64,000 nucleotides of DNA from Rathayibacter sp. VKM Ac-2857 (GTDB lineage: Bacteria > Actinomycetota > Actinomycetes > Actinomycetales > Microbacteriaceae): positions 62,001-126,000 of the forward strand of contig NZ_JABMLE010000004.1 of NCBI RefSeq assembly GCF_013205025.1. The letters are read 5' to 3'. The notes beneath the pieces were generated by a model. It saw only the letters and a program-made list of their open reading frames with translations. It was not told the origin of the DNA and did no database searches. A program made the translations under genes and the position numbers. Positions 1 to 64,000 of this stretch are shown piece after piece (within the stretch, counting starts at the first letter, position 1; each line of letters begins with the position of its first letter).

Positions 1-1
1 C

Positions 2-148
2 GCGGTGCAGAGCTACGCGGTCGCCTACGGCTGGGGCGCGGGCTTCTTCGCCCTCGGCGCGGTGCTCTCGGTGCTGCTGTTCCGCCGCCGCTCGGCGGGC
101 CTCGCGGTCTCGACCGGAGCCTCCGCGGAGCCGGTGCTCGCGCACTGA
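2..148 (+). CDS. C-terminal end of a membrane transporter (MFS type), partial
   Basis: The window opens inside a reading frame that ends in TGA at 146-148, leaving 48 residues. The fragment contains a hydrophobic stretch (GWGAGFFALGAVLSVLLF), then a basic FRRRS stop-transfer and a short polar cytoplasmic tail. That is how the last transmembrane helix of many MFS drug exporters of the 14-helix type ends. The N-terminal part lies outside the window, so substrate and exact family cannot be judged. Confidence 0.6.
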   Translation, partial: AVQSYAVAYGWGAGFFALGAVLSVLLFRRRSAGLAVSTGASAEPVLAH

Positions 149-274
149 CCTCACGACAGCATCGACCCGCGCGTCCGGCCGGGACTCCCGCATCAGCGGG
201 GGCCCCGGCCGTTCGCCGTTCCCCGGACGTGTCGGCGTGTTGCGCCGCGGGTCGCCCCGGGTCGGGTGGCTGCG

Positions 275-280
275 TAGCGT
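275..280 (+). promoter_or_regulatory. -10 element TAGCGT of a leaderless transcript
   Basis: TAGCGT fits the actinobacterial TANNNT -10 consensus and sits 6 nt before the ATG at 287, so transcription should start at or next to the start codon. No Shine-Dalgarno sequence is seen in front of this ATG. Confidence 0.5.
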
Positions 281-286
281 CGGGGG

Positions 287-1180
287 ATGCCCGAGACCCT
301 CGACATCGTCCACCTGCGCACGCTCGTGGCGATCGCCGACTGCGGGGGCTTCGGCCGGGCGGCGGTGGCGCTGCACATCAGCCAGCCGACCGTCTCGCAG
401 CACGTCCGCACCCTCGAGCGGCGCCTCGAGCGCACCTTCATCGAGAAGGTCGGGCGCAGGGCCCGCTTCACGCCGGCCGGCGAGCGGCTCCTGGTGCAGG
501 CCCGCCGGATTTTGGCGGTGCACGACGACGCGCTCGAGCTGCTCGACGCGGCGAGCGAGAACCCGCTCGCCCTCGGCCTGACCGAGCCGGCCGCGGAGCA
601 GCTGCTGCCCCGCCTGCTCGAGACGCTGCACCGCGCCTTCGACGACCGCCCGCTCACCTTCACACTCGACCGCTCCACTCACCTGGCGGAGGCGGTGGCG
701 CGGGGCGTCGTCGATCTCGCGGTCATCCTCGGCGTGGGCGGCGACCTGCCGGGCCGCCAGGTCGCGACGCTGCCGCTCGACTGGTACTCGGCACCCGGCT
801 GGCAGCCGCCGGAGGGCGCGCCGATCCCGCTCGTCGCCTACTCCGAGCCGTGCGGGATGCGACAGCGCGCGCTGCAGCAGCTCGGCGCCTTCGGTCACGA
901 GGTGCGGGTGGTCGCCGAGTCGGCGGGGTTGGAGGGCGTGATCGCGGCGGCCCGCGCCGGTGTCGGAGTCGCGGTGCTGCCGACCGCGCACCGCGGCACG
1001 GTCGCCGAGGGACTCGTCGAGCGGCACGACCTGCCGGCGCTCGGCTCGGTCAACCTGCGCCTGGTCTCGCGGCGCGGTCTGGCTCCGGACGTCGAGGACA
1101 CGGCGCTCACTGCGCTCGCGGAGGTCTTCGGCACGGTGCGGGCACGGCCGGTCGCGGTACCCGCGGGCGCGCGAGTGTGA
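287..1180 (+). CDS. LysR-family transcriptional regulator
   Basis: At 297 residues it has the usual LysR length. Residues about 8-67 form the winged helix-turn-helix (LRTLVAIADCGGFGRAAVAL, then HISQPTVSQHVRTLERRL), followed by a periplasmic-binding-protein-like effector domain to about residue 290. The start is the only ATG before the HTH and is preceded by a leaderless-type -10. It lies directly upstream of, and co-directional with, the sulfur-type monooxygenase and importer cluster, so it probably controls that cluster. The effector is unknown; an organosulfur compound or a cysteine precursor would be typical of LysR proteins in this setting (inference). Confidence 0.9.
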   Translation: MPETLDIVHLRTLVAIADCGGFGRAAVALHISQPTVSQHVRTLERRLERTFIEKVGRRARFTPAGERLLVQARRILAVHDDALELLDAASENPLALGLTEPAAEQLLPRLLETLHRAFDDRPLTFTLDRSTHLAEAVARGVVDLAVILGVGGDLPGRQVATLPLDWYSAPGWQPPEGAPIPLVAYSEPCGMRQRALQQLGAFGHEVRVVAESAGLEGVIAAARAGVGVAVLPTAHRGTVAEGLVERHDLPALGSVNLRLVSRRGLAPDVEDTALTALAEVFGTVRARPVAVPAGARV

Positions 1181-1221
1181 CCTCCGTCGCCGGTCGCCGG
1201 CGCGGGTGTGACGAAGAGTTA

Positions 1222-1268
1222 CCAACGATCGGGATCGCCGATCGGAACGCATCCGGAATCATCGTTGG
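1222..1268 (+). promoter_or_regulatory. Inverted-repeat operator upstream of the monooxygenase cluster
   Basis: CCAACGAT (1222-1229) is repeated exactly in inverted form as ATCGTTGG (1261-1268). Inside lies a second palindrome, CGATCGG (1226-1232) against CCGATCG (1238-1244). The right outer arm overlaps the putative -35 (TTGGAC, 1265-1270). Paired sites ending at the -35 are typical of LysR activators, so this is a good candidate binding site for the regulator at 287-1180. Confidence 0.55.
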
Positions 1269-1295
1269 ACGCCCGGAGCACCTCGCCCGTAGCGT
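1265..1295 (+). promoter_or_regulatory. Promoter of the leader ORF and monooxygenase cluster
   Basis: TTGGAC (1265-1270) and TAGCGT (1290-1295) are separated by 19 bp. The -10 ends 7 nt before an ATG at 1303, the geometry of leaderless transcripts. The main monooxygenase gene begins about 360 nt further down, so its mRNA would carry a long leader containing a small ORF. Confidence 0.55.
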
Positions 1296-1302
1296 CGGAG
1301 CC

Positions 1303-1476
1303 ATGACGTTCCCGCCCGCCCTCACCGCCGCCGCGCCGCCCGGCGCGACCGGTGCAGCGAGCCGCGGGAGCATCGGCGTCCTCGGCTCCGCAGGTCGGAT
1401 GCCCGGCACTCGAATGTCCTCGGACGGGAACCCCTTCGCGCCGGTGCGCGGATGTTCCTGTCCGGTCTCCCGCTGA
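1303..1476 (+). CDS. Possible leaderless leader peptide ending in Cys-Ser-Cys
   Basis: A 57-codon ORF begins 7 nt after a -10 element and ends RGCSCPVSR-stop. Both cysteines are TGT (1452-1454 and 1458-1460), although this genome otherwise almost always uses TGC. A shorter version could start at ATG 1414 (20 residues). Known mycobacterial leaderless uORFs with consecutive Cys codons attenuate sulfur genes in response to cysteine; this ORF has the same layout with a weaker Cys run. Whether it is translated is unproven, and the upstream part of the ORF looks like ordinary GC-rich filler. Confidence 0.4.
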   Translation: MTFPPALTAAAPPGATGAASRGSIGVLGSAGRMPGTRMSSDGNPFAPVRGCSCPVSR

Positions 1477-1650
1477 CGCCTCCGCGTCGCCCGACTCCTC
1501 CGCCCGACGACCGGCACCAGCCGCCCCCGTCCCGGCCTCTGCGCGCCGCCGCCCGCCTCCGCGGCCGCCGCGCGTCCCTCTCTCGGCGCCGTCCCGCGCT
1601 CCTCCGGCGTGCCCGCGCGCCTCCCCGGTGCGCCTCCGCACCCTCTCGAA
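1477..1650 (+). promoter_or_regulatory. C-rich untranslated leader, possible Rho-utilisation region
   Basis: The 184 nt between the leader ORF stop and the monooxygenase ATG are dominated by C over G, with runs such as CCGCCCCCGTCCC, and show no convincing intrinsic terminator hairpin. C-rich, unstructured RNA after a short leader ORF is what Rho-dependent attenuation needs. The Shine-Dalgarno for the next gene (AAAGGA, 1649-1654) lies at its end. This is inference only. Confidence 0.3.
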
Positions 1651-1660
1651 AGGACCTCCC

Positions 1661-2833
1661 ATGACCGTCGAGTTCATCTCCGCGATCAACGTCAACCACT
1701 CGAACGAGGTCAACGGCCTGGCCGACCCGGCCATCGACGTGGCCTACCTGCGCCGCTACTCCCGGATCCTCGAGGACGGCGGCTTCGACTACACGCTGGT
1801 GCCCTACGGCTCGGCCGGGCACGACCCGTTCACGATCGCCGCCGCGGTGACCCAGTACACCGAGCACCTGAAGCCGATCGTCGCGCTGCGGCCCAACACG
1901 GTCTACCCGACCGTCGCGGCGAAGGCGCTCGCCACCCTCGACCAGCTCTCGGGCGGCCGGGCCGTCGTGCACTTCATCGCCGGCGGGAACGACCACGAGC
2001 AGGCCCGCGAGGGCGACCGGCTGAGCAAGGCCGAGCGCTACGCCCGGCAGGAGGAGTACCTCCGCATCCTCCGGAAGGTCTGGTCGGCGACCGAGCCGTT
2101 CGACCACGAGGGGGAGTACTACCGCTTCGAGGACTTCGTCTCGCGGGTGCGGCCGGTGCGCGGCACCATCCCGATCTCGGTCGGCGGCTCGAGCGACGAG
2201 GCCTACCGCCAGGGCGGCGCGCTCGCGGACGTCTTCGGCCTCTGGGGCGAGCCGCTGGCCGACACCCAGCAGCAGATCGACCGGATCGCGGACGCGGCGC
2301 TCGCCGCCGGCCGCGCCGACACCCCGCGCACCTGGGTCACCTTCCGGCCGATCATCGCGCCGACCGAGGAGCTCGCCTGGGAGAAGGCGCACCGGATCCT
2401 CGGCATCCTGCAGAGCCGCGGCGGCACGACGAACCCGCGCAAGGGCGAGAAGGGGCTCTGGGTGCAGACGCCGAGCGCCACCGGCCCGGCGAACGTCGGC
2501 TCGCAGCGCCTGCTCGACATCGCGCGGCGGAAGGACCTGCACGACCGCGCGCTCTGGACGCCGACCGCGACCGCGACCGGGGCGGCCGGCGCCTCCACCG
2601 CGCTCGTCGGCACGCCGGAGACGGTCGCCGCGGCGATCCTCGACTACGTCGACCTCGGCGCCGACCTGATCTCGATCCGCGGCTACGACAACCTGAACGA
2701 CGCGGTCGACTACGGCCGGTACGTCATCCCGCTGGTCCGCGAGGAGCTCGCGCACCGCGAGGCGACCGGGCGCCGCGGCGAGATCGTCGCGCAGCCGCCG
2801 CTCGAGGCCGAGCTGGCCGGGGCGATCGCGTGA
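1661..2833 (+). CDS. SsuD-like LLM flavin-dependent monooxygenase
   Basis: The 390-residue protein has the bacterial luciferase-like TIM-barrel fold. Its middle (RPNTVYPTVAAKALATLDQL, then GGRAVVHFIAGG and the RYARQEEYLRILRKVW stretch) closely follows alkanesulfonate monooxygenase SsuD, which uses FMNH2 and O2 to release sulfite from sulfonates. ATG 1661 has AAAGGA at good spacing; in-frame starts further upstream would lie in the leader. It overlaps the next gene by 4 nt (GTGA), so the two are probably co-translated. The substrate may be a sulfonate, thioether or other organosulfur compound. Desulfonation itself is inferred from family and context. Confidence 0.85.
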   Translation: MTVEFISAINVNHSNEVNGLADPAIDVAYLRRYSRILEDGGFDYTLVPYGSAGHDPFTIAAAVTQYTEHLKPIVALRPNTVYPTVAAKALATLDQLSGGRAVVHFIAGGNDHEQAREGDRLSKAERYARQEEYLRILRKVWSATEPFDHEGEYYRFEDFVSRVRPVRGTIPISVGGSSDEAYRQGGALADVFGLWGEPLADTQQQIDRIADAALAAGRADTPRTWVTFRPIIAPTEELAWEKAHRILGILQSRGGTTNPRKGEKGLWVQTPSATGPANVGSQRLLDIARRKDLHDRALWTPTATATGAAGASTALVGTPETVAAAILDYVDLGADLISIRGYDNLNDAVDYGRYVIPLVREELAHREATGRRGEIVAQPPLEAELAGAIA

Positions 2834-4035
2834 CGCTGCTCACGGGACCCGCCGCCACGGTCCGCCCCGCCGCCGTCATCCTGCCCGCGCCCGACCTCTC
2901 CGACCGCGCGCTCGCCCGGGTCACCGTCCGCCTGGCCGAGACCGCCGAGCACTACGACCGCACCGCCGAGTTCCCCCGGCAGGGGATCCAGGCGGTGCAC
3001 GAGGCGGGACTGCTCTCCCTCGGAGTCGGCACCCGCTACGGCGGCACGCCCGCCTCCACCGTCGACCTCGTCCGCGTCTTCGGCGCGCTCGGCCAGGGCG
3101 ATCCGGCGGTCGCGCTGATCTCGGCGATGACCGTGCTGCAGCACGCCGCGCAGGACCGCGCTGCGCTCTGGCCGGAGGAGCTCTACCGCTCGGTGCTCGC
3201 CGACTCCGCCGAGCGCCCCGTGCTGCTCAACGCGGTGCGCGCCGAGCCCGAGTGGGGCGCTCCCGCCCGGGGCGGCCTGCCTGCCACCACGATCCGCCGC
3301 GACGGCGACGGCTGGCTGCTCGAGGGCCGCAAGGGCTTCGCCACCGGCTCGGAGGGGCTGGCGTACCACCTGGTCTGGGCAGTCGATCACGGCGGCGCGT
3401 CGGGCGAGCCCGAGCTCGCGCACGCGATCGTGCCCGGCGATGCCGCGGGCGTCCGGATCGAGCGGACCTGGGACCACCTGGGCCAGCGGGCCTCGAGCAC
3501 GCACGACGTGGTCTACGAGCAGGTCCGCCTGCCGCTCGAGCACTTCCGCGGCACGCCCCGCTCGCAGCTCGCGCCCGAGGCCGGAGCGGCCGGCGGCTTC
3601 GGCCTCGCCGTCGCGGCGCTCTACGTCGGCGTCGGACGGGCGGCGCAGAGCTTCTTCGTGCGCTTCGCGAACGAGCGGGTCCCGACCTCGCTCGGCCGGC
3701 CGATCGCCACCACGGAGCGGATCCGCTCGGTCGCCGGCGAGATCCAGGCGCAGCTGGTTCAGGCCGAGGAGGTGCTGCTCTCGCTGGCCGCGCGAGTGGA
3801 CGCGGGTGATCCGCGCGCCGCCGAGCGCCTCATCGTCGGCAAGCTGCTCGCCACCCGCTCGGCCGTCACCGCGGTCGAGACGGCCGTCGCCGCGCTCGGC
3901 AACCCCGGTCTCACCCGCCACCACCCGCTCGAGCGGCACCTCCGCGATGTCCTCGCCTCCCGGGTGCACCCGCCGCAGGACGACGCCGCCCTCCTGATCG
4001 CCGGCACGCGCTCGCTCGCGGCCGCCGCGCTCTGA
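2830..4035 (+). CDS. Acyl-CoA-dehydrogenase-fold flavin monooxygenase (SfnB/DszC-like)
   Basis: The GTG start overlaps the previous stop by 4 nt, giving 401 residues. The protein has the N-terminal helical, middle beta and C-terminal helical layout of acyl-CoA dehydrogenases. Pairing with an SsuD-like enzyme is typical of the SfnB/DszC branch, which uses reduced flavin and O2 on sulfur compounds such as dimethyl sulfone or dibenzothiophene rather than oxidising acyl-CoA. Motifs include GRKGFATGSEGLAYHLVWAV in the flavin-contacting middle domain and a C-terminal helical bundle ending near residue 395. The operon position supports sulfur oxidation; the exact substrate is unknown. Confidence 0.78.
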   Translation: MTLLTGPAATVRPAAVILPAPDLSDRALARVTVRLAETAEHYDRTAEFPRQGIQAVHEAGLLSLGVGTRYGGTPASTVDLVRVFGALGQGDPAVALISAMTVLQHAAQDRAALWPEELYRSVLADSAERPVLLNAVRAEPEWGAPARGGLPATTIRRDGDGWLLEGRKGFATGSEGLAYHLVWAVDHGGASGEPELAHAIVPGDAAGVRIERTWDHLGQRASSTHDVVYEQVRLPLEHFRGTPRSQLAPEAGAAGGFGLAVAALYVGVGRAAQSFFVRFANERVPTSLGRPIATTERIRSVAGEIQAQLVQAEEVLLSLAARVDAGDPRAAERLIVGKLLATRSAVTAVETAVAALGNPGLTRHHPLERHLRDVLASRVHPPQDDAALLIAGTRSLAAAAL

Positions 4036-4080
4036 CAGCCCCGCACTCCGACACCCCCGCTCTTCGACACCCCGCACTTC
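4034..4080 (+). repeat. Short tandem repeat, about 16 bp x 3
   Basis: Units at 4034-4049, 4050-4065 and 4066-4080 follow GACASCCCCGCNCTYC, with a decayed fourth start after that. They fill most of the 72-nt gap between the second monooxygenase and the binding protein. The function is unknown; this may be spacer DNA grown by slippage. Confidence 0.5.
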
Positions 4081-4107
4081 GACTTCTCTGCACGGGAGAC
4101 CACCCTC

Positions 4108-5781
4108 ATGACGTTCCACCGCTCACGCTCCTTCCGACGATCCGGCACCGCCGCCGCCGCGCTCGCCCTCGCCTCCGCGCTGGCCCTCTCCGCCTGCTCG
4201 GGCGCCTCGGGCGCGGGCGCCGTCTCCGACGACGCGACCCCCGTCGACGGCGGCCGGCTCTCGCTGGCCTTCTTCCCCGACAACGCCGCGTTCTCCTGCG
4301 TCGACCCGTTCCAGACCTACTGGATCGAGCACCGCACCGTGATCCGCAACGTCGCCGACTCGCTCACCGACCAGGATCCGGAGACCGGCGAGATCCAGCC
4401 CTGGCTCGCGACCGACTGGAGCGTCAACGACGCGGGCACCGAGTACACCTTCGACCTGCGCACCGACGTCACCTTCTCCGACGGCACGCCCTTCACCGCG
4501 GAGAGCGTGAAGACCTCGTTCGACAACGACAAGGCCACCCTCGCGCAGCTGCCCTCGGCCTACGGAGGCGTCTACCTCGCCGGCTACTCGGGCACGGAGG
4601 TCGTGGACGCCGACACCGTGAAGGTCGTCTTCTCCACGCCGAACGCCGCGTTCCTGCAGGGCACCTCGACCACCAACCTCGCGATCCTCGCCGCCTCCTC
4701 GTACGAGAAGACGCCCGAGGAGCGCTGCCTCGGTGGGATCGTCGGCTCCGGCCCGTTCACGCTGACCGGCTACACCCCCGGTACCGGCATCACGCTGGAC
4801 AGGCGTCCGGGCTACGCCTGGGGCTCGGCCCTGCGCGAGAACACCGGGGAGGCGCACCTCGACGGGATCGACATCAGCTACGTCGCCGAGGACAGCGTCC
4901 GCGTCGGGCAGCTGACCAGCGACGAGATCGACATCGCCTGGCCGCGGAACCCGATCTCGGAGAACGACCAGGCCGTGATCACCGGCTCCGGCGACACCGT
5001 CGTGAGCCGCTCGCTGCCGGGCCCCGCGAGCAACTACTACCCGAACGTCGCCGAGGGGAAGATCCTCTCGGACGAGAGGGTGCGGCAGGCCGTGCAGAAG
5101 GCGATCGACCGCGAGACCTACGCGACGACCGTCTTCGGCGCCGGCTACCCGGCCGCGACCAGCATCTACAACACCACCACGCCGTTCTTCAAGGACGAGT
5201 CGTCGAAGCTCGCCTTCGACGCCGAGGGCGCGGGCGAGCTGCTGGACGAGGCGGGCTGGGAGCTCGGCGACGACGGCTACCGCTCGAAGGACGGGCAACG
5301 GCTCACGCTGTCGGTGCCGATCGTCACCCAGTTCGGCGCCGGTGATCAGCTGATCCAGGACCAGCTGAAGCAGGTCGGCATCGAGCTCGAGCTGAACGTG
5401 ATCACCAACGCCCAGCGCGCCGACGTGCTCAACAGCGGCGACTACGACCTGATCTCGACCTACTACACGCGGGCCGATCCGGGAGTGATCCAGTGGATCA
5501 TCGACTCCCGGTACGCCGGCTCGAAGGCGCAGGCGACGAACGGCCTCGACGCCGAGCAGGCCGCGACCGTGCAGGCCCTGCTCGACGAGGGCGTGCAGAC
5601 GGTCGACACCGCGGCCCGCGCCGAGGTCTACGGCGAGCTGCAGGACTACCTCATCGACAATGCACTGGTCTTCCCGTTCGCCGAGCGGGTGCAGCTGGCG
5701 GGCGTCTCGTCGGCGGTGCACGGCTTCCGCTTCACCTCGGAGGCGTTCGGCGACTTCGCCGACGCCTGGATCCAGCCGTGA
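4108..5781 (+). CDS. ABC importer substrate-binding lipoprotein, peptide/nickel (DppA/OppA) type
   Basis: The 557-residue protein starts with a basic region, a hydrophobic core and the lipobox LSAC (Cys about residue 31), so it is anchored to the outer face of the membrane. The rest is an SBP_bac_5 domain: DGTPFTAESVKTSFD, the hinge region, and a C-terminal lobe with GDYDLISTYYTRADPG. Such proteins bind peptides, opines, glycosides or metal chelates. Here the ligand is probably the organosulfur substrate of the two upstream monooxygenases (inference). GGGAGA lies 8-10 nt before ATG 4108. The stop overlaps the permease start. Confidence 0.9.
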   Translation: MTFHRSRSFRRSGTAAAALALASALALSACSGASGAGAVSDDATPVDGGRLSLAFFPDNAAFSCVDPFQTYWIEHRTVIRNVADSLTDQDPETGEIQPWLATDWSVNDAGTEYTFDLRTDVTFSDGTPFTAESVKTSFDNDKATLAQLPSAYGGVYLAGYSGTEVVDADTVKVVFSTPNAAFLQGTSTTNLAILAASSYEKTPEERCLGGIVGSGPFTLTGYTPGTGITLDRRPGYAWGSALRENTGEAHLDGIDISYVAEDSVRVGQLTSDEIDIAWPRNPISENDQAVITGSGDTVVSRSLPGPASNYYPNVAEGKILSDERVRQAVQKAIDRETYATTVFGAGYPAATSIYNTTTPFFKDESSKLAFDAEGAGELLDEAGWELGDDGYRSKDGQRLTLSVPIVTQFGAGDQLIQDQLKQVGIELELNVITNAQRADVLNSGDYDLISTYYTRADPGVIQWIIDSRYAGSKAQATNGLDAEQAATVQALLDEGVQTVDTAARAEVYGELQDYLIDNALVFPFAERVQLAGVSSAVHGFRFTSEAFGDFADAWIQP

Positions 5782-6818
5782 CCGCGCTCGGCTCGGCCCC
5801 GGCGGCGGTGGCTCCGGAGACGGCACCGGGGAGGCCGGGCACCCGCTCGGCCCCCTCGGGCCTCGGCCGCTACCTGATCGGCCGGCTCGGCCAGGCGGTG
5901 CTGGTGCTCTGGGCCGCCTACACCGTGACCTTCGCGGTGCTGTGGCTGCTGCCGAGCGACCCGCTGGCGCTCCTGCTCTCGGCCAACAACGTCGAGGTGG
6001 ACTCGCTCACCCCGCAGCAGCTCGCCGAGGCCCAGGCGCGCTACGGCCTGGACCAGCCGGTCTGGCAGCAGTACGCGACGATGCTCGGCAACGCGCTGCG
6101 GGGCGACTTCGGCACCTCGATCACCAAGGGCATCCCGGTCACCGACCTGATCGCCGAGAAGCTGCCCGGCACCCTGCAGCTCAGCGCCCTGGCGATCGGC
6201 CTCGCGCTGATCGGCGGCACGGTGCTCGCCTACCTGGCGGCGTACGTCCGCTGGGCGCCGCTGAAGACGGTGCTCGGCCGGCTGCCCTCCGCGGGCGTGG
6301 CGTTCCCCGGCTTCTGGATCGGCCTGCTGCTCATCCAGTTCTTCGCCTTCTCGCTGCACCTGCTGCCCTCCACCGGCAGCGCGACCCCGGCGAGCCTGAT
6401 CCTGCCGGCGGTCACCATGGCGATCCCCACCTCGGCGATGCTCGCCCAGGTGCTGATCCGCAGCTTCGCGGACGTCGAGGCGGAGGCCTACATCACCACG
6501 GCCCGCGCCAAGGGCCTCTCCCGCGGCGCGGTGCAGTGGCGGCACGCCTTCCGCAACGCCTCGCTGCCGACGCTGACGATCCTCGGGATCCTGGCCGGCA
6601 ACACCGTCACGGGAGCGATCGTCGCCGAGACGATCTTCGCCCGGCAGGGCATCGGCACGCTCGCCCAGGAGTCGGTGCTCACCCAGGACGTGCCGGTCGT
6701 CCAGGCGATCGTCGTGCTGGCGGCCGTCGTGTTCGTCGGCATCAACCTCCTGGTCGACCTGCTCTACCCCCTCCTCGATCCGCGCATCACCTCGACACCG
6801 AAGGCGAGCCGACCATGA
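5778..6818 (+). CDS. ABC importer permease, DppB type
   Basis: The GTG start (GTGA overlap with the binding-protein stop) gives 346 residues. After a polar N-terminal tail of about 35 residues come six predicted membrane helices, the first at about residues 37-58. The conserved cytoplasmic coupling loop of this family is present (YITTARAKGLSRGAVQWRHA). DppB-type subunits pair with a DppC subunit, which follows immediately. The next gene overlaps by 4 nt (ATGA). The protein is complete with no sign of damage. Confidence 0.92.
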   Translation: MTALGSAPAAVAPETAPGRPGTRSAPSGLGRYLIGRLGQAVLVLWAAYTVTFAVLWLLPSDPLALLLSANNVEVDSLTPQQLAEAQARYGLDQPVWQQYATMLGNALRGDFGTSITKGIPVTDLIAEKLPGTLQLSALAIGLALIGGTVLAYLAAYVRWAPLKTVLGRLPSAGVAFPGFWIGLLLIQFFAFSLHLLPSTGSATPASLILPAVTMAIPTSAMLAQVLIRSFADVEAEAYITTARAKGLSRGAVQWRHAFRNASLPTLTILGILAGNTVTGAIVAETIFARQGIGTLAQESVLTQDVPVVQAIVVLAAVVFVGINLLVDLLYPLLDPRITSTPKASRP

Positions 6819-7707
6819 CTCTCGAACTCACCCGGCCCGAAGCGCTCGTCGTCCCCGAGCCGCTCACCCGCGCGGCGCACGGCCGGGGTGCCCGCCGCGT
6901 GCGGATCCTCCGCCTGCTGCTGCGCCGTCCGGGCTTCGTCCTGGCGCTGGTCTTCGTGCTGTTCGTCCTGGCCTCGGCGATCGCTCCGGCGCTCTTCACC
7001 GGTGTCGACCCGACGGCGACCGCGCCGGCCGACAAGCTGCAGGCGCCGAGCCTCGTGCACCTCTTCGGCACCGACGAGCTGGGCCGCGACCTGTTCGCGC
7101 GGGTCCTGCACGGCGGGGCGCTGACGGTGCAGGCGACGGTGATCGCTCTCGCGATCGCCCTGGTCGGCGGGCTGACGCTCGGCGTGGTCTCCGGCTCCGC
7201 GGGCGGAGTGGTGGACGCGGTGATCATGCGCGTGGTGGACGTGCTGCTCGCGATCCCCGGGCTGCTTCTCGCCCTGGCGATCGTGACGGCGATCGGCTTC
7301 GGCACGCTGCCGGTGGCGCTCGCCGTGGGCATCGGCATCCTGCCCGGCTTCGCGCGCACCACCCGCGCCGAGGTGCTCCGGGTGCGCACGCTGCCCTACG
7401 TCGAGGCCGCGCGCACCGGAGGGGCGAGCCGGCTGCGCGTGCTCGTGCGGCACGTGCTGCCCAACTCCTGGGGGCCGGTCGCCGTGCTGGCCGTGCTCGA
7501 TCTCGGCACCGCGATCATCGCGATCGCCGCGCTGAGCTTCCTCGGCTTCGGCGCGGCGCCGCCCGCGGCGGAGTGGGGGACGCTGATCTCCAGCGGCCGC
7601 AACTACCTCGTCACCAGCCCGTGGCTGTCGCTGCTGCCGGGGCTCTTCGTCGGGCTCCTCGTCTTCGCGCTCAACCACGTGGCCAAGAGCCTCGAGGAGG
7701 TGCAGCG

Positions 7708-7711
<4 letters not shown>
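6815..7711 (+). CDS. ABC importer permease, DppC type
   Basis: ATG overlaps the previous TGA by 4 nt; the product has 298 residues. It carries the N-terminal OppC_N helix (RPGFVLALVFVLFVLASAIA), the LFGTDELGRDLFARVLHG motif typical of DppC/OppC, and a coupling loop (LPYVEAARTGGASRLRVLVR). Together with the preceding DppB-type subunit it forms the membrane channel of the importer. Its stop overlaps the start of the ATPase gene by 4 nt, so the whole transporter appears translationally coupled. Confidence 0.92.
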
Positions 7712-9335
<1,624 letters not shown>

Positions 9336-9339
<4 letters not shown>

Positions 9340-10322
9340 GCGGCCGGTTCCTCGTGATCGGCGGCGGCGCCGTCGGCTCCGTCCTCGCGGCGCAGCTACA
9401 CCTGGCCGGGCAGCCGGTCGTGCTCGTGGCGCGCGGGGAGCACCTGCGGCTCCTCCGCGAGAACGGGCTGCGGGTGCGCCGACCCGCGGGCGACGAGATC
9501 GTGCGGCTGCCCGTCGCGGGCGGCCCCGCGGAGGCGGCGCCGGCGCGCGGGGACGTCCTCGTGCTCGCGGTGAAGGCGCAGGACGCGGAGGCGGCGCTCG
9601 CCGAGTGGGCCTGGACGCCGCTCGCCGGGGGAGGGGCCGGCGCCGAGCTGCCGGTGCTGACCCTGCAGAACGGACTCGCCACCGAGGACAGCGCGCTGCG
9701 CCGCTTCGCCGCGGTCTACGGGGTGTCGATCGGCATCGCCGCGAGCTTCCTGGTGCCCGGCGAGGTCGTCTCGCCCTCCTTCCCGACCGTCGGCGTGCTC
9801 TGGATCGGCCGGCACCCCGACGCCGCCGATCCGCGCGCGGAGGAGTACGCCGCGATCCTCCGCGGCGCCGGCTTCGCCGCCCGCGCCGTGCCCGACATCG
9901 GCGCCTGGAAGGCCCGCAAGCTGCTCGCCAACGCGGCCAACGGCCTCGACCTCTTCGAGGGCCCGGCCGAGCAGCGCGCCGCCGCGCGCGAGCTGCTCGT
10001 CGCGGAGGCGCGCGCCGCCCTCGCCGCGAACGGCCTCGCGGTCGCTCCCGACGACGGCACCCGCCTCGCCGTCGAGCCCGTACCCGGCCACACCGCCGGC
10101 CGGCTGTCGACCTGGCAGAGCGCCGCCCGCGGCACGAGCAGCGAGATCGACCACCTCACCGGCGAGATCGTCCTGCTCGCCCGCCGCGCCGGCGTGCCCG
10201 CCCCTCTGAACGAGCGCCTGCAGCTCCTGCTCGGCCTGCACGGCCGCGCCGCGGCCGCCGCGCCGCTCCCCCTCGCGGACCTGCTCGACCCCGCCGCTGC
10301 GGCGCTCACGTCGGTCGAGTAG
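9336..10322 (+). CDS. Ketopantoate-reductase-like NAD(P)-dependent 2-oxoacid reductase
   Basis: The GTG start (GTGA overlap) gives 328 residues. A Rossmann nucleotide-binding motif opens the protein (GGGAVGSVLAAQL), followed by VKAQDAEAALAEW and LQNGL, both typical of the ApbA/PanE fold. A C-terminal helical domain contains the ARKLLANAANGL stretch. Because it sits at the end of a translationally coupled transporter operon and not beside panB/panC, I expect a catabolic role on another 2-oxo or 2-hydroxy acid, not pantothenate synthesis (inference). Its last codons and TAG stop (10320-10322) lie inside a truncated copy of the palindromic repeat. Confidence 0.8.
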
Positions 10323-10435
10323 CCCGCGCTCATGCCGTCGAGTAGCCCCGTCCTCATGCCGCCGAGTAGCCCGGTCCTCATGCCGTCGAGTAGCCGCACC
10401 AGGCCGTCCTCATGCTGGTCGAGCAGCCCCGTCCT
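10314..10435 (+). repeat. Tandem array of truncated repeat half-units
   Basis: Five successive copies of GTCGAGYAGCC followed by a CATGC-like end run directly into a full element, with a spacing of about 24-32 bp. They look like slippage or recombination copies of the outer end of the palindromic repeat family. Confidence 0.8.
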
Positions 10436-10544
10436 CATGCTGGTCGAGTAGCCCCGCAGGGGCGTATCGAGACCCACCGTCGCCCGCACTACTGCCCAAG
10501 GCGGATCTCGATACGCCCGCTGCGCGGCCTACTCGATCAGCATG
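10436..10544 (+). repeat. Palindromic intergenic repeat, full copy (109 bp)
   Basis: The left end is CATGCTGGTCGAGTAG and the right end CTACTCGATCAGCATG, an imperfect terminal inverted repeat. Each arm carries an inner hairpin (GCCCCGCAGGGGC on the left) and the motif GTATCGAGACCC or its complement. The interior between the arms is about 20 bp shorter than in the other full copies. Confidence 0.9.
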
Positions 10545-10570
10545 CACTCCGCCCCCACGCAGGCCCCGGT

Positions 10571-10655
10571 GCATGTCGGTCGAGCAGCCCGTGCATGTCG
10601 GCCGAGCAGCACTTCCATGTTGGTCGAGTAGCCCCGCAGGGGCGTATCGAGACCC
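10571..10655 (+). repeat. Truncated repeat units plus one half element
   Basis: Two short units (GCATGTCGGTCGAGCAGCCC and a diverged second one) precede a half element at 10616-10655 with CATGTTGGTCGAGTAG, the GCCCCGCAGGGGC hairpin and GTATCGAGACCC. No right half is present before the next gene. Together with 10314-10544 this fills the whole 387-bp gap. Confidence 0.85.
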
Positions 10656-10709
10656 ACCCCCTCCGCACCCTCACCCTCCCGTCCGCCCGCCCGAACAAGG
10701 AGCCCTCCC

Positions 10710-11432
10710 ATGCCCCTCACCCACCCGCCCACCGCCCCCACCACGGCCACCGCCGCCCGCACCTTCGACGAGCCCGAGGGCATCGCCCCCCGCGGCACCC
10801 TCGTCGTCCTCGGCGGCCGCGGCGAGACCCCCGCCGTCTACGAGCGCTTCGGCACCCGCATCGCCCGCGACGCCTACCGCGTCCGCGCCTTCGGCGACGC
10901 GACGGCCCCCGGGGTCCGCGACGCCGCGCTCGCCGTCCTCCGCGACCCCGCGACCACCGCGCCGCTCGTGCTCGTCGGCTCCGACGCCGGCGCGGCCGTC
11001 GCCCTCGAGCTCGCCGCGTCGGAGCCGGTCGACGCCGTCGTCCTCGCCGGCCTGCCCGTGCGCGCCGAGGGCGGCGAGGGGATCGGCGAGCGGACCGCCT
11101 GCCCGAACCACGCCGGCGTCCTCGAGCGCGAGACCGACTCCGCCGCGCGCGACGCCGCCCTCCCGCCCGAGCTGCTCGCGGTCGCCGCGAGCGCCGTCGC
11201 CGTCCCGCTGCTCGCGCTGCACGGCGCGGCCGACGCGATCAGCCCGCTCGCGGAGGCGGTCGCCGTCTACCGCACCGCCCCGCGGGCCGAGATCCACGTC
11301 CTCGCCGACGGCCGCCACGACGCGCTGAACGACGCGACGCACCGCTCGGCCGCCGCGACGGTGATCCTGTTCCTCGAGCGGGTGAAGGCGTCGGCCGCCG
11401 CCGCGCCGATCATCGAGCGGGTCGCGGAGTGA
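10710..11432 (+). CDS. Alpha/beta-hydrolase with aspartate at the nucleophile position
   Basis: The 240-residue protein fits the alpha/beta-hydrolase fold. The nucleophile elbow reads GSDAG, placing Asp92 where esterases have Ser. A second acid lies in HGAADAIS (Asp175) and the catalytic His in DGRHD (His203). Asp nucleophiles are known in haloalkane and fluoroacetate dehalogenases, so a dehalogenase or C-X bond-cleaving role is possible; a non-catalytic or lyase role is also possible. AAGGAG (10697-10702) sets the start. Its stop overlaps the GTG of the FAD oxidase, so it belongs to the second half of the sulfur-type cluster. Confidence 0.75.
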   Translation: MPLTHPPTAPTTATAARTFDEPEGIAPRGTLVVLGGRGETPAVYERFGTRIARDAYRVRAFGDATAPGVRDAALAVLRDPATTAPLVLVGSDAGAAVALELAASEPVDAVVLAGLPVRAEGGEGIGERTACPNHAGVLERETDSAARDAALPPELLAVAASAVAVPLLALHGAADAISPLAEAVAVYRTAPRAEIHVLADGRHDALNDATHRSAAATVILFLERVKASAAAAPIIERVAE

Positions 11433-12811
11433 GCGCGCTCGCCCCCGCTGTCGATCCCGCTGTCGACAACGCCGACGCCCCCGCCCTCGACCCCGCCGAC
11501 GCGCCCGTCGCGATCACCGCCGACGTCCCCACCGCCGACCGCTCCGGCTGGTCGCCCGGCGGCACCCCGCTCGGCGTCGTGCGCGCCCGCACGGTCGACG
11601 ACGTCCGCGCCGCGCTCCGGCACGCCTCCGCCCACGGCATCCCCGTCGTCACCCGCGGCGCCGCCTCCGGGCTCGCCGGCGGCGCCAGCGCGGGCGAGGG
11701 CGTCCTCGTCCTCGACGTCTCGGGCCTGGACCGCATCCTCGAGATCGACCCCGTCGACGGCGTCGCCCGCGTCGAGCCGGGCGTCATCACCGCCGATCTC
11801 GATCGCGCCGCCGCCGTGCACGGCCTCCTCTACGCCCCGGACCCCGGCAGCGTCGAGATCGCGACGATCGGCGGCACCATCGCCACCAACGCCGGCGGCC
11901 TGCGCGGCGCGAAGTACGGAGTCACGCGCGACGCGGTCCTCGCGCTCGACGTCGTCCTGGCCGACGGCTCGCTCGTCCACCTCGGCCGCGACACCGTGAA
12001 GGGCGTCGTCGGCCTCGACCTCACCGCGCTCGTCGTCGGCTCCGAGGGCAGCCTCGGCGTTGTGGTCGGCGCGACCCTCCGCCTGCTGCCCCGGCCGCGA
12101 GCGACCGCGACCGCCGCCGCCTTCTTCGCCGACGTGGCCGCGGGCGCCGAAGCCGCCGTCGCCCTCGCCCGCGCAGGACTGCGCCCGAGCGTCCTCGAGC
12201 TGGTCGACGACCGCACGCTCGAGGCCATCGACGCCCTGCGCGGCTCGACCCTGGCCGGCCGCGGCGGCGCCTTCCTCCTGGTGCAGACCGACGGCTTCGG
12301 CGCCGCCGAGGAGATCGCCGAGGTGCGCGCGGTGCTCGCCGCGACCGCGCTCAGCGTCGAGACCACCCTCGACCCGGCCGAGGGCCTCGCCCTCGCGAGC
12401 GCCCGCCGTGACGCCCTGCCCGCGATCGAGGCCCGCGGCCGCGTGCTGATCGAGGACATCGCCGTGCCCCGCTCCCGCCTCGCCGAGGCGATCCGCCGCG
12501 TGCACGCGATCGCCGCGGACACCGGCGCCGACGTCTACGTCTTCGCCCACGCCGGCGACGGCAACCTCCATCCGATCATCCGCCTGCGCGACGACACGGA
12601 GCAGTCCCGCCGCCAGGCCGACACCGCGGCCGAGGCCGTCTTCGCGCTCGCCCTCGAGCTCGGCGGCACCGTCAGCGGCGAGCACGGCGTCGGCGCCCTC
12701 AAGCGCGACTGGGCCCGCCGCGAGCTCGGCCCCGACGTCGTCGCCCTGCAGCGCGCGGTGCAGCGGGTCTTCGATCCGCAGGGCATCCTGAATCCCGGTA
12801 CCGCGCTGTGA
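11429..12811 (+). CDS. FAD-linked oxidase of the glycolate/D-lactate dehydrogenase (GlcD) family
   Basis: The GTG start (GTGA overlap) gives 460 residues. An N-terminal PCMH-type FAD-binding domain includes TRGAASGLAGGA and PGSVEIATIGGTIATNAGG. The C-terminal FAD-oxidase domain contains FAHAGDGNLHPII and SGEHGVGALKRDW, which are strongly conserved in GlcD and D-lactate dehydrogenases. Such enzymes oxidise 2-hydroxy acids to 2-oxo acids. The gene downstream is a mercaptopyruvate-type sulfurtransferase, so a sulfur-bearing lactate such as 3-mercaptolactate is a tempting substrate (inference). The first 25 residues are a low-complexity Ala/Asp/Pro segment. Confidence 0.87.
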   Translation: MSALAPAVDPAVDNADAPALDPADAPVAITADVPTADRSGWSPGGTPLGVVRARTVDDVRAALRHASAHGIPVVTRGAASGLAGGASAGEGVLVLDVSGLDRILEIDPVDGVARVEPGVITADLDRAAAVHGLLYAPDPGSVEIATIGGTIATNAGGLRGAKYGVTRDAVLALDVVLADGSLVHLGRDTVKGVVGLDLTALVVGSEGSLGVVVGATLRLLPRPRATATAAAFFADVAAGAEAAVALARAGLRPSVLELVDDRTLEAIDALRGSTLAGRGGAFLLVQTDGFGAAEEIAEVRAVLAATALSVETTLDPAEGLALASARRDALPAIEARGRVLIEDIAVPRSRLAEAIRRVHAIAADTGADVYVFAHAGDGNLHPIIRLRDDTEQSRRQADTAAEAVFALALELGGTVSGEHGVGALKRDWARRELGPDVVALQRAVQRVFDPQGILNPGTAL

Positions 12812-12834
12812 GCGCACCCCTCGAGAGGACCGAC

Positions 12835-13689
12835 ATGACCACCACCCTCCGCTCCGACGTGCTCGTCACCCCCGACGAGCTGGAGGCGGCGCTCGCGTCG
12901 CCCGAGCCCCCGCTCGTCCTCGACGTGCGCTGGCGCCTCGACCGGCCCGACGGCCGCCCCGCCTACCTCGAAGGCCACGTCCCCGGTGCCGGCTACGTCG
13001 ACCTCGACCACGAGCTCGCCGCGCACGGCGCTCCGGAGGACGGCCGCCACCCCCTGCCGCCGATCGAGGTGCTGCAGGAGTCGGCGCGCCGCTGGGGACT
13101 GCGCCAGGGCCAGGCCGTCGTCGTCTACGACGACCTGAAGAACCTCTCCTCCGCCCGCGCCTGGTGGCTGCTGCGCGCCGCCGGAGTCGCCGACGTGCGC
13201 CTCCTCGACGGCTCGCTGCGCGCCTGGACCGGCTCGGGTCGTGCGTTGGAGGCCGGCCCCGTGGAGCCTGTGGGCGGGGACGTCGAGCTGGCCTACGGCG
13301 CCCTGCCGGTGCTCGACATCGACGAGGCCGCTGCGCTCCCGTCCACCGGCGTCCTCCTCGACGCCCGCGCCCCCGAGCGCTACCGCGGCGACGTCGAGCC
13401 GATCGACCCCCGCGCCGGCCACATCCCCGGCGCTCTGAACGCCCCCGCGACCGGCAACGTCGACGCCGACGGCCGCTTCCTCGACGCCGCCGTCCTGCGC
13501 GCCCGCTTCGAGGAGCTCGGCGTCCGCCCCGACGCCCCCGTCGGCGTCTACTGCGGCTCCGGAGTGACCGCCGCCGTCGACGCCGTCGCCCTCACCCTCG
13601 CCGGCTTCGCCCCCGCCCTCTACCCCGGCTCCTGGTCCCAGTGGTCGAACACGGCCGGCCGCCCCGTCGCCACGGGCCCGGACGCCTAG
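12835..13689 (+). CDS. Sulfurtransferase, two rhodanese domains (thiosulfate/3-mercaptopyruvate type)
   Basis: From ATG 12835 (GAGAGGA 6 nt upstream) the protein has 284 residues; a GTG at 12808 overlapping the previous stop is a weaker alternative. Two rhodanese domains are visible: an inactive N-terminal one (residues about 9-130, LVLDVRW) and a catalytic C-terminal one with the loop CGSGVTA (Cys240), the form seen in 3-mercaptopyruvate sulfurtransferases. It moves sulfane sulfur from thiosulfate or mercaptopyruvate to an acceptor. Its place at the end of the monooxygenase/importer cluster supports an organosulfur pathway. Confidence 0.88.
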   Translation: MTTTLRSDVLVTPDELEAALASPEPPLVLDVRWRLDRPDGRPAYLEGHVPGAGYVDLDHELAAHGAPEDGRHPLPPIEVLQESARRWGLRQGQAVVVYDDLKNLSSARAWWLLRAAGVADVRLLDGSLRAWTGSGRALEAGPVEPVGGDVELAYGALPVLDIDEAAALPSTGVLLDARAPERYRGDVEPIDPRAGHIPGALNAPATGNVDADGRFLDAAVLRARFEELGVRPDAPVGVYCGSGVTAAVDAVALTLAGFAPALYPGSWSQWSNTAGRPVATGPDA

Positions 13690-13696
13690 CCCCCTC

Positions 13697-13795
13697 CTGC
13701 TGGTCGAGCGGCGCGCAGCGCATACCCTGCCGGTCGAGCAGCGCGCAGCGCACCCCTCCTGCCGGTCGAGTAGCGCGCAGCGCGTATCGAGACCC
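13697..13795 (+). repeat. Truncated and half copies of the palindromic repeat, GCGC-hairpin variant
   Basis: Two truncated units and a half element (13758-13795) carry the inner hairpin as GCGCGCAGCGCG, where other copies have GCCCCGCAGGGGC. Pairing is kept despite the sequence change. Confidence 0.85.
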
Positions 13796-13813
13796 ACCCT
13801 CCGGGGGCCGGCC

Positions 13814-13989
13814 CCGCTTCGGGTCTCGTTGGTGAGGGAAAGGACACGGCGACGCCGCGTCATGCTGGTCGAGTAGCCCCGCAGGGGCGTATCGAGACCC
13901 GCCACCACCAGCAGAGCGGGTCTGCAGACTCGCGTTCTGACGGTGGTGGATCTCGATACGCCCGCACCGCGGGCTACTCGATCAACATG
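13814..13989 (+). repeat. Palindromic repeat, long form (47-bp extension plus 129-bp element)
   Basis: The core element spans 13861-13989 with CATGCTGGTCGAGTAG at the left and CTACTCGATCAACATG at the right. The interior contains CGGGTCTGCAGACTCG and CTGACGGTGGTGGATC. The 47 bp before it (CCGCTTCG, then GGTGAGGGAAAGGAC) match the 47 bp before the copy at 35233, so this subfamily has a longer form of about 176 bp. Confidence 0.88.
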
Positions 13990-14078
13990 ACTTTCCCCAT
14001 ACGTACTAGGTGATCTTTCCTACGAGACCCGCCCGCGACCAGAACATCTGCCGAGAGCCACTCACCGCTCATCACTCC

Positions 14079-14121
14079 GCAGAAGTCGTCGCAGCAGGCA
14101 CTCGAGCACGACGACTTCTGC
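14079..14121 (+). repeat. Second hairpin family, copy 1
   Basis: GCAGAAGTCGTCG (14079-14091) pairs perfectly with CGACGACTTCTGC (14109-14121), a 13-bp stem with a 17-nt loop. It shares the GCAGAAGT outer sequence with the two hairpins that follow. Confidence 0.75.
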
Positions 14122-14164
14122 GTACTCGCGGCCTCCCGGGCCGTCAGCGCCTCCGACACCTCCA

Positions 14165-14198
14165 AAGTTGCGGTAGTCGCGTCCGGCTACCGCAACTT
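14165..14198 (+). repeat. Second hairpin family, copy 2
   Basis: AAGTTGCGGTAG (14165-14176) pairs with CTACCGCAACTT (14187-14198), a perfect 12-bp stem with a 10-nt loop (TCGCGTCCGG). TCTGC follows on the right as in the neighbouring copies. Confidence 0.8.
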
Positions 14199-14259
14199 CT
14201 GCGGAGTCGCCGTCGCCGCGTGCGCCCGCGTCGTGCTCGCTCCGCCGCCGATTCAGCAG

Positions 14260-14293
14260 AAGTTGCGGTAGTCGCGCTCGACTACCGCAACTT
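14260..14293 (+). repeat. Second hairpin family, copy 3
   Basis: AAGTTGCGGTAGTCG (14260-14274) pairs with CGACTACCGCAACTT (14279-14293), a perfect 15-bp stem with a 4-nt loop, and is preceded by CAGCAG. It lies 37 bp past the 3' end of the flavin reductase gene on the opposite strand and could end that transcript, although there is no T-run. Confidence 0.8.
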
Positions 14294-14329
14294 TCGAGGA
14301 GTGGGATGGGGCGGCGACGCCCGCCGGCG

Positions 14330-14920
14330 TCAGCCCAGGCGGGAGTGCTCGCCGAGGTGGTGCCAGGTCCGGTTGTGGTACACCAGCGGCGCGGTGGCAT
14401 CCGAGTCGTCGGGGACGTGCGCCTCGAGGGCGTGCACGGCGACGATGGTCGACGAGCCCGCCTCCATGCGGTTGATGACGGTGCCGCGGATCCAGGCGGA
14501 CGCGCCGGGGAAGTAGGGCTCGCCGGTGGGGAGCCGGGACCAGATCGAGGTGTCGGCGAAGCGGTCGATGCCGCTGGTCGAGCCGAGGCGGGCGAGGTCG
14601 AGCTGCTCGGCGCCGAGCAGGTGCACGACGAGGGTCTCCGACGCCTGGATGGCCGGCGAGCTCGACGACGCCGAGGACAGCGAGAAGACGAACAGCGGCG
14701 GCTCGGCGCTCACGGAGAAGACGGAGGTCGCGGTCAGCGCGACCGGTCCGGTGCCCGGGTCGGCGGTGATCAGCGCGACACCCGCGGCGTGGTTGCGGAA
14801 GGCGAGCTTGAACTCCGCGGGCGAGAGCCCGGCGAAGGCGGCGTGCGGCCGGCCGTCGGCAGGCGCCGACCCGACGGACGCGGCGGTGTCGGACGCGGTG
14901 GCGAGGTTCTCACGGCTCAT
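14330..14920 (-). CDS. Flavin reductase-like, FMN-binding split-barrel protein
   Basis: From ATG 14920 (GGAG 6 nt upstream) the protein has 196 residues. It carries the split-barrel flavin-binding fold: [18 protein letters not shown], then [23 protein letters not shown], and the HALEAHV and [12 protein letters not shown] end. Such NAD(P)H:FMN reductases feed reduced flavin to two-component monooxygenases. Two such monooxygenases start the cluster at 1661-4035, so this could be their partner (inference). An in-frame ATG at 15025, 5 nt after a CATACT -10, would add 35 residues containing a Cys-Cys pair. Confidence 0.82.
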
Positions 14921-15030
14921 CGGAGACTCCAGATCGATCGGGGATGCGGCGCGGAACGGGCCCGTCATCGCGCCGCAGCACGGCCCCTCCAGCCTGTCGC
15001 ACCGGGCGGAGTCCGTTCGCCTCATTGCGG

Positions 15031-15036
15031 AGTATG
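15031..15036 (-). promoter_or_regulatory. -10 element of the flavin reductase gene
   Basis: On the minus strand this reads CATACT, close to TANNNT, with an in-frame ATG (15025) only 5 nt after it. Transcription from here would give either a leaderless longer protein or a leader of about 100 nt before the ATG at 14920. Confidence 0.4.
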
Positions 15037-15085
15037 ACACCCCCGCCTCCGCCGCCCTCCCCCCCCGAAGCCCGAACCGCTCGTC

Positions 15086-15165
15086 CGATCTGCAGGCGAC
15101 GCGACGGCGAGAGCCCTCCCACCCGCGCACGGGGGCGGCACACCCGCCGGATCGCCTGCAGATCG
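15086..15165 (+). repeat. 14-bp perfect inverted repeat, 52-bp spacer
   Basis: CGATCTGCAGGCGA (15086-15099) recurs exactly inverted as TCGCCTGCAGATCG (15152-15165). It lies in the 319-bp gap between the divergent flavin reductase and DUF2256 genes. No protein is coded here. It could be a two-site operator bridged by looping, or a decayed mobile-element remnant. Confidence 0.65.
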
Positions 15166-15239
15166 AACACCCCCACCCCCGCGTCCGCTCGAGGCGCAAC
15201 CCGTGGCACCCCCGCCGCGCAGCGCGCAGACTCGACACC

Positions 15240-15668
15240 ATGGCCCACCGCCCCCGCGAGTCGAGCACCCGCCCCGAGAACAAGACCTGCGCCTCCTGCG
15301 GCCGCGAGATCGAGTGGCGCGCCAAGTGGGCGCGCGACTGGGAGAACGTCCGCTACTGCTCCGACGCCTGCCGCCGTCGCGGCGTCGGCCCGGAGGAGCA
15401 GCGCCTCGAGGAGGAGATCCGCACCGTCCTCCTCGCCCGCGCCGCGTCCTCCACCGCCTGCCCGTCCGAGGTCGCCCGCCGCGTCGGGGGAGAGGAGTGG
15501 CGGCCGCTGATGGAGCCGGTCCGCCGCGCCGCCCGCCGCCTCGTCGACCGCGGCGAGATCGACATCGTCCAGGGCGGGCAGATCGTCGATCCGTCGCGCG
15601 CGAAGGGCCCGATCCGCCTGCGCCGCCGCCCCGGCGGGCCCCTGTCGCCCGGCGGCGCCGCCAGCTAG
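15240..15668 (+). CDS. DUF2256/DUF3253 domain protein with a small zinc-finger-like motif
   Basis: The 142-residue protein begins with a basic tail and then [10 protein letters not shown] with CSDACRR, a four-cysteine zinc-ribbon-like DUF2256 motif (residues about 17-46). The rest ([24 protein letters not shown] to [13 protein letters not shown]) is a DUF3253 domain that resembles a winged helix. The start is preceded by CAGACT, a weak -10 7 nt away, so the mRNA may be leaderless. Its function is unknown; the fold suggests nucleic-acid or protein binding. The next gene starts 11 nt after its stop. Confidence 0.8.
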
Positions 15669-15671
15669 CCT
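15666..15671 (+). promoter_or_regulatory. -10 element TAGCCT before the polymerase-domain gene
   Basis: TAGCCT overlaps the previous stop codon and ends 7 nt before ATG 15679, so the polymerase-domain gene may have its own leaderless transcript. Confidence 0.45.
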
Positions 15672-15678
15672 CGCTGAC

Positions 15679-16731
15679 ATGCCCAGCAGCGACGCCGTCG
15701 TCCTCACCGTTCCCGGACCGCACGGCGACCGGGAGGTGCGCCTCTCCAGCCCGGGCCGCGTGCTGTTCCCGGAGCCCGGCATCACCAAGCGCGAAGTGGC
15801 GGAGTACCTGATCGCGGTCGGCGAGGCCTTCGTCGCCGCCAACGGCGACCGGCCGATCTCGCTGCAGCGCTTCTCCTCCGGCATCGACGGCGACCAGTTC
15901 TTCTCGAAGAACCCGCCCAAGGGCGCCCCGGAGTACGTCCGCTCCGTCCCCGTCACCTACCCGAGCGGCCGCGTGCACCCGCAGCTCGTGATCGACGAGC
16001 CCGCCGTCGCCGTCTGGGCCGCGCAGATGAACACCCTCGTCTTCCACCCGTGGGCGTCCCGCGCCGAGGACTCCGACCGGCCCGACCAGCTCCGCATCGA
16101 CCTCGATCCGCAGCCGGGCACCGACATCGACGACGCCGTCCGCGCCGCCCACGCGCTCCGCGAGGTGCTGCGCGAGGCCGGCCTGGAGTCGTTCGTGAAG
16201 ACCTCCGGCAACCGCGGCCTGCACGTCTTCGCGCCGATCGTGCCCGAGCACGAGTTCCTCGACGTGCGGCACGCCGTCATCGCCGCCGCGCGCGAGCTGG
16301 AGCGGCGGATGCCCGAGCAGGTCACGACGGCGTGGTGGAAGGAGGAGCGCGGCGAGCGGATCTTCGTCGACTTCAACCAGGCCAACCGCGACCGCACGAT
16401 GGCCGGCGCCTACAGCCCGCGCCCGCTCGCGCACGCCCCCGTCTCCTGCCCGCTGGAGTGGGAGGAGCTGGACGGCGTCGACCCGACCGCCTTCACGATC
16501 CGCACCGTCCCCGAGCGCCTGAGCACGACCGGCGACCCCTGGGCCCGGATGCACGACGCGCCCGGCCGCCTCGACGTGCTGCTCGGCTGGTGGGAGCGCG
16601 ACCTCTCTGCGGGCCTGGGCGAGCTGCCCTTCCCGCCCGACTTCCCCAAGATGCCGGGGGAGCCGCCCCGCGTCCAGCCGAGCCGCGCGAAGAAGCCGGC
16701 GGCGGAGCCCGCGGAGGACGCCGCCGAGTAG
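15679..16731 (+). CDS. LigD-type DNA polymerase/primase domain protein (NHEJ polymerase)
   Basis: The 350-residue stand-alone protein corresponds to the polymerase domain of bacterial LigD. Visible motifs are FFSKNPPKGAPEYV, the catalytic pair in RIDLDPQPG, SGNRGLHVFAP and FVDFNQANRDRTMAGAYSPR. Such enzymes fill gaps with ribo- or deoxynucleotides at double-strand breaks and normally work with Ku and an ATP-dependent ligase. The ligase gene lies next door, convergent, with only 1 nt between the stops. No Ku gene is in the window. The last 25 residues are a Lys/Ala/Glu-rich tail. Confidence 0.9.
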   Translation: MPSSDAVVLTVPGPHGDREVRLSSPGRVLFPEPGITKREVAEYLIAVGEAFVAANGDRPISLQRFSSGIDGDQFFSKNPPKGAPEYVRSVPVTYPSGRVHPQLVIDEPAVAVWAAQMNTLVFHPWASRAEDSDRPDQLRIDLDPQPGTDIDDAVRAAHALREVLREAGLESFVKTSGNRGLHVFAPIVPEHEFLDVRHAVIAAARELERRMPEQVTTAWWKEERGERIFVDFNQANRDRTMAGAYSPRPLAHAPVSCPLEWEELDGVDPTAFTIRTVPERLSTTGDPWARMHDAPGRLDVLLGWWERDLSAGLGELPFPPDFPKMPGEPPRVQPSRAKKPAAEPAEDAAE

Positions 16732-16732
16732 T

Positions 16733-17785
16733 TCAGCCGAGCACGTCCCCCAGGTCGTACGCGGTCGGCTGCTCCAGCTGCGCGAAGGTGCACGACTCGG
16801 CGTCGCGGTCCGGCCGCCAGCGCTCGAACTGCACCGTGTGCCGGAACCGCGACCCCTCCATCTGGTCGTAGCGCACCTCGAGCACTGTCTCGGGCCGCAG
16901 CCGCACGAACGAGGTGTCGCGGCTCCCGGAGAAGCGGCTGCGCTCGCCGTCGCCGCGCACCGCCTCGCCGTCCGCGTCGCGCTCGACGACGCCGGCGAGC
17001 TCGTCGATCAGCTCGACCCGCCGCGCGTCGGTGAAGGCGGAGGCGCCGCCCACCTGCCGCAGCGTCCCGTCGGTGTCGTAGAGGCCGAGCAGCAGCGAGC
17101 CGAGCCCGGGCTTGGACGTGTGCTCGCGGTAGCCGATCGCGATCACGTCGGCCGTGCGGTGGTGCTTGACCTTCAGCATCGTCCGCTTGCCCGGCGCGTA
17201 GGGCGCGGCCAGCGGCTTCGCGATCACGCCGTCCAGCCCCGCGCCCTCGAACCGCTCCAGCCAGTCACGGGCGAGCGCCTCGTCGGCGGTGGTCCGGCCG
17301 AGGTGCACGGGCGGAGTGACGCCGTCCAGCAGCGCGCCGAGCGCCTCCCGCCGGGCCGAGTACGGCTCGTCGAGCAGGCTCCGGCCGTCCATGGCGAGCA
17401 GGTCGAAGGCGACGAGCATCGCCGGAGTCTCGGCCGCGAGCGTCGCGACGCGGCTCGCCGCGGGGTGGATCCGCTGCGAGAGCAGCTCCCAGTCGAGCCG
17501 CTGCGCGCCGCCCGGCCCGGTGGCCAGCACGATCTCGCCGTCGAGGACGCAGCCGTCGGGCAGCAGCCGGAGGAAGGCCTCGACCAGCTCGGGGAAGTAG
17601 CGCGTGAGCGGCTTGGAGCCGCGGCTGCCGATCTCGCAGACCCCGCCGGAGACGGAGACGATCGCGCGGAAGCCGTCCCACTTCGGCTCGTAGGAGTAGC
17701 CGCCGGCCACCGCGTCCTGCGCGGGCACGGCGGCGACCGCCTTGGCGAGCATCGGGGCGAGGGGGAGGGGGAACGGGAGGTCCAT
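16733..17785 (-). CDS. ATP-dependent DNA ligase (LigC/LigD ligase-domain type)
   Basis: The product has 350 residues from ATG 17785. The adenylation motif is EPKWDGFRA (Lys nucleophile about residue 34). Further nucleotidyltransferase motifs are DGEIVLA, LVAFDLLAMDG, LDGVIAKPL and MLKVKHHRTADV, followed by an OB-fold (TVLEVRYDQMEGSRFRHTVQFERWRPD). It seals DNA nicks with ATP, most likely together with the neighbouring polymerase-domain protein. It lacks any BRCT or nuclease domain. Upstream reading frame exists but has no family similarity. Confidence 0.92.
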   Translation of the reverse strand: MDLPFPLPLAPMLAKAVAAVPAQDAVAGGYSYEPKWDGFRAIVSVSGGVCEIGSRGSKPLTRYFPELVEAFLRLLPDGCVLDGEIVLATGPGGAQRLDWELLSQRIHPAASRVATLAAETPAMLVAFDLLAMDGRSLLDEPYSARREALGALLDGVTPPVHLGRTTADEALARDWLERFEGAGLDGVIAKPLAAPYAPGKRTMLKVKHHRTADVIAIGYREHTSKPGLGSLLLGLYDTDGTLRQVGGASAFTDARRVELIDELAGVVERDADGEAVRGDGERSRFSGSRDTSFVRLRPETVLEVRYDQMEGSRFRHTVQFERWRPDRDAESCTFAQLEQPTAYDLGDVLG

Positions 17786-18055
17786 CCTGCGATCATCCTC
17801 GCCGCGGCAGGGCCGGCGCATCCCTCCTCGCGCCCCTCCTCGCAGGTCTCCTCCCCGGGGTCGACCGCGTGACGAACAGATCACAAGCGCCGGCCCGGGT
17901 ACCTCCGGCGCCAGCGGATACGGAAGACTGCGCCACATGACCATGTGGGGACAGCACTGCGGAACACGCGCGACACCAGTCCGATCGGCCCGGCCGCTCC
18001 GAAGAGGTGCTGTGACCCTCGAATGTCGGAACGACGCCGGACGGAGCCGCCGCTG

Positions 18056-20335
18056 ATGGCGCGCACCGCCGTCTCCGCCGCCCGGCAGCTGTTCTCGCGC
18101 TCGCGGCGCAGCGACTCCCCCGGGGAAGGGGAACCCCCGTACGGAGTCGAACCCGACGTGACCGAGTACCTGCCTCCGGCGCGCGCCGAGGAGGCGCCCC
18201 CCGCTGGCGCCGCTCTCGGGCAGCACGCCCCTCCGGCTCACGCGGCCGCCGAGCACGTCTTCGACGTGCCCGCGCCCGCGATCGGCGAGTACTGCGAGCT
18301 CGACGCGGATGCTCTCGAATTCCCCCATCCGGGGGTCGCCTCCTTCGTCCCCGACCTCTCGCGGCCTGCGCGCGGCGGAGGATCGCACAGTGCGTTCCGC
18401 AGCCCGCCGCCGCCGCCCGCCCCGGCTCCCGCCGCGCCCTCGCCGATGATCGACCTCCCGCGCGACTTCGCGCCCTCGGAGGAGATCGCGGAGCCGCCCG
18501 CCGACGAGGTCGCGCCGCCAGCCCCGCCGTCGCGCTTCGAGCCGCAGCCCGTGGACGCGCAGTTCTTCGACGGTCCGCCCGCACCCCCGGCGCCGCCGGT
18601 GTGGCCGGCCCCGCCCGTGGTCGCCCCGCCCCTCGCCGAGCAGCCGGTCGAGCTCCCATCCGAGGAGAGCGAGCCCGCGGAGAGCGAGCCCGAGGAGTCC
18701 GAGCCCGAGGATTCCGAGCCCGCGGCCCTCGAGTTCGACGGCACCCGTCTCGCCGCGCCCCGGCCGCCCGCGGCTCCGCCCGCGGCTCCGCCCGTCGAGC
18801 CGCAGCCCGCCGAGCCGCAGCCGGTCGACGCGCTGTTCTTCGAGCCGCCGACCTCCGCGCCGTCCGCGGTCCAGCCGCCGCCCCCGGTCGCCGTCGCCCC
18901 GCCGCTCCCGCCGGCGCCGACCGTCGACGCCGCGCTCCTCCGCGGCTTCGCCCTCGTCCCGACCGACGCCATCGGCCCCGCGCCGGCGCCCGTCATCGGC
19001 GAGGTCTGCGAGCTCGACACCGAGCACCTCGAGTTCCCGCACCCGAACGCCGCCGCCTTCGTGCCCGTCCAGGGCCGCTCGCGCGGCGGCTTCGGGCTGC
19101 TCCTGCCCGAGCCCGTGCGCCGGTCCGCGCCCACCGAGCCGGAGCAGTACGCGGAGCAGTACGCGGAACCCCAGCAGTACGCGGACCCCCAGCAGTACGC
19201 CGAGCCGCAGCACGTCGGCGAGCCCGCGCACGTCACCGAGCCCGAGCAGCACGCCGAGCCCCAGCACCGCACGGCCGACCCGGCGCAGGACCTCTTCGAC
19301 GAGCGGTTCCTCGCTCCCGCGCCGTTCCCCGGCCGCGGCGACTCCGACGACGACCCCCGCGACGACGACCCCGCCTTCCTCGCACCCCCGGTGCCCGCCA
19401 CCGCGCACCAGTGGCACGGCACCCCCGTCTCCGCCGACCCGGCCGGCGACGAGGGCCGCCCCCGCTCCCGCCGCGCGGGCGTCCTGATCGGCGCCGGCAT
19501 CGGCGCGGCCGTCCTGCTCATCGGCGGCGCGCTCGTCGCCGTCCCGCTGATCACGAACGGCGGCGGAGACGGCGCCACCGGCCCCGTCGCGGCCTCCGAT
19601 CCCGGCACCACCGAGGCCGCGGTCACCTGGGTCGCGGACACGATCGATCCCGCATCCGTCCTCCTGGTGCAGGACGACCTGGTCGGCGACGTCACCGACG
19701 CCGGCTTCCCCGGCGACACCGTCGTCTCCGAGTCGACGCTCAGCGCGGCGGCGCCCGACACGGCGTGGCGCGCGGCCGACTACATCCTCGCGACGCCGGG
19801 CCTGCGGGCGACCGCGACCGGCGAGACCGAGACGGCGCTCGACAACTCCGAGGCCGTCGCGAGCTTCGGCAGCGGCGACACCGCCGTCGAGGTGCGCCGG
19901 GTCCTCGACCAGGGCACCGACCAGGCCGCCGCCGCGGCCACCGTGCTCACCGCCGCCCGCGCCTCGGCCGGCGGTCAGCTCGCGGCCAATCCCGCGCTGA
20001 CCACGACCGACGCCGCCCGCGCCCTGCTCGAGGGGGGCCGCGTCGACTCCCGTCTCCTGCTGATGCTCGGCCAGCAGCTCGCCTTCACGCCCCTGTCCGT
20101 CGCCGATTTCCCGGTCGGCGCGAACGAGGTCGACGGCGTCCGCCACCGCATGCTCCTCACCGGCTACAACGGCGCCGCACTCCCCGCCGATGCCGCCGCC
20201 GTCCAGAACGCCACCACGTGGCTCGGCAGTCAGACGGGCGACTTCGTCCCGACGTCCGTCGAGTCGACCCCCGAGGGTCTCCTCGTCGCCCTCGACCTCG
20301 ATGAGCCGACCGGGCTGCTCCCGGGCGCTCAGTAG
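18056..20335 (+). CDS. Large proline-rich single-pass membrane protein with a duplicated motif, function unknown
   Basis: From ATG 18056 the protein has 759 residues; an in-frame ATG at 18023 is an alternative. Residues 1-470 are cytoplasmic, Pro/Ala/Glu-rich and probably disordered. They contain a motif written twice, about residues 71-102 and 309-340, of the form GExCELDxxxLEFPHP then FVPxxxR, plus acidic ESEP repeats and a QYAEP repeat. One membrane helix (about 475-500) follows a basic stretch. Residues about 505-759 would be extracellular. It heads a run with a DUF4397 protein and a class F sortase, so a cell-surface role is likely. I do not recognise the family. Confidence 0.7.
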   Translation: MARTAVSAARQLFSRSRRSDSPGEGEPPYGVEPDVTEYLPPARAEEAPPAGAALGQHAPPAHAAAEHVFDVPAPAIGEYCELDADALEFPHPGVASFVPDLSRPARGGGSHSAFRSPPPPPAPAPAAPSPMIDLPRDFAPSEEIAEPPADEVAPPAPPSRFEPQPVDAQFFDGPPAPPAPPVWPAPPVVAPPLAEQPVELPSEESEPAESEPEESEPEDSEPAALEFDGTRLAAPRPPAAPPAAPPVEPQPAEPQPVDALFFEPPTSAPSAVQPPPPVAVAPPLPPAPTVDAALLRGFALVPTDAIGPAPAPVIGEVCELDTEHLEFPHPNAAAFVPVQGRSRGGFGLLLPEPVRRSAPTEPEQYAEQYAEPQQYADPQQYAEPQHVGEPAHVTEPEQHAEPQHRTADPAQDLFDERFLAPAPFPGRGDSDDDPRDDDPAFLAPPVPATAHQWHGTPVSADPAGDEGRPRSRRAGVLIGAGIGAAVLLIGGALVAVPLITNGGGDGATGPVAASDPGTTEAAVTWVADTIDPASVLLVQDDLVGDVTDAGFPGDTVVSESTLSAAAPDTAWRAADYILATPGLRATATGETETALDNSEAVASFGSGDTAVEVRRVLDQGTDQAAAAATVLTAARASAGGQLAANPALTTTDAARALLEGGRVDSRLLLMLGQQLAFTPLSVADFPVGANEVDGVRHRMLLTGYNGAALPADAAAVQNATTWLGSQTGDFVPTSVESTPEGLLVALDLDEPTGLLPGAQ

Positions 20336-20360
20336 CACGCCCCCACCCGAAGGACCCGCC

Positions 20361-21269
20361 ATGAACCCGATCCGCCCCCTCCGTCTCGCGCGCGCCGCGC
20401 TCGCCCTCGCCGCGGTGTCCGCGCTCGCCGCCCTGGGCGCCGCGCCCGCCTCGGCGGCCGAGGCGCCGCCCGCGACCGGCTGGGTCCGGGTCGCGCACCT
20501 CTCGCCCGACACCAAGTCGGTCGACGTCACCCTGACCGCCCTCGGCGGCGGAGGAGCGGCCTTCGAGCTCGACGACGTCGCCTACGGCGCGGTCTCGGCC
20601 TACTGGACCCTGCAGCCCGGTACCTACGTCGTCTCGATGGTGCCCTCCGACGCGCCCGAGGGCACGGCCCCGGTCATCGAGCAGTCCGTCGACGTCTCGG
20701 CCGGCACCCCGCTGACGGTCGCCGCCCTCGGCCGCAACGCCGTCCTGCGCACCACGGTCTTCACCGACGACCTCACCCCGCCCGCCGACGGCCAGGCGCG
20801 CGTCCGCGTCGTCCAGGCCTCGACCACCGCGAGCCAGGTAAACGTCGCCACCACGACCGGCACGCTGCTCGCGACCGGCGCCGCCCAGGGCACCGCCACC
20901 GGCTACACCAGCGTCCCCGCCGGCCCGTGGAGCCTCGACCTCTCGGCCGGCGCCGTGACCGCCAAGGCCGACCTCGACCTCGCGCCCGGCTCCGTCGCCT
21001 CGCTCTTCGTCCTCGACGACGCCTCGAACGGCCTCGTCGTCTCGCCCGTGCTCGACTCGGCCGCCATCGGCGACCTGCCCACAGGCGGCATCCAGACCGG
21101 AGGCGGCGCCACCGCCGTGCACGTCGCCTCCACCGACTCCGCCGCGGCCGCGCCGCTCGTCGACGGACTCCTCGGCGTCCTGTCGGTCCTCGGCGTCTTC
21201 GCCGCGGTCGCCGGCGCCCTCGCCCTGATCGCGCGCCGCTCCTCGGTCGGCACCGGCCGAGCGAGCTGA
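20361..21269 (+). CDS. Secreted, membrane-anchored DUF4397 protein
   Basis: The 302-residue protein has a signal peptide (AALALAAVSALAALGAAPASA) and then a DUF4397 domain (TGWVRVAHLSPDTKSVDV, LQPGTYVVSM, ARVRVVQAST). It ends with a hydrophobic segment (LLGVLSVLGVFAAVAGALALIA) and basic residues (RRSS), so it is exported and held in the membrane or cell wall. No clear LPXTG motif is seen before the tail. AAGGA lies 7 nt before the ATG. The stop overlaps the sortase start (TGATG). It is a natural candidate substrate or partner of that sortase (inference). Confidence 0.85.
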   Translation: MNPIRPLRLARAALALAAVSALAALGAAPASAAEAPPATGWVRVAHLSPDTKSVDVTLTALGGGGAAFELDDVAYGAVSAYWTLQPGTYVVSMVPSDAPEGTAPVIEQSVDVSAGTPLTVAALGRNAVLRTTVFTDDLTPPADGQARVRVVQASTTASQVNVATTTGTLLATGAAQGTATGYTSVPAGPWSLDLSAGAVTAKADLDLAPGSVASLFVLDDASNGLVVSPVLDSAAIGDLPTGGIQTGGGATAVHVASTDSAAAAPLVDGLLGVLSVLGVFAAVAGALALIARRSSVGTGRAS

Positions 21270-21913
21270 TGCGCCGCCTCGCCGGAGCGGGAGCCGCCCT
21301 CGCGGCGCTCCTGCTCCTGGCGGGCTGCGCCACCGCGGGGGAGGAGGCCGCCCCCGCGGCGACCTCCGCCGCCTCGTCCGCCCCCGCCACCACCGCGCCG
21401 GCCACCCCGTCTCCGGGCGACGCGGGCGCCCTGCAGAACCCCGTCGCCGCCGCCGCCCCCGCGCGCTCGGCGGTCACGCCGGTCCGCGTCGTCATCCCGG
21501 CGATCGGCGTCGACTCCACCCTCGAGTCGCTGACCCGCGACGAGACCGGCTGGATCCAGCCGCCCGTCCAGGTCGACGAGGCCGGCTGGTACCGCGACGG
21601 CGTCGTCCCCGGCGACATCGGCCCCTCCGTCATCGCCGGTCACGTCGACTCGCGCATCGGCCCGGGCGTCTTCCTCGACCTCACGGCGCTCGTTCCCGGC
21701 GACACCGTCGACGTGATCCTCTCGGACGGCAGCACCCGCACCTTCTCGGTCACCGGCTCCGTCTCGGTGCCCAAGGAGGACTTCCCGACCGAGGACGTCT
21801 ACGGCCCCAGCCCCACGGCGCAGCTGCGGCTGATCACCTGCGGGGGAGTGTTCGACGACTCCTACGGGCACTACGTCGACAACGTCGTCGTCTCGGCCGA
21901 CCGCATCGCCTGA
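21269..21913 (+). CDS. Class F sortase, probable lipoprotein
   Basis: The 214-residue protein starts with a signal and lipobox (LLLAGC), then an Ala/Thr/Pro-rich linker to about residue 65 and a sortase domain. Catalytic His125 lies in VIAGHVDS and Cys191 in LRLITCGG; the short, His-Cys spaced domain is class F. Sortases cut a C-terminal sorting signal and join the protein to a surface acceptor. It overlaps the DUF4397 gene by one base and is probably co-translated. Actinobacterial class F sortases often sit beside DUF4397 proteins. Confidence 0.9.
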   Translation: MRRLAGAGAALAALLLLAGCATAGEEAAPAATSAASSAPATTAPATPSPGDAGALQNPVAAAAPARSAVTPVRVVIPAIGVDSTLESLTRDETGWIQPPVQVDEAGWYRDGVVPGDIGPSVIAGHVDSRIGPGVFLDLTALVPGDTVDVILSDGSTRTFSVTGSVSVPKEDFPTEDVYGPSPTAQLRLITCGGVFDDSYGHYVDNVVVSADRIA

Positions 21914-21964
21914 CGGTCCGCCGTGACGGCGCCCGGCTCGGAGGCGGCGCGCCGTTTCGAGGCG

Positions 21965-21970
21965 TAGCGT
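21965..21970 (+). promoter_or_regulatory. -10 element TAGCGT of a leaderless transcript
   Basis: TAGCGT ends 8 nt before ATG 21979, matching the arrangement at 275 and 1290. It marks the start of a new transcription unit after the sortase gene. Confidence 0.5.
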
Positions 21971-21978
21971 CGAGGACT

Positions 21979-23073
21979 ATGAGCACCTCTTGGAAGCGCT
22001 GGGTCCCGGCTGCGGTCGTCCCCCTGGTCGTCGTCGCCGCGGCCGTCACTCTGCCCTTGTCCGCGAACGCGGCCGGCGACCTCCCGGAGAAGTCCGCCTC
22101 CGATCTCCTCACCTTCGTCGCCGAGAGCGACACCACCGCGTTCTCCGGCGAGGTCCAGCAGACCTCCGCGCTCGGCCTGCCCGATCTCTCCGCCCTCGGC
22201 AGCACCGGCTCCGGTGCGCAGGGCGCCGGCGACGCCTCCGCCACCAGCGCGTTGATGGAGCTGGCGACCGGCTCGCACCAGGCCCGCGTCTACGTCGACG
22301 CCGAGCACGGCGCCCGCCTCCAGGTGCTCGACCGCCTCGCCGAGCGCGACGTCGTCGCCACGAAGACCGACGGCGTCTGGGTCTACGACTCCGCCGAGAA
22401 CGCGGTCACCCACCTGCTGCCGCCCACCGGCGACGCGCCGCAGCCGGACGCTCCCGCCGGCGAGGTCCCCACGCCCTCCTCGATCGCCGAGCAGCTGCTC
22501 GCCGCGATCGACCCGACGACCACGGTCGCCGTCGGCTCCGACGTGCGCGTCGCCGGCCGCGACGCCTACGAGCTCGTGCTCACCCCGCGTGACAGCAGCA
22601 CCCTCGTCGGCTCGGTCACGGTCTCGATCGACGGCGAGACCGGCCTGCCCCTCGGCGTGGCCGTCACCGCCGTCGGCGGCACCGCTCCCGCCTTCAGCGT
22701 CGCCTACACGAGCATCGACGTCTCCGCGCCCGACGCCTCGATGTTCTCCTTCACGCCGCCCGCCGGCGCCGAGGTCACCGAGAAGGCCGCCCCCGTCCAC
22801 GAGGAGGCCACCGCGCCCTTCGACGCCACCGACGTCCCGGCCGCGCCCGAGGGCGACTCCGGCGTCACCACGACCGGCACCGGCTGGGGCTCGATCGTCG
22901 AGCTGCCCGCCGGCGACGCCGAGTCGCTCGCCCAGCTCGACGCCGTGACCACGGCTGTCGACGGCGGCCGCGTGCTCTCCTCCGCCCTGTTCACGGTCCT
23001 CCTCACGGACGACGGCCGCGTCCTCGCGGGCGCCGTCCCGGTCGACGCGCTCACCGCGGCCGCCGGTCGGTGA
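21979..23073 (+). CDS. Exported LolA/RseB-like protein
   Basis: The 364-residue protein opens with a signal or anchor helix (VPAAVVPLVVVAAAVTLPLSANA). A beta-rich domain follows (SASDLLTFVAESDTTAFSGEV, DGVWVYDSAENAVTHLLP, AYELVLTPRD, VSIDGETGLPLGVAV), resembling LolA/RseB or DUF2092 proteins that bind lipid or lipoprotein. No lipobox is seen. Its stop overlaps the GTG of the ABC ATPase, so it probably serves the same exporter, for example as a sensor or substrate chaperone outside the membrane (inference). Confidence 0.75.
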   Translation: MSTSWKRWVPAAVVPLVVVAAAVTLPLSANAAGDLPEKSASDLLTFVAESDTTAFSGEVQQTSALGLPDLSALGSTGSGAQGAGDASATSALMELATGSHQARVYVDAEHGARLQVLDRLAERDVVATKTDGVWVYDSAENAVTHLLPPTGDAPQPDAPAGEVPTPSSIAEQLLAAIDPTTTVAVGSDVRVAGRDAYELVLTPRDSSTLVGSVTVSIDGETGLPLGVAVTAVGGTAPAFSVAYTSIDVSAPDASMFSFTPPAGAEVTEKAAPVHEEATAPFDATDVPAAPEGDSGVTTTGTGWGSIVELPAGDAESLAQLDAVTTAVDGGRVLSSALFTVLLTDDGRVLAGAVPVDALTAAAGR

Positions 23074-24026
23074 CGATCGGCGAGCTCGCGGTCGAGACCC
23101 GGGGCCTCACCAAGCGCTTCGGGCGCCAGGAGGCGGTGTCGGGTCTCGACCTCGCTGTCCCGCGCGGCGCCGTCTTCGGCTTCCTCGGGCCCAACGGCTC
23201 GGGCAAGACGACGACCATCCGGATGCTCCTCGCCCTCGCAGCGCCGACCGAGGGCGACATCACCGTCCTCGGCACGGCGATGCCGCGCGGCGCCGCCGAG
23301 GTGCTGCCTCGGATCGGCGCCCTGGTCGAGGGGCCCGGCTTCTACCCGTTCCTCTCCGGACGTGCCAACCTCCGCCGCTTCGACGCGGCCGAGGCCGGCA
23401 CCTCCGCGCGCAGCCGCGACAGCCGGGCGGAGGAGGCGCTCGCCCGCGTCGGCCTCTCCGCCGCGGCAGGCAAGAAGGTCGGCTCCTACTCGCTCGGGAT
23501 GAAGCAGCGCCTCGGCATCGCCGTCGCCCTGCTCTCGCCGCGCGACCTGATCGTGCTCGACGAGCCGACCAACGGCCTCGACCCGCAGGGCACCCGCGAG
23601 GTCCGCTCGCTCGTGCGCAGCCTCAACGCCGACGGCACGACGGTCCTCGTCTCCAGCCACCTGCTCGCCGAGATCGAGCAGCTCTGCACGCACGCCGCGG
23701 TGATGCGCACCGGGCGCCTCGTCGCCCAGGGCGGCCTCGACGAGCTCCGCGGCGACGCGGCCTCGCTCGAGCTGCTGACGCCCGACGTCGTCGACGCCCA
23801 GCGCGCCCTCGTCGAGCTGGGGCTCGCGCCGCGGCTCGTCCCGGCCGAGCACCCGATCGACCCGCCGCTGGTCGTCGCGGCGATGCCGACGACCGCCGCT
23901 CCGGAGTCCGTGGTCGCCGCCCTCGTCACCGCCGGCGTCCGCGTCCGCGGCTTCACCGTGCGCCGCCCCTCGCTCGAGGAGCGCTTCGTCGAGCTGACCG
24001 GGGAGGGCTTCGATGTCGAGCGCTGA
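23070..24026 (+). CDS. ABC exporter ATP-binding protein
   Basis: The GTG start overlaps the previous stop by 4 nt and gives 318 residues. Walker A is GPNGSGKTT, the signature region SYSLGMKQR, Walker B LIVLDEPTNGLDPQG and the switch VSSHLLAE. This is the single-domain type that works with an ABC-2 permease, often in drug, bacteriocin or lipid export. The C-terminal part ends VRRPSLEERFVELTGEGF, usual for this family. The permease gene overlaps by 14 nt. Confidence 0.92.
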   Translation: MTIGELAVETRGLTKRFGRQEAVSGLDLAVPRGAVFGFLGPNGSGKTTTIRMLLALAAPTEGDITVLGTAMPRGAAEVLPRIGALVEGPGFYPFLSGRANLRRFDAAEAGTSARSRDSRAEEALARVGLSAAAGKKVGSYSLGMKQRLGIAVALLSPRDLIVLDEPTNGLDPQGTREVRSLVRSLNADGTTVLVSSHLLAEIEQLCTHAAVMRTGRLVAQGGLDELRGDAASLELLTPDVVDAQRALVELGLAPRLVPAEHPIDPPLVVAAMPTTAAPESVVAALVTAGVRVRGFTVRRPSLEERFVELTGEGFDVER

Positions 24027-24885
24027 GACCACCGCCACCGCCACCCCTGCCGCCCCCGCCCGCCCGGCGCGCAGCCTCGGCATCGGGTCGCTGCTCGTCT
24101 CCGAGCTGGCCCTGCTCTTCCGCCGCCGCCGCACCTGGGCGCTGCTGGCGGCCCTCGCGGCCATCCCGATCCTGCTGGCGGTCGCGGTGCGGCTGTCCGG
24201 CGGCGACGGCGGCGGCCCTTCCTTCGTCGGCGCGATCGCCGGCAACGGCCTGTTCACCGGCTTCGCGGCGATCACGGTCGCCGTCCCGCTCTTCCTGCCG
24301 CTGACCATCGGCGTCGTCGCGGGCGACGCGATCGCGGGGGAGGCGTCGCTCGGCACCCTGCGCTACCTGCTGGTCAGCCCGGTGGGGCGGATCCGGCTGC
24401 TCGTCGTCAAGTTCGCCGCCGCGATCGCGTTCTGCCTCGCCGCGGCGCTGACCGTGATGGTCGTCGGCATCCTGATCGGCCTGGCGCTCTTCCCGGCCGG
24501 TCCGGTGACGCTGCTCTCCGGCAGCACGGTCCCGCTCGCCGACGCCATCGGCCGCGCGCTCGCGATCGCCGTCTACGCGGCGCTCTCGCTGGTCGGCCTC
24601 GCGGCGATCGGCCTGTTCATCTCGACGCTCACCGACGTCCCGGTCGGAGCGATGGCCGCGACGGTCGTCGTCTCGATCGCGGCGCAGATCGTCGGCTCGC
24701 TCTCGCAGCTCGACGCGCTGCACCCGTTCCTCTTCACCGACCGCTGGTTCGACTTCGCCGATCTGCTGCGCGATCCGATCGCCTGGAGCTCGTTCGGCGA
24801 GAACGCGCTGCTGCAGCTCGCCTACGTCGCCGTCTTCGGCTCGCTGGCGATCGCGCGCTTCACCACCCGCGACGTCCTGTCCTGA
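24013..24885 (+). CDS. ABC-2 type permease
   Basis: The 290-residue protein has about six membrane helices, starting with WALLAALAAIPILLAVAV, and the EASLGTLRYLLVSPVGR loop typical of ABC-2 permeases. It forms the membrane part of the exporter with the overlapping ATPase gene. The substrate is unknown. A strong hairpin terminator follows 10 nt after the stop. Confidence 0.9.
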   Translation: MSSAETTATATPAAPARPARSLGIGSLLVSELALLFRRRRTWALLAALAAIPILLAVAVRLSGGDGGGPSFVGAIAGNGLFTGFAAITVAVPLFLPLTIGVVAGDAIAGEASLGTLRYLLVSPVGRIRLLVVKFAAAIAFCLAAALTVMVVGILIGLALFPAGPVTLLSGSTVPLADAIGRALAIAVYAALSLVGLAAIGLFISTLTDVPVGAMAATVVVSIAAQIVGSLSQLDALHPFLFTDRWFDFADLLRDPIAWSSFGENALLQLAYVAVFGSLAIARFTTRDVLS

Positions 24886-24895
24886 GCCGGAAGTA

Positions 24896-24960
24896 CCGCC
24901 GGAACGACCGAGGCCGCCCGCCCGCTGATGCGGGAAGGGCGGCCTCGGTCGTTCCGGCGG
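24896..24960. terminator. Perfect 24-bp stem terminator, probably bidirectional
   Basis: Bases 24896-24919 are fully complementary to 24937-24960, with a 17-nt loop. It sits between the permease stop (24885) and the end of the convergent gene at 24967, so it can end both transcripts. No long T-run follows, as is common in high-GC actinobacteria. Confidence 0.9.
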
Positions 24961-24966
24961 CGGGCG

Positions 24967-25251
24967 TCAGCCCTGCGGCGTGATGCCGAAGGTGACGGAG
25001 CCGCCCTCGTCCACCTGCGCGTCGAGCACCTTGTCGCCGAGGGCCACGGAGGCGGCGACGTCGAGGAAGACCCGCGCCCCGTCCTGCTCCACGACCGCAT
25101 CGGTGGTCTCCGGAGCCGGCGCGACGGCGACGGCGAAGTTGCGGGCGTCGAGGTCGTCGCCGCTGATGCGGAGTCCGCCCTCGACGGGGGTCTCGGTCTG
25201 ACCGGTGATGGTCTTGACGACGGTGCTGGCGTTGTCGGTGAGCGTGAGCAT
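24967..25251 (-). CDS. HesB/IscA-like protein without cysteines
   Basis: The 94-residue protein resembles the HesB/IscA beta-rich fold (LTLTDNASTVVKTITGQ, GGLRISGDD, VFLDVAASVALGDKVLDAQV). It contains no cysteine at all, while true Fe-S carriers need three. It therefore probably does not carry an Fe-S cluster. In actinobacteria such short proteins are often annotated as Fe-S assembly proteins by fold alone; the real role is unknown. The CAT at 25249-25251 gives the only sensible start. Confidence 0.75.
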   Translation of the reverse strand: MLTLTDNASTVVKTITGQTETPVEGGLRISGDDLDARNFAVAVAPAPETTDAVVEQDGARVFLDVAASVALGDKVLDAQVDEGGSVTFGITPQG

Positions 25252-25372
25252 CGGGTCGTTCCTTCCGTCCGTGATCGATGAGGGAGCCACGATGCCGAGA
25301 TCGGCGGCCCGTCTCAACCCGGGGCCGCGGACGTGGAGGGGATGCACACCTCCGCGCCCGCCGCAGCAAGGC

Positions 25373-25417
25373 GCGGCAAGATTTGCCTTGACGCGGAAAG
25401 TTGCCGCAAGCTACCGT
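25373..25417 (+). promoter_or_regulatory. Promoter and operator of the LacI regulator gene
   Basis: TTGACG (25388-25393) and TACCGT (25412-25417) are 18 bp apart, an excellent promoter. GCGGCAA (25373-25379) is inverted as TTGCCGC (25401-25407), and a smaller palindrome GGCAAGATTTGCC covers 25375-25387. The inverted repeat straddles the -35, so autoregulation by the LacI protein is likely. Confidence 0.6.
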
Positions 25418-25466
25418 GGCCGTCACGCGCACCCGCGCTCTCGACGACGAGAAGAGGTCGACCCCG

Positions 25467-26471
25467 ATGAGCTTCCCCGCCCGCCGCGTCACCCTCAGCG
25501 ACGTCGCCGCAGCGACCGGCGTCTCCGTCGGAACCGTCTCGAAGGCGCTGAACAACCGCGGCCAGCTGAGCGGTGACACCCGTGGCCGCATCCTCGCCGC
25601 CGCCGCCGAGCTCGGCTTCGCGCTGCCGGCCGCCGCGAGCGGGCCGGCCCCGGAGCAGCGGGTGCTCACGATAGGACTGGTCACCTCCGACGACATCGGC
25701 CGCTTCAGCATCCCGGTGATGTGGGGCCTCGAGGACGCCTTCCCCGCCGAGCAGGCCTCGGTGCTGCTCAGCAACTCCCGCGGCGACCGGGTGCGGGAGC
25801 GGCACTGCGTCGAGATCCTCGCGGCCCGCGGCGTCGACGCGATCGTGGTGATGACCAACCTCACCGGTCCGCGTCCGGCGCTGCCCGCGACCAGCGTGCC
25901 GATCGTCTACGTGATGGGCTCCTCCGACGACCCGGCCGACATGTCGGTCGTCGTCGACCAGACCCAGGGCATCCTGCTCGCTCTGGAGCACGTCGCCGCG
26001 CTCGGCCGCCGCGACATCGCCTACGTCGCCGGGCCCCGGCTCGACTACTCCGCCCGGATCCGCGCCGAGGCGGTTCAGGAGCACGCGCCCTCCTTCGGCC
26101 TCCGCCTGGTCGGCGACCGCTCGCTTTACGGCAACTGGACCGAGACCTGGGGCCGCCAGGCCGCGCAGATGCTGCGCCAGCGGGTCGAGCCGGTCGACGC
26201 GGTGCTCTGCGGCAGCGACGAGATCGCGCGCGGCGTCGCGGACGGCCTGCGCGAGGCCGGCGTGAGCGTCCCGCACGACGTCGCGATCGTCGGCTTCGAC
26301 AACTGGGCCGCCGCGGCGATGAACTCCCGCCCCGCCCTCACCACGGTCGACATGAATCTCGAGGAGCTCGGCCGGGCGGCCGGCGCCCGCGCGCTGGAGG
26401 CGATCGACGGCCGCCCGCGCCCCGGGATCGAGGCGCACCCCTGCCAGCTGATCGTCCGCGACTCCACCTGA
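25467..26471 (+). CDS. LacI-family transcriptional regulator of an arabinoside/sugar locus
   Basis: From ATG 25467 (GAAGAGG upstream) the protein has 334 residues. The LacI HTH is at residues about 8-30 (VTLSDVAAATGVSVGTVSKAL), followed by the hinge helix region and a periplasmic-binding-like sensor domain (VDAVLCGSDEIARGVADGL, VAIVGFDNWAAAAMNSRPAL). An upstream ATG would add residues without similarity. It is followed by a sugar ABC importer and a GH127 arabinofuranosidase, which it most likely represses in the absence of an arabinose-containing inducer (inference). Confidence 0.92.
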   Translation: MSFPARRVTLSDVAAATGVSVGTVSKALNNRGQLSGDTRGRILAAAAELGFALPAAASGPAPEQRVLTIGLVTSDDIGRFSIPVMWGLEDAFPAEQASVLLSNSRGDRVRERHCVEILAARGVDAIVVMTNLTGPRPALPATSVPIVYVMGSSDDPADMSVVVDQTQGILLALEHVAALGRRDIAYVAGPRLDYSARIRAEAVQEHAPSFGLRLVGDRSLYGNWTETWGRQAAQMLRQRVEPVDAVLCGSDEIARGVADGLREAGVSVPHDVAIVGFDNWAAAAMNSRPALTTVDMNLEELGRAAGARALEAIDGRPRPGIEAHPCQLIVRDST

Positions 26472-26548
26472 CCCGGCGCTCACCCGCCGCGCCCGCCCGC
26501 CCGCCCGCGCCCGACCGCCCGCACCGACCGAACGACGAGGGACCGACG

Positions 26549-27901
26549 ATGCACTCTGCTCTCCGCCTGCTCGACCCGCACCTGCCCGACCTGACCCGCC
26601 GCCGCGCGCTCGCTCTCGGCGGCGCGGGCCTCGCGGCCGCGCTCGGCCTGACCGGCTGCTCCGCCGTGCTGCCCGAGGCCGACGTCTCGGCGCCCTCGTT
26701 CGCCGCCGCCCCGAGCGGCACGATCCGCTTCTGGTGCCGCAGCGTCGCCTTCACGCCCGCCCAGGCGATCGCCGAGAAGTACCACGCCGCGCAGAGCGCG
26801 GTCCGGGTCGAGCTGACCGTGCTGCCCGAGGGGCAGATGGTCACCAAGCTCGCCACGGCGATCCGCGCGAACGCCGTGCCCGACGTCGTCGCTCCCGACT
26901 CGGTCACCACGCCGGTCTTCAGCTCCCGCGAGGCGCTGACCGACCTGACTCCGCTGATCCAGGCGCTGCCCTACGCCGACCGCCTCAACCGACCGCTGCT
27001 CGACGTCGCCTCCTTCGACGGCAAGGTCTACGGCCTACCCGCCCTCTCGAACGTGTCGCAGCTGTTCTGGAACAAGCGGCTCTACGAGCAGGCCGGCCTC
27101 GACCCGGAGCAGGGGCCGACCGACTTCGACGAGTACCTCACCCACGCGCGGGCGCTCCAGCAGCTCGACGGCGTCTCCGGGGTGACCTTCACCGGCAACT
27201 CGGCCGGCATCCTCGGCTACGTCGTCCAGCCGCACTTCTGGGCCGACGAGAGCCCCTTCTACGACGGCGTCGTCGGCCGCCAGCGCGCCACCGTCTCCGG
27301 CAACGAGCCGCTGCGGCGCACCCTCGAGCTTTACCGCACCTTCGCGCAGGAGGGCCTCGCCCAGCCCGGCGTCTCCGCCGACAGCGGCACGGCCTGGGGC
27401 AAGGACTTCCTCGACGGTACGGTCGGCCTCTTCCCCGGCTCCTACGACCTCATCGTCGGCGGAGCGACGCCCGAGTTCCTCGGCGACCTCGGCGTCAGCG
27501 CGTTCCCCGGCCCCGACGGCGGCGTCTCGCAGTTCTCCGGCGGCGCGGTGCTCTCCATCCCGCGCGGCGCGCGCAACCCCGAGGCGGCCTGGGACTTCAT
27601 GCGCTTCGTCACCGAGCTCGAGCAGCAGTCCGAGCTCGCCGCGCTCGGCTGGTACCCGGTGCGCGACGACGTGCTCGAGACCGGCTTCGCCGACGACTTC
27701 CCGCTGATGGTCCCCGGGATGGAGCGGATGAACGAGGGCTTCGCCGCCCCGACCACCCTGTACACCCAGCTCACCAACACCGTGCAGTCCCCGTGGCTCG
27801 CGATGTTCCGCGGCGCGGTCTTCGGTAGCGACGACCTCGACGCGGTCCTCGACCGCGGCCAGGAGGAGACGGCCCGCGTCCTGGAGGTGAACCAGGCATG
27901 A
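26549..27901 (+). CDS. Sugar ABC importer substrate-binding lipoprotein
   Basis: The 450-residue protein starts with a twin-arginine-like signal (LTRRRALALGGAGLAAALGL) and lipobox LTGC, so export may use the Tat route. The remainder is an extracellular solute-binding family 1 fold (GTIRFWCRSVAFTPAQ, then WNKRLYEQAGLDPEQGPTDF). GAGGGA lies 6 nt before ATG. Its stop overlaps the first permease start (ATGA). With the GH127 enzyme downstream, arabino-oligosaccharides are the likely ligand. Confidence 0.92.
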   Translation: MHSALRLLDPHLPDLTRRRALALGGAGLAAALGLTGCSAVLPEADVSAPSFAAAPSGTIRFWCRSVAFTPAQAIAEKYHAAQSAVRVELTVLPEGQMVTKLATAIRANAVPDVVAPDSVTTPVFSSREALTDLTPLIQALPYADRLNRPLLDVASFDGKVYGLPALSNVSQLFWNKRLYEQAGLDPEQGPTDFDEYLTHARALQQLDGVSGVTFTGNSAGILGYVVQPHFWADESPFYDGVVGRQRATVSGNEPLRRTLELYRTFAQEGLAQPGVSADSGTAWGKDFLDGTVGLFPGSYDLIVGGATPEFLGDLGVSAFPGPDGGVSQFSGGAVLSIPRGARNPEAAWDFMRFVTELEQQSELAALGWYPVRDDVLETGFADDFPLMVPGMERMNEGFAAPTTLYTQLTNTVQSPWLAMFRGAVFGSDDLDAVLDRGQEETARVLEVNQA

Positions 27902-28773
27902 GCGTCGCCCTCGGAAAGAAGGACGCCCGCACCGGGCTCCTGATGATCCTGCCCGCCCTCGTCCTCGTCGTCGTCTTCGTCGTGGTGCCGCTGCTCTTCG
28001 CCGTGGTGATCTCGGTGACGGACTGGCCGCTGGTCGGCACCGTCGGCTTCGTCGGGTTCGACAACTACGCGACGGCCTTCTCGGACACCACGTTCTGGGC
28101 GTCCGTGCTCTACACGCTCGGCTTCGCCGTCGTCTCGACGCTGCTGGGCATCGTCGTCGGCTACCTGCTCGCCGTGCTGGTGCGCTCGAACCGGCGCGGG
28201 GCGGGAATCATCCGCACCGCCGTCTTCGTGCCCTACGTCATCGGCCTCACCTCGCTGAGCTTCGTCGCCCTGCTCGAGTTCCGCCCCGACAGCGGTGCGC
28301 TCGACCAGGTGCTGATGGCCGTCGGCCTGACCGACGCGCCCACCGCCTGGCTGCTCGACGCGACGAGCGCGACGACGCTGATCGTCCTCCTCGGCGCCTA
28401 CGTCGGCTCCGGCTTCACGATGATCGTCCTGATGTCGGGCATGCAGGGCATCGACGACGCCCTCTACGAGTCCGCGGCGATCGACGGCGCCGGCCGCTGG
28501 AAGCAGGAGTTCCTGGTGACGGTCCCGCTGGTGAAGCGCTACCTCGGGCTGCTCAGCGTGCTCGGCTTCGTCGGCGCGATCCTCGCCTTCACCCAGTTCT
28601 ACGTGATCACGGGCGGCGGGCCGGGCACCGGCACCCTCACCGTGATGCTCTACGTCTACAACAAGGCCTTCGGCGATCTGCAGGTCGGCTACGCGACCGC
28701 GCTGTCGTTCGTGGTCGTCGTCATCGCCGCCGCGCTGACGCTGCTCCAGTTCCGCGTGATGAAGGACGACTGA
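27898..28773 (+). CDS. Sugar ABC importer permease, MalF/UgpA type
   Basis: The 291-residue protein has six predicted helices, starting with LLMILPALVLVVVFVVVPLL. The cytoplasmic coupling motif is ESAAIDGAGRWKQEFLVTVP, the EAA loop of carbohydrate importers. It overlaps the genes on both sides (4 nt and 1 nt), as in a tightly coupled transporter operon. No ATPase is encoded here, so a shared MsiK-type ATPase elsewhere would have to power the system, as is common in actinobacteria. Confidence 0.92.
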   Translation: MSVALGKKDARTGLLMILPALVLVVVFVVVPLLFAVVISVTDWPLVGTVGFVGFDNYATAFSDTTFWASVLYTLGFAVVSTLLGIVVGYLLAVLVRSNRRGAGIIRTAVFVPYVIGLTSLSFVALLEFRPDSGALDQVLMAVGLTDAPTAWLLDATSATTLIVLLGAYVGSGFTMIVLMSGMQGIDDALYESAAIDGAGRWKQEFLVTVPLVKRYLGLLSVLGFVGAILAFTQFYVITGGGPGTGTLTVMLYVYNKAFGDLQVGYATALSFVVVVIAAALTLLQFRVMKDD

Positions 28774-29684
28774 TGCCCCCTCGCACTCCGACGCCCACCC
28801 GCCAGGCGACACCCGCCGGGGCTCCCGCGCCCGCCCGCCGCCGCAGCACGCCCGCCGCCCGGCTCCGCACCGTCCTCTACGTCGTGCTCGGCACGCTGGT
28901 CTCGGTCGCGTTCGTCGCGCCCGTCGCCTGGTCGATCCTGCGCTCGTTCCAGCCCGGCGCGCAGATCGTCGCGCCCGCCGCCGAGCAGTCCTTCTCGGAC
29001 CTGACCCTCGACAACTACACCGGCCTGCTCGGCTCGATCGGCGCGGGGACGTACATCGTCAACTCGCTGATCATCGCCCTCGGCACCGCCGTGCTCAGCG
29101 TGGTCGTGACCACCCTCGCCGCCTACGCGCTGGTGCTCTTCCCGTTCCGCGGCTCGAACGTCGCGTTCGGCCTGATCCTGCTGACGATGATGGTGCCGTT
29201 CCAGGCGGTGCTGACCCCGCTCTTCCTCGAGATGAACGCGCTCGGCCTCACCGACACCCACGTCGGGATCATCCTCTTCTACCTCACCTTCAACCTGCCG
29301 TTCGGGGTGTTCCTGATGCGGAACTCCTTCGCGCAGATCCCGCGCGAGGTGACCGAGGCCGCGCGGATCGACGGGGCCGGGCCGTTCCGCATCCTCTTCT
29401 CGGTGCTGCGGCCGATGATCGTCCCGGGCGTCGCGACGGTCTTCCTCTTCGCCTTCCTCGGCGCCTGGAGCGACTTCCTCGGCGCGCTGACCTTCCTCAC
29501 CCGGCAGGACCTCTTCACGCTGCCGGTCGCCATCCAGAACATCTCCTCCGGCGCCTTCGGCCAGACCGACTTCGGCTACGTCATCGCCGGCGCGGTGCTG
29601 CTGATGATCCCGTGCCTGCTGCTCTACGCCGCCATCCAGAAGTACTACGTCCGCGGTCTCGTCGCGGGCGCCGTCAAGGGCTGA
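28773..29684 (+). CDS. Sugar ABC importer permease, MalG/UgpE type
   Basis: The ATG shares its A with the previous stop (TGATG). The 303-residue product has a basic, Pro/Ala-rich N-terminal tail and then six helices. The coupling loop reads EVTEAARIDGAGPFRILFSVLRPM. It pairs with the preceding MalF-type subunit. The arabinofuranosidase gene begins 11 nt after its stop. Confidence 0.92.
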   Translation: MPPRTPTPTRQATPAGAPAPARRRSTPAARLRTVLYVVLGTLVSVAFVAPVAWSILRSFQPGAQIVAPAAEQSFSDLTLDNYTGLLGSIGAGTYIVNSLIIALGTAVLSVVVTTLAAYALVLFPFRGSNVAFGLILLTMMVPFQAVLTPLFLEMNALGLTDTHVGIILFYLTFNLPFGVFLMRNSFAQIPREVTEAARIDGAGPFRILFSVLRPMIVPGVATVFLFAFLGAWSDFLGALTFLTRQDLFTLPVAIQNISSGAFGQTDFGYVIAGAVLLMIPCLLLYAAIQKYYVRGLVAGAVKG

Positions 29685-29695
29685 GAGGTCTCCCG

Positions 29696-32014
29696 TTGCC
29701 CCGCACCGCTCCCGCCGTCCGCCCCGTCCGCCGCTTCCCGCTGCGCTCCGTCCGTCTGCTGCCGAGCGCCTTCGCCGACGCCCAGGCCACGGGCCAGCGC
29801 TACCTCCTCGCGCTCGACCCCGACCGCCTGCTCGCACCGTTCCTGCGCGAGGCCGGTCTGCCCGCGGCGGAGGGCTACGGCAACTGGGAGGCGGACGGGC
29901 TCGACGGGCACGTCGGCGGTCACGCGCTCTCCGCGAGCGCGCTGATGCTCGCGGCCACCGGCGAGGAGGCCGCGCGCGAGCGGATGGAGATCCTCCTCGA
30001 CGGGTTCGAGCGCGCCCAGGACGCGGTCGGCACCGGCTACCTCGGCGGCGTGCCCGGCGGACGCGCCCTGGGCGAGGAGCTGGCGCGCGGCGAGGTCGAC
30101 GCCGACCTGTTCACCCTCAACGGCCGGTGGGTGCCGCTCTACAACCTGCACAAGACGCTCTCGGGCCTGCTCGACGCCGCCGCCTACGGCGGCTCGGAGC
30201 GGGCGCTCGCGATGGCCGTGCGCTTCGCGGACTGGTGGCTCGGCGTCTCCGCCGGGCTGGACGACGAGGCGTTCGAGGCGATGCTGCACGCCGAGTTCGG
30301 CGGGATGAACGAGGCGTTCGCCGATCTGGCGGAGCAGGTGGCCGGCGCGGACCCCGGCGACCCCGAGCGGGCCGCCGCCTACCGCGCCGAGGCCGCGCGC
30401 TTCTCGCACCGCGCCCTGCTCGACCCGCTGCTCCAGCACCGCGACGCGCTCGACGGGCTGCACGCGAACACGCAGATCCCGAAGGCCGTCGGCTACGCCC
30501 GCCTCGGCGGCGAGCTGCTGCCGGCCGCGCGGTTCTTCTGGGAGCAGGTCACGCGCGAGCGCACGGTCGCGATCGGCGGCAACAGCGTGCGCGAGCACTT
30601 CCACCGCTCGAGCGACTTCACCCCGATGATCCTCGACCGCGAGGGCCCCGAGACCTGCAACACCGCCAACATGATCGAGCTGAGCAGCGTCCTCTTCGAG
30701 GCGAGCGGCGACGAGCGCTACCTCGACTACCTCGAGCGCGCGCAGTACAACCACGTGCTCTCCTCGCAGCACCCCGACGGCGGCTTCGTCTACTTCACTC
30801 CGCTGCGGCCGGCGCACTACCGGGTCTACTCGGCGCCGCACGAGGGGATGTGGTGCTGCGTCGGCACCGGGCTCGAGAACCACGCCCGCTACGGCGAGCT
30901 GATCTACGCCCTCGTCGGTGACGATGCCCGAGCCGGTGACGACGCGCACGACGGCGACGACCTGCTGATCGCCCTCTACCTGCCCTCGACCCTCGACTCT
31001 CCGGAGCACGGCCTGCGCGCGCGGATCGATACCGCCTTCCCGCACGCGGACGACGCGACGATCACGGTGCATCTGGAGCGCCCCGGCGCCGTGCGACTCC
31101 GCCGGCCGGCCTGGGCGGAGTCGATGACGGTGACGGTCGACGGAGCCCCGCTGGACGCCGCGGCCGTCGACGGCGTCGTCCGCACCGCGGTCCTGACGCC
31201 CGGCCGCCACGAGATCCGGGTCGGCTTCTCGCTCGCGTTCCGCGCCGAGCCGCTGCCCGACGGCTCCGCCTGGTCGGCGTTCTCCTACGGCCCCGTCGTG
31301 CTCGCGGCCCGGACCGACGCCGCCGACCTCGACGGCCTGATCGCCGACGGCCGGCGGATGGCGCACGTGGCCGCGGGCCCGCTCCGCGACCTCGCCGCGA
31401 CACCGATCGTGACCGGGGGAGTCGGAGCCGTCGCCCTCCTCGACCGCGCGACCCTGACCGCCGAGCTGGCCACCGACGCCGGGCCGGTGCGGCTCGAGCC
31501 GTTCGCGGGACTGCACGACAGCCGGTACACGCTCTACTGGCCGACCGGCTCCGACGCCGTCGCGCGCCGCGCCGAGCTGGCCGCGCTCGACCGCGAGGCC
31601 GCCGGGGGAGCCGCCGTGATCGACTCCGTGACCGCGGGGGAGCAGCAGCCCGAGTCGGACCACGCCTTCGTCGGGCACCGCAGCCGGGCCGGTGGCGCGG
31701 ACGGCCGGCACTGGCGCGGCGCCGAGGGCCCGGACGGCTGGTTCGGCTACACCCTCGTCGACGCGGAGCAGCGGGCGGCGGTGCTCCGGGTCCTGCTCCG
31801 CGACGGCGGCGGCGAGCACGAGCTCCGGATCGACGGGCGTCCGCTGGGCGAGCCGCTCGCCGTCCGCGCGCGCGACGGGGAGGTCGAGGCCGACTACGCG
31901 ATCACCCCGTCCACGGGCGAGGACGGCCTGGTCGAGTTCTCGCTGCACGCCGTCGGCGCGCGACCGACGGGCGAGCTGCTCGCGGTCTCGCTGGTGGCGG
32001 GCGCGGGGGAGTAG
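29696..32014 (+). CDS. Beta-L-arabinofuranosidase, GH127 family
   Basis: A TTG start at 29696 with GAGAGG 7 nt upstream gives 772 residues; no better ATG or GTG precedes the conserved region. The fold opens with GYGNWEADGLDGHVGGHAL. The zinc and catalytic residues of GH127 are all visible: ETC (Glu319, Cys321) and WCC (Cys387, Cys388), where a Zn-bound cysteine acts as nucleophile. No signal peptide is seen, so it works in the cytoplasm on imported beta-L-arabinosides, probably from plant hydroxyproline-rich glycoproteins. The last 150 residues are a separate beta domain. Confidence 0.88.
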   Translation: MPRTAPAVRPVRRFPLRSVRLLPSAFADAQATGQRYLLALDPDRLLAPFLREAGLPAAEGYGNWEADGLDGHVGGHALSASALMLAATGEEAARERMEILLDGFERAQDAVGTGYLGGVPGGRALGEELARGEVDADLFTLNGRWVPLYNLHKTLSGLLDAAAYGGSERALAMAVRFADWWLGVSAGLDDEAFEAMLHAEFGGMNEAFADLAEQVAGADPGDPERAAAYRAEAARFSHRALLDPLLQHRDALDGLHANTQIPKAVGYARLGGELLPAARFFWEQVTRERTVAIGGNSVREHFHRSSDFTPMILDREGPETCNTANMIELSSVLFEASGDERYLDYLERAQYNHVLSSQHPDGGFVYFTPLRPAHYRVYSAPHEGMWCCVGTGLENHARYGELIYALVGDDARAGDDAHDGDDLLIALYLPSTLDSPEHGLRARIDTAFPHADDATITVHLERPGAVRLRRPAWAESMTVTVDGAPLDAAAVDGVVRTAVLTPGRHEIRVGFSLAFRAEPLPDGSAWSAFSYGPVVLAARTDAADLDGLIADGRRMAHVAAGPLRDLAATPIVTGGVGAVALLDRATLTAELATDAGPVRLEPFAGLHDSRYTLYWPTGSDAVARRAELAALDREAAGGAAVIDSVTAGEQQPESDHAFVGHRSRAGGADGRHWRGAEGPDGWFGYTLVDAEQRAAVLRVLLRDGGGEHELRIDGRPLGEPLAVRARDGEVEADYAITPSTGEDGLVEFSLHAVGARPTGELLAVSLVAGAGE

Positions 32015-32054
32015 CGGAGGAGTGGCGGGTCCCGCGCCCTGCGAGACTGTCCGG

Positions 32055-32453
32055 ATGCACCCCGCCGACGCCTGCCCGTGCGGAAGCCGCCGCCACTACG
32101 CCGACTGCTGCCGCCCCGCCCACCTCGGCGAGACGCCGTCGCCGACCGCCGAGCGCCTGATGCGCAGCCGCTACAGCGCGAACGTGCTCGGCAGCGCCGG
32201 CTACCTGCTCTCCAGCTGGCACCCCTCTACCCGGCCGAAGCGCGTCGACCTCGACGACGACGTCCGCTGGCGGCGCCTGCAGATCGTCGACACCGCGTTC
32301 GGCGGCGAGGACGACGCGGAGGGACTCGTCGAGTTCCGCGCCTCCTACCGCTCCTCCGAGGGGCCGGGCCTCGTGCACGAGCGCAGCCGCTTCCTCCGCG
32401 AGGACGGCCGCTGGTACTACGTCGACGGCGAACTGCTCGACGACGGATCCTGA
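32055..32453 (+). CDS. YchJ-like UPF0225 protein with SEC-C motif
   Basis: The 132-residue protein starts with a SEC-C-like zinc motif (CPCGSRRHYADCC, residues 7-19) and continues into the UPF0225 domain (LMRSRYSANV, FRASYRSSEGPGLVHERSRF, DGRWYYVDGE). GAGACT lies 7 nt before the ATG, so a leaderless mRNA is possible. Family members are small zinc-binding proteins of unclear function. It stands outside the arabinoside operon. Confidence 0.87.
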   Translation: MHPADACPCGSRRHYADCCRPAHLGETPSPTAERLMRSRYSANVLGSAGYLLSSWHPSTRPKRVDLDDDVRWRRLQIVDTAFGGEDDAEGLVEFRASYRSSEGPGLVHERSRFLREDGRWYYVDGELLDDGS

Positions 32454-32483
32454 CCACCCCGGCCACACGGAGTGCGAGCGGCC

Positions 32484-32489
32484 TACCCT
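32484..32489 (+). promoter_or_regulatory. -10 element TACCCT of a leaderless transcript
   Basis: TACCCT ends 6 nt before ATG 32496, fixing that ATG as the start of the small acetyltransferase-like gene rather than the in-frame codon at 32472. Confidence 0.45.
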
Positions 32490-32495
32490 GGGGAG

Positions 32496-32792
32496 ATGGC
32501 CAAGGACTTCCGCCGCGCGGACCACGCGTCCCGCTACGAACTGCACCAGGACGGCGCGCTCGTCGGCGTCCTCGACTACCACGAGAACGACGAGAGCGTG
32601 TCGCTCGTGCGCTCCTTCACCTCGCCGCCGCACCGCGGCCAGGGCCTGGCCGGCGAGCTCGTCGCCTTCGCCGTCGACGACATCGAGGCGTCGAGCGGCC
32701 GCAGCATCGTGCCGATGTGCTGGTACGTCGGCCAGTGGTTCGACCAGCACCCGGAGCGGGCGCACCTGCTCACCCGCGGCGCGCAGGCTTAG
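32496..32792 (+). CDS. Small GNAT-type N-acetyltransferase-like protein
   Basis: The 98-residue protein matches the short Gcn5-like family (YjdJ/NATD1 type): RYELHQDGALVGVLDYHE, then SFTSPPHRGQGLAGELVAFAVDD with the acetyl-CoA loop RGQGLAG, and PMCWYVGQWFDQHPE. The substrate is unknown. The start at 32496 follows a leaderless-type -10. It is convergent with the epimerase gene, only 9 bp apart. Confidence 0.85.
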   Translation: MAKDFRRADHASRYELHQDGALVGVLDYHENDESVSLVRSFTSPPHRGQGLAGELVAFAVDDIEASSGRSIVPMCWYVGQWFDQHPERAHLLTRGAQA

Positions 32793-32801
32793 GCCGAGGC
32801 T

Positions 32802-33491
32802 CTAGGTTCTGACGATCGGCTCGACCCCGGCGAGGTCGGGCCCGAGCCCGATGTCCACGAGCCGGATCCGCCCGACGTAGGAGCGCGCCGGCTCGAGCAG
32901 CAGCCCCGCCTTGATCGCCCCGAAGGTCACCGTCACGTCGGCGGGCAGCACGGTCTCGTCCGGCACCGCGCCGTCGTCCGGCCCGATCCCGCTCGGCAGA
33001 TCCACGGCGACCACGACGGGCGCGTCCTCGCGGCGCCCGAGCGCCTCGATCACGGTCGCCACCACCTCGCGCGGCCGTCCGCGCAGCGCCGGCTCCGCCG
33101 TGCCGATGCCGAGGATGCCGTCCACGATCACGTCCGCCCGGGCGACCGCCGCCGCGAGGGCGGCCGGGTCGTCGGCGGCGACGCGCCCGCAGCCGTCGTC
33201 GAGCGCGACCGCGAGCCCGCGCTGGTGCGCCCGGTCGGCGGTCAGCACGAGCGACACGTCGCTGCCGGAGGAGGAGATCTCGGCGGCCGCGTACAGCGCG
33301 TCCCCGCCGTTGTTCCCCGGCCCGACCAGCACGAGCACGCTGCCCGCGCCGTGCCGGTCCTTCCGCGTGCCGAGCGCTGCCCGCAGCTCGCGAGCGAGCC
33401 CGTCCGCCGCCCGCTGCATCAGCGGCTCTCGACGCGCCAGATGCGGCGCCTCGGCGGCCCGCACCTGCGCGGAGGAGTATCCCTCGACCAT
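32802..33491 (-). CDS. nnrE: NAD(P)H-hydrate epimerase
   Basis: The 229-residue protein corresponds to the YjeF N-terminal domain. Key features are LVGPGNNGGDALYAA, VDGILGIGT and VAVDLPSGI, which bind the damaged nucleotide. It interconverts R- and S-NADHX/NADPHX so that a dehydratase can repair them. The dehydratase domain is not fused and is not in the window. The start CAT at 33489-33491 is supported by family length; longer in-frame reading upstream runs into repeat DNA. Confidence 0.88.
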   Translation of the reverse strand: MVEGYSSAQVRAAEAPHLARREPLMQRAADGLARELRAALGTRKDRHGAGSVLVLVGPGNNGGDALYAAAEISSSGSDVSLVLTADRAHQRGLAVALDDGCGRVAADDPAALAAAVARADVIVDGILGIGTAEPALRGRPREVVATVIEALGRREDAPVVVAVDLPSGIGPDDGAVPDETVLPADVTVTFGAIKAGLLLEPARSYVGRIRLVDIGLGPDLAGVEPIVRT

Positions 33492-33572
33492 CCCTCCACT
33501 GTGCGCCCCGCCCGCCCCCGCAGCAACCCGCCCCACCCGATTCGCAGCCCGCCGGGCTGCAGCATGCCGCTG

Positions 33573-33678
33573 CATGTCGGTCGAGTAGCCCGCAGGGCGT
33601 ATCGAGACCCACGGCAAGCCCGACCATAGCCTGCGCGCGTCATGCTGGTCGAGTAGCCCGAAGGGCGTATCGAGACCC
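33573..33678 (+). repeat. Two half copies of the palindromic repeat
   Basis: Half elements at 33573-33610 (CATGTCGGTCGAGTAG, hairpin GCCCGCAGGGC) and 33641-33678 (hairpin GCCCGAAGGGC). Both end in GTATCGAGACCC and have no right half. The rest of the gap up to 33798 is C-rich DNA in which I see nothing else. Confidence 0.88.
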
Positions 33679-33786
33679 ACCACCGCCGAACCTGCTGCCC
33701 GAGGCCTCCTCCCCAGCCCCCCCCCCTTCCGCCCCCGTTCTCCCCACCCGACCCCGGCTCCAGGCCTCAGTGTCGGTGGTCCCTGA

Positions 33787-33792
33787 TTCAAT
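33787..33792 (+). promoter_or_regulatory. -10 element before the DUF222 gene
   Basis: TTCAAT ends 6 nt before ATG 33799, consistent with a leaderless mRNA; an overlapping AATACT at 33790-33795 is a second possibility. No Shine-Dalgarno is present. Confidence 0.35.
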
Positions 33793-33798
33793 ACTCGT

Positions 33799-35106
33799 AT
33801 GACAGACCACAGAGCGGACGACGACGCACTGGCCCACGTGCAGGCCTGCTTCGACCGCGCCGCCGCTCGCACCCGCGCCGCCGCCCCGGAGAAGCTCGCC
33901 GCCGCCGAGGAGGTCTACGACGGCTACCGCACCGCCCTCGCCCGCCCGGACCGTTTCGCTCGCGGCGCCTCTCGCAGCGAGAGCCGGGACCTCTTCGAGC
34001 GCTCCGTCCGCGCCGAGCTCGCCGCCGCGATGCTCCTGTCCGAGCGGGACGCCTCGCGCCTCCTCGAGCAGGCGCAGCTGCTGATCGAGCACCTCCCGCT
34101 CACGCGCGCCCTCCTCGCGGGCGCCCGCATCTACTGGGAGACCGCCGAGGCGATCTGCGCGACCGCGAGCAGCCTCTCCGCCGACTCCCGCGGCGCACTC
34201 GACGAGCGCGCCGCCGACGCCGCCCTCACGATGACGACGACGCAGTTGCGCCGAGCCCTCGTCCGCTGGCGCGAGGAGCTGCACGAGCAGCCCCTCGCCG
34301 AGCGGCACATCCGAGCCCGCGAGGACCGCGTGGTCTGGGTCACCCCGGACGTCGACGGCATGGCGACGCTCTGCCTGTACGCTCCCGCGCCGGCAGTGGC
34401 AGGCGCCTACGACCGTCTCCGCCGCATCGCCCGCACCCTCCGCGATGAGGGCGACCCGCGCACCCTGCAGCAGCTGAGCGCGGACGCGGCGATCGACCTC
34501 CTCTGCGACGGCGACATCGCCGGGACGACTCCCGATGTCGGTCGCCGGCCCGACCCGACGTACGTTCCCGGAGTCCGCGCCGAGGTCCGCCTCACCCTCG
34601 CCGCCTCCACCGCCGTCGGTCTCGACGACGCGCCCGCCGACCTCGACGGCTACGGCCCCGTCCCCGCGGACGTCGCGCGCGAGCTGATCCGCACCGCCGC
34701 CTCGTTCACCCGAGTGCTCACCGACCCGGACACCGGCGCCGTCGTCTCCGTCGGCCGCACCTGGCGCGTCCCACCGCCCCAGATGCGCCTCCACCTCCAA
34801 CTGCGCGACCAGACCTGCCGCTTTCCCGGCTGCACTCGCAGCGCCGGCACCAGCGAGGCCGACCACACCCTCGAATGGCGCAACGGCGGCGAGACCTCCC
34901 TCGAGAACCTCGTGAGCCTCTGCACGTCCCACCACCACGTCCGGCACGGCGAACAGTGGAGCTACGACCGGATCGACCACCGAGGGACCCTCGTCTGGAC
35001 GAGCCCGACCGGCCGCCGGATCGGCAACCGACCACCCCCGCTGCCCGGCCGCCCGCCGGACCCGCCGCCGAGGCCTCGCTTCGACGACACACCCGCACCG
35101 TTCTGA
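33799..35106 (+). CDS. DUF222 protein with C-terminal HNH endonuclease motif (13E12-repeat type)
   Basis: The 435-residue protein has a long helical DUF222 region (residues about 20-320) and a C-terminal HNH motif from residue 340: CRFPGC, EADHTLEWRNGG, ENLVSLCTSHHHVRH. The His, Asn and second His of the nuclease site and the zinc cysteines are present. Such proteins are multi-copy in actinobacteria and have no settled function; mobile-element nuclease and DNA repair have both been suggested. It is flanked on both sides by the palindromic repeat, and its last codon and stop (TTCTGA) match the interior of that repeat. Confidence 0.87.
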   Translation: MTDHRADDDALAHVQACFDRAAARTRAAAPEKLAAAEEVYDGYRTALARPDRFARGASRSESRDLFERSVRAELAAAMLLSERDASRLLEQAQLLIEHLPLTRALLAGARIYWETAEAICATASSLSADSRGALDERAADAALTMTTTQLRRALVRWREELHEQPLAERHIRAREDRVVWVTPDVDGMATLCLYAPAPAVAGAYDRLRRIARTLRDEGDPRTLQQLSADAAIDLLCDGDIAGTTPDVGRRPDPTYVPGVRAEVRLTLAASTAVGLDDAPADLDGYGPVPADVARELIRTAASFTRVLTDPDTGAVVSVGRTWRVPPPQMRLHLQLRDQTCRFPGCTRSAGTSEADHTLEWRNGGETSLENLVSLCTSHHHVRHGEQWSYDRIDHRGTLVWTSPTGRRIGNRPPPLPGRPPDPPPRPRFDDTPAPF

Positions 35107-35155
35107 CGCGGGTGGATCTCGAGACGCCCTCTGCGAGGGCTCCTCGATCAGCATG
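35101..35155 (+). repeat. Right half of the palindromic repeat joined to the DUF222 gene end
   Basis: TTCTGACGCGGGTGGATCTC followed by GAGACGCCC and CTCGATCAGCATG matches the right half of the full elements (TTCTGACGGTGGTGGATCTC). The match begins inside the gene, so the TGA stop (35104-35106) is repeat sequence. Confidence 0.8.
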
Positions 35156-35185
35156 GGCCGCCCCCTCTCCGAAGCGCGCCCTCAG

Positions 35186-35362
35186 CCGCTTCGTGTCTCA
35201 GTGGTGAGGGAAAGGACGCGGCGGCGCCGCGTCATGCTGGTCGAGTAGCCCCGGAGGGGCGTATCGAGACCCGCCGTCCCCAGCAGGGCGGGTCTGCAGA
35301 CTCGTCCTTCTGAGGCTCGTGGATCTCGATACGCCCGCTCCGCGGCCTACTCGATCAGCATG
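35186..35362 (+). repeat. Palindromic repeat, long form (47-bp extension plus 130-bp element)
   Basis: The core spans 35233-35362, with hairpin GCCCCGGAGGGGC. The 47 bp before it repeat those before 13861 almost base for base (CCGCTTCG, then GGTGAGGGAAAGGAC and CGCCGCGT). Confidence 0.9.
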
Positions 35363-35396
35363 GAGGGCGGCCCCTCCCTCGAAAGTGCGGCCTCCT

Positions 35397-35434
35397 CATG
35401 CTGGTCGAGTAGCCCGCAGGGCGTATCGAGACCC
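35397..35434 (+). repeat. Half copy of the palindromic repeat
   Basis: Reads CATGCTGGTCGAGTAG, hairpin GCCCGCAGGGC, then GTATCGAGACCC; there is no right half. Confidence 0.88.
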
Positions 35435-35480
35435 GCCCACCGGACGACGGTGGATCCACTTGGAAGAGACGCCCGCAGAA

Positions 35481-35610
35481 CATGCTGGTCGAGTAGCCCC
35501 GAAGGGGCGTATCGAGACCCGCCGTCACCAGCAGAACGGGTCTGCAGAGTCGTCCTTCTGACGGTGGTGGATCTCGATACGCCCGCTCCGCGGGCTACTC
35601 GATCAGCATG
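35481..35610 (+). repeat. Palindromic repeat, full copy (130 bp)
   Basis: Left end CATGCTGGTCGAGTAG with hairpin GCCCCGAAGGGGC; right end CTACTCGATCAGCATG. The interior CGGGTCTGCAGAGTCG and CTGACGGTGGTGGATC matches the copy at 13861. Confidence 0.9.
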
Positions 35611-35646
35611 CGGAGCGGGCCCTCTCTCGACAGTGCACCCTCCTCG

Positions 35647-35682
35647 CGCTGGTCGAGTAGCGCGCAGCGCGTATCGAGACCC
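35647..35682 (+). repeat. Half copy of the palindromic repeat, GCGC-hairpin variant
   Basis: GCTGGTCGAGTAG with hairpin GCGCGCAGCGCG and GTATCGAGACCC. It ends 19 bp past the stop of the GntR gene on the other strand. Confidence 0.88.
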
Positions 35683-35701
35683 ACCGCCTCAGCCCCCGCA
35701 C

Positions 35702-36394
35702 TCACCCCGCCTGCACCGCCCGGTCGGCCTCCTCGACGATCGCGCGCATCGCCGCCTCCGCCGCCTCGCCGTCGCCCTCCACCACAGCCGCCGCTACGGC
35801 CCGGTGCAGCCGCACCGCTTCCGAATCCGCCTCGCGCGGCATCAGCGCGTGCCGCGTGCGCCCCGCGAGCACCTCGGCGACCAGATCGCCGAGCTGCGTG
35901 AGCAGCGGGTTCCCCGAGGCGGCCAGCAGCGTCCGGTGGAACGCGGTGTCGGAGGCGAGATACGCCGCCCGGTCCGCCGCCCGCGCGTGCTCCGACATCC
36001 CACCCGCCGCCGCCACCAGCGCGGCCGCCTGCTCGCTCGACGCCTGCCCCGCTGCGAGCCGCGCGGCCAGCGGCTCCACCCCGAGGCGCAGCTGGCTCAG
36101 CCGGTGCAGCTGCGCCTGCCGGTCCGGTCCGTCGAGGCTCCAGCCGATCACCCGCGGATCCAGTGCGTTCCAGCACTCGGGAGGCTGCACCCGCGTGCCC
36201 GCCCGCCGCCTCGACACCACCAGCCCGAGCGACTCCAGCACCCGCACCGCCTCGCGCATCACCGAGCGCGACACCCCGCGGCGCTCCGCCCGCTCGTCGG
36301 CACTGAAGACACTGCCCGGCGCGAGCGCCCCCTGCACGATCTGCGCCCCCAGCTCGTCGAGCACCGCCTCGTGCAGCGAGCGCGGTCCATCCAT
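35702..36394 (-). CDS. GntR-family regulator, FadR subfamily (FCD domain)
   Basis: The 230-residue protein carries an N-terminal winged helix (residues about 8-68, with SADERAERRGVSRSVMREAVRVLESLGLV) and an all-helical FCD effector domain (RLGVEPLAARLAA, SDTAFHRTLLAASGN, LHRAVAAAVVEGD). The conserved Asp and His residues that bind metal and carboxylate ligands in FCD proteins are visible. It is divergent from the gluconokinase gene 61 bp away, so it probably represses gluconate use and responds to gluconate or a phosphorylated form (inference). Confidence 0.9.
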   Translation of the reverse strand: MDGPRSLHEAVLDELGAQIVQGALAPGSVFSADERAERRGVSRSVMREAVRVLESLGLVVSRRRAGTRVQPPECWNALDPRVIGWSLDGPDRQAQLHRLSQLRLGVEPLAARLAAGQASSEQAAALVAAAGGMSEHARAADRAAYLASDTAFHRTLLAASGNPLLTQLGDLVAEVLAGRTRHALMPREADSEAVRLHRAVAAAVVEGDGEAAEAAMRAIVEEADRAVQAG

Positions 36395-36432
36395 CCCCTC
36401 AGTATTCCGGCGCGCGCCTCGCCCGACCAGCT

Positions 36433-36448
36433 ATTCGTCGGACATAAT
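36433..36448 (+). promoter_or_regulatory. Candidate GntR operator overlapping the gluconokinase -10
   Basis: The region reads ATTCGTCGGACATAAT: a GTC-G-GAC core typical of FadR/GntR sites, with CATAAT (36443-36448) as -10 element 7 nt before ATG 36456. Binding here would block the promoter directly, and the same gap serves the divergent regulator gene. Confidence 0.5.
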
Positions 36449-36455
36449 CGAAGCC

Positions 36456-36989
36456 ATGACCGAACCGGCCACCCCCGCCGCCGCTCCCGTCCGCGCCCTC
36501 GTCGTCATGGGCGTCTCCGGCAGCGGCAAGTCCACGATCGCCCGGCTGCTCGCCGACCGCCTCGGCTGGACGTTCGTCGAGGGCGACGACCTCCACCCGG
36601 CCGCGAACGTCGCGAAGATGGCCGAGGGCACCCCGCTGACCGACGAGGACCGCGCCCCCTGGCTCGCGACCATCGCCGCCCGGATCGACACCCTCGTCAG
36701 CGCCGACGACCCCGTCGTCGTCACCTGCTCCGCCCTGCGCCGCCGCTACCGCGACGTCCTCCGCCGCGACGACCTCGTCTTCGTGCACCTCGCCGGCACC
36801 CGCGAGCTCATCGCCGACCGCCTCGGCGCGCGCACCGGCCACTTCATGCCGCCCGCCCTGCTCGACTCGCAGTTCGAGGCCCTCGAGCCGCTCGGCGACG
36901 ACGAGCGGCACCTCACCGTCGATCTCGCCGCCGCGCCCGAGGACGAGATCGCGCAGATCATCGCGACCCTCGGCCTCCAGGCCGCCTAG
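36456..36989 (+). CDS. gntK: Gluconokinase
   Basis: The 177-residue protein has the P-loop GVSGSGKST near residue 20, then [31 protein letters not shown], the strongly conserved gluconate-binding and lid-leading segment of GntK, and [13 protein letters not shown]. It phosphorylates D-gluconate with ATP to 6-phosphogluconate, which enters the pentose phosphate pathway. A CATAAT -10 close to the ATG suggests a leaderless mRNA. Its stop overlaps the stop of the convergent alanine dehydrogenase gene (shared CTAG). Confidence 0.93.
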
Positions 36990-38101
36990 CGCAGCAGCGC
37001 CTCGAGGCTCGCCGCCGGCAGCCCGAACGCCTCGGCGACCGCCGCGTTCACGACCTGCCCGTCGTGCGTGCTGAGTCCCTTCGCGAGCGCCGGGTCCGCC
37101 GCGAGCGCCGCCTTCCAGCCCCGGTCCGCCAGGGCGACCACGTAGGGGAGCGTGGCGTTCGTCAGCGCCCGTGTCGACGTCTCCGGCACCGCGCCGGGCA
37201 TGTTGGCGACGCAGTAGTAGACGCTGTCGTGCACCGCGAAGACCGGGTCGTCGTGAGTGGTCGGCCGCGAGCCCTCGAAGCAGCCGCCCTGGTCGATCGC
37301 GATGTCCACCAGCACAGAGCCGGCCTTCATCGTGGCGACCATCTCGTCGGTGACGAGCTTCGGCGCCCGCGCACCCGGGATCAGCACCGACCCGATCACC
37401 AGGTCGGCGTCCGCGACCTGCGCCGCGATCTCGTAGGTCGAGGAGGCCCGCGTCTGAATCCGCCCGTCGAAGCGCGCCTCGAGCTCGCGCAGCCGTGGGA
37501 TCGACAGGTCCACCACGGTCACGTCCGCGCCCATGCCGAGCGCATTCGCGGCCGCGTGCTCGCCCGCCACACCGCCGCCGATCACGACGACCTTCGCCTT
37601 CGGAGTCCCGGGCACTCCGCCGAGGAGGGCGCCTCGCCCACCGGCCGCGCGCATCAGGTGGTAGCCGCCGACGGTGATCGAGAGCCGGCCGGCGACCTCG
37701 CTCATCGGCGAGAGGAGGGGCAGGTGGCGATCGGGCAGCTGCACCGTCTCGTAGGCGATCGCGGTGGTGCCGGCGGCGAGGAGCGCGTCCGTGCACGGCC
37801 GGGAGGCGGCGAGGTGCAGGTAGGTGAAGAGGACCTGCCCCGAGCGCATCCGCGGGTACTCGGCCTCAATCGGCTCCTTGACCTTGACCACCAGGTCGGC
37901 CTCGCCCCAGACCTCGTCCGGGCCAGCCGCGATCCGGGCGCCGGCGGCGGCGAAGTCCTCGTCCGAGACCCGCGAGCCCAGCCCCGCACCGGCCTCGACC
38001 AGCACCTCGTGCCCGCGCCGCACGAGCTCGTGCACTCCGGCGGGCGTCGCGGCCACGCGGTTCTCGTTGTTCTTGATCTCGGTGGGGATGCCGATGCGCA
38101 T
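36986..38101 (-). CDS. ald: Alanine dehydrogenase
   Basis: From ATG 38101 (GAAGGAG 6 nt upstream) the protein has 371 residues, the usual length. It begins [20 protein letters not shown], with the substrate-binding Arg and Lys region, and has an NAD-binding site ([20 protein letters not shown]). It catalyses the reversible NAD-dependent conversion of L-alanine to pyruvate and ammonia. The divergent Lrp-type gene 128 bp upstream is a familiar partner, and ald induction by alanine through such a regulator is known in mycobacteria. Confidence 0.95.
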
Positions 38102-38164
38102 GACTGCTCCTTCGCGGTGGACTGCCCCTATCGTGCGAAGATCGTGTTTCGAACGGGGGAACAT

Positions 38165-38204
38165 CCGCAGGATCGTCGATATCCTCTCCACAGACCGCAG
38201 GATC
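38165..38204 (+). promoter_or_regulatory. Direct repeats, candidate Lrp-type binding sites
   Basis: CCGCAGGATC occurs at 38165-38174 and again at 38195-38204, exactly 30 bp apart, or three helical turns. They lie between the divergent ald and Lrp-family genes. Lrp proteins bind such phased sites as octamers. Confidence 0.5.
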
Positions 38205-38229
38205 CGCAATCGAGAAGGGCGGCACCGCC

Positions 38230-38715
38230 GTGAGACCGCACGATCTGCACGACCTCGGCGACCTCGATCCGATCGACCGCACTCTCGTCCGCCTGCTCCG
38301 GGCGGACGCGCGCACGCCGAACAGCCGCCTCGCCGAGAGGGCGGGCATCGCGCCCTCCACCTGCGTCTCGCGGGTGCGCTCGCTCGTCGACCGCGGCATC
38401 ATCACCGGCTTCACCGCCGAGCTCGATCCCGCCGCGCTCGGGCTCACGCTGCAGGCGCTGATCAGCGTCAACATCCGCGCCGGTCAGCGCCAGGCGATCA
38501 CCCGGTTCGCCGAGGAGATCCGCGCGCTGCCCGAGGTCGTCCAGCTGTTCTTCCTCGGCGGCTCGGAGGACTTCCTCCTCCACGTCGCCGTGCGCGACTC
38601 GAACGACATCCGCGACTTCGTGGTGTCGAACCTCTCGGCGCACCCGGCGGTCGCCTCGACCCGGACGAGCCTGGTCTTCGACCACCACCGTAAGGGGCCG
38701 GCGCTGCCGGAGTGA
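38230..38715 (+). CDS. Lrp/AsnC-family regulator, probable activator of ald
   Basis: The 161-residue protein has a helix-turn-helix (LDPIDRTLVRLLRADARTPN, then SRLAERAGIAPSTCVSRVRSLVDRGII) and an AsnC effector domain (ALISVNIRAGQRQAI, PEVVQLFFLGGSEDFLLHVAV). Start GTG 38230. Its divergent position next to alanine dehydrogenase matches the AldR arrangement of mycobacteria, where alanine is the effector. Regulation of ald is inferred from position. Confidence 0.9.
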   Translation: MRPHDLHDLGDLDPIDRTLVRLLRADARTPNSRLAERAGIAPSTCVSRVRSLVDRGIITGFTAELDPAALGLTLQALISVNIRAGQRQAITRFAEEIRALPEVVQLFFLGGSEDFLLHVAVRDSNDIRDFVVSNLSAHPAVASTRTSLVFDHHRKGPALPE

Positions 38716-38746
38716 GCGCGCTGCCGGAGCGAGGGCCGGAGTGACG

Positions 38747-39004
38747 TCAGTGCGCCCCGGGGCTCAGGTCGCCGCCGCCGCGCTGGGTCAGCCCGGGGAT
38801 CCGCCGCGCGAGCCCGGCGATGTGCTCCTCCGCGATCTCGATGCGCGTGTCGCGCAGACGCTGGCGCAGCAGCGCCTCGACGTCCTCCTCGGGCCGCAGC
38901 TCGGCGTCGCCGGCGACCTGCAGCAGGATGCCGCGGAGCTTCTCGTCCAGGGGTGCGTCGTCGCTGCCGTGCTGAATCGGGTGGTCCTGCGATGCGTTCG
39001 TCAT
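38747..39004 (-). CDS. Small acidic helical protein, function unknown
   Basis: The 85-residue protein is acidic and mostly helical: PLDEKLRGILLQVAGDAE, PEEDVEALLRQRLRDTRIEIAEEHIAGLARRI. It has no cysteine and no signal. It is conserved-looking in codon use, has a purine-rich GGGGG before the ATG, and ends convergently with the Lrp gene. I do not recognise the family. Confidence 0.65.
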   Translation of the reverse strand: MTNASQDHPIQHGSDDAPLDEKLRGILLQVAGDAELRPEEDVEALLRQRLRDTRIEIAEEHIAGLARRIPGLTQRGGGDLSPGAH

Positions 39005-39096
39005 GCCCCCATGCTGCCACCGACGGCCCAGCGTGCGGGGCAGGCCGGGCCCAGGGCGGGCAGCAGGCCGGGCAGCGCGCACGGCAGGATGGCCGC

Positions 39097-39708
39097 ATGC
39101 CGTTCTCCCGCGCCGAGCTCGCCTCGTACCGCGACCGCACCGTCGAGGACCTGCTCGACGGCGACGTCCGCCTCCTCTTCGTCGGCATCAACCCCGGACT
39201 CTGGACGGCCGCGACCGGCGCGCACTTCGCCCACCCCGGCAACCGCTTCTACCCGGCCCTCGCCGCCGCCGGCATCCTCGACCGCGTGCTCCGCGTCTCC
39301 GAGGGGATGAGCGCCGAGGACCGCCGCGCCCTCTCCGATCGCGGCGTCGGCATCACCAACCTCGCCCCTCGCGCCACCGCCCGCGCCGACGAGCTCACGC
39401 CAGAGGAGCTCCGCGCCGGCGCCGAGCGCCTGGTCCGCACGGTCGAGCGCGTCCGCCCCGCCGCCGTCGCGATGGTCGGCATCACCGCCTACCGCGCCGC
39501 CTTCGGCCGGAGGAGCGCCCGCCAGGGGCGCCAGGAGGAGCCGATCGCCGGAGCCCCGCTCTGGGTGCTGCCCAACCCCAGCGGCCTGAACGCGCACGAT
39601 ACCGTCGCGTCGCTCGGGCTGGCCTACCGCGAGCCGGCCGTCGCGGCCGGGATCGTCCCGCCGGAGCACGGAATAGTCCCCGACCCTCGGAGGTTGCAAA
39701 GTCCATGA
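39097..39708 (+). CDS. mug: Mismatch-specific (G:T/U) DNA glycosylase, MUG type
   Basis: The 203-residue protein contains the family 2 uracil-DNA glycosylase motifs: active-site GINPGLWTAATGAHFAHPGN near residue 29 and the second motif NPSGLNAH near residue 155. It removes uracil, thymine or ethenocytosine opposite guanine. Start ATG 39097 was chosen because the preceding frame lacks family similarity. The stop overlaps the start of the next gene by 4 nt, although no functional link is obvious. Confidence 0.9.
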   Translation: MPFSRAELASYRDRTVEDLLDGDVRLLFVGINPGLWTAATGAHFAHPGNRFYPALAAAGILDRVLRVSEGMSAEDRRALSDRGVGITNLAPRATARADELTPEELRAGAERLVRTVERVRPAAVAMVGITAYRAAFGRRSARQGRQEEPIAGAPLWVLPNPSGLNAHDTVASLGLAYREPAVAAGIVPPEHGIVPDPRRLQSP

Positions 39709-40751
39709 GTACGCATGAATTGAAGTTCGGTGTCGACACCTTCGGCGACGTCACGGCCGCCCCCGACGGCACGCTCCTCCCGCACGGCCAGGTCCTGCGC
39801 GACGTGGTCGAGGAGGGCGTCCTCGCCGACGCGGTCGGCCTCGACTTCTTCGGCGTCGGCGAGCACCACCGCGCCGACTTCGCCGTCAGCGCCCCGGACG
39901 TCGTGCTCGCCGCGATCGCCGCGAAGACCGAGCGCATCCACCTCGGCTCCGCGGTCACCGTGCTCTCCTCCGACGACCCCGTGCGCGTCTACCAGCGCTT
40001 CGCGACCCTCGACGGACTCTCGAACGGCCGCGCCGAGGTCATCCTCGGCCGCGGCTCCTTCACCGAGTCCTTCCCGCTCTTCGGCCTCGACCTCTCGCAG
40101 TACGAGGTGCTCTTCGAGGAGAAGCTGGAGCTGTTCCACGAGCTGGTGCAGGGCGGCCCCGTCACCTGGCAGGGCACCGTCCGCCCGGCCCTCACCGAGC
40201 AGAGCGTCTACCCGTCGATGGAGGGCGACCGCCGTCTGCGCACCTGGATCGGCGTCGGCGGCAGCCCCGAGTCGGTCGTGCGCGCAGCGCGCTTCGGCTT
40301 CCCGCTGGTCCTCGCGATCATCGGCGGCGCACCCGCCCGCTTCCGCCCCTACGTCGACCTCTTCGGCCGCGCCCTCGACCAGCTCGAGCAGCCCCGCCTG
40401 CCCGTCGCCGTGCACTCGCCCGGCTTCATCGCCGACACCGACGAGGAGGCGCACGAGCTCTACTACGGCCACTACAAGGGCATGCTCGACTCGATCGGCC
40501 GTGAGCGCGGCTGGGCCCCGCTCACCCGCGAGCGCTTCGCCGAGGAGGCGGGCCCCGACGGCGCGCTGCACCTCGGCTCTCCCGAGACCGTCGCCCGGAA
40601 GATCGCGAACACGGTCGGCGCCCTGGGGATCGACCGCTTCGACCTCAAGTACAGCGCCGGCACCCTGCCGCACGCCGCGATCATGCGGAACATCGAGCTC
40701 TACGGCACCCGGGTGATCCCGCGCGTCCGCGAGCTGCTCGCCGACCGCTGA
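39705..40751 (+). CDS. LLM class flavin-dependent oxidoreductase (luciferase-like)
   Basis: The 348-residue TIM-barrel protein belongs to the luciferase-like family: LKFGVDTFGDV, FFGVGEHHRADFAVSAPDVVLAAIA, LSNGRAEVILGRGSFTESFPLFG and GSPETVARKIANTVGALGIDRFDLKYS. It probably uses FMN or F420 and has no assigned substrate. GGAGG lies 11 nt before ATG; the 4-nt overlap with the glycosylase gene suggests coupling. Confidence 0.87.
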   Translation: MSTHELKFGVDTFGDVTAAPDGTLLPHGQVLRDVVEEGVLADAVGLDFFGVGEHHRADFAVSAPDVVLAAIAAKTERIHLGSAVTVLSSDDPVRVYQRFATLDGLSNGRAEVILGRGSFTESFPLFGLDLSQYEVLFEEKLELFHELVQGGPVTWQGTVRPALTEQSVYPSMEGDRRLRTWIGVGGSPESVVRAARFGFPLVLAIIGGAPARFRPYVDLFGRALDQLEQPRLPVAVHSPGFIADTDEEAHELYYGHYKGMLDSIGRERGWAPLTRERFAEEAGPDGALHLGSPETVARKIANTVGALGIDRFDLKYSAGTLPHAAIMRNIELYGTRVIPRVRELLADR

Positions 40752-40899
40752 GCCGCACGGCGCCGGCACGCGTTCGGCGCCGACCCGCACCCGGGCGCCG
40801 TGGAGGCTGCGCACTGCGCGCTCCCACCGGGCGCCCGGGCGGCGTCGATATGCTCGGAGACCGGGCGTTCATCCGCCGCCCCCGACCCTCCGGAAGCAC

Positions 40900-41817
40900 A
40901 TGCCAGACAGCCACGCCGCCCGCACCCCCTACGAGGTGCTGGGCGTCCCCGCGAGCGCGTCGGAGGACGAGCTCAAGCGCGCCTACCGCCGCCTGCTCCG
41001 CGAGACTCACCCGGACACCGGGGGAGACGCGGCCTCCTTCCACGCCGTGCAGGTCGCCTGGGAGCGGATCGGCAGCGCCGGCGCCCGCGGCGACTACGAC
41101 CGAGGAGCCCCCGCCCCCGGCGCCTCCTCGCACGCCCCGTACACCGGCTCGCCCCGCCAGCAGACCGCGTCCTCGGTGCGCGCCCGCTCCTACGGCCACC
41201 CGGGCGGCGCCGCCCGCGAGTACTACCTCCGCCTCGTCCGCGAGTGGGTAGGCCGCGGCGTCGAGATCGACGACCCGTTCGATCCCGCGCTGGTGCGCTC
41301 CGCCCCGCGCGAGGTCCGCTCCTGGCTGGCCAAGGCGCAGGCCGAGGAGGCCACCGCGTCGCTGGTCGGCGCCCTCGGCATCGCCTTCACGATCTGGAAC
41401 GACGTCGCGGTCGGCGACGGCGGCGTCAAGATCGACCACCTCGTGCTCGGCCCGTCCGGCCTCCTGGCCCTGACCTCCGCCGACTGGGGCGAGCCCGTGC
41501 GCCTGCGCAAGGGCGAGGTCGAGGGTGTGGGCCTCGCCGAGGACGAGAAGCCGCTCGCCTCGCTCTCGAAGGCCGCCCGCCGCCTCGGGCGCGAGCTCGG
41601 CGTCCGCTTCTCCGCGAGCGTGATCGTCGTCCCCGACGACGCCCTCGACCAGCCCTACGAGCAGGTCGAGCGCGGCCGCCACCAGGGCGACGTGCTCATC
41701 CGCCGCTCCCTCCTCCCGCAGCTGCTGCGCTCCGGCACCGACGACCCCCGCCTCGGCGGCTACGGCGAGTCCTTCGAGGTCCGCACCCGCGTCCAGAACC
41801 GCGTCCGCTTCGTCTGA
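40900..41817 (+). CDS. J-domain protein with a C-terminal NERD-like region
   Basis: The 305-residue protein has a J domain at residues about 8-67, including the HPD tripeptide (37-39) needed to stimulate DnaK ATPase. A Ser/Ala/Pro/Gly linker and a helical segment follow. The C-terminal part (residues about 165-305) has IDHLVLGPSGLLALTSADWG, which recalls the NERD nuclease-related domain, but the acidic/Lys catalytic pair after the second strand is replaced (TSADW). It may target DnaK to a nucleic-acid or membrane partner (inference). Confidence 0.8.
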   Translation: MPDSHAARTPYEVLGVPASASEDELKRAYRRLLRETHPDTGGDAASFHAVQVAWERIGSAGARGDYDRGAPAPGASSHAPYTGSPRQQTASSVRARSYGHPGGAAREYYLRLVREWVGRGVEIDDPFDPALVRSAPREVRSWLAKAQAEEATASLVGALGIAFTIWNDVAVGDGGVKIDHLVLGPSGLLALTSADWGEPVRLRKGEVEGVGLAEDEKPLASLSKAARRLGRELGVRFSASVIVVPDDALDQPYEQVERGRHQGDVLIRRSLLPQLLRSGTDDPRLGGYGESFEVRTRVQNRVRFV

Positions 41818-41954
41818 CGCGCGGTGCCGCTAGCCCGCCCCCGGCCCGCAGGCAAGGGGCTGTCGGTGCCGTCGCCCCGGCGCCGACGATGGAGGCACAC
41901 GACAGACGCCTGCCCTCCGGCACGGCGACGACGACGAGCGGAACGAGGCGGACG

Positions 41955-42935
41955 ATGGTGCGATTCGGCTACACCCTGATGACCGAGCAGAGCGGCCCGA
42001 AGCAGCTGGTGGGCTACGCGGTCGACGCGGAGCGGCACGGCTTCGAGTTCGCGGTCTCGAGCGACCACTACTCGCCCTGGCTGACCGAGCAGGGCCACGC
42101 CTCCTACGCCTGGACGATGCTCGGCGCCGTCGCGCAGGCGACCTCGACCATCGAGCTGGCCACCTACGTGACCGCGCCGACCATCCGCTACCACCCCGCC
42201 GTGATCGCGCAGAAGGCGGCGACGCTCGCGATCCTCTCCGACGACCGCTTCCTGCTCGGCCTCGGCTCCGGCGAGAACCTCAACGAGCACGTGGTCGGCG
42301 AGGGCTGGCCCGCGGTCGCCGCGCGCCAGGACATGCTCGAGGAGGCGGTGCACATCATCCGCGCCCTGCACAGCGGTGAGCTGGTCACCTGGGAGGGCGA
42401 CTACTTCCGCGTCGACTCCGCCCGCGTCTGGGACCTCCCGGACAAGCCCGTGCCGATCGGACTCGCCGTCTCGGGCGAGAAGTCGATCGAGCGCTTCGCC
42501 CCGCTTGGCGACCACCTGATCACCACCGAGCCCGAGGCCGAGCTGATCTCGCAGTGGACCGCCGTCCGCGGCGCCGACGCCGCCCCGTCGCGCTCGATCG
42601 GGCAGATCCCGATCTGCTGGGCGCCGGACAAGGAGCAGGGCGTCGCGCTCGCGCACGAGCAGTTCCGCTGGTTCGCGGGCGGCTGGTCCGTCAACGCCGA
42701 CCTGCCCACCACGGCCGGCTTCGCGGGCGCCAGCCAGTTCGTTCGCCCGGAGGACGTCGCCGAGTCGATCGCCTGCGGTCCCGACCTCGACGAGCTCGCC
42801 CAGAGCGTCGTCCCCTTCATCGAGGCCGGCTTCACCGACATCGCCTTCGTGCAGGTCGGCGACGCCCTGCAGCAGCGCTTCCTCGACGAGGTCGCCGAGG
42901 ACCTCCTCGAGCGGGCCCGCGCCCTGGCTCCCTGA
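41955..42935 (+). CDS. LLM oxidoreductase, TIGR03557 F420-dependent glucose-6-phosphate dehydrogenase-like
   Basis: The 326-residue protein starts MVRFGYTLMTEQSGPKQLV and contains the family pattern HGFEFAVSSDHYSPWLTEQGH, RFLLGLGSGENLNEHVVGEGWP and VPIGLAVSGEKS. The family is related to F420-dependent glucose-6-phosphate dehydrogenases, although the sugar specificity is usually not shown. The start follows GAGGCGG. It is convergent with the S4-domain gene. Confidence 0.87.
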   Translation: MVRFGYTLMTEQSGPKQLVGYAVDAERHGFEFAVSSDHYSPWLTEQGHASYAWTMLGAVAQATSTIELATYVTAPTIRYHPAVIAQKAATLAILSDDRFLLGLGSGENLNEHVVGEGWPAVAARQDMLEEAVHIIRALHSGELVTWEGDYFRVDSARVWDLPDKPVPIGLAVSGEKSIERFAPLGDHLITTEPEAELISQWTAVRGADAAPSRSIGQIPICWAPDKEQGVALAHEQFRWFAGGWSVNADLPTTAGFAGASQFVRPEDVAESIACGPDLDELAQSVVPFIEAGFTDIAFVQVGDALQQRFLDEVAEDLLERARALAP

Positions 42936-42970
42936 GCGGCGCGGCTCCCTGAGTCGCGCAGAGCCGGCCG

Positions 42971-43351
42971 TCAGAAGCCGCGGAGCCGCTCGATCTCGCG
43001 CCGATCGCGCTTGGTCGGGCGGCCGGCCCCGCGGTCGCGCTCGATGATCGCGGGCGCCGCCTCGCGCGGCGGCGGCGGCGGGGGAGTCCGGTCCTCGAAG
43101 CACTCGGCCGCGACCGGTGCGCCGACCCGCTTCACGATCAGACCGCGGACCACCAGCTCGCGGTCGAAGCCGCCGATCCGGGCCCGGACCTCGTCGCCTA
43201 CCTTGACGGTCTGCGCGGCCTTGGCTCGCTCGCCGTTCACCCGGACGTGACCGGCCCGGGCGGCCGTGGTGGCGGCGGAGCGCGTCTTGTACACCCGGAC
43301 GGCCCACAGCCAGGCGTCCACGCGGACGGAGCCGGTCACCGGGATCTGCAT
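42971..43351 (-). CDS. S4-domain RNA-binding protein (Hsp15-like)
   Basis: The 126-residue protein is an S4 domain protein: VRVDAWLWAVRVYKTRSAAT, AGHVRVNGERAKAAQTVKVGDEV, followed by a proline run and a basic tail (GRPTKRDRREIERLRGF). It is related to Hsp15, which rescues stalled 50S subunits carrying nascent tRNA. No frameshift or odd codon use. Confidence 0.88.
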   Translation of the reverse strand: MQIPVTGSVRVDAWLWAVRVYKTRSAATTAARAGHVRVNGERAKAAQTVKVGDEVRARIGGFDRELVVRGLIVKRVGAPVAAECFEDRTPPPPPPREAAPAIIERDRGAGRPTKRDRREIERLRGF

Positions 43352-43437
43352 CCGTCCAGTCTACGAAGCCATGATGGAGGCAGTCCCATCGACGAAGGAT
43401 CCGCGGCCCCACCGGCCGCCGACCGAGGAGGTTCACC

Positions 43438-43860
43438 ATGAGCACGTACCACAGCTACGGCGAGGACACCGGCGAGGGCGTCCCCACCCGCGGAGCCCCC
43501 GAGCACAGCGGCTCGCCGTCCGAGCTGCGCGAGAGCGTGTTCCCGCACGCGGGACTCGAGTTCACCCTGGTCCCGTCCGGGCACGAGGAGTGGCAGGTCC
43601 GCCACCCCGACGGCCGGCCCGTCGGCGTCCTCGCGATCATCTCGCACAGTGGCGAGGAGGGCGAGGCGGTCTTCGTCACCCGCCGCGTCGGCTCCGACGA
43701 GGCCGTCGCCGAGGGCACCGACTGGCGCGGCATCGTCTCCGCGGTGATCAACGACGAGGCGGCCGACGAGCGCGTCCAGGGCAGCCCCGACCCCGCGCTC
43801 GACTACACGCGCGGCGGCCTCATGCACCACGGCACGGCCGACATCGAGGACCAGGTCTGA
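43438..43860 (+). CDS. Hypothetical 140-residue cytoplasmic protein
   Basis: The start is well fixed by GAGGAG 7 nt before ATG 43438. The first 35 residues are polar, then a compact beta-rich region follows (FTLVPSGHEEWQVRHPDGRPVG, VLAIISHSGEEGEAVFVTRRVGSDEAV). There are no membrane segments or known motifs. The stop codon lies in the first unit of a 14-bp tandem repeat. I do not recognise the family; similar short proteins are common in Microbacteriaceae (from memory). Confidence 0.7.
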   Translation: MSTYHSYGEDTGEGVPTRGAPEHSGSPSELRESVFPHAGLEFTLVPSGHEEWQVRHPDGRPVGVLAIISHSGEEGEAVFVTRRVGSDEAVAEGTDWRGIVSAVINDEAADERVQGSPDPALDYTRGGLMHHGTADIEDQV

Positions 43861-43909
43861 GCGACCGGGTCTGAGCGGCCCGGTCTGAGCGGCCAGGTCT
43901 GAGCGACCG
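43854..43909 (+). repeat. 14-bp tandem repeat, four copies
   Basis: GGTCTGAGCGRCCN is repeated at 43854, 43868, 43882 and 43896. The first copy contains the stop of the preceding gene, and the array ends 3 bp before the end of the convergent aminotransferase gene. Confidence 0.85.
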
Positions 43910-43912
43910 CGC

Positions 43913-44770
43913 CTAGCGCGCCAGGAGCGCCGCGTTGATCCGGGCCGTGAGCTCGCGGTCGAAGCGGCGCTCCTGCGCGTCCACCGCGCGGATCGGCGCG
44001 GCGTTCCGCGCACTCGAGACCAGCCAGGCCGCCTCCGCCGCCGCGAGGTCCTCCGCCCGCAGGGGTCGCTCCGCCGTGCTGAGCCCGAGCCCGCCCGCGA
44101 GCGCGAAGAGATCGGCCTGCGTCGTCCCCGGCAGCAGTCCCAGGCTCGGCGGCGGAGTGACCAGCTCGCCGCCCGCGAGCAGCACCAGGTTCGAGGTCGG
44201 CCCCTCGAGCAGGAAGCCGTCGCTGGAGACGAACAGCGCGTCGTCCGCCCCGCGCCGCACGGCCTCTCGGGAGGCGGCGCGGTTCACCGCGTAGGAGAGC
44301 GTCTTCGCACCGGCGAGCAGCCACGGCGAGGTGCGCTGGACGTCCGAGCGCAGCCCGCGGTCGAGCAGCACGATCCGCACGCCGTCGCGCCGCGCCGGTC
44401 CGAAGTCCGGGCTGGTCTGCACGAAGACGAGCCCGGTCGGCCGGCCGTCGCCCTCGACCCCGTGGCTCAGGATCGTCTTCACCATCGCCTCCGGCACGCG
44501 CGGATGGGCGGCGACGGCCTCGTCGATCGCCGCGCGCCACGCGGTCCGGTCCGGTCGCGGCAGGTCGAGCATCAGCGCCGAGCGCTCGAAGCGGTCGAGG
44601 TGCGCGTCGAGCGCCTGCAGACGGCCGTCGACCAGGTTGATCGTCTCGAAGACCCCGTCGCCCCGGGTGAAGCCGAGGTCGGTGACGTCGATCGTGCCGT
44701 CCGGAGCGCCGTCGTGCGCAGGAGCGTCGAGCGAGGGGCGGGCGAGGACGACGAGGGTCTCAGCGGGCAT
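43913..44770 (-). CDS. Class IV aminotransferase, aminodeoxychorismate-lyase-like
   Basis: The 285-residue PLP enzyme shows LGFTRGDGVFETI near the start, KTLSYAVNRAASREAVRRGADDALFVSSDGFLLEGPTSNLV around the PLP site (Lys in GAKTLSY) and PGTTQADLFALA. These fit 4-amino-4-deoxychorismate lyase (folate) or branched-chain/D-amino-acid aminotransferases. The length and the DGVFET motif favour the PabC type. Start ATG 44770 overlaps the upstream VanZ gene by 11 nt. Confidence 0.85.
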   Translation of the reverse strand: MPAETLVVLARPSLDAPAHDGAPDGTIDVTDLGFTRGDGVFETINLVDGRLQALDAHLDRFERSALMLDLPRPDRTAWRAAIDEAVAAHPRVPEAMVKTILSHGVEGDGRPTGLVFVQTSPDFGPARRDGVRIVLLDRGLRSDVQRTSPWLLAGAKTLSYAVNRAASREAVRRGADDALFVSSDGFLLEGPTSNLVLLAGGELVTPPPSLGLLPGTTQADLFALAGGLGLSTAERPLRAEDLAAAEAAWLVSSARNAAPIRAVDAQERRFDRELTARINAALLAR

Positions 44771-45206
44771 GGGCGGTGCGGTCCTTCCGAGGGCGGAGCG
44801 GGAGTCGGGCGAGCACGACGATCAGCAGCGCCCCGAGGAGCGCACCGGTGCCGTTCGAGACGAGGTCGCGCACGTCCGAGACGCGCGAGGGCAGCGCGAG
44901 CAGCTGGATCGTCTCGATCAGGACCGATACGCCGAGGCCGATCGGCGCGGCGAGCAGCCGGCGGCGCGTCGGCAGCTGCAGCGCGATCAGCGCGCCGAGC
45001 GGCACGAACATCAGCACGTTCGCGAGGAACTCGGCGACGTCGAAGGTGAACCAGGTGGTCACCGGCGTGGAGGCGATGAACGCGATGACGCCGCGCACGA
45101 GCGCCGACGGCTGCCCGGCCGGGTACGGCGCCGGCGTCAGGGTGATCAGGGCGATCACGCCGAGCCAGGCGAGCGTCGCGGGCAGGAGGATCCTCGAGCG
45201 GCGCAT
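44760..45206 (-). CDS. VanZ-family membrane protein
   Basis: The 148-residue protein has four predicted helices, with the conserved VanZ segment DVAEFLANVLMFVPLGALIAL and LIETIQLLALPSRVSDVRDLVSNGTGALLG. VanZ proteins can give low-level teicoplanin resistance, but most relatives have unknown roles. The C-terminal tail is basic. It overlaps the aminotransferase gene downstream. Confidence 0.88.
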   Translation of the reverse strand: MRRSRILLPATLAWLGVIALITLTPAPYPAGQPSALVRGVIAFIASTPVTTWFTFDVAEFLANVLMFVPLGALIALQLPTRRRLLAAPIGLGVSVLIETIQLLALPSRVSDVRDLVSNGTGALLGALLIVVLARLPLRPRKDRTAHAR

Positions 45207-45302
45207 CCGTCGATTCTGCCAGGTGGTCGGAGGCGCCCGGGGAGCCGCTCAGGTGTGCCGGGCGGTCCGGTGCGCACAGCGCGATGTGGAAGGCTGGACG
45301 GC

Positions 45303-46244
45303 ATGACGAGCGACGGCCCGGCCGACGGCGGAGCGCTTCCGCGCCACCCCTTCGACGCCGCGCTCGGTGACGGCTGGGTCGAGATCGGCGACGGGCGCCG
45401 CTTCTGGGGCCGCTTCGGCGCCGCCGGCCTGCTGCTGCGCGACCCGGACGGCCGCGTCCTCCTCCAGCACCGCGCCACCTGGAGTCACTTCGGCGACACC
45501 TGGGGACTCCCGGGCGGCGCGCGCCACCCCGACGAGACCGCCTTCGAGGGCGCTCTGCGCGAATCGGTCGAGGAGGCGGGCGTGCCCGACGGGATCGTCG
45601 TGCCCGTCCTCTCCCGCGTCGTCACGATCGGCCCGTGGAGCTACACCACCGTCGTCGCGCAGGCCCTCGAGCACTTCACACCCCGCATCGCCGACGCCGA
45701 GAGCCAGGAGCTGCGCTGGGTGCCGCCGGCCGAGGTCGACGCGCTCCCGCTGCACCCCGGCTTCGAGGCCTCCTGGCGCGAGCTCCGCGCCCTCGACACC
45801 GAGCCCTGCGTCCTCGTCGTCGACGCGGCGAACGTCGTCGGCTCGCGCCCGGACGGCTGGTGGCGCGACCGCGCCGGCGCCGCGGAGCGCCTGGTCGCGG
45901 GACTCCAGCGGCTCGCGACCCTCGGCCTCCCCGGCTCGCTGTTCGCCGTCGACGCCGACACCGTCTGGCCGCGGATCGCCGTCGTCCTCGAGGGCGACGC
46001 CCGCGCGGCGCGCACCGACGGCGCGGCCGAGTCCGCCCCCCGCGGCCGCCTCAGCGTCGAGCGCGCCACCGGATCGGGCGACGACGCGATCGTCGAGCGC
46101 GTCGCGGCGATCGGCGCCTCCGCCCGCGTCGTGACCGCCGACCGCGGCCTCGTCGCGCGCATCGAGGAGCTCGGCGCCTCCGCGCTCGGCCCGCGCACCC
46201 TGCTCGATCTGCTCGACGCCGCCCCGCCCTCCGCCCGGGAATAG
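45303..46244 (+). CDS. Nudix hydrolase fused to a PIN/NYN-like nuclease domain
   Basis: The 313-residue protein has two parts. Residues about 35-165 form a Nudix domain with a complete box: GARHPDETAFEGALRESVEE then AGV. Residues about 170-313 form a PIN/NYN-like fold: VLVVDAANVVGS with the first acidic residue, ERATGSGDDAIVERVAA and VVTADRGLVARI with further acidic residues. Nudix enzymes cleave nucleoside diphosphate links; NYN domains cut RNA. Together they could process capped or modified RNA ends (inference). The start follows GAAGG. Confidence 0.85.
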   Translation: MTSDGPADGGALPRHPFDAALGDGWVEIGDGRRFWGRFGAAGLLLRDPDGRVLLQHRATWSHFGDTWGLPGGARHPDETAFEGALRESVEEAGVPDGIVVPVLSRVVTIGPWSYTTVVAQALEHFTPRIADAESQELRWVPPAEVDALPLHPGFEASWRELRALDTEPCVLVVDAANVVGSRPDGWWRDRAGAAERLVAGLQRLATLGLPGSLFAVDADTVWPRIAVVLEGDARAARTDGAAESAPRGRLSVERATGSGDDAIVERVAAIGASARVVTADRGLVARIEELGASALGPRTLLDLLDAAPPSARE

Positions 46245-46272
46245 CGCGCGGATCGGGGTCGTTGCACCCCTC

Positions 46273-46680
46273 ATGGCCACGACAGCGATGACTCTCGACA
46301 CCCACGACCAGACCGTCTCCGACGGCATCGTCCTCATCGACTTCTGGGCGGAGTGGTGCGGCCCGTGCCGCCAGTTCGCCCCCGTCTTCGAGGCGACCAG
46401 CGAGAAGAACCCCGATGTCACCTTCGCGAAGGTCGACACGGAGGACCAGCAGCAGCTCGCCGGCAGCTACGGCATCTCGTCGATCCCCACCCTCGTCGTC
46501 TACCGCGACGGCATCCCGCTGATGGCGCAGCCCGGCGCCCTGCCCGCCCCGGCGCTCGACGCCCTGCTCGAGCAGGTCCGCGGCCTCGACATGGTCGCCG
46601 TCCGCAAGCAGTACGACGAGGCGAAGGCCGCCCAGGAGTCCGGCGCCCCGCAGAAGTTCGACCACGGCGCGCAGATCTGA
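46273..46680 (+). CDS. Thioredoxin
   Basis: The 135-residue protein has the WCGPC active site (Cys29, Cys32) within FWAEWCGPCRQFAPVFE, the cis-proline region SSIPTLVVYRDG and a longer than usual C-terminal extension of about 30 residues (KQYDEAKAAQESGAPQKFDH). It is cytoplasmic and reduces protein disulfides. It is followed by a strong terminator and convergent with PEP carboxylase. Confidence 0.92.
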   Translation: MATTAMTLDTHDQTVSDGIVLIDFWAEWCGPCRQFAPVFEATSEKNPDVTFAKVDTEDQQQLAGSYGISSIPTLVVYRDGIPLMAQPGALPAPALDALLEQVRGLDMVAVRKQYDEAKAAQESGAPQKFDHGAQI

Positions 46681-46708
46681 TCACGCGGCACCACCGCACC
46701 ACCCGCAC

Positions 46709-46759
46709 GAACGACGGAACCCCCGGCAGCCGCTCAGGCCACCGGGGGTTCCGTCGTTC
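46709..46759. terminator. 18-bp stem terminator between convergent genes
   Basis: Bases 46709-46726 pair perfectly with 46742-46759 around a 15-nt loop. It lies between the thioredoxin stop (46680) and the PEP carboxylase stop (46786 side), so it probably works in both directions. Confidence 0.88.
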
Positions 46760-46785
46760 CAGCGGAGATCGCGCAGGAGTGCCGA

Positions 46786-49467
<2,682 letters not shown>

Positions 49468-49473
49468 GGCACG

Positions 49474-49479
49474 ACCTTA
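49474..49479 (-). promoter_or_regulatory. -10 element of ppc, leaderless
   Basis: On the minus strand it reads TAAGGT and ends 6 nt before the GTG start. No Shine-Dalgarno precedes that GTG, which supports a leaderless transcript. Confidence 0.5.
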
Positions 49480-49540
49480 GCGGCGGCGCGTGTCCGGCGG
49501 ATGACGCCACTGTCACGCGGCGGAATGGAATGATCGAGGG

Positions 49541-51010
49541 GTGACCGTGACCCCTGCACCTCCCACCCCCGCCGTCCAGACCGAGCAGGCCGCCCCCCAC
49601 GTCGTCGTCCTCTTCGGTGCCGTGGGCGACCTGTCCCGGCGCAAGCTCATCCCCGGCATGGCTCACCTGGCGCTGTCCTCGCTGGCGCCCGACCTGCAGA
49701 TCGTCGGCACCTCGCTCGAGGAGCACGACGACGAGTCCTTCCGCGCCTTCGCCAAGCTCGCCTACGACGAGTTCGGCAGCCGCTCGCTGACCCCGGCGCA
49801 GTGGGACGAGTTCGCCTCCAAGCTCCGCTACGTCCCGCAGTCCGCCGGCCCGGCCGCCCTGGCGAAGGCGGTCACCGACGCCGAGAAGGTGCTGGGCCCG
49901 GACGTCAGCCGGCTGCACTACCTCAGCGTCCCGCCGCGCGCCGCCCTCTCGGTCGTCCGGATGCTCGCCGAGGCCGGTCTCGTCGAGCGCTCGCGGATCA
50001 TCATGGAGAAGCCGTTCGGCGTCGACCTCGAGAGCGCCGTCGTCCTCAACGCCGAGCTGCACGAGACCTTCGACGAGGAGCAGATCTTCCGGATCGACCA
50101 CTTCCTCGGCAAGGAGCCGGCGCAGAACATCCTCGCCTTCCGCTTCGCGAACGGCCTCTTCGAGCCGATCTGGAACCGCAACTTCATCGACCACGTCCAG
50201 ATCGACATCCCCGAGAAGCTGACCCTCGACCGCCGCGCCGAGTTCTACGAGTCGACCGGCGCCTACAAGGACATGGTCGTCACCCACCTCTTCCAGGTCC
50301 TCGCCTTCATGGCGATGGAGCCGCCGACCGCCCTCGAGCCGAAGGCGATCAGCGAGGAGAAGAACAAGGTCTTCCGCTCGATGCGGCTGCTGAACCCCGA
50401 GAACGTCGTCCGCGGGCAGTACATCGGCTACCGCGAGGAGCCGGGCGTCGCCCCGGACTCCGAGACCGACACCTTCGTCGCCCTCAAGTGCGAGATCGAC
50501 AACTGGCGCTGGGCCGGCGTCCCGTTCTACCTGCGCACCGGCAAGCGGATGGCGGAGGGGCAGCGGATCATCTCCATCGCCTTCCGCGAGCCCCCGAAGA
50601 GCATGTTCCCGCAGGGCTCCGGCGTCGGCGCGCACGGCCCCGACCACCTCACCTTCGACCTCGCCGACGCCTCCAAGGTGTCGCTGTCCTTCTACGGCAA
50701 GCGCCCCGGCCCGGGCATGCGGCTGGACAAGCTGAGCATGCAGTTCGCGCTGCAGGAGACCGACCGCGCGGGCGACGCCCTCGAGGCCTACGAGCGGCTG
50801 ATCCTCGACGCGATGCGCGGCGACCACACGCTCTTCACCACCGCCGAGGGCATCGAGCGCCTCTGGGAGGTGTCCGCGCCGCTCCTGCAGGACCCGCCGC
50901 CGGTGCGCCTCTACGCGCCGGGATCCTGGGGTCCGAACGCGATCCACCAGCTGATCGCCCCGCACGCCTGGCGGCTCCCGTTCGAGCGGGTCTGGCGCGA
51001 CAAGCGCTGA
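49541..51010 (+). CDS. zwf: Glucose-6-phosphate 1-dehydrogenase
   Basis: The 489-residue enzyme oxidises glucose-6-phosphate with NADP(+) and starts the pentose phosphate pathway. It has the nucleotide motif FGAVGDLSRRKL near residue 25 and the active-site signature RIDHFLGKEPAQNIL. Start GTG 49541 follows GAGGG; a second GTG 6 nt later is possible. The gene stands alone, not in the usual tal-zwf-opcA cluster of many actinobacteria. Confidence 0.95.
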   Translation: MTVTPAPPTPAVQTEQAAPHVVVLFGAVGDLSRRKLIPGMAHLALSSLAPDLQIVGTSLEEHDDESFRAFAKLAYDEFGSRSLTPAQWDEFASKLRYVPQSAGPAALAKAVTDAEKVLGPDVSRLHYLSVPPRAALSVVRMLAEAGLVERSRIIMEKPFGVDLESAVVLNAELHETFDEEQIFRIDHFLGKEPAQNILAFRFANGLFEPIWNRNFIDHVQIDIPEKLTLDRRAEFYESTGAYKDMVVTHLFQVLAFMAMEPPTALEPKAISEEKNKVFRSMRLLNPENVVRGQYIGYREEPGVAPDSETDTFVALKCEIDNWRWAGVPFYLRTGKRMAEGQRIISIAFREPPKSMFPQGSGVGAHGPDHLTFDLADASKVSLSFYGKRPGPGMRLDKLSMQFALQETDRAGDALEAYERLILDAMRGDHTLFTTAEGIERLWEVSAPLLQDPPPVRLYAPGSWGPNAIHQLIAPHAWRLPFERVWRDKR

Positions 51011-51024
51011 CGAGGGCTCCCGGC

Positions 51025-51645
51025 ATGTCGCGCGCGGCGGAGGACCGCATCTGGACGGTCCCGAACATCCTCAGCATGGTGCGGCTCGCACTGGTGCCGG
51101 TCTTCCTGGTGCTGATCATCGAGGGCGAGGACGCGCTCGCCCTGCTGACCCTCGTCCTCTCCAGCCTCACCGACTACCTCGACGGCTGGATCGCGCGCCG
51201 CTTCGACCAGATCACGCGCCTGGGAGCGGTCCTCGATCCGGCCGCCGACCGCCTCTACATCTTCGCGACGGTGATCGGCCTCGCCGTCCGCGAGCTGGTG
51301 CCGTGGTGGCTCGTGGCGGTGCTGGTGGCGCGCGACCTGATGCTCGTCGTGCTGGCCGTGATCCTCGCGAATCACGGCTACGGGCCGCTGCCGGTGCACC
51401 ACCTGGGCAAGTTCGCCACGTTCTGCCTGTTCTACGCGCTGCCGCTGATCATGCTCGGGCAGGCGTTCCCGGCGCTCGCGCCGACGTCGCTCCCGATCGC
51501 CTGGGCGTTCGCGCTCTGGGGGGCGTTCCTCTACTGGTGGGCCGGGATCGTCTACGCCGTGCAGACCCGGGACCTCGTCCGGGGGGCCGACGGAGCGTTC
51601 CCGGCGACCGGCGGGCCCTCCGATTCCGATACGCTGAGGGGATAG
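51025..51645 (+). CDS. CDP-alcohol phosphatidyltransferase family protein
   Basis: The 206-residue membrane protein has about five helices. The family signature DG-x2-AR-x8-G-x3-D-x3-D is complete in LDGWIARRFDQITRL followed by GAVLDPAAD. It condenses CDP-diacylglycerol with an alcohol such as glycerol-3-phosphate to make phospholipid. Which alcohol is used cannot be told here. The start follows GAGGG, 14 nt after the zwf stop; it lies 14 nt before the garA start. Confidence 0.88.
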   Translation: MSRAAEDRIWTVPNILSMVRLALVPVFLVLIIEGEDALALLTLVLSSLTDYLDGWIARRFDQITRLGAVLDPAADRLYIFATVIGLAVRELVPWWLVAVLVARDLMLVVLAVILANHGYGPLPVHHLGKFATFCLFYALPLIMLGQAFPALAPTSLPIAWAFALWGAFLYWWAGIVYAVQTRDLVRGADGAFPATGGPSDSDTLRG

Positions 51646-51659
51646 CGAGGAGGTACGTC

Positions 51660-52145
51660 TTGGTCGAGTCCGTGCGCGGAGCGTCATCCGCAGATCCGTC
51701 CGTTCCCGTCGAGCCGTCGACGGAGACGACCCTCACCTTCACCGACGACATCGGCGCCCAGCTGGCGGCGCTCGACAACCGGGCGTCCCGCGAGGAGGCC
51801 GAGGCCGTCGGCGCCCTGCCCTCCGGCTCGGCCCTGCTCGTCGTGCGGCGCGGGCCCAACACCGGGGCCCGGTTCCTGCTCGACACCGACTCGACGACGG
51901 TCGGCCGGCACCCCGATGCGGGCATCTTCCTCGACGACGTCACCGTCTCGCGTCGTCACGCCGAGTTCGTCCGCCGCGGCACCTCGTTCGAGGTCCGCGA
52001 CCTGGGCTCGCTGAACGGCACCTACTTCGACGGTGTGCGGATCGAGTCCGCGATCCTCACCGACGGCTCCGAGGTGCAGGTCGGCAAATTCCGCCTCACC
52101 TTCTACGCGTCCCGCGCCGACCTCGTCGCCGCTCCGGACGCGTAG
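51660..52145 (+). CDS. garA: FHA-domain regulator of the GarA/OdhI type
   Basis: A TTG start with a near-perfect AGGAGG (51648-51653) 6 nt upstream gives 161 residues, the GarA length. The N-terminus contains ETTLTF (residues 22-27), the phospho-threonine site of GarA/OdhI. The FHA domain shows VGRHPDAGIFLDD, VSRRHAEF and DLGSLNGTYFDG. In mycobacteria and corynebacteria the unphosphorylated protein inhibits 2-oxoglutarate dehydrogenase and related enzymes, and PknB/PknG phosphorylation relieves this. The next gene (ftsR) begins 2 nt later. Confidence 0.93.
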   Translation: MVESVRGASSADPSVPVEPSTETTLTFTDDIGAQLAALDNRASREEAEAVGALPSGSALLVVRRGPNTGARFLLDTDSTTVGRHPDAGIFLDDVTVSRRHAEFVRRGTSFEVRDLGSLNGTYFDGVRIESAILTDGSEVQVGKFRLTFYASRADLVAAPDA

Positions 52146-52147
52146 CC

Positions 52148-52852
52148 GTGGGTCGTTCGACCGCCCGCGCACTCCCGTCCGGCTCGGCCGCTCTGCTGAG
52201 CATCGGCCAGGTCCTCTCGCACCTCACCACCGAGTTCCCCGACGTCACGCCGTCGAAGCTCCGGTTCCTCGAGGAGCAGGGTCTCGTCTCGCCCGCCCGC
52301 ACCGAGTCGGGCTACCGCAAGTTCTCCTCCGGCGACGTCGAGCGGCTGCGGATGATCCTCGCGCTCCAGCGCGACCACTACCTGCCGCTCAAGGTGATCC
52401 GCGGCTACCTCGACGACGTCGACGCCGGCCGCGAGCCGTCCCTCCCCGCCGGTGCGGGCGGCGCCGCCCCCTCCCTGCTGGCCCCCGCCACCCGGCTGAC
52501 CCGTGACGGCCTCGCGAGCGAATCGGGCGCGAGCCCGGCGCTCGTGCGCGAGGCGATCGCCGCCGGGCTCGTCCGCGGCGGCGACGTCTTCGGCGACGAG
52601 GCGGTCACGACGCTCAAGGCGCTCGTGGACCTCGGCCGCTCGGGCATCGAGCCGCGCCACCTCCGCCCGCTGCGCATCGCCGTCGAGCGCGAGATGTCCC
52701 TCATCGAGAGCGTCGTCGCCTCGAGCGCCCGCCGCGGCGAGGCGTCCGGCTCGGCCGGCGCCGCCGAGAACGCGATCGGCCTCGCCGCGCACCTCGGCAC
52801 CATCCGCGAGGCCATGGTGCGCAGCGCGCTCTCGCGGCTCGCGCGCTCGTGA
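52148..52852 (+). CDS. ftsR: MerR-family regulator FtsR
   Basis: The 234-residue protein has an N-terminal MerR HTH (LSIGQVLSHLTTEFPDVTPS, KLRFLEEQGLVSPARTESGYRKFS, DVERLRMILALQRDHYLPLKVI) and a long helical C-terminal region with a second partial helix-turn-helix-like segment. In Corynebacterium the FtsR protein activates ftsZ. The garA-ftsR arrangement is conserved among actinobacteria and supports this call. Start GTG 52148. It is probably co-transcribed with garA. Confidence 0.88.
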   Translation: MGRSTARALPSGSAALLSIGQVLSHLTTEFPDVTPSKLRFLEEQGLVSPARTESGYRKFSSGDVERLRMILALQRDHYLPLKVIRGYLDDVDAGREPSLPAGAGGAAPSLLAPATRLTRDGLASESGASPALVREAIAAGLVRGGDVFGDEAVTTLKALVDLGRSGIEPRHLRPLRIAVEREMSLIESVVASSARRGEASGSAGAAENAIGLAAHLGTIREAMVRSALSRLARS

Positions 52853-52922
52853 TGCGCGGCCCGGGCCGACGACACGCCCTCCCGGAAGAGCGGATGTCGT
52901 TTACTCGGCATCCCCGGGTGGG

Positions 52923-52928
52923 TAGCTT
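52923..52928 (+). promoter_or_regulatory. -10 element of the second MerR gene
   Basis: TAGCTT lies 48 nt before the ATG at 52977. It is preceded by an AT-richer patch (GTCGTTTACTCGGC) that could hold a regulator site. This suggests a separate promoter for the downstream MerR gene. Confidence 0.35.
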
Positions 52929-52976
52929 AGGGAGCGCGTTCGGAGCGACCGGCGTTCGTATCCGGAAGGCACAGGG

Positions 52977-53522
52977 ATGAGAGAAGTCAGCCGCGACGTC
53001 AGCGGCCAGCGCGACCTCGTCCTCTTCACCGACGGGCTGCCCGACCTCGACGCCGACGCGGGCTACCGCGGAGCCGTCGCAGCGCGGGCCGCGGGCATCA
53101 CCTACCGCCAGCTCGACTACTGGGCGCGCACCGAGCTGGTCGAGCCGACCGTGCGCGGCGCGTCCGGCTCCGGCACCCAGCGCCTCTACGGCTTCCGCGA
53201 CATCCTCGTGCTCAAGCTCGTCAAGCGCCTCCTCGACACCGGCATCTCGCTGCAGCAGATCCGCACCGCGGTCAACCAGCTCCGCGAGTCCGGCGTCGAC
53301 GACCTCGCTCAGACCACGCTGATGAGCGACGGCGCCAGCGTCTACCTCTGCACCTCCAACGACGAGGTCATCGACCTCCTCAGCCGCGGCCAGGGCGTCT
53401 TCGGCATCGCCGTCGGCAAGGTCCTCCGCGAGGTCGAGACCAGCCTCGTCGAGCTCGACCACCAGTCGGTCGACCCCGCCGACGAGCTCGCCCGCCGCCG
53501 CGCCTCCCGCAGGGTCGGCTGA
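52977..53522 (+). CDS. MerR-family regulator
   Basis: The 181-residue protein has the HTH GAVAARAAGITYRQLDYWAR and the wing LYGFRDILVLKLVKRLLDTGISLQQIRTAV, then a short C-terminal part (SVYLCTSNDEVIDLLSRGQG, FGIAVGKVLREV). It is the conserved partner that follows ftsR in many actinobacteria. Usually a DUF151 bifunctional nuclease gene lies in between; none is seen here. Its target is unknown. Confidence 0.87.
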   Translation: MREVSRDVSGQRDLVLFTDGLPDLDADAGYRGAVAARAAGITYRQLDYWARTELVEPTVRGASGSGTQRLYGFRDILVLKLVKRLLDTGISLQQIRTAVNQLRESGVDDLAQTTLMSDGASVYLCTSNDEVIDLLSRGQGVFGIAVGKVLREVETSLVELDHQSVDPADELARRRASRRVG

Positions 53523-53544
53523 CCCGCCCCTCCCGACCGGCCCC

Positions 53545-53563
53545 CATGCTGGTCGAGTAGCCC
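53545..53563 (+). repeat. Truncated copy of the palindromic repeat
   Basis: CATGCTGGTCGAGTAGCCC only; the rest is missing. It sits 22 bp after the MerR stop. Confidence 0.8.
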
Positions 53564-53578
53564 ACGCGCGGCGACCAT

Positions 53579-53707
53579 CATGCTGGTCGAGTAGCCCCGA
53601 AGGGGCGTATCGAGACCCGCCGTCCCCAGCACGCCGGGCCTGAAGTCTCCTGCTCTGACGCCGGTGGATCTCGATACGCCCGCGTCGCGGGCTACTCGAT
53701 CAGCATG
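53579..53707 (+). repeat. Palindromic repeat, full copy (129 bp)
   Basis: Left end CATGCTGGTCGAGTAG with hairpin GCCCCGAAGGGGC; right end CTACTCGATCAGCATG. The interior is diverged (CGGGCCTGAAGTCTCC) but keeps CTGACGCCGGTGGATC. Confidence 0.9.
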
Positions 53708-53748
53708 CTGTGCCGTACCGGCACGGCGTTCGATCGAGACGCGCCCCT

Positions 53749-53788
53749 CATGCTGGTCGAGTAGCCCCGAAGGGGCGTATCGAGACCC
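53749..53788 (+). repeat. Half copy of the palindromic repeat
   Basis: CATGCTGGTCGAGTAG, hairpin GCCCCGAAGGGGC and GTATCGAGACCC, with no right half. Confidence 0.88.
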
Positions 53789-53804
53789 GCCCCCGCACAC
53801 AGCA

Positions 53805-53834
53805 ACGGCGCCGCAGCCGGAGCTGCGACGCCGT
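53805..53834 (-). terminator. Hairpin terminator of the ParA gene
   Basis: ACGGCG-CGCAGC pairs with GCTGCG-CGCCGT (one C/A mismatch) around a 4-nt loop. It lies 16 bp past the stop of the minus-strand ParA gene. Confidence 0.7.
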
Positions 53835-53850
53835 CCGCGGACCTCGCCGG

Positions 53851-54666
53851 CTAGCTCGTCGCCGCCGGCACCGCCTGCTCGCCGATGCGGCCCGTGCGGA
53901 TGACGCGGTCCAGCAGCAGGTCGAAGTTGTGCGCCATCTCCTGCGCGCTCTCGCCGGGCCAGACGTGCACCGGCTTCGCGGCGCCCTGCGCCTGCTGGAG
54001 CGACGTGCGCTCGGGCAGCTGCGGGCTGAGGACCAGCGGGCCGAACATGTCGCGCAGCTCCTTGATCCGGAACTGGTGCTCCAGCGACTGCACGCGGGCG
54101 CGGTTGACGATGATGCCGAGCGGCTGCAGGCGCGGGCTCAGGCCGCGGCGGATCTCCTCGATCGCGCGCAGCGCGCGGTCGGCGGCGGCGACGGAGAACA
54201 GGCCCGGCTCGGTGACGACGGCGACGCGGTCGCTCGCGGCCCAGGCGGTGCGGGTGAGCGCGTTGAGCGAGGGCGCGCAGTCGATCAGGACGAGGTCGTA
54301 ATCGGCCTCGACGCTGGCGAGCGCCTCCTCGAGCTTCCAGATGTCGCGGATGCTGGGGTGCGGGCCGTCGAAGTTGATCGCGGACGGGCTGCCGATGAGA
54401 ACGTCGATCGTGCCCTGGCGCTCCTTCGTCCACCCGGAGGGCGCGATCGCCGAGCGGACGATCTTCTCCTTGGGCGACGTGAGGACGTCCGCGATGTTGA
54501 GGTGACCGGCGACGTTGATGTCCATCCCGGTGGAGACGTCGGACTGCGGGTCGAGGTCGACGACCAGCGTTCGCAGGCCCTTCGAGAACGCCGCGGATGC
54601 AAGGCCGAGCGTCACGGTGGTCTTGCCGACGCCGCCCTTGAGGGAGCTCACGCTGAGTACATGCAT
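53851..54666 (-). CDS. ParA-family ATPase without an adjacent ParB
   Basis: The 271-residue protein has the deviant Walker A of ParA/MinD proteins (SLKGGVGKTT, residues 8-17), VVDLDPQSDVSTGMD (Walker A' aspartate) and LVLIDCAPSLNALTRTAW (Walker B). ATG 54666 is 8 nt after a TAAAGT -10, so the mRNA is probably leaderless. It differs from chromosome-segregation ParA in lacking a parB neighbour; it may position another cargo on the nucleoid (inference). The pyruvate carboxylase gene is divergent. Confidence 0.9.
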   Translation of the reverse strand: MHVLSVSSLKGGVGKTTVTLGLASAAFSKGLRTLVVDLDPQSDVSTGMDINVAGHLNIADVLTSPKEKIVRSAIAPSGWTKERQGTIDVLIGSPSAINFDGPHPSIRDIWKLEEALASVEADYDLVLIDCAPSLNALTRTAWAASDRVAVVTEPGLFSVAAADRALRAIEEIRRGLSPRLQPLGIIVNRARVQSLEHQFRIKELRDMFGPLVLSPQLPERTSLQQAQGAAKPVHVWPGESAQEMAHNFDLLLDRVIRTGRIGEQAVPAATS

Positions 54667-54674
54667 GGCTGAGT

Positions 54675-54680
54675 ACTTTA
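54675..54680 (-). promoter_or_regulatory. -10 element TAAAGT of the ParA gene
   Basis: On the minus strand TAAAGT ends 8 nt before ATG 54666. The 142-bp gap up to the pyruvate carboxylase gene must hold both promoters. Confidence 0.45.
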
Positions 54681-54808
54681 CTTTCACTAGGGTGGGAGAA
54701 CCTAACCGTTCCCTGCGTGCCCGTCGGCCGCGGAGGGCGGAAGCGGAGATCGCACCGTCGCGAGACCGGCCCCCTCGTCGCCCCGGACGGCAGACCCGAA
54801 GGACTCCC

Positions 54809-57800
54809 ATGTTCTCGAAGATCCTTGTGGCCAACCGCGGCGAGATCGCGATCCGCGCCTTCCGGGCCGCGTACGAGCTGGGGGCCCGCACGGTCGCCGT
54901 CTACCCGTACGAGGACCGCAACTCGATGCACCGCCTGAAGGCGGACGAGGCGTACCAGATCGGCGAGAAGGGCCACCCGGTCCGCGCCTACCTCGACGTC
55001 GCCGAGATCGTCCGGGTCGCCGTGGAGTGCGGCGCCGACGCGATCTACCCGGGCTACGGCTTCCTCTCCGAGAACCCCGATCTCGCGCGCGCCGCGACCG
55101 ACGCGGGGATCGCCTTCATCGGCCCGCCCGCGCGCGTCCTCGAGATGGCCGGCAACAAGGTCACCGCGAAGGAGCACGCGGCCGCGGCCGGGGTGCCCGT
55201 CCTGCGCTCCACTCCCGCCTCGCGCGACATCGACGAGCTCCTCGCCGGTGCCGAGGCGATCGGGTTCCCGATCTTCGCCAAGGCGGTCGCCGGCGGCGGC
55301 GGTCGCGGCATGCGGCGGGTCGACGCCCCCGGCGAGCTGCGCGCGGCGCTCGAGGCGGCGATGCGCGAGGCCGACAGCGCGTTCGGCGACCCGACGATGT
55401 TCCTCGAGCAGGCGGTCGTCCGCCCGCGGCACATCGAGGTGCAGATCCTCGCCGACGCCACCGGCGAGACCGTGCACCTGTTCGAGCGCGACTGCTCGGT
55501 GCAGCGGCGGCACCAGAAGGTGGTCGAGATCGCCCCCGCGCCGAACCTCGACGAGGCGACCCGGCAGGCGATGCACCGGGACGCGATCGCGTTCGCCCGC
55601 TCGATCGGCTACGAGAACGCCGGCACGGTCGAGTTCCTCCTCGACACCGCGGGGGAGCGCGCCGGGGAGCACGTCTTCATCGAGATGAACCCGCGCATCC
55701 AGGTCGAGCACACGGTGACGGAGGAGGTCACCGACGTCGACCTCGTCGCGAGCCAGATGCGCATCGCCTTCGGGCAGACGCTGGCCGAGCTCGGCCTCAC
55801 CCAGGGCGAGCTGCGACTGCACGGCGCCGCCCTGCAGTGCCGGATCACCACCGAGGACCCCGCCGCCGGCTTCCGCCCCGACACCGGCAAGATCACGACC
55901 TACCGCTCGCCGGGCGGCGGCGGCATCCGCCTCGACGGCGGCACGATCAACCCGGGCGCGCAGATCAGCCCGCACTTCGACTCGATGCTCGCCAAGCTCA
56001 CCTGCCGCGGGCGCGACTTCCCGGCCGCCGTGAACCGCGCGAAGCGGGCGCTGGCCGAGTTCCGGATCCGCGGCGTCTCGACGAACATCCCGTTCCTGCA
56101 GGCCGTGCTCGACGACCCGGCGTTCGCGGCGGGCGACCTCAGCACCGCCTTCATCGACGAGCGGCCCCAGCTGCTGGCCGGGCGGGAGTCGCGCGACCGC
56201 GGCACGAAGCTGCTCACCTGGCTCGCGGAGGTTACGGTCAACCAGCCGCACGGCGCCCTGCCGCCCGGGGTCGCCCCCGTGGAGAAGCTGCCCGTCCTCG
56301 ACACCGCCGCGCCGCTCGTCGACGGCTCGCGTCAGCGCCTGCTCGAGCTCGGCCCCCGCGGCTTCGCCGCCGCCCTGCGCGCGCAGACGGCCCTGGCCGT
56401 GACCGACACCACCTTCCGCGACGCGCACCAGTCGCTCCTGGCGACCCGGGTGCGCTCCCGCGACCTGATCGCGGTCGCCCCGGCCGTCGCGCGCTCGACG
56501 CCGGAGCTGCTCTCGGTCGAGGCCTGGGGCGGGGCGACCTACGACGTCGCGCTGCGCTTCCTCGGCGAGGACCCCTGGGAGCGGCTCGCGTCGCTCCGCG
56601 AGGCACTGCCGAACGTCGCGATCCAGATGCTGCTGCGCGGGCGCAACACCGTCGGCTACACGCCGTACCCGGTCGCGGTCACCGACGCCTTCGTCCGGGA
56701 GGCGGCCGACACCGGCGTCGACGTCTTCCGGATCTTCGACGCGCTCAACGACGTCGCGCAGATGCGCCCGGCGATCGACGCGGTGCTGGCGACGGGCAGC
56801 ACGCTCGCCGAGGTGGCGGTCTGCTACACCGGCGACCTGCTCGATCCGGCCGAGGACCTCTACACGCTGGACTACTACCTCCGCCTCGCCGAGCAGATCG
56901 TCGAGGCGGGAGCGCACGTGCTCGCCGTCAAGGACATGGCGGGACTCCTCCGGCCCTACGCCGCCGCGAAGCTCGTCGGCGCGCTGCGCGAGCGCTTCGA
57001 CCTCCCGGTGCACGTGCACACCCACGACACCGCGGGCGGCCAGCTGGCGACGCTCCTCGCCGCGGCCGAGGCGGGCGCCGACGCGGTGGACGCCGCCAGC
57101 GCCCCGATGGCGGGCACGACGAGCCAGCCCTCGCTCTCCGCGCTGGTGGCCGCCCTCGCGCACACCCCGCGCGACACCGGCCTCAGCCTGCAGGCGGTCT
57201 CCGACCTCGAGCCCTACTGGGAGGCGGTCCGCCGGCTCTACCGTCCGTTCGAGTCCGGGCTGCCCGGTCCGACCGGCCGCGTCTACCGGCACGAGATCCC
57301 GGGCGGTCAGCTCTCGAACCTGCGCCAGCAGGCGATCGCCCTCGGCCTGGCCGACCGCTTCGAGGTCGTCGAGGACCTCTACGCCGCGGCCGACCGGATC
57401 CTCGGCCGGGTGCCCAAGGTCACGCCGTCCTCGAAGGTGGTCGGCGACCTGGCGCTGCACCTCGCCGCGGTCGACGCCGATCCGGCCGACTTCGCCGAGA
57501 ACCCGCAGAACTACGACATCCCCGACTCCGTGGTCGGCTTCATGGCCGGCGAGCTCGGCGAGCTGCCCGGCGGCTGGCCCGAGCCGTTCCGCACCCGCGT
57601 GCTGGCGGGCCGCGACGTCCGGATCGGCACGACGGAGGTGTCGGCGGAGGACACGGCGACGCTCGCCGGTGACGACGCCGCCGCGCGCCGGTCGACCCTG
57701 AACCGACTGCTCTTCCCCGGCCCGGCGAAGCAGTTCCTCGACGTCCGGGAGACCTACGGCGACGTCTCCGCGCTCGACACGGCCGACTACCTCTACGGGC

Positions 57801-58216
57801 TGCGGCAGGGCGAGGAGCACGTCGTCGAGATCGCGCGCGGCGTCCGCCTCTTCGTCGGACTCGAGGCCATCGGCGACGCCGACGCCAAGGGCATGCGCAC
57901 CGTGATGACGACGCTCAACGGCCAGCTGCGCCCGGTGTTCGTCCGCGACGCGACGATCGCGGTCGACAGCACCAGTGCCGAGAAGGCGGACCGGACGGAG
58001 CCGGGGCACGTCGCCGCCCCGTTCGCCGGGGTCGTCACGGTCAAGGTCGCCGTCGGCGACGAGATCGCGGCCGGCGCCGCCGTCGCGACGATCGAGGCGA
58101 TGAAGATGGAGGCGGCGATCACCAGCCCGATCGCGGGTGTCGTCCGGCGGCTGGCCGTCCCCGCGACCCAGCAGGTGGACGCGGGCGATCTGCTCGTCGT
58201 CGTGGCCGGGGCCTAG
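54809..58216 (+). CDS. pyc: Pyruvate carboxylase
   Basis: The 1135-residue multidomain enzyme converts pyruvate, ATP and bicarbonate to oxaloacetate. In order: biotin carboxylase (KILVANRGEIAIRAFRAA, ATP-grasp GGGGRGMRRV, EMNPRIQVEHTVTEE), carboxyltransferase (TDTTFRDAHQSLLATRVRS, HTHDTAGGQLAT), and the biotin carrier with EAMKMEAAI near residue 1098 (biotinyl-lysine). AAGGA lies 7 nt before ATG 54809. It stands between two ParA/MinD-like genes; this position is probably incidental. Confidence 0.96.
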   Translation: MFSKILVANRGEIAIRAFRAAYELGARTVAVYPYEDRNSMHRLKADEAYQIGEKGHPVRAYLDVAEIVRVAVECGADAIYPGYGFLSENPDLARAATDAGIAFIGPPARVLEMAGNKVTAKEHAAAAGVPVLRSTPASRDIDELLAGAEAIGFPIFAKAVAGGGGRGMRRVDAPGELRAALEAAMREADSAFGDPTMFLEQAVVRPRHIEVQILADATGETVHLFERDCSVQRRHQKVVEIAPAPNLDEATRQAMHRDAIAFARSIGYENAGTVEFLLDTAGERAGEHVFIEMNPRIQVEHTVTEEVTDVDLVASQMRIAFGQTLAELGLTQGELRLHGAALQCRITTEDPAAGFRPDTGKITTYRSPGGGGIRLDGGTINPGAQISPHFDSMLAKLTCRGRDFPAAVNRAKRALAEFRIRGVSTNIPFLQAVLDDPAFAAGDLSTAFIDERPQLLAGRESRDRGTKLLTWLAEVTVNQPHGALPPGVAPVEKLPVLDTAAPLVDGSRQRLLELGPRGFAAALRAQTALAVTDTTFRDAHQSLLATRVRSRDLIAVAPAVARSTPELLSVEAWGGATYDVALRFLGEDPWERLASLREALPNVAIQMLLRGRNTVGYTPYPVAVTDAFVREAADTGVDVFRIFDALNDVAQMRPAIDAVLATGSTLAEVAVCYTGDLLDPAEDLYTLDYYLRLAEQIVEAGAHVLAVKDMAGLLRPYAAAKLVGALRERFDLPVHVHTHDTAGGQLATLLAAAEAGADAVDAASAPMAGTTSQPSLSALVAALAHTPRDTGLSLQAVSDLEPYWEAVRRLYRPFESGLPGPTGRVYRHEIPGGQLSNLRQQAIALGLADRFEVVEDLYAAADRILGRVPKVTPSSKVVGDLALHLAAVDADPADFAENPQNYDIPDSVVGFMAGELGELPGGWPEPFRTRVLAGRDVRIGTTEVSAEDTATLAGDDAAARRSTLNRLLFPGPAKQFLDVRETYGDVSALDTADYLYGLRQGEEHVVEIARGVRLFVGLEAIGDADAKGMRTVMTTLNGQLRPVFVRDATIAVDSTSAEKADRTEPGHVAAPFAGVVTVKVAVGDEIAAGAAVATIEAMKMEAAITSPIAGVVRRLAVPATQQVDAGDLLVVVAGA

Positions 58217-58266
58217 CAGGCTCCCGCCCGGGATCGCAGCCCGGGGATCGGCCTGAGTGCCGCCGG

Positions 58267-58272
58267 TACACT
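58267..58272 (+). promoter_or_regulatory. -10 element TACACT before the MinD-like gene
   Basis: TACACT is followed 28 nt later by the ATG at 58301, with GGAAGGAGG (58282-58290) in between. Transcription here would give a short conventional leader. Confidence 0.45.
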
Positions 58273-58300
58273 GACCGCAAGCGGAAGGAGGCTCGTTCGC

Positions 58301-59737
58301 ATGGATGAGCGCAACGACGACCAGCCCGATCTCGACACCGGCCCGACCCCTCGGACGGCGCTCGACGCGGCGCGGGACTCCGAGCAGTACGCGCCGCGCG
58401 CGAGCGACACCGCTCCCACCCGCATCCCGGACGGCATCCGGCTCGAGTCGCCGGCTCCGGCACGGCGCCGCTCCAGCGCTCCGGCCCCCGTCGAGGACCC
58501 CACCGTCGACGTCGGCCGGCTCGGGATCCCCGACGCCCCCGGCGCCGTCCGCCCCGTCTCGGCCGGCATCGCCGCGCGCGACGAGGTGTCGGTGCTGCCC
58601 GAGGACTCCGGCGAGCGGCCGCGGGGCCGCGGCGAGCACTGCCCGGCCGAGCCCCGTCCGTCCGAGCCCGTGGCGCACGAGCCCGCATCGGCCGAGCCCG
58701 TCACGGGTGAGGCCTCCGCCGAGCCCGCCCCCGGTGTCACCCGCCGCGACCGGCTCCGCGCCGAGTCCGGCACCGCTGCCGGCACGTCCTCGACGCCCGA
58801 GTCCGCGTCGATGCTCACGCCCGACCGCCTGCTCGAGGTCAACCGCAAGACCCGGCCCGCGCCGACCGGGGGCTGGAACCGCTTCGTCTACGGCCTCACC
58901 TTCCACACCGTCAACCTCGGCGACTCGGCGAAGGTCCAGGCCTGGAAGGCGATGGACGAGCGGATCGGCCGCCAGTTCGAGGGCGGCACCCGCTTCGTCC
59001 CGGTGATGACCCGCAAGGGCGGCGTCGGCAAGACGACCGTCACGACCCTGCTCGGGATGGCCCTCGCCGACTCGCGCGAGGACCGCATCATCGCGGTCGA
59101 CGCCAACCCCGACCGCGGAACCCTCGCCGAGCGCGTCCCCAAGCAGACCCGCTCGACCGTCCGCGACGTCGTCAACCGCGCCTCCGGGGTGACCGGCTTC
59201 ACCGAGTTCTCCACCATGGTCTCGCGCGACGAGACCCGGCTCGACGTCCTGGCCTCCGACACCGACCCGCAGCTCTCCGAGGCCTTCGACGAGGACGACT
59301 ACAACGTCGTCGCCGACCTCGTCGAGCGCTTCTACTCCATCATGCTCACCGACTGCGGCACCGGCATCGTGCACTCGGTGATGCGCGCGACGCTGCAGCG
59401 CGCGGACAGCGTGGTGATCGTCTCCGGCGGCAGCGTCGACGAGGCGCGCCTCGCCTCCGAGACCCTCACCTGGCTCGACGCGAACGGCTACGGCGATCTC
59501 GTTCGGAACGCCGTGGTCGCGCTGAACACCGCGACGCAGGGCACCAGCCTGGTGAAGCTCGAGGAGATCGAGTCGCATTTCCGCTCGCGGGTCCGCGACA
59601 TCGTCCGCATCCCCTACGACCCGGTGCTCGCCGCCGGCTCGGTCGTGAAGTGGGAGCAGCTGCGCCCCGCGACCCAGGAGGCCGCGCGCGTGCTCGCCGC
59701 GCTCGTCGTCGAGGGAATCCCGGTCCGTCGTGCCTGA
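58301..59737 (+). CDS. MinD/ParA-like ATPase with long disordered N-terminus
   Basis: The 478-residue protein starts with about 180 residues rich in Pro, Ala, Glu and Asp that are probably disordered. The ATPase domain follows, with the deviant Walker A RKGGVGKTT near residue 238, AVDANPDRGTLAERV and LTDCGTGIVHSVMRATLQRAD. This layout resembles the MinD-like proteins linked to type VII (ESX) secretion in actinobacteria, such as EspI, though no other secretion gene is nearby. GGAAGGAGG fixes the start. The next gene overlaps by 8 nt. Confidence 0.85.
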   Translation: MDERNDDQPDLDTGPTPRTALDAARDSEQYAPRASDTAPTRIPDGIRLESPAPARRRSSAPAPVEDPTVDVGRLGIPDAPGAVRPVSAGIAARDEVSVLPEDSGERPRGRGEHCPAEPRPSEPVAHEPASAEPVTGEASAEPAPGVTRRDRLRAESGTAAGTSSTPESASMLTPDRLLEVNRKTRPAPTGGWNRFVYGLTFHTVNLGDSAKVQAWKAMDERIGRQFEGGTRFVPVMTRKGGVGKTTVTTLLGMALADSREDRIIAVDANPDRGTLAERVPKQTRSTVRDVVNRASGVTGFTEFSTMVSRDETRLDVLASDTDPQLSEAFDEDDYNVVADLVERFYSIMLTDCGTGIVHSVMRATLQRADSVVIVSGGSVDEARLASETLTWLDANGYGDLVRNAVVALNTATQGTSLVKLEEIESHFRSRVRDIVRIPYDPVLAAGSVVKWEQLRPATQEAARVLAALVVEGIPVRRA

Positions 59738-61202
59738 GGCGGTCGTGACGGACGCCGCGGCGCCTGAGGAGGGCGACTCCACGGAGACCCTGACGTTCGA
59801 CCTGATCGTGCTCGGCGCCGGCTCCGGCAACTCGATCGTCGGCCCCGAGTGGGCCGGCTCCCGTGTCGCGATCCTCGACGACGGCGAGTGGTTCGGCGGC
59901 ACCTGCCTCAACGCCGGCTGCATCCCGACCAAGATGTTCGTGCACGTCGCCGACATCGTGACCGACGTCGACCAGGGCGACCGGGTCGGCGTGCACGGCC
60001 GCGTGGCCCGGCCCGAGTGGGCCGAGGTGCGCGACCGCGTCTTCGGCCGCACCGACGCGATCAGTGCCGGCGGGCTGGACTACCGGGCCAACCGCTCCGA
60101 GAACGTCACCGTGCTGCGCGAGAGCTTCGGCTTCGAGTCGCTCGGCGACGGCGTGGCGCCGCACGTGCTGGTCAGCGCGAGCGGCCTGCGGATCAGCGCC
60201 CCGCAGGTCGTCGTCGCCGCCGGCTCGCGTCCGCGCCCGCTCCTGGCGGCCTACGAGCCCGACCCGCGGATCCACGACTCCGACTCGATCATGCGGATCG
60301 ACGAGCTCCCCGCGCGGATGCTCGTCCTCGGCGGCGGCGCGGTGGCGGTCGAGTTCGCCCACATCTTCTCGGCCTTCGGCACCGCGGTGACGGTCGCGGT
60401 CCGCGGCGACCGCCTGCTGCGCTCGCTCGACGAGGGCATCGCCCGCGGCTTCACGGCGCTGGCGCGCGAGCGCTGGGACGTCCGCATCGGCGTCTCCGCC
60501 GAGAGCGTCGAGGCGACTCCGACCGGGCTGGTCACCACCTTCGACGACGGCACCCGCGTCGAGACCGACACGATCCTCGTCGCCACCGGGCGCGACCCGA
60601 ACAGCGACACCATCGCCGCGGCCTCCGTCGGCATCGACCTGCACCCCGACGGCCGGGTGGTCGTCGACGACGAGCAGCGGGTCCTCTCCGGCGGGCGCGT
60701 CGTCCCCGGGCTCTTCGCGCTCGGCGACGTCTCCTCCGAGTGGCAGCTCAAGCACGTCGCCAACCACGAGGCCAGGCTCGTCGCGCACAATCTGCTGCAC
60801 CCGGGCGAGATGCTCTCGAACACGCTCGCTCCGGTGCCCGGCGCGATCTTCGCGCACCCGCAGATCGCCCACTTCGGTCTCACGGAGCGGGAGGCGGGGG
60901 AGCGCGGCATCGACGTCGTCGCCGTCACCCAGGAGTTCGGCTCCACCGCCTACGGCTGGGCGATGGAGGACGACTCCAGCATCTGCACCCTCGTCGTCGG
61001 ACTCGACGGCGAGCTGCTCGGCGCGCACCTGATGGGTCCGCAGGCGAGTATCCTCATTCAGCCGCTCGTCCAGGCCGCCAGCGCGGGGGTCGGGATCCGC
61101 GGTCTCGCCCGCAGCCAGTACTGGCCGCACCCCGCGGCGAGCGAAGTCGTCGAGAACGCCCTCCTCTCCGCCGAGGAGGCACTGAGGGAGCGCACCGCAT
61201 GA
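59730..61202 (+). CDS. mtr: Mycothione reductase-type FAD disulfide oxidoreductase
   Basis: The 490-residue protein has an FAD-binding motif ([11 protein letters not shown]), the redox pair CLNAGC (Cys59, Cys64) in [14 protein letters not shown], an NAD(P)H site ([16 protein letters not shown]) and a C-terminal [12 protein letters not shown] with the catalytic His-Glu. This combination is typical of mycothione reductase, which recycles oxidised mycothiol, the low-molecular-weight thiol of actinobacteria. A dihydrolipoamide dehydrogenase cannot be fully excluded. The GTG start overlaps the previous gene. Confidence 0.88.
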
Positions 61203-61690
61203 CCGAACGCCAGATCCGGATCTTCGGCGATCCCGTCCTGAAGACGGTGTCCGCCCCGATCGAGACCGTCGACGACGGGATCCGCGGACTGGTCGAGGAC
61301 CTCGTCGACAGCGTGCGCACCCCCGGCCGCGCCGGCGTCGCCGCCCCGCAGATCGGCGTCAACCTCCGCGCGTTCAGCTACAACGTCGACGGCGTCGTCG
61401 GCTACGTCCTCAACCCCGAGATCGTCGAGCTGAGCGGCGAGCCCGAGCCCGTCGACGAGGGCTGCCTCTCCGTGCCGAACCTCTGGTACCCCGCGATCCG
61501 CTACCCGCACGCCAAGGTCCGCGGCACCGACCTCGACGGCAACGAGGTCGTCCTCGAGGGCGACGGCCTGATGGCTCAGGCCCTCCAGCACGAGTGCGAC
61601 CACCTCGACGGCCGCCTCTACCTCGACCGCCTCTCCAAGGACGACCGGCGGGCCGCCATGAAGGAAGTCCGCGAGAGCTCCTGGTTCTGA
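61199..61690 (+). CDS. def: Peptide deformylase
   Basis: The 163-residue metalloenzyme removes the formyl group from new N-termini. The three motifs are [15 protein letters not shown] (metal-binding Cys) and QHECDHLDG (two metal-binding His and the catalytic Glu). ATG 61199 overlaps the previous TGA by 4 nt, so it is coupled to mycothione reductase. A short hairpin terminator follows. Confidence 0.95.
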
Positions 61691-61697
61691 CTTGATT

Positions 61698-61722
61698 CCG
61701 AGCCGGTCCCTGCCCGGCTCGG
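61698..61722 (+). terminator. 9-bp stem terminator after peptide deformylase
   Basis: CCGAGCCGG (61698-61706) pairs with CCGGCTCGG (61714-61722) around a 7-nt loop, 7 bp past the stop codon. No T-run follows. Confidence 0.65.
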
Positions 61723-61850
61723 CGCGGTCGGCCTCCTGGGGTTGCCGGGTTCCGCAGAGCGTCGTGCGTCCGCCGACGTCGAAGCGCTGGAACGCGCTTC
61801 GCCGGATACGGCTCGGCCTTCGGCCATCGCCCTCCGGCCGGCTGGCGCAT

Positions 61851-61911
61851 CATGTTGATCGAGTAGCCCGCGCAGCGGCGCAGCATGCTGATCGAGTAGC
61901 CCGCGGAGCGG
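61851..61911 (+). repeat. Two truncated copies of the palindromic repeat
   Basis: CATGTTGATCGAGTAGCCCG (61851) and CATGCTGATCGAGTAGCCCG (61883). Both carry the GATC variant that otherwise marks the right-hand arm, so the following full elements lie in the opposite orientation. Confidence 0.82.
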
Positions 61912-61916
61912 CGCTG

Positions 61917-62043
61917 CATGCTGATCGAGTAGCCCGCGGAGCGGGCGTATCGAGATCCACCAGCGTCAGAAGTGGAGTCTGCAGACCCGCCCTGCTGAGG
62001 ACGGCGGGTCTCGATACGCCCTGCGGGCTACTCGACCAGCATG
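61917..62043 (-). repeat. Palindromic repeat, full copy (127 bp), reverse orientation
   Basis: Begins CATGCTGATCGAGTAG and ends CTACTCGACCAGCATG, so it is inverted relative to the copies at 10436-53707. The hairpin next to the end is GCCCTGCGGGC, and the interior has GGAGTCTGCAGACCCG. Confidence 0.9.
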
Positions 62044-62082
62044 ATCCGCAGAGCTGGCGGAGGACCTGCGGTCTCCGCGCTC

Positions 62083-62211
62083 CATGCTGATCGAGTAGGC
62101 CGCGGAGCGGGCGTATCGAGATCCACCAGCGTCAGGAGTGGAGTCTGCAGACCCGCCCTGCTGGAGACGGTGGGTCTCGATACGCCCCTGCGGGGCTACT
62201 CGACCAGCATG
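62083..62211 (-). repeat. Palindromic repeat, full copy (129 bp), reverse orientation
   Basis: Nearly the same as the copy at 61917, with inner hairpin GCCCCTGCGGGGC: the paired bases differ together from the neighbour's GCCCTGCGGGC. Confidence 0.9.
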
Positions 62212-62219
62212 AGCCTGCC

Positions 62220-62262
62220 CATGCTGATCGAGTGGGCCGCGGAGCGGGGGTGTCGAGATCCG
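62220..62262 (-). repeat. Degenerate half copy of the palindromic repeat
   Basis: CATGCTGATCGAGTGGGCCG then GTGTCGAGATCC; it has several mismatches. It ends 15 bp before the stop of the acyl-CoA synthetase gene. Confidence 0.75.
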
Positions 62263-62277
62263 CCGTGGACGGACGAT

Positions 62278-64000
62278 TCAGCGGAGGCTGATGCCCTCCG
62301 TGGCGGGGGCGGCGCTGTAGACGCTGCTGATGGTCGCCGCGAAGTCGTCGAGGATGACGTTCCGCTTGATGCTCATCTTCGGGGTGAGGTGGCCGCTCGC
62401 CTCGGTGAACTCGGTGCGCAGGATCACGAACTTGCGAATCGACTCGGCGCGCGAGACGCGCGCGTTCGCGGCGTCGACGGCGCGCTGCACCTCGGCGAGG
62501 ACGGCCGGGTTCACGGCCGCCTGCTCGAGCGTCAGCGTCGCGTCCTGGCCGTTGTTGGCGAGCCACGTCGGCAGCATCTCCGGGTCGAGGGTCACCAGCG
62601 CCGCGATGAACGGCCGCTGGTCGCCGACGACGACGACCTGCCCGACGAGCGGGTTGGCGCGGATCGGGTCCTCGAGCGCGGCCGGCGCGACGTTCTTGCC
62701 GCCGGCCGTGACGATGATCTCCTTCTTCCGCCCGGTGACGCGAAGGTAGCCCTCCTCGTCGAGCGAGCCCAGGTCGCCGGTCTTGAACCACTCGCCGTCG
62801 AAGGCCTCGGCCGTCGCCTTCTCGTCGTTCCAGTAGCCGCCGAAGACGTCGATGCCGCGCACCTGGATCTCGCCGTCGGCCGCGATCCGGATCGAGCAGC
62901 CGGGCATCGCCGGGCCGACCGAGCCGATCTTGAAGCGCTCGGTCCGGTTGACCGTCGCGGGCGCCGTCGTCTCGGTGAGTCCGTAGCCCTCGAGGATCTT
63001 GATGCCGAGGCTGTGGAAGAAGTGACCGAGCCGGTCGCCGAGCGGAGCGGAGCCCGACACGGCGTAGCGGACGTTGCCGCCCATCGCGATGCGCAGCTTC
63101 GAGTAGACGAGCCGGTCGAACAGCAGGAACTGCAGCTTCAGCGCGAGCGGCACCGAGCCCGCCTCGACGGCGATCGAGTGCGCGACGGCGACGTCGGCCG
63201 CGCGGCGGAAGATCTTGCCCTTGCCGCCCGCCTCGGCCTTCTGCTCCGCCGAGTTGTAGACCTTCTCGAACACGCGCGGCACGGCCAGCAGGAACGTCGG
63301 CTTGAACGAGCCGAGCGAGGGCAGCAGCTGCTTGGTGTCGGCCTGGTGGCCGACCTTCACTCCGCCGTGCACGCAGAGGATGGCGATGAAGCGCGCGAAG
63401 ACGTGCGCCGTCGTGATGAAGAGCAGCGTCGACGCGCCCGGCTGGTGGATCAGCTCGGTCAGCGCGACCGCGGAGTTGCGGCTGAGCTCGACGAAGTTGG
63501 AGTGCCGGATGATGCAGCCCTTGGGCCGGCCGGTCGAGCCGGAGGTGTAGATGATCGTCGCGACGTCGGCGCCGGTGGCGAGCGAGCGGCGGCGCTCGAT
63601 CTCGGCGTCGGGCACGTCGACCCCGCGGGCGGCGAGCTTGTCGAGGTCGCCGAGGCCGATCTGCCAGGCGAGCCGGACATCGGGGAGGTCCGCGCGGACC
63701 TCGTCGAAGCGCGCGAAGTGGTCGGCCGTCTCGACGATGACGGCGTGCGCGCCGGAGTCGGCCAGGTTCCACTGCACCTGCGCGGGGGAGGAGGTCTCGT
63801 AGACCGGCACGAGGACGCCGCCGGCGAACCACACCGCGAAGTCGATCAGCGTCCACTCGTAGCGGGTCTTGCAGATCAGCCCGATCTTGTCGCCGGGCTC
63901 GATGCCCGCCGCGACGAGGCCCTTCGCGAGGGCGGTGACCTGGTCGAGGAACTCGCGCGCCGTGACGTCGCGCCAGCCGGCGCCGTCCGGCAGGGCGAAG
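62278..64000 (-). CDS. Long-chain acyl-CoA synthetase (AMP-binding), N-terminus beyond the window
   Basis: At least 574 codons read open to the right edge; the true start lies outside. The frame enters with DVTAREFLDQVTALAKGLVA and CKTRYEWTLIDFAVWFAGG, the usual N-terminal lobe of FadD15-type enzymes. The AMP-binding motif is YTSGSTGRPKG, followed by GYGLTETTA, FKTGDLGSLDEEGYLRVTGRKKE and the catalytic Lys region near the C-terminus. It activates fatty acids to acyl-CoA through acyl-AMP. A GTG at 63834 could be called a start but would cut conserved sequence. Confidence 0.92.
   Translation of the reverse strand, partial: FALPDGAGWRDVTAREFLDQVTALAKGLVAAGIEPGDKIGLICKTRYEWTLIDFAVWFAGGVLVPVYETSSPAQVQWNLADSGAHAVIVETADHFARFDEVRADLPDVRLAWQIGLGDLDKLAARGVDVPDAEIERRRSLATGADVATIIYTSGSTGRPKGCIIRHSNFVELSRNSAVALTELIHQPGASTLLFITTAHVFARFIAILCVHGGVKVGHQADTKQLLPSLGSFKPTFLLAVPRVFEKVYNSAEQKAEAGGKGKIFRRAADVAVAHSIAVEAGSVPLALKLQFLLFDRLVYSKLRIAMGGNVRYAVSGSAPLGDRLGHFFHSLGIKILEGYGLTETTAPATVNRTERFKIGSVGPAMPGCSIRIAADGEIQVRGIDVFGGYWNDEKATAEAFDGEWFKTGDLGSLDEEGYLRVTGRKKEIIVTAGGKNVAPAALEDPIRANPLVGQVVVVGDQRPFIAALVTLDPEMLPTWLANNGQDATLTLEQAAVNPAVLAEVQRAVDAANARVSRAESIRKFVILRTEFTEASGHLTPKMSIKRNVILDDFAATISSVYSAAPATEGISLR

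Follow-up and report, generated by a model that had tools for sequence, protein, structure and literature searches.

A candidate cysteine-controlled operon for organosulfur scavenging in Rathayibacter sp. VKM Ac-2857

Results

Gene content and layout of the locus

The operon described here lies in a window of 64,000 nucleotides (the whole stretch of DNA analysed) from Rathayibacter sp. VKM Ac-2857. The set comprises 11 genes between positions 287 and 13689, all on the plus strand, and their positions were confirmed (Table 1, which also gives the abbreviations used below). The first-pass annotation had described the named genes as lying on one strand with mostly 4-nt overlaps, and such overlaps are indeed present at 7 of the 10 junctions. 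Gaps occur at LysR-LLM (480 nt), ACAD-SBP (72 nt) and KPR-HYD (387 nt), the last of which is occupied by interspersed repeats. Two features absent from that annotation are the leader ORF and the convergent flavin reductase gene.

Table 1. Genes and sequence features of the operon and its surroundings.
Feature	Position	Strand	Remarks
LysR-family regulator	287..1180	+	TAGCGT box 6 nt before ATG
Inverted repeat CCAACGAT...ATCGTTGG	1222..1268		Candidate LysR operator/promoter region (inferred role); conserved in 10 aligned Rathayibacter leaders
TAGCGT, -10-like box (inferred)	1290..1295	+	7 nt before leader ORF
Leader ORF, 57 codons	1303..1476	+	End VRGCSCPVSR*; candidate cysteine-responsive attenuator
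C-rich leader (C97 G46 T20 A6)	1477..1645	+	Possible Rho-loading stretch (inferred)
LLM-class FMN-dependent monooxygenase, SsuD-like (LLM)	1661..2833	+	TGAAGASTALVG at position of SsuD/MsuD RGGA loop
SfnB/DszC-like flavin enzyme, acyl-CoA dehydrogenase fold (ACAD)	2830..4035	+	HPPQ in catalytic-Glu stretch
Peptide/nickel-type substrate-binding lipoprotein (SBP)	4108..5781	+	Nearest TIGR04028 (KPN_01854), below cut-off
ABC permease 1	5778..6818	+	BPD_transp_1
ABC permease 2	6815..7711	+	BPD_transp_1
Double ABC ATPase, Dpp/Opp/Nik type	7708..9339	+	
Ketopantoate-reductase-family NADP(H) oxidoreductase (KPR)	9336..10322	+	MST fusion in other genera
Alpha/beta hydrolase (HYD)	10710..11432	+	Asp at nucleophile position, GSDAG
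GlcD-type FAD 2-hydroxy-acid oxidoreductase (GlcD)	11429..12811	+	
Mercaptopyruvate-type sulfurtransferase (MST)	12808..13689	+	Active loop CGSGVTA; start codon uncertain
Flavin reductase	14330..14932	-	PF01613; convergent to operon

A leader ORF with cysteine codons precedes the operon

In an alignment of Rathayibacter loci, the leader ending VRGCSCPxS and its TGA stop are invariant in 10 of 10, and RGCSCP codons are present, irrespective of frame, in the 3 remaining operon-bearing loci. As a conserved short ORF with Cys codons near its stop, placed upstream of the operon, the leader resembles a cysteine-responsive attenuator. If the TAGCGT before it is a -10 box, its transcript would be leaderless. 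The RGCSCP pattern has a single match in the genome, where a pattern search found no second copy of the leader motif; a reversed control pattern has 3 matches, and the rarity of RGCSCP alone is no argument. Of 100 other loci, 58 have a Cys-bearing leader of different sequence, in some cases with a single Cys only, ahead of their hydrolase gene; none of 20 controls does. A bare count of short ORFs with two Cys did not discriminate (62/154 forward versus 53/154 reverse), and a two-Cys leader was not seen in 14 of the 19 non-Streptomyces loci tested.

For such leaders there is precedent: the accessible text of PMC1262725 describes Cys leader peptides ahead of cys genes in actinobacteria, and attenuation of M. 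smegmatis cysteine genes is cited in that of PMC13236596. The mycobacterial Ms5788A/Ms4527A leaders (NF042933/NF042936) are likewise short ORFs with Cys codons near the stop, but the Rathayibacter leader matches neither family: among 8 leaders scanned against NCBIfam, 6, including this one, lacked any match, curated NF042933/34/36 included, and the Parafrankia leader reached NF042933 only below its cut-off (2.1e-5; 24.1 bits, cut-off 45). Rfam at gathering scores gave zero matches in the window. Judged from these sequences, the operon is probably controlled by cysteine-codon attenuation together with LysR, and is probably induced by cysteine shortage.

Flavoenzymes and importer

The LLM is nearest in sequence to SsuD/MsuD but misses the cut-off of that family (TIGR03565; 175.9 bits, cut-off 518.2) as well as that of SfnG (TIGR04021; 136.5 bits, cut-off 382.95). 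The RGGA loop, described as the sulfonate motif of MsuD/SsuD in the accessible part of PMC8234197, was found in 0 of 85 readable cluster LLMs, the window's included, with one more row masked. More distant LLM relatives adjoin cysteine dioxygenase and rhodanese, an arrangement that release of a thiol would predict. Similarly, the ACAD falls below the cut-offs for SfnB (TIGR04022; 90.6 bits, cut-off 430.9) and DszC (NF043015; 34.2 bits, cut-off 850). In an alignment with 5ol2 it lacks the catalytic Glu of acyl-CoA dehydrogenases, which we take to lie in the YEGT stretch. The convergent flavin reductase is a plausible, non-exclusive supplier of FMNH2; it was rejected as a strict part of the operon, being present also in a genome (G002) that lacks the operon.

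The SBP is of the same type as that of the KPN_01854/TIGR04028 importer clusters, a likeness judged from the SBP alone, but scores 330.1 bits, under the family cut-off of 468.5.

Hydrolase, oxidoreductases and sulfurtransferase

HYD carries a putative Asp-Asp-His triad (D92, D175, H203) that is invariant in 31 aligned sequences, and its predicted nucleophile lies inside G-S-D-A-G, as in an Asp-nucleophile enzyme. Its sequence comparison with the PDB gave just weak, generic alpha/beta-hydrolase matches. GlcD misses the cut-off of TIGR00387 (glycolate oxidase GlcD; 361.5 bits, cut-off 567.9) and contains the HAGDGNLH and SGEHGVG motifs, presumably the metal ligands of the FAD 2-hydroxy-acid dehydrogenase family, in alignment with 7qh2 and 9qgz (the latter with TGEHGVG). 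Among solved structures GlcD comes nearest to a glycolate oxidase (317 bits), so it may act on the carbon stump of the substrate.

KPR falls below the cut-off of TIGR00745 (132.4 bits, cut-off 141.35), and two other KPR-family genes in the genome outscore it against Pfam ApbA. The Lys and Glu that we take to be catalytic in ketopantoate reductase are both aligned with 5ayv. MST has 3-mercaptopyruvate sulfurtransferases as its best solved relatives, 1urh and 3olh (presumably the E. coli and human enzymes), and its CGSGVTA loop aligns with both; it scores 139.6 bits against NF008557 (cut-off 250), and the genome has two more distant paralogues. KPR and MST form a single open frame in 15 of the 26 loci having both (14 distinct), in Frankia, Actinoplanes, Pseudonocardia and others, and this fusion points to a common substrate.

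Conservation of the gene set

The operon is carried by 12 of 14 Rathayibacter genomes, and the association of its genes goes beyond chance. All 11 genes are in order in 8 of the 12 operon-bearing relatives; the operon is cut by contig ends in 2 and rearranged in 2. We also surveyed 80 named actinobacterial loci centred on the hydrolase, some of them shortened by contig ends. MST was a neighbour in 72, GlcD in 68 (66 loci with both), the SsuD-like LLM in 66, the LysR orthologue in 64 and the SfnB-like enzyme in 61, while KPR was not seen in 58 and GlcD in 12, some of these cut by contig ends. As controls, 20 arbitrary 20-kb stretches were searched for the 13 query families: 12 families were absent from all 20, and the thirteenth, SsuE, occurred in 1. 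Related operons are present in many soil bacteria, and conserved neighbourhoods span two phyla.

The first-pass annotation would have given up its reading if these neighbours were not conserved together elsewhere; they recur in the 80-locus survey and in a second phylum. Its nine-gene set is not a fixed one, since loci differ in the kind of importer as well as in KPR, LysR and the FMN reductase. Streptomyces versions have NMT1/Ssu-type importers instead, SsuE/MsuE-type FMN reductases occur in some loci, and accessory genes vary widely. In L010 and L011 an SsuE-like reductase occupies the MST slot, and MST lies elsewhere in both genomes, beside a LysR gene; in L156 and L157 LysR is paired with MST alone. 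Among 20 further hydrolase loci, MST was found in just 7, GlcD in 4 and KPR in 8. Loci with the second kind of hydrolase contain a CoA transferase and an enoyl-CoA hydratase. A gene of L021 that by eye resembled a cysteine-dioxygenase-like cupin has no Pfam match, and this label was dropped.

Sulfur economy of the host

PAPS/APS reductase was found in 0 of 13 Rathayibacter genomes and in 14 of 14 control genomes. This genome encodes a single NIR_SIR protein, NirB (925.7 bits, cut-off 578.35). The bacterium seems unable to reduce sulfate, and since the genus shows no PAPS/APS reductase and NirB is the only NIR_SIR protein of this genome, sulfite would be of little use to it. Our literature search on absent sulfate reduction in Rathayibacter and Clavibacter found nothing fitting.

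A proposed pathway and its alternatives

The reading we favor, at slightly less than even confidence, is a sulfur-scavenging operon in which cysteine-controlled C-S cleavage would yield a thiol that is converted to mercaptopyruvate and desulfurated by MST. The importer would take up organic sulfur in the form of a thioether or sulfoxide, and less likely as a plain sulfonate, and the SfnB/DszC-like enzyme would oxygenate this compound. With FMNH2 and O2, the LLM would then split the C-S bond; the carbon part would leave as an aldehyde or ketone, and the sulfur part would either be a thiol already or be reduced to one. HYD would take off an acyl or other group at some step of the route. The thiol would be a 2-hydroxy-3-mercapto acid, such as 3-mercaptolactate, which GlcD would oxidise to 3-mercaptopyruvate and/or KPR would interconvert with it. 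MST would turn 3-mercaptopyruvate into pyruvate and protein-bound sulfane sulfur, and the cell, which has no dedicated sulfite reductase, would thereby receive its sulfur already reduced. Several observations argue against this pathway: the survey loci in which KPR or GlcD was not seen, the scarcity of MST, GlcD and KPR in the 20 further hydrolase loci, the absence of HYD and MST from a Rhizobiaceae set (below), the SsuE-like reductase in the MST slot of L010 and L011, the glycolate oxidase kinship of GlcD and the importers of the Streptomyces versions. For the attenuation part, the undiscriminating two-Cys ORF count, the loci where no two-Cys leader was seen, the single-Cys leaders and the lack of a second copy of the Rathayibacter motif in the genome also count against it. 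A related proposal, possible at a distinctly lower level of confidence, is sulfate-independent assimilation in which a distinct LLM subfamily would cleave S-substituted 3-thiolactate-type compounds, the KPR-MST pair would be a mercaptolactate dehydrogenase/mercaptopyruvate desulfurase, control would be by cysteine-codon attenuation, and a 2-hydroxy group would replace the N-acetyl group of the Bacillus route. Plant thiolactate conjugates, a conceivable substrate, found no support in a literature search.

The first-pass annotation had proposed uptake and breakdown of a thioether or sulfonate. The Cys leaders, the conserved neighbourhoods, the lack of PAPS/APS reductase and the swaps to Ssu-type importers and FMN reductases favor organosulfur use in general, but its sulfonate half is weakened, the RGGA loop being missing and no sulfite reductase being found apart from NirB. 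For these reasons we down-weight plain sulfonate assimilation, in which the LLM would release sulfite from a sulfonate such as sulfolactate, GlcD and KPR would handle the 2-hydroxy acid skeleton and MST would act on sulfite or thiosulfate. The kinship of the LLM to SsuD/MsuD, the Streptomyces importers and the SsuE/MsuE-like reductases fit this scheme; the missed SsuD/MsuD cut-off and the lack of PAPS/APS reductase do not, MST and the KPR-MST fusions are left without explanation, and we consider it quite unlikely. Unlikely, to a lesser degree, is a scheme in which the LLM would cleave an S-carboxymethyl-like thioether into a thiol and glyoxylate or another 2-oxo acid, KPR would reduce and GlcD oxidise the C2/C3 acid, and the sulfur would enter through MST or directly. 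Here the glycolate oxidase relationship of GlcD fits, and Rhizobiaceae without MST still have KPR (5/5) and GlcD (4/5), with a gene annotated as C-terminal binding protein, a relative of D-2-hydroxy-acid dehydrogenases, in 3 of 5. However, the KPR-MST fusions suggest a shared substrate, and the scheme offers no reason for processing the stump within a sulfur-scavenging operon.

A stepwise oxidation of a thioether of the Dsz/Sfn type, with the ACAD forming a sulfone, the LLM a sulfinate and HYD removing sulfite, appears very unlikely. The SfnB/DszC-like enzyme is encoded, and several loci (L027, L092, L104, L109) have two LLMs and one ACAD, a count shared by SfnG-MsuC-MsuD in the accessible part of PMC8234197. 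Against this, the ACAD misses both family cut-offs, and the end product, sulfite, would be of little use to Rathayibacter. Furthermore, HYD is an alpha/beta hydrolase, which DszB is not known to be. A last alternative is that the operon serves chiefly carbon nutrition, degrading a plant compound or xenobiotic, with sulfur genes attached. The wide accessory variation and the CoA transferase and enoyl-CoA hydratase at second-kind hydrolase loci suggest it; it is hard to credit given the Cys-codon leaders and the frequency of MST in the survey.

The favored pathway would join generic annotations (LLM, acyl-CoA dehydrogenase, 2-dehydropantoate reductase, FAD-linked oxidase, rhodanese, hydrolase) in a single process that probably carries its own cysteine sensor. 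It points to a widespread, so far uncharacterised sulfur-scavenging route of soil and plant bacteria and a possible sulfur source for a genus without detectable PAPS/APS reductase. The fused KPR-MST would make its central step accessible with a single purified enzyme.

Relation to known systems

A literature search, with subscription papers mostly outside its reach, found no description of this gene set. The nearest papers, in their accessible parts, cover other genes: DTDB catabolism (PMC5157978), Gordonia DBT (PMC11852219) and PFAS (PMC7661421) metabolism and the IGTS8 proteome (PMC8557817). The closest parallel to the proposed route is Bacillus S-alkylcysteine salvage by CmoO/CmoJ (and YxeK), where, in the accessible text of PMC10863075, two flavoenzymes oxidise and then cleave a thioether and the thiol returns to cysteine metabolism. 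In contrast, the presumed S-oxygenase here has an acyl-CoA-dehydrogenase fold, and GlcD/KPR and MST are extra. No CmoO/CmoJ-type N-acetyltransferase or deacetylase was found among families recurring in at least 3 genus labels across 74 core loci, where families took their names from the cluster genes they resemble or, in a few cases, from Pfam.

Pseudomonas sfn/msu and E. coli ssu share with our operon an LLM monooxygenase, an SfnB/MsuC-like enzyme, an FMN reductase and an importer, but the operon lacks RGGA, falls short of the SsuD, SfnG and SfnB cut-offs and has MST, GlcD, KPR and HYD in addition. The Rhizobiaceae plasmid clusters (A. larrymoorei, two of R. etli, Shinella and R. leguminosarum) all contain an LLM (64-67%), ACAD (44-46%), KPR (44-48%), an importer and an MsuE-type FMN reductase, and GlcD is 32-34% in the four that have it. 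They differ in that TetR replaces LysR, HYD and MST are unmatched and a DsbA-family protein is present in all five. Two of the five also carry a molybdopterin S/N-oxide-reductase-type gene.

The operon and its conservation in Rathayibacter

All eleven genes claimed by the first-pass annotation were found in the window as it had described them, and seven of their ten junctions are 4-nt overlaps (the source genome comprises 8 contigs and 4.6 Mb). An orthologue of the SsuD-like FMN monooxygenase (LLM) with at least 86% identity was present in 12 of 14 same-genus genomes, split in two pieces in one of these. All 11 genes in the same order, with the convergent flavin reductase, were found in 8 of the 12 Rathayibacter loci fetched. 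L006 and L012 are truncated at contig ends, with broken frames in both. L010 and L011 carry an SsuE-like FMN reductase in the slot of the mercaptopyruvate-type sulfurtransferase (MST), followed by a second copy of LLM, the SfnB/DszC-like acyl-CoA-dehydrogenase-fold protein (ACAD) and the substrate-binding protein; in their genomes MST (76–79%) is encoded elsewhere, immediately 3′ of a LysR relative. Two Rathayibacter genomes are without the operon. G001 has only distant sulfurtransferases, and G002 has only a fragment, which resembles about the 75 C-terminal residues of MST, is embedded in another frame and adjoins a retained flavin reductase gene. This fragment is likely a relic of operon loss. 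The gap 5′ of the gene for the Asp-nucleophile alpha/beta hydrolase (HYD) is 387 nt long and contains interspersed repeats.

Positions of features in the window and in related loci
Feature	Sequence	Position	Remarks
Conserved block	Window	1222–1303	Inverted repeat CCAACGAT/ATCGTTGG and TAGCGT box; 10-locus alignment
Interspersed repeats, type GGTCGAGTAGCCCCGCAGGGGCGTATCGAGACC	Window	10323–10709; 13690–13990	Both orientations; intra-operon gap and 3′ flank
Long inverted repeat	Window	14152–14306	72-nt arms, 81% complementary, 11-nt spacing; adjoins flavin reductase gene
Flavin reductase	Window	14330–14932	Convergent, 3′ of operon; Pfam Flavin_Reduct match
Two more luciferase-like monooxygenase matches	Window	39774–40631; 41964–42836 (C4:101774–102631; C4:103964–104836)	
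MST fragment	L158 (G002)	about 7396–7605	
Two different NMT1-type binding proteins	L046 (Streptomyces)	13159–14127; 15295–16302	Flank LLM gene, one per side
Molybdopterin S/N-oxide-reductase-type gene (annotation)	L120 (Rhizobium cluster version)	3067–5364	
Molybdopterin S/N-oxide-reductase-type gene (annotation)	L123 (Rhizobium cluster version)	4791–7091	

Cysteine-containing leaders

The 480-nt LysR–LLM interval contains a block that is conserved across ten Rathayibacter loci (the window and L001–L009). Its TAGCGT box lies 7 nt upstream of the ATG of a 57-codon ORF, in which VRGCSCPxS with its TGA is identical in all ten; one of the ten leaders has synonymous changes in one Gly and one Cys codon. 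RGCSCP codons, reading frame and stop aside, also occur upstream of LLM in L010, L011 and L012. The 169 nt 3′ of the ORF are C-rich (C97 G46).

Other actinobacteria have a different leader, LT[QR]RR[VI][VI]D, with a stop at most 24 residues on and always at least one Cys (a single one in some). Of 100 loci, 58 have this leader upstream of HYD on the same strand, at a distance of up to about 0.7 kb (56 of 97 when each of three duplicate pairs is counted once); none of the 20 controls has it. It is similar to curated mycobacterial Cys-rich leader families, below their cut-offs, with any match in two of eight leaders scanned. Cellulomonas leaders end in CCCR (L079), CACCCR (L117) and RCRCHR (L058). 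According to an earlier study (PMC1262725), leaders with Cys codons precede cys genes in Mycobacterium, P. acnes and B. longum.

Because ORFs with any two Cys codons are about equally common on both strands (62/154 forward vs 53/154 reverse), the leader argument rests on the conserved motifs. Also counting against it, no two-Cys leader preceded a core gene in 14 of the 19 non-Streptomyces loci tested. Additionally, a genome-wide pattern search returned one match for RGCSCP and three for the reversed control, which counts against the leader argument.

Conservation beyond the genus

Of the 394 genomes of the class searched with a HYD profile, 48 had a match with an E-value no worse than 1e-25, and 20 places were fetched from these 48 (L019–L038). 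A broader profile, run against genomes of 84,980 species, gave 359 relatives, and the best 80 were kept. Neighbours lying no more than about 10 kb from HYD were counted by bit-score thresholds. In these best 80 of 359 loci, which are the top-scoring portion only and are non-independent because many are Streptomyces, we found MST in 72, the GlcD-like FAD 2-hydroxy-acid oxidoreductase in 68, LLM in 66, LysR in 64, ACAD in 61, the ketopantoate-reductase-like protein (KPR) in 22, a peptide-type binding protein in 19 and a flavin reductase in 11; MST and GlcD were both near HYD in 66. One Streptomyces carrier of the set is S. prunicolor (L053).

Across 74 core loci with 18 genus labels, the families that recur under at least three labels are those just counted, together with a second and larger family of LLM proteins, an importer of the NMT1/Ssu type and an SsuE-type reductase. 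Pfam searches on examples of the recurring families identified a permease, two NMT1-type binding proteins, FMN_red and Bac_luciferase. As controls, twenty 20-kb stretches were drawn arbitrarily from the same genome sample: twelve of the query families had no match in them, and SsuE had one. The core loci hold 83 NMT1-type binding-protein genes under four genus labels.

The set is less complete in L019–L038 (n = 20; MST 7, GlcD 4, KPR 8, LLM 15, ACAD 8). About half of these belong to a second class of HYD locus, whose LLM and importer are more distant and which lacks MST, GlcD and KPR; such loci limit what HYD alone can indicate. In this class, L021, L022, L029, L106 and L118 have an LLM at 47–49% and a dipeptide-type importer; in L021, genes for a CoA transferase and an enoyl-CoA hydratase are also present, together with one for a 192-aa protein that has no Pfam match.

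KPR and MST co-occur in 26 of 101 loci examined, and 15 of these 26 (14 distinct, L019 being identical to L095) encode them in a single open frame of about 500–640 residues. Carriers include Frankia, Parafrankia, Actinoplanes/Paractinoplanes, Pseudonocardia, Prauserella and further relatives. The fusion suggests that KPR and MST act at neighbouring steps on one compound.

Enzyme features

The solved chains nearest to LLM are of the MsuD type (154 bits) and SsuD type (137 bits). Closer relatives have T[GN]A.GASTALVG in place of the sulfonate loop RGGA, which is absent in 85 of 85 readable LLM rows. The SsuD active-site Cys, Arg and His (C54, R226 and H228) are also altered. A role of the RGGA loop in sulfonate handling is described for MsuD in PMC8234197. 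The nearest solved chains to ACAD are 5gj7/5z8t, and it has HPPQ where true dehydrogenases have a YEGT stretch. The MST loop reads CGSGVTA. Among solved relatives of the GlcD-like protein, glycolate oxidase is nearest, then LctD and D-lactate dehydrogenases. KPR retains the catalytic residues of its family, of which two members elsewhere in the genome score better. The HYD nucleophile pattern is matched by 70 of 74 relatives, with Asp in all 70 and four outside the pattern; D92 is invariant in 31 of 31 aligned sequences.

Sulfur background and proposed function

A search for PAPS/APS reductase was negative in all 13 Rathayibacter genomes (the window's own and G001–G012) and positive in 14 of 14 control genomes, suggesting that Rathayibacter depends on reduced or organic sulfur. 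The single member of the sulfite/nitrite reductase family in the window's genome is NirB, with an adjoining NirD gene. Nine other Rathayibacter genomes have one family match each (frames of 870–1391 residues), and G001, G002 and G006 have none. A route ending in sulfite would therefore be of little use to the cell, unless NirB reduced it. A route ending in a thiol or sulfane sulfur would supply the cell directly.

The operon most likely serves to scavenge sulfur from an imported organosulfur compound. Flavin-dependent cleavage of a C–S bond in this compound would release a mercapto acid, which would be converted to a 2-oxo acid and passed to the sulfurtransferase. We infer the putative mercaptolactate–mercaptopyruvate segment from the identity of MST, from its association with 2-hydroxy-acid oxidoreductases and from its fusion with KPR. 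The operon parallels in its logic the Bacillus CmoO/CmoJ salvage (PMC10863075).

Related clusters in another phylum

Among the matches listed from 115 records, plasmids of Rhizobium, Agrobacterium and Shinella carry LLM relatives with 64–67% identity. All five Rhizobiaceae loci read encode an importer, LLM, ACAD (44–46%) and KPR (44–48%), as well as an MsuE-type FMN reductase, a DsbA-family protein and TetR. A GlcD relative (32–34%) occurs in four of the five and a molybdopterin enzyme in two, the latter hinting at a sulfoxide. Neither HYD nor MST had a match within the five stretches. More distant LLM relatives (38–44%), from one locus each of Paraburkholderia and Acinetobacter, adjoin an annotated cysteine dioxygenase and rhodanese, enzymes that handle thiol and sulfane sulfur. 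These plasmid clusters (L124 and L126) also have further ABC importers and LysR among their annotated genes.
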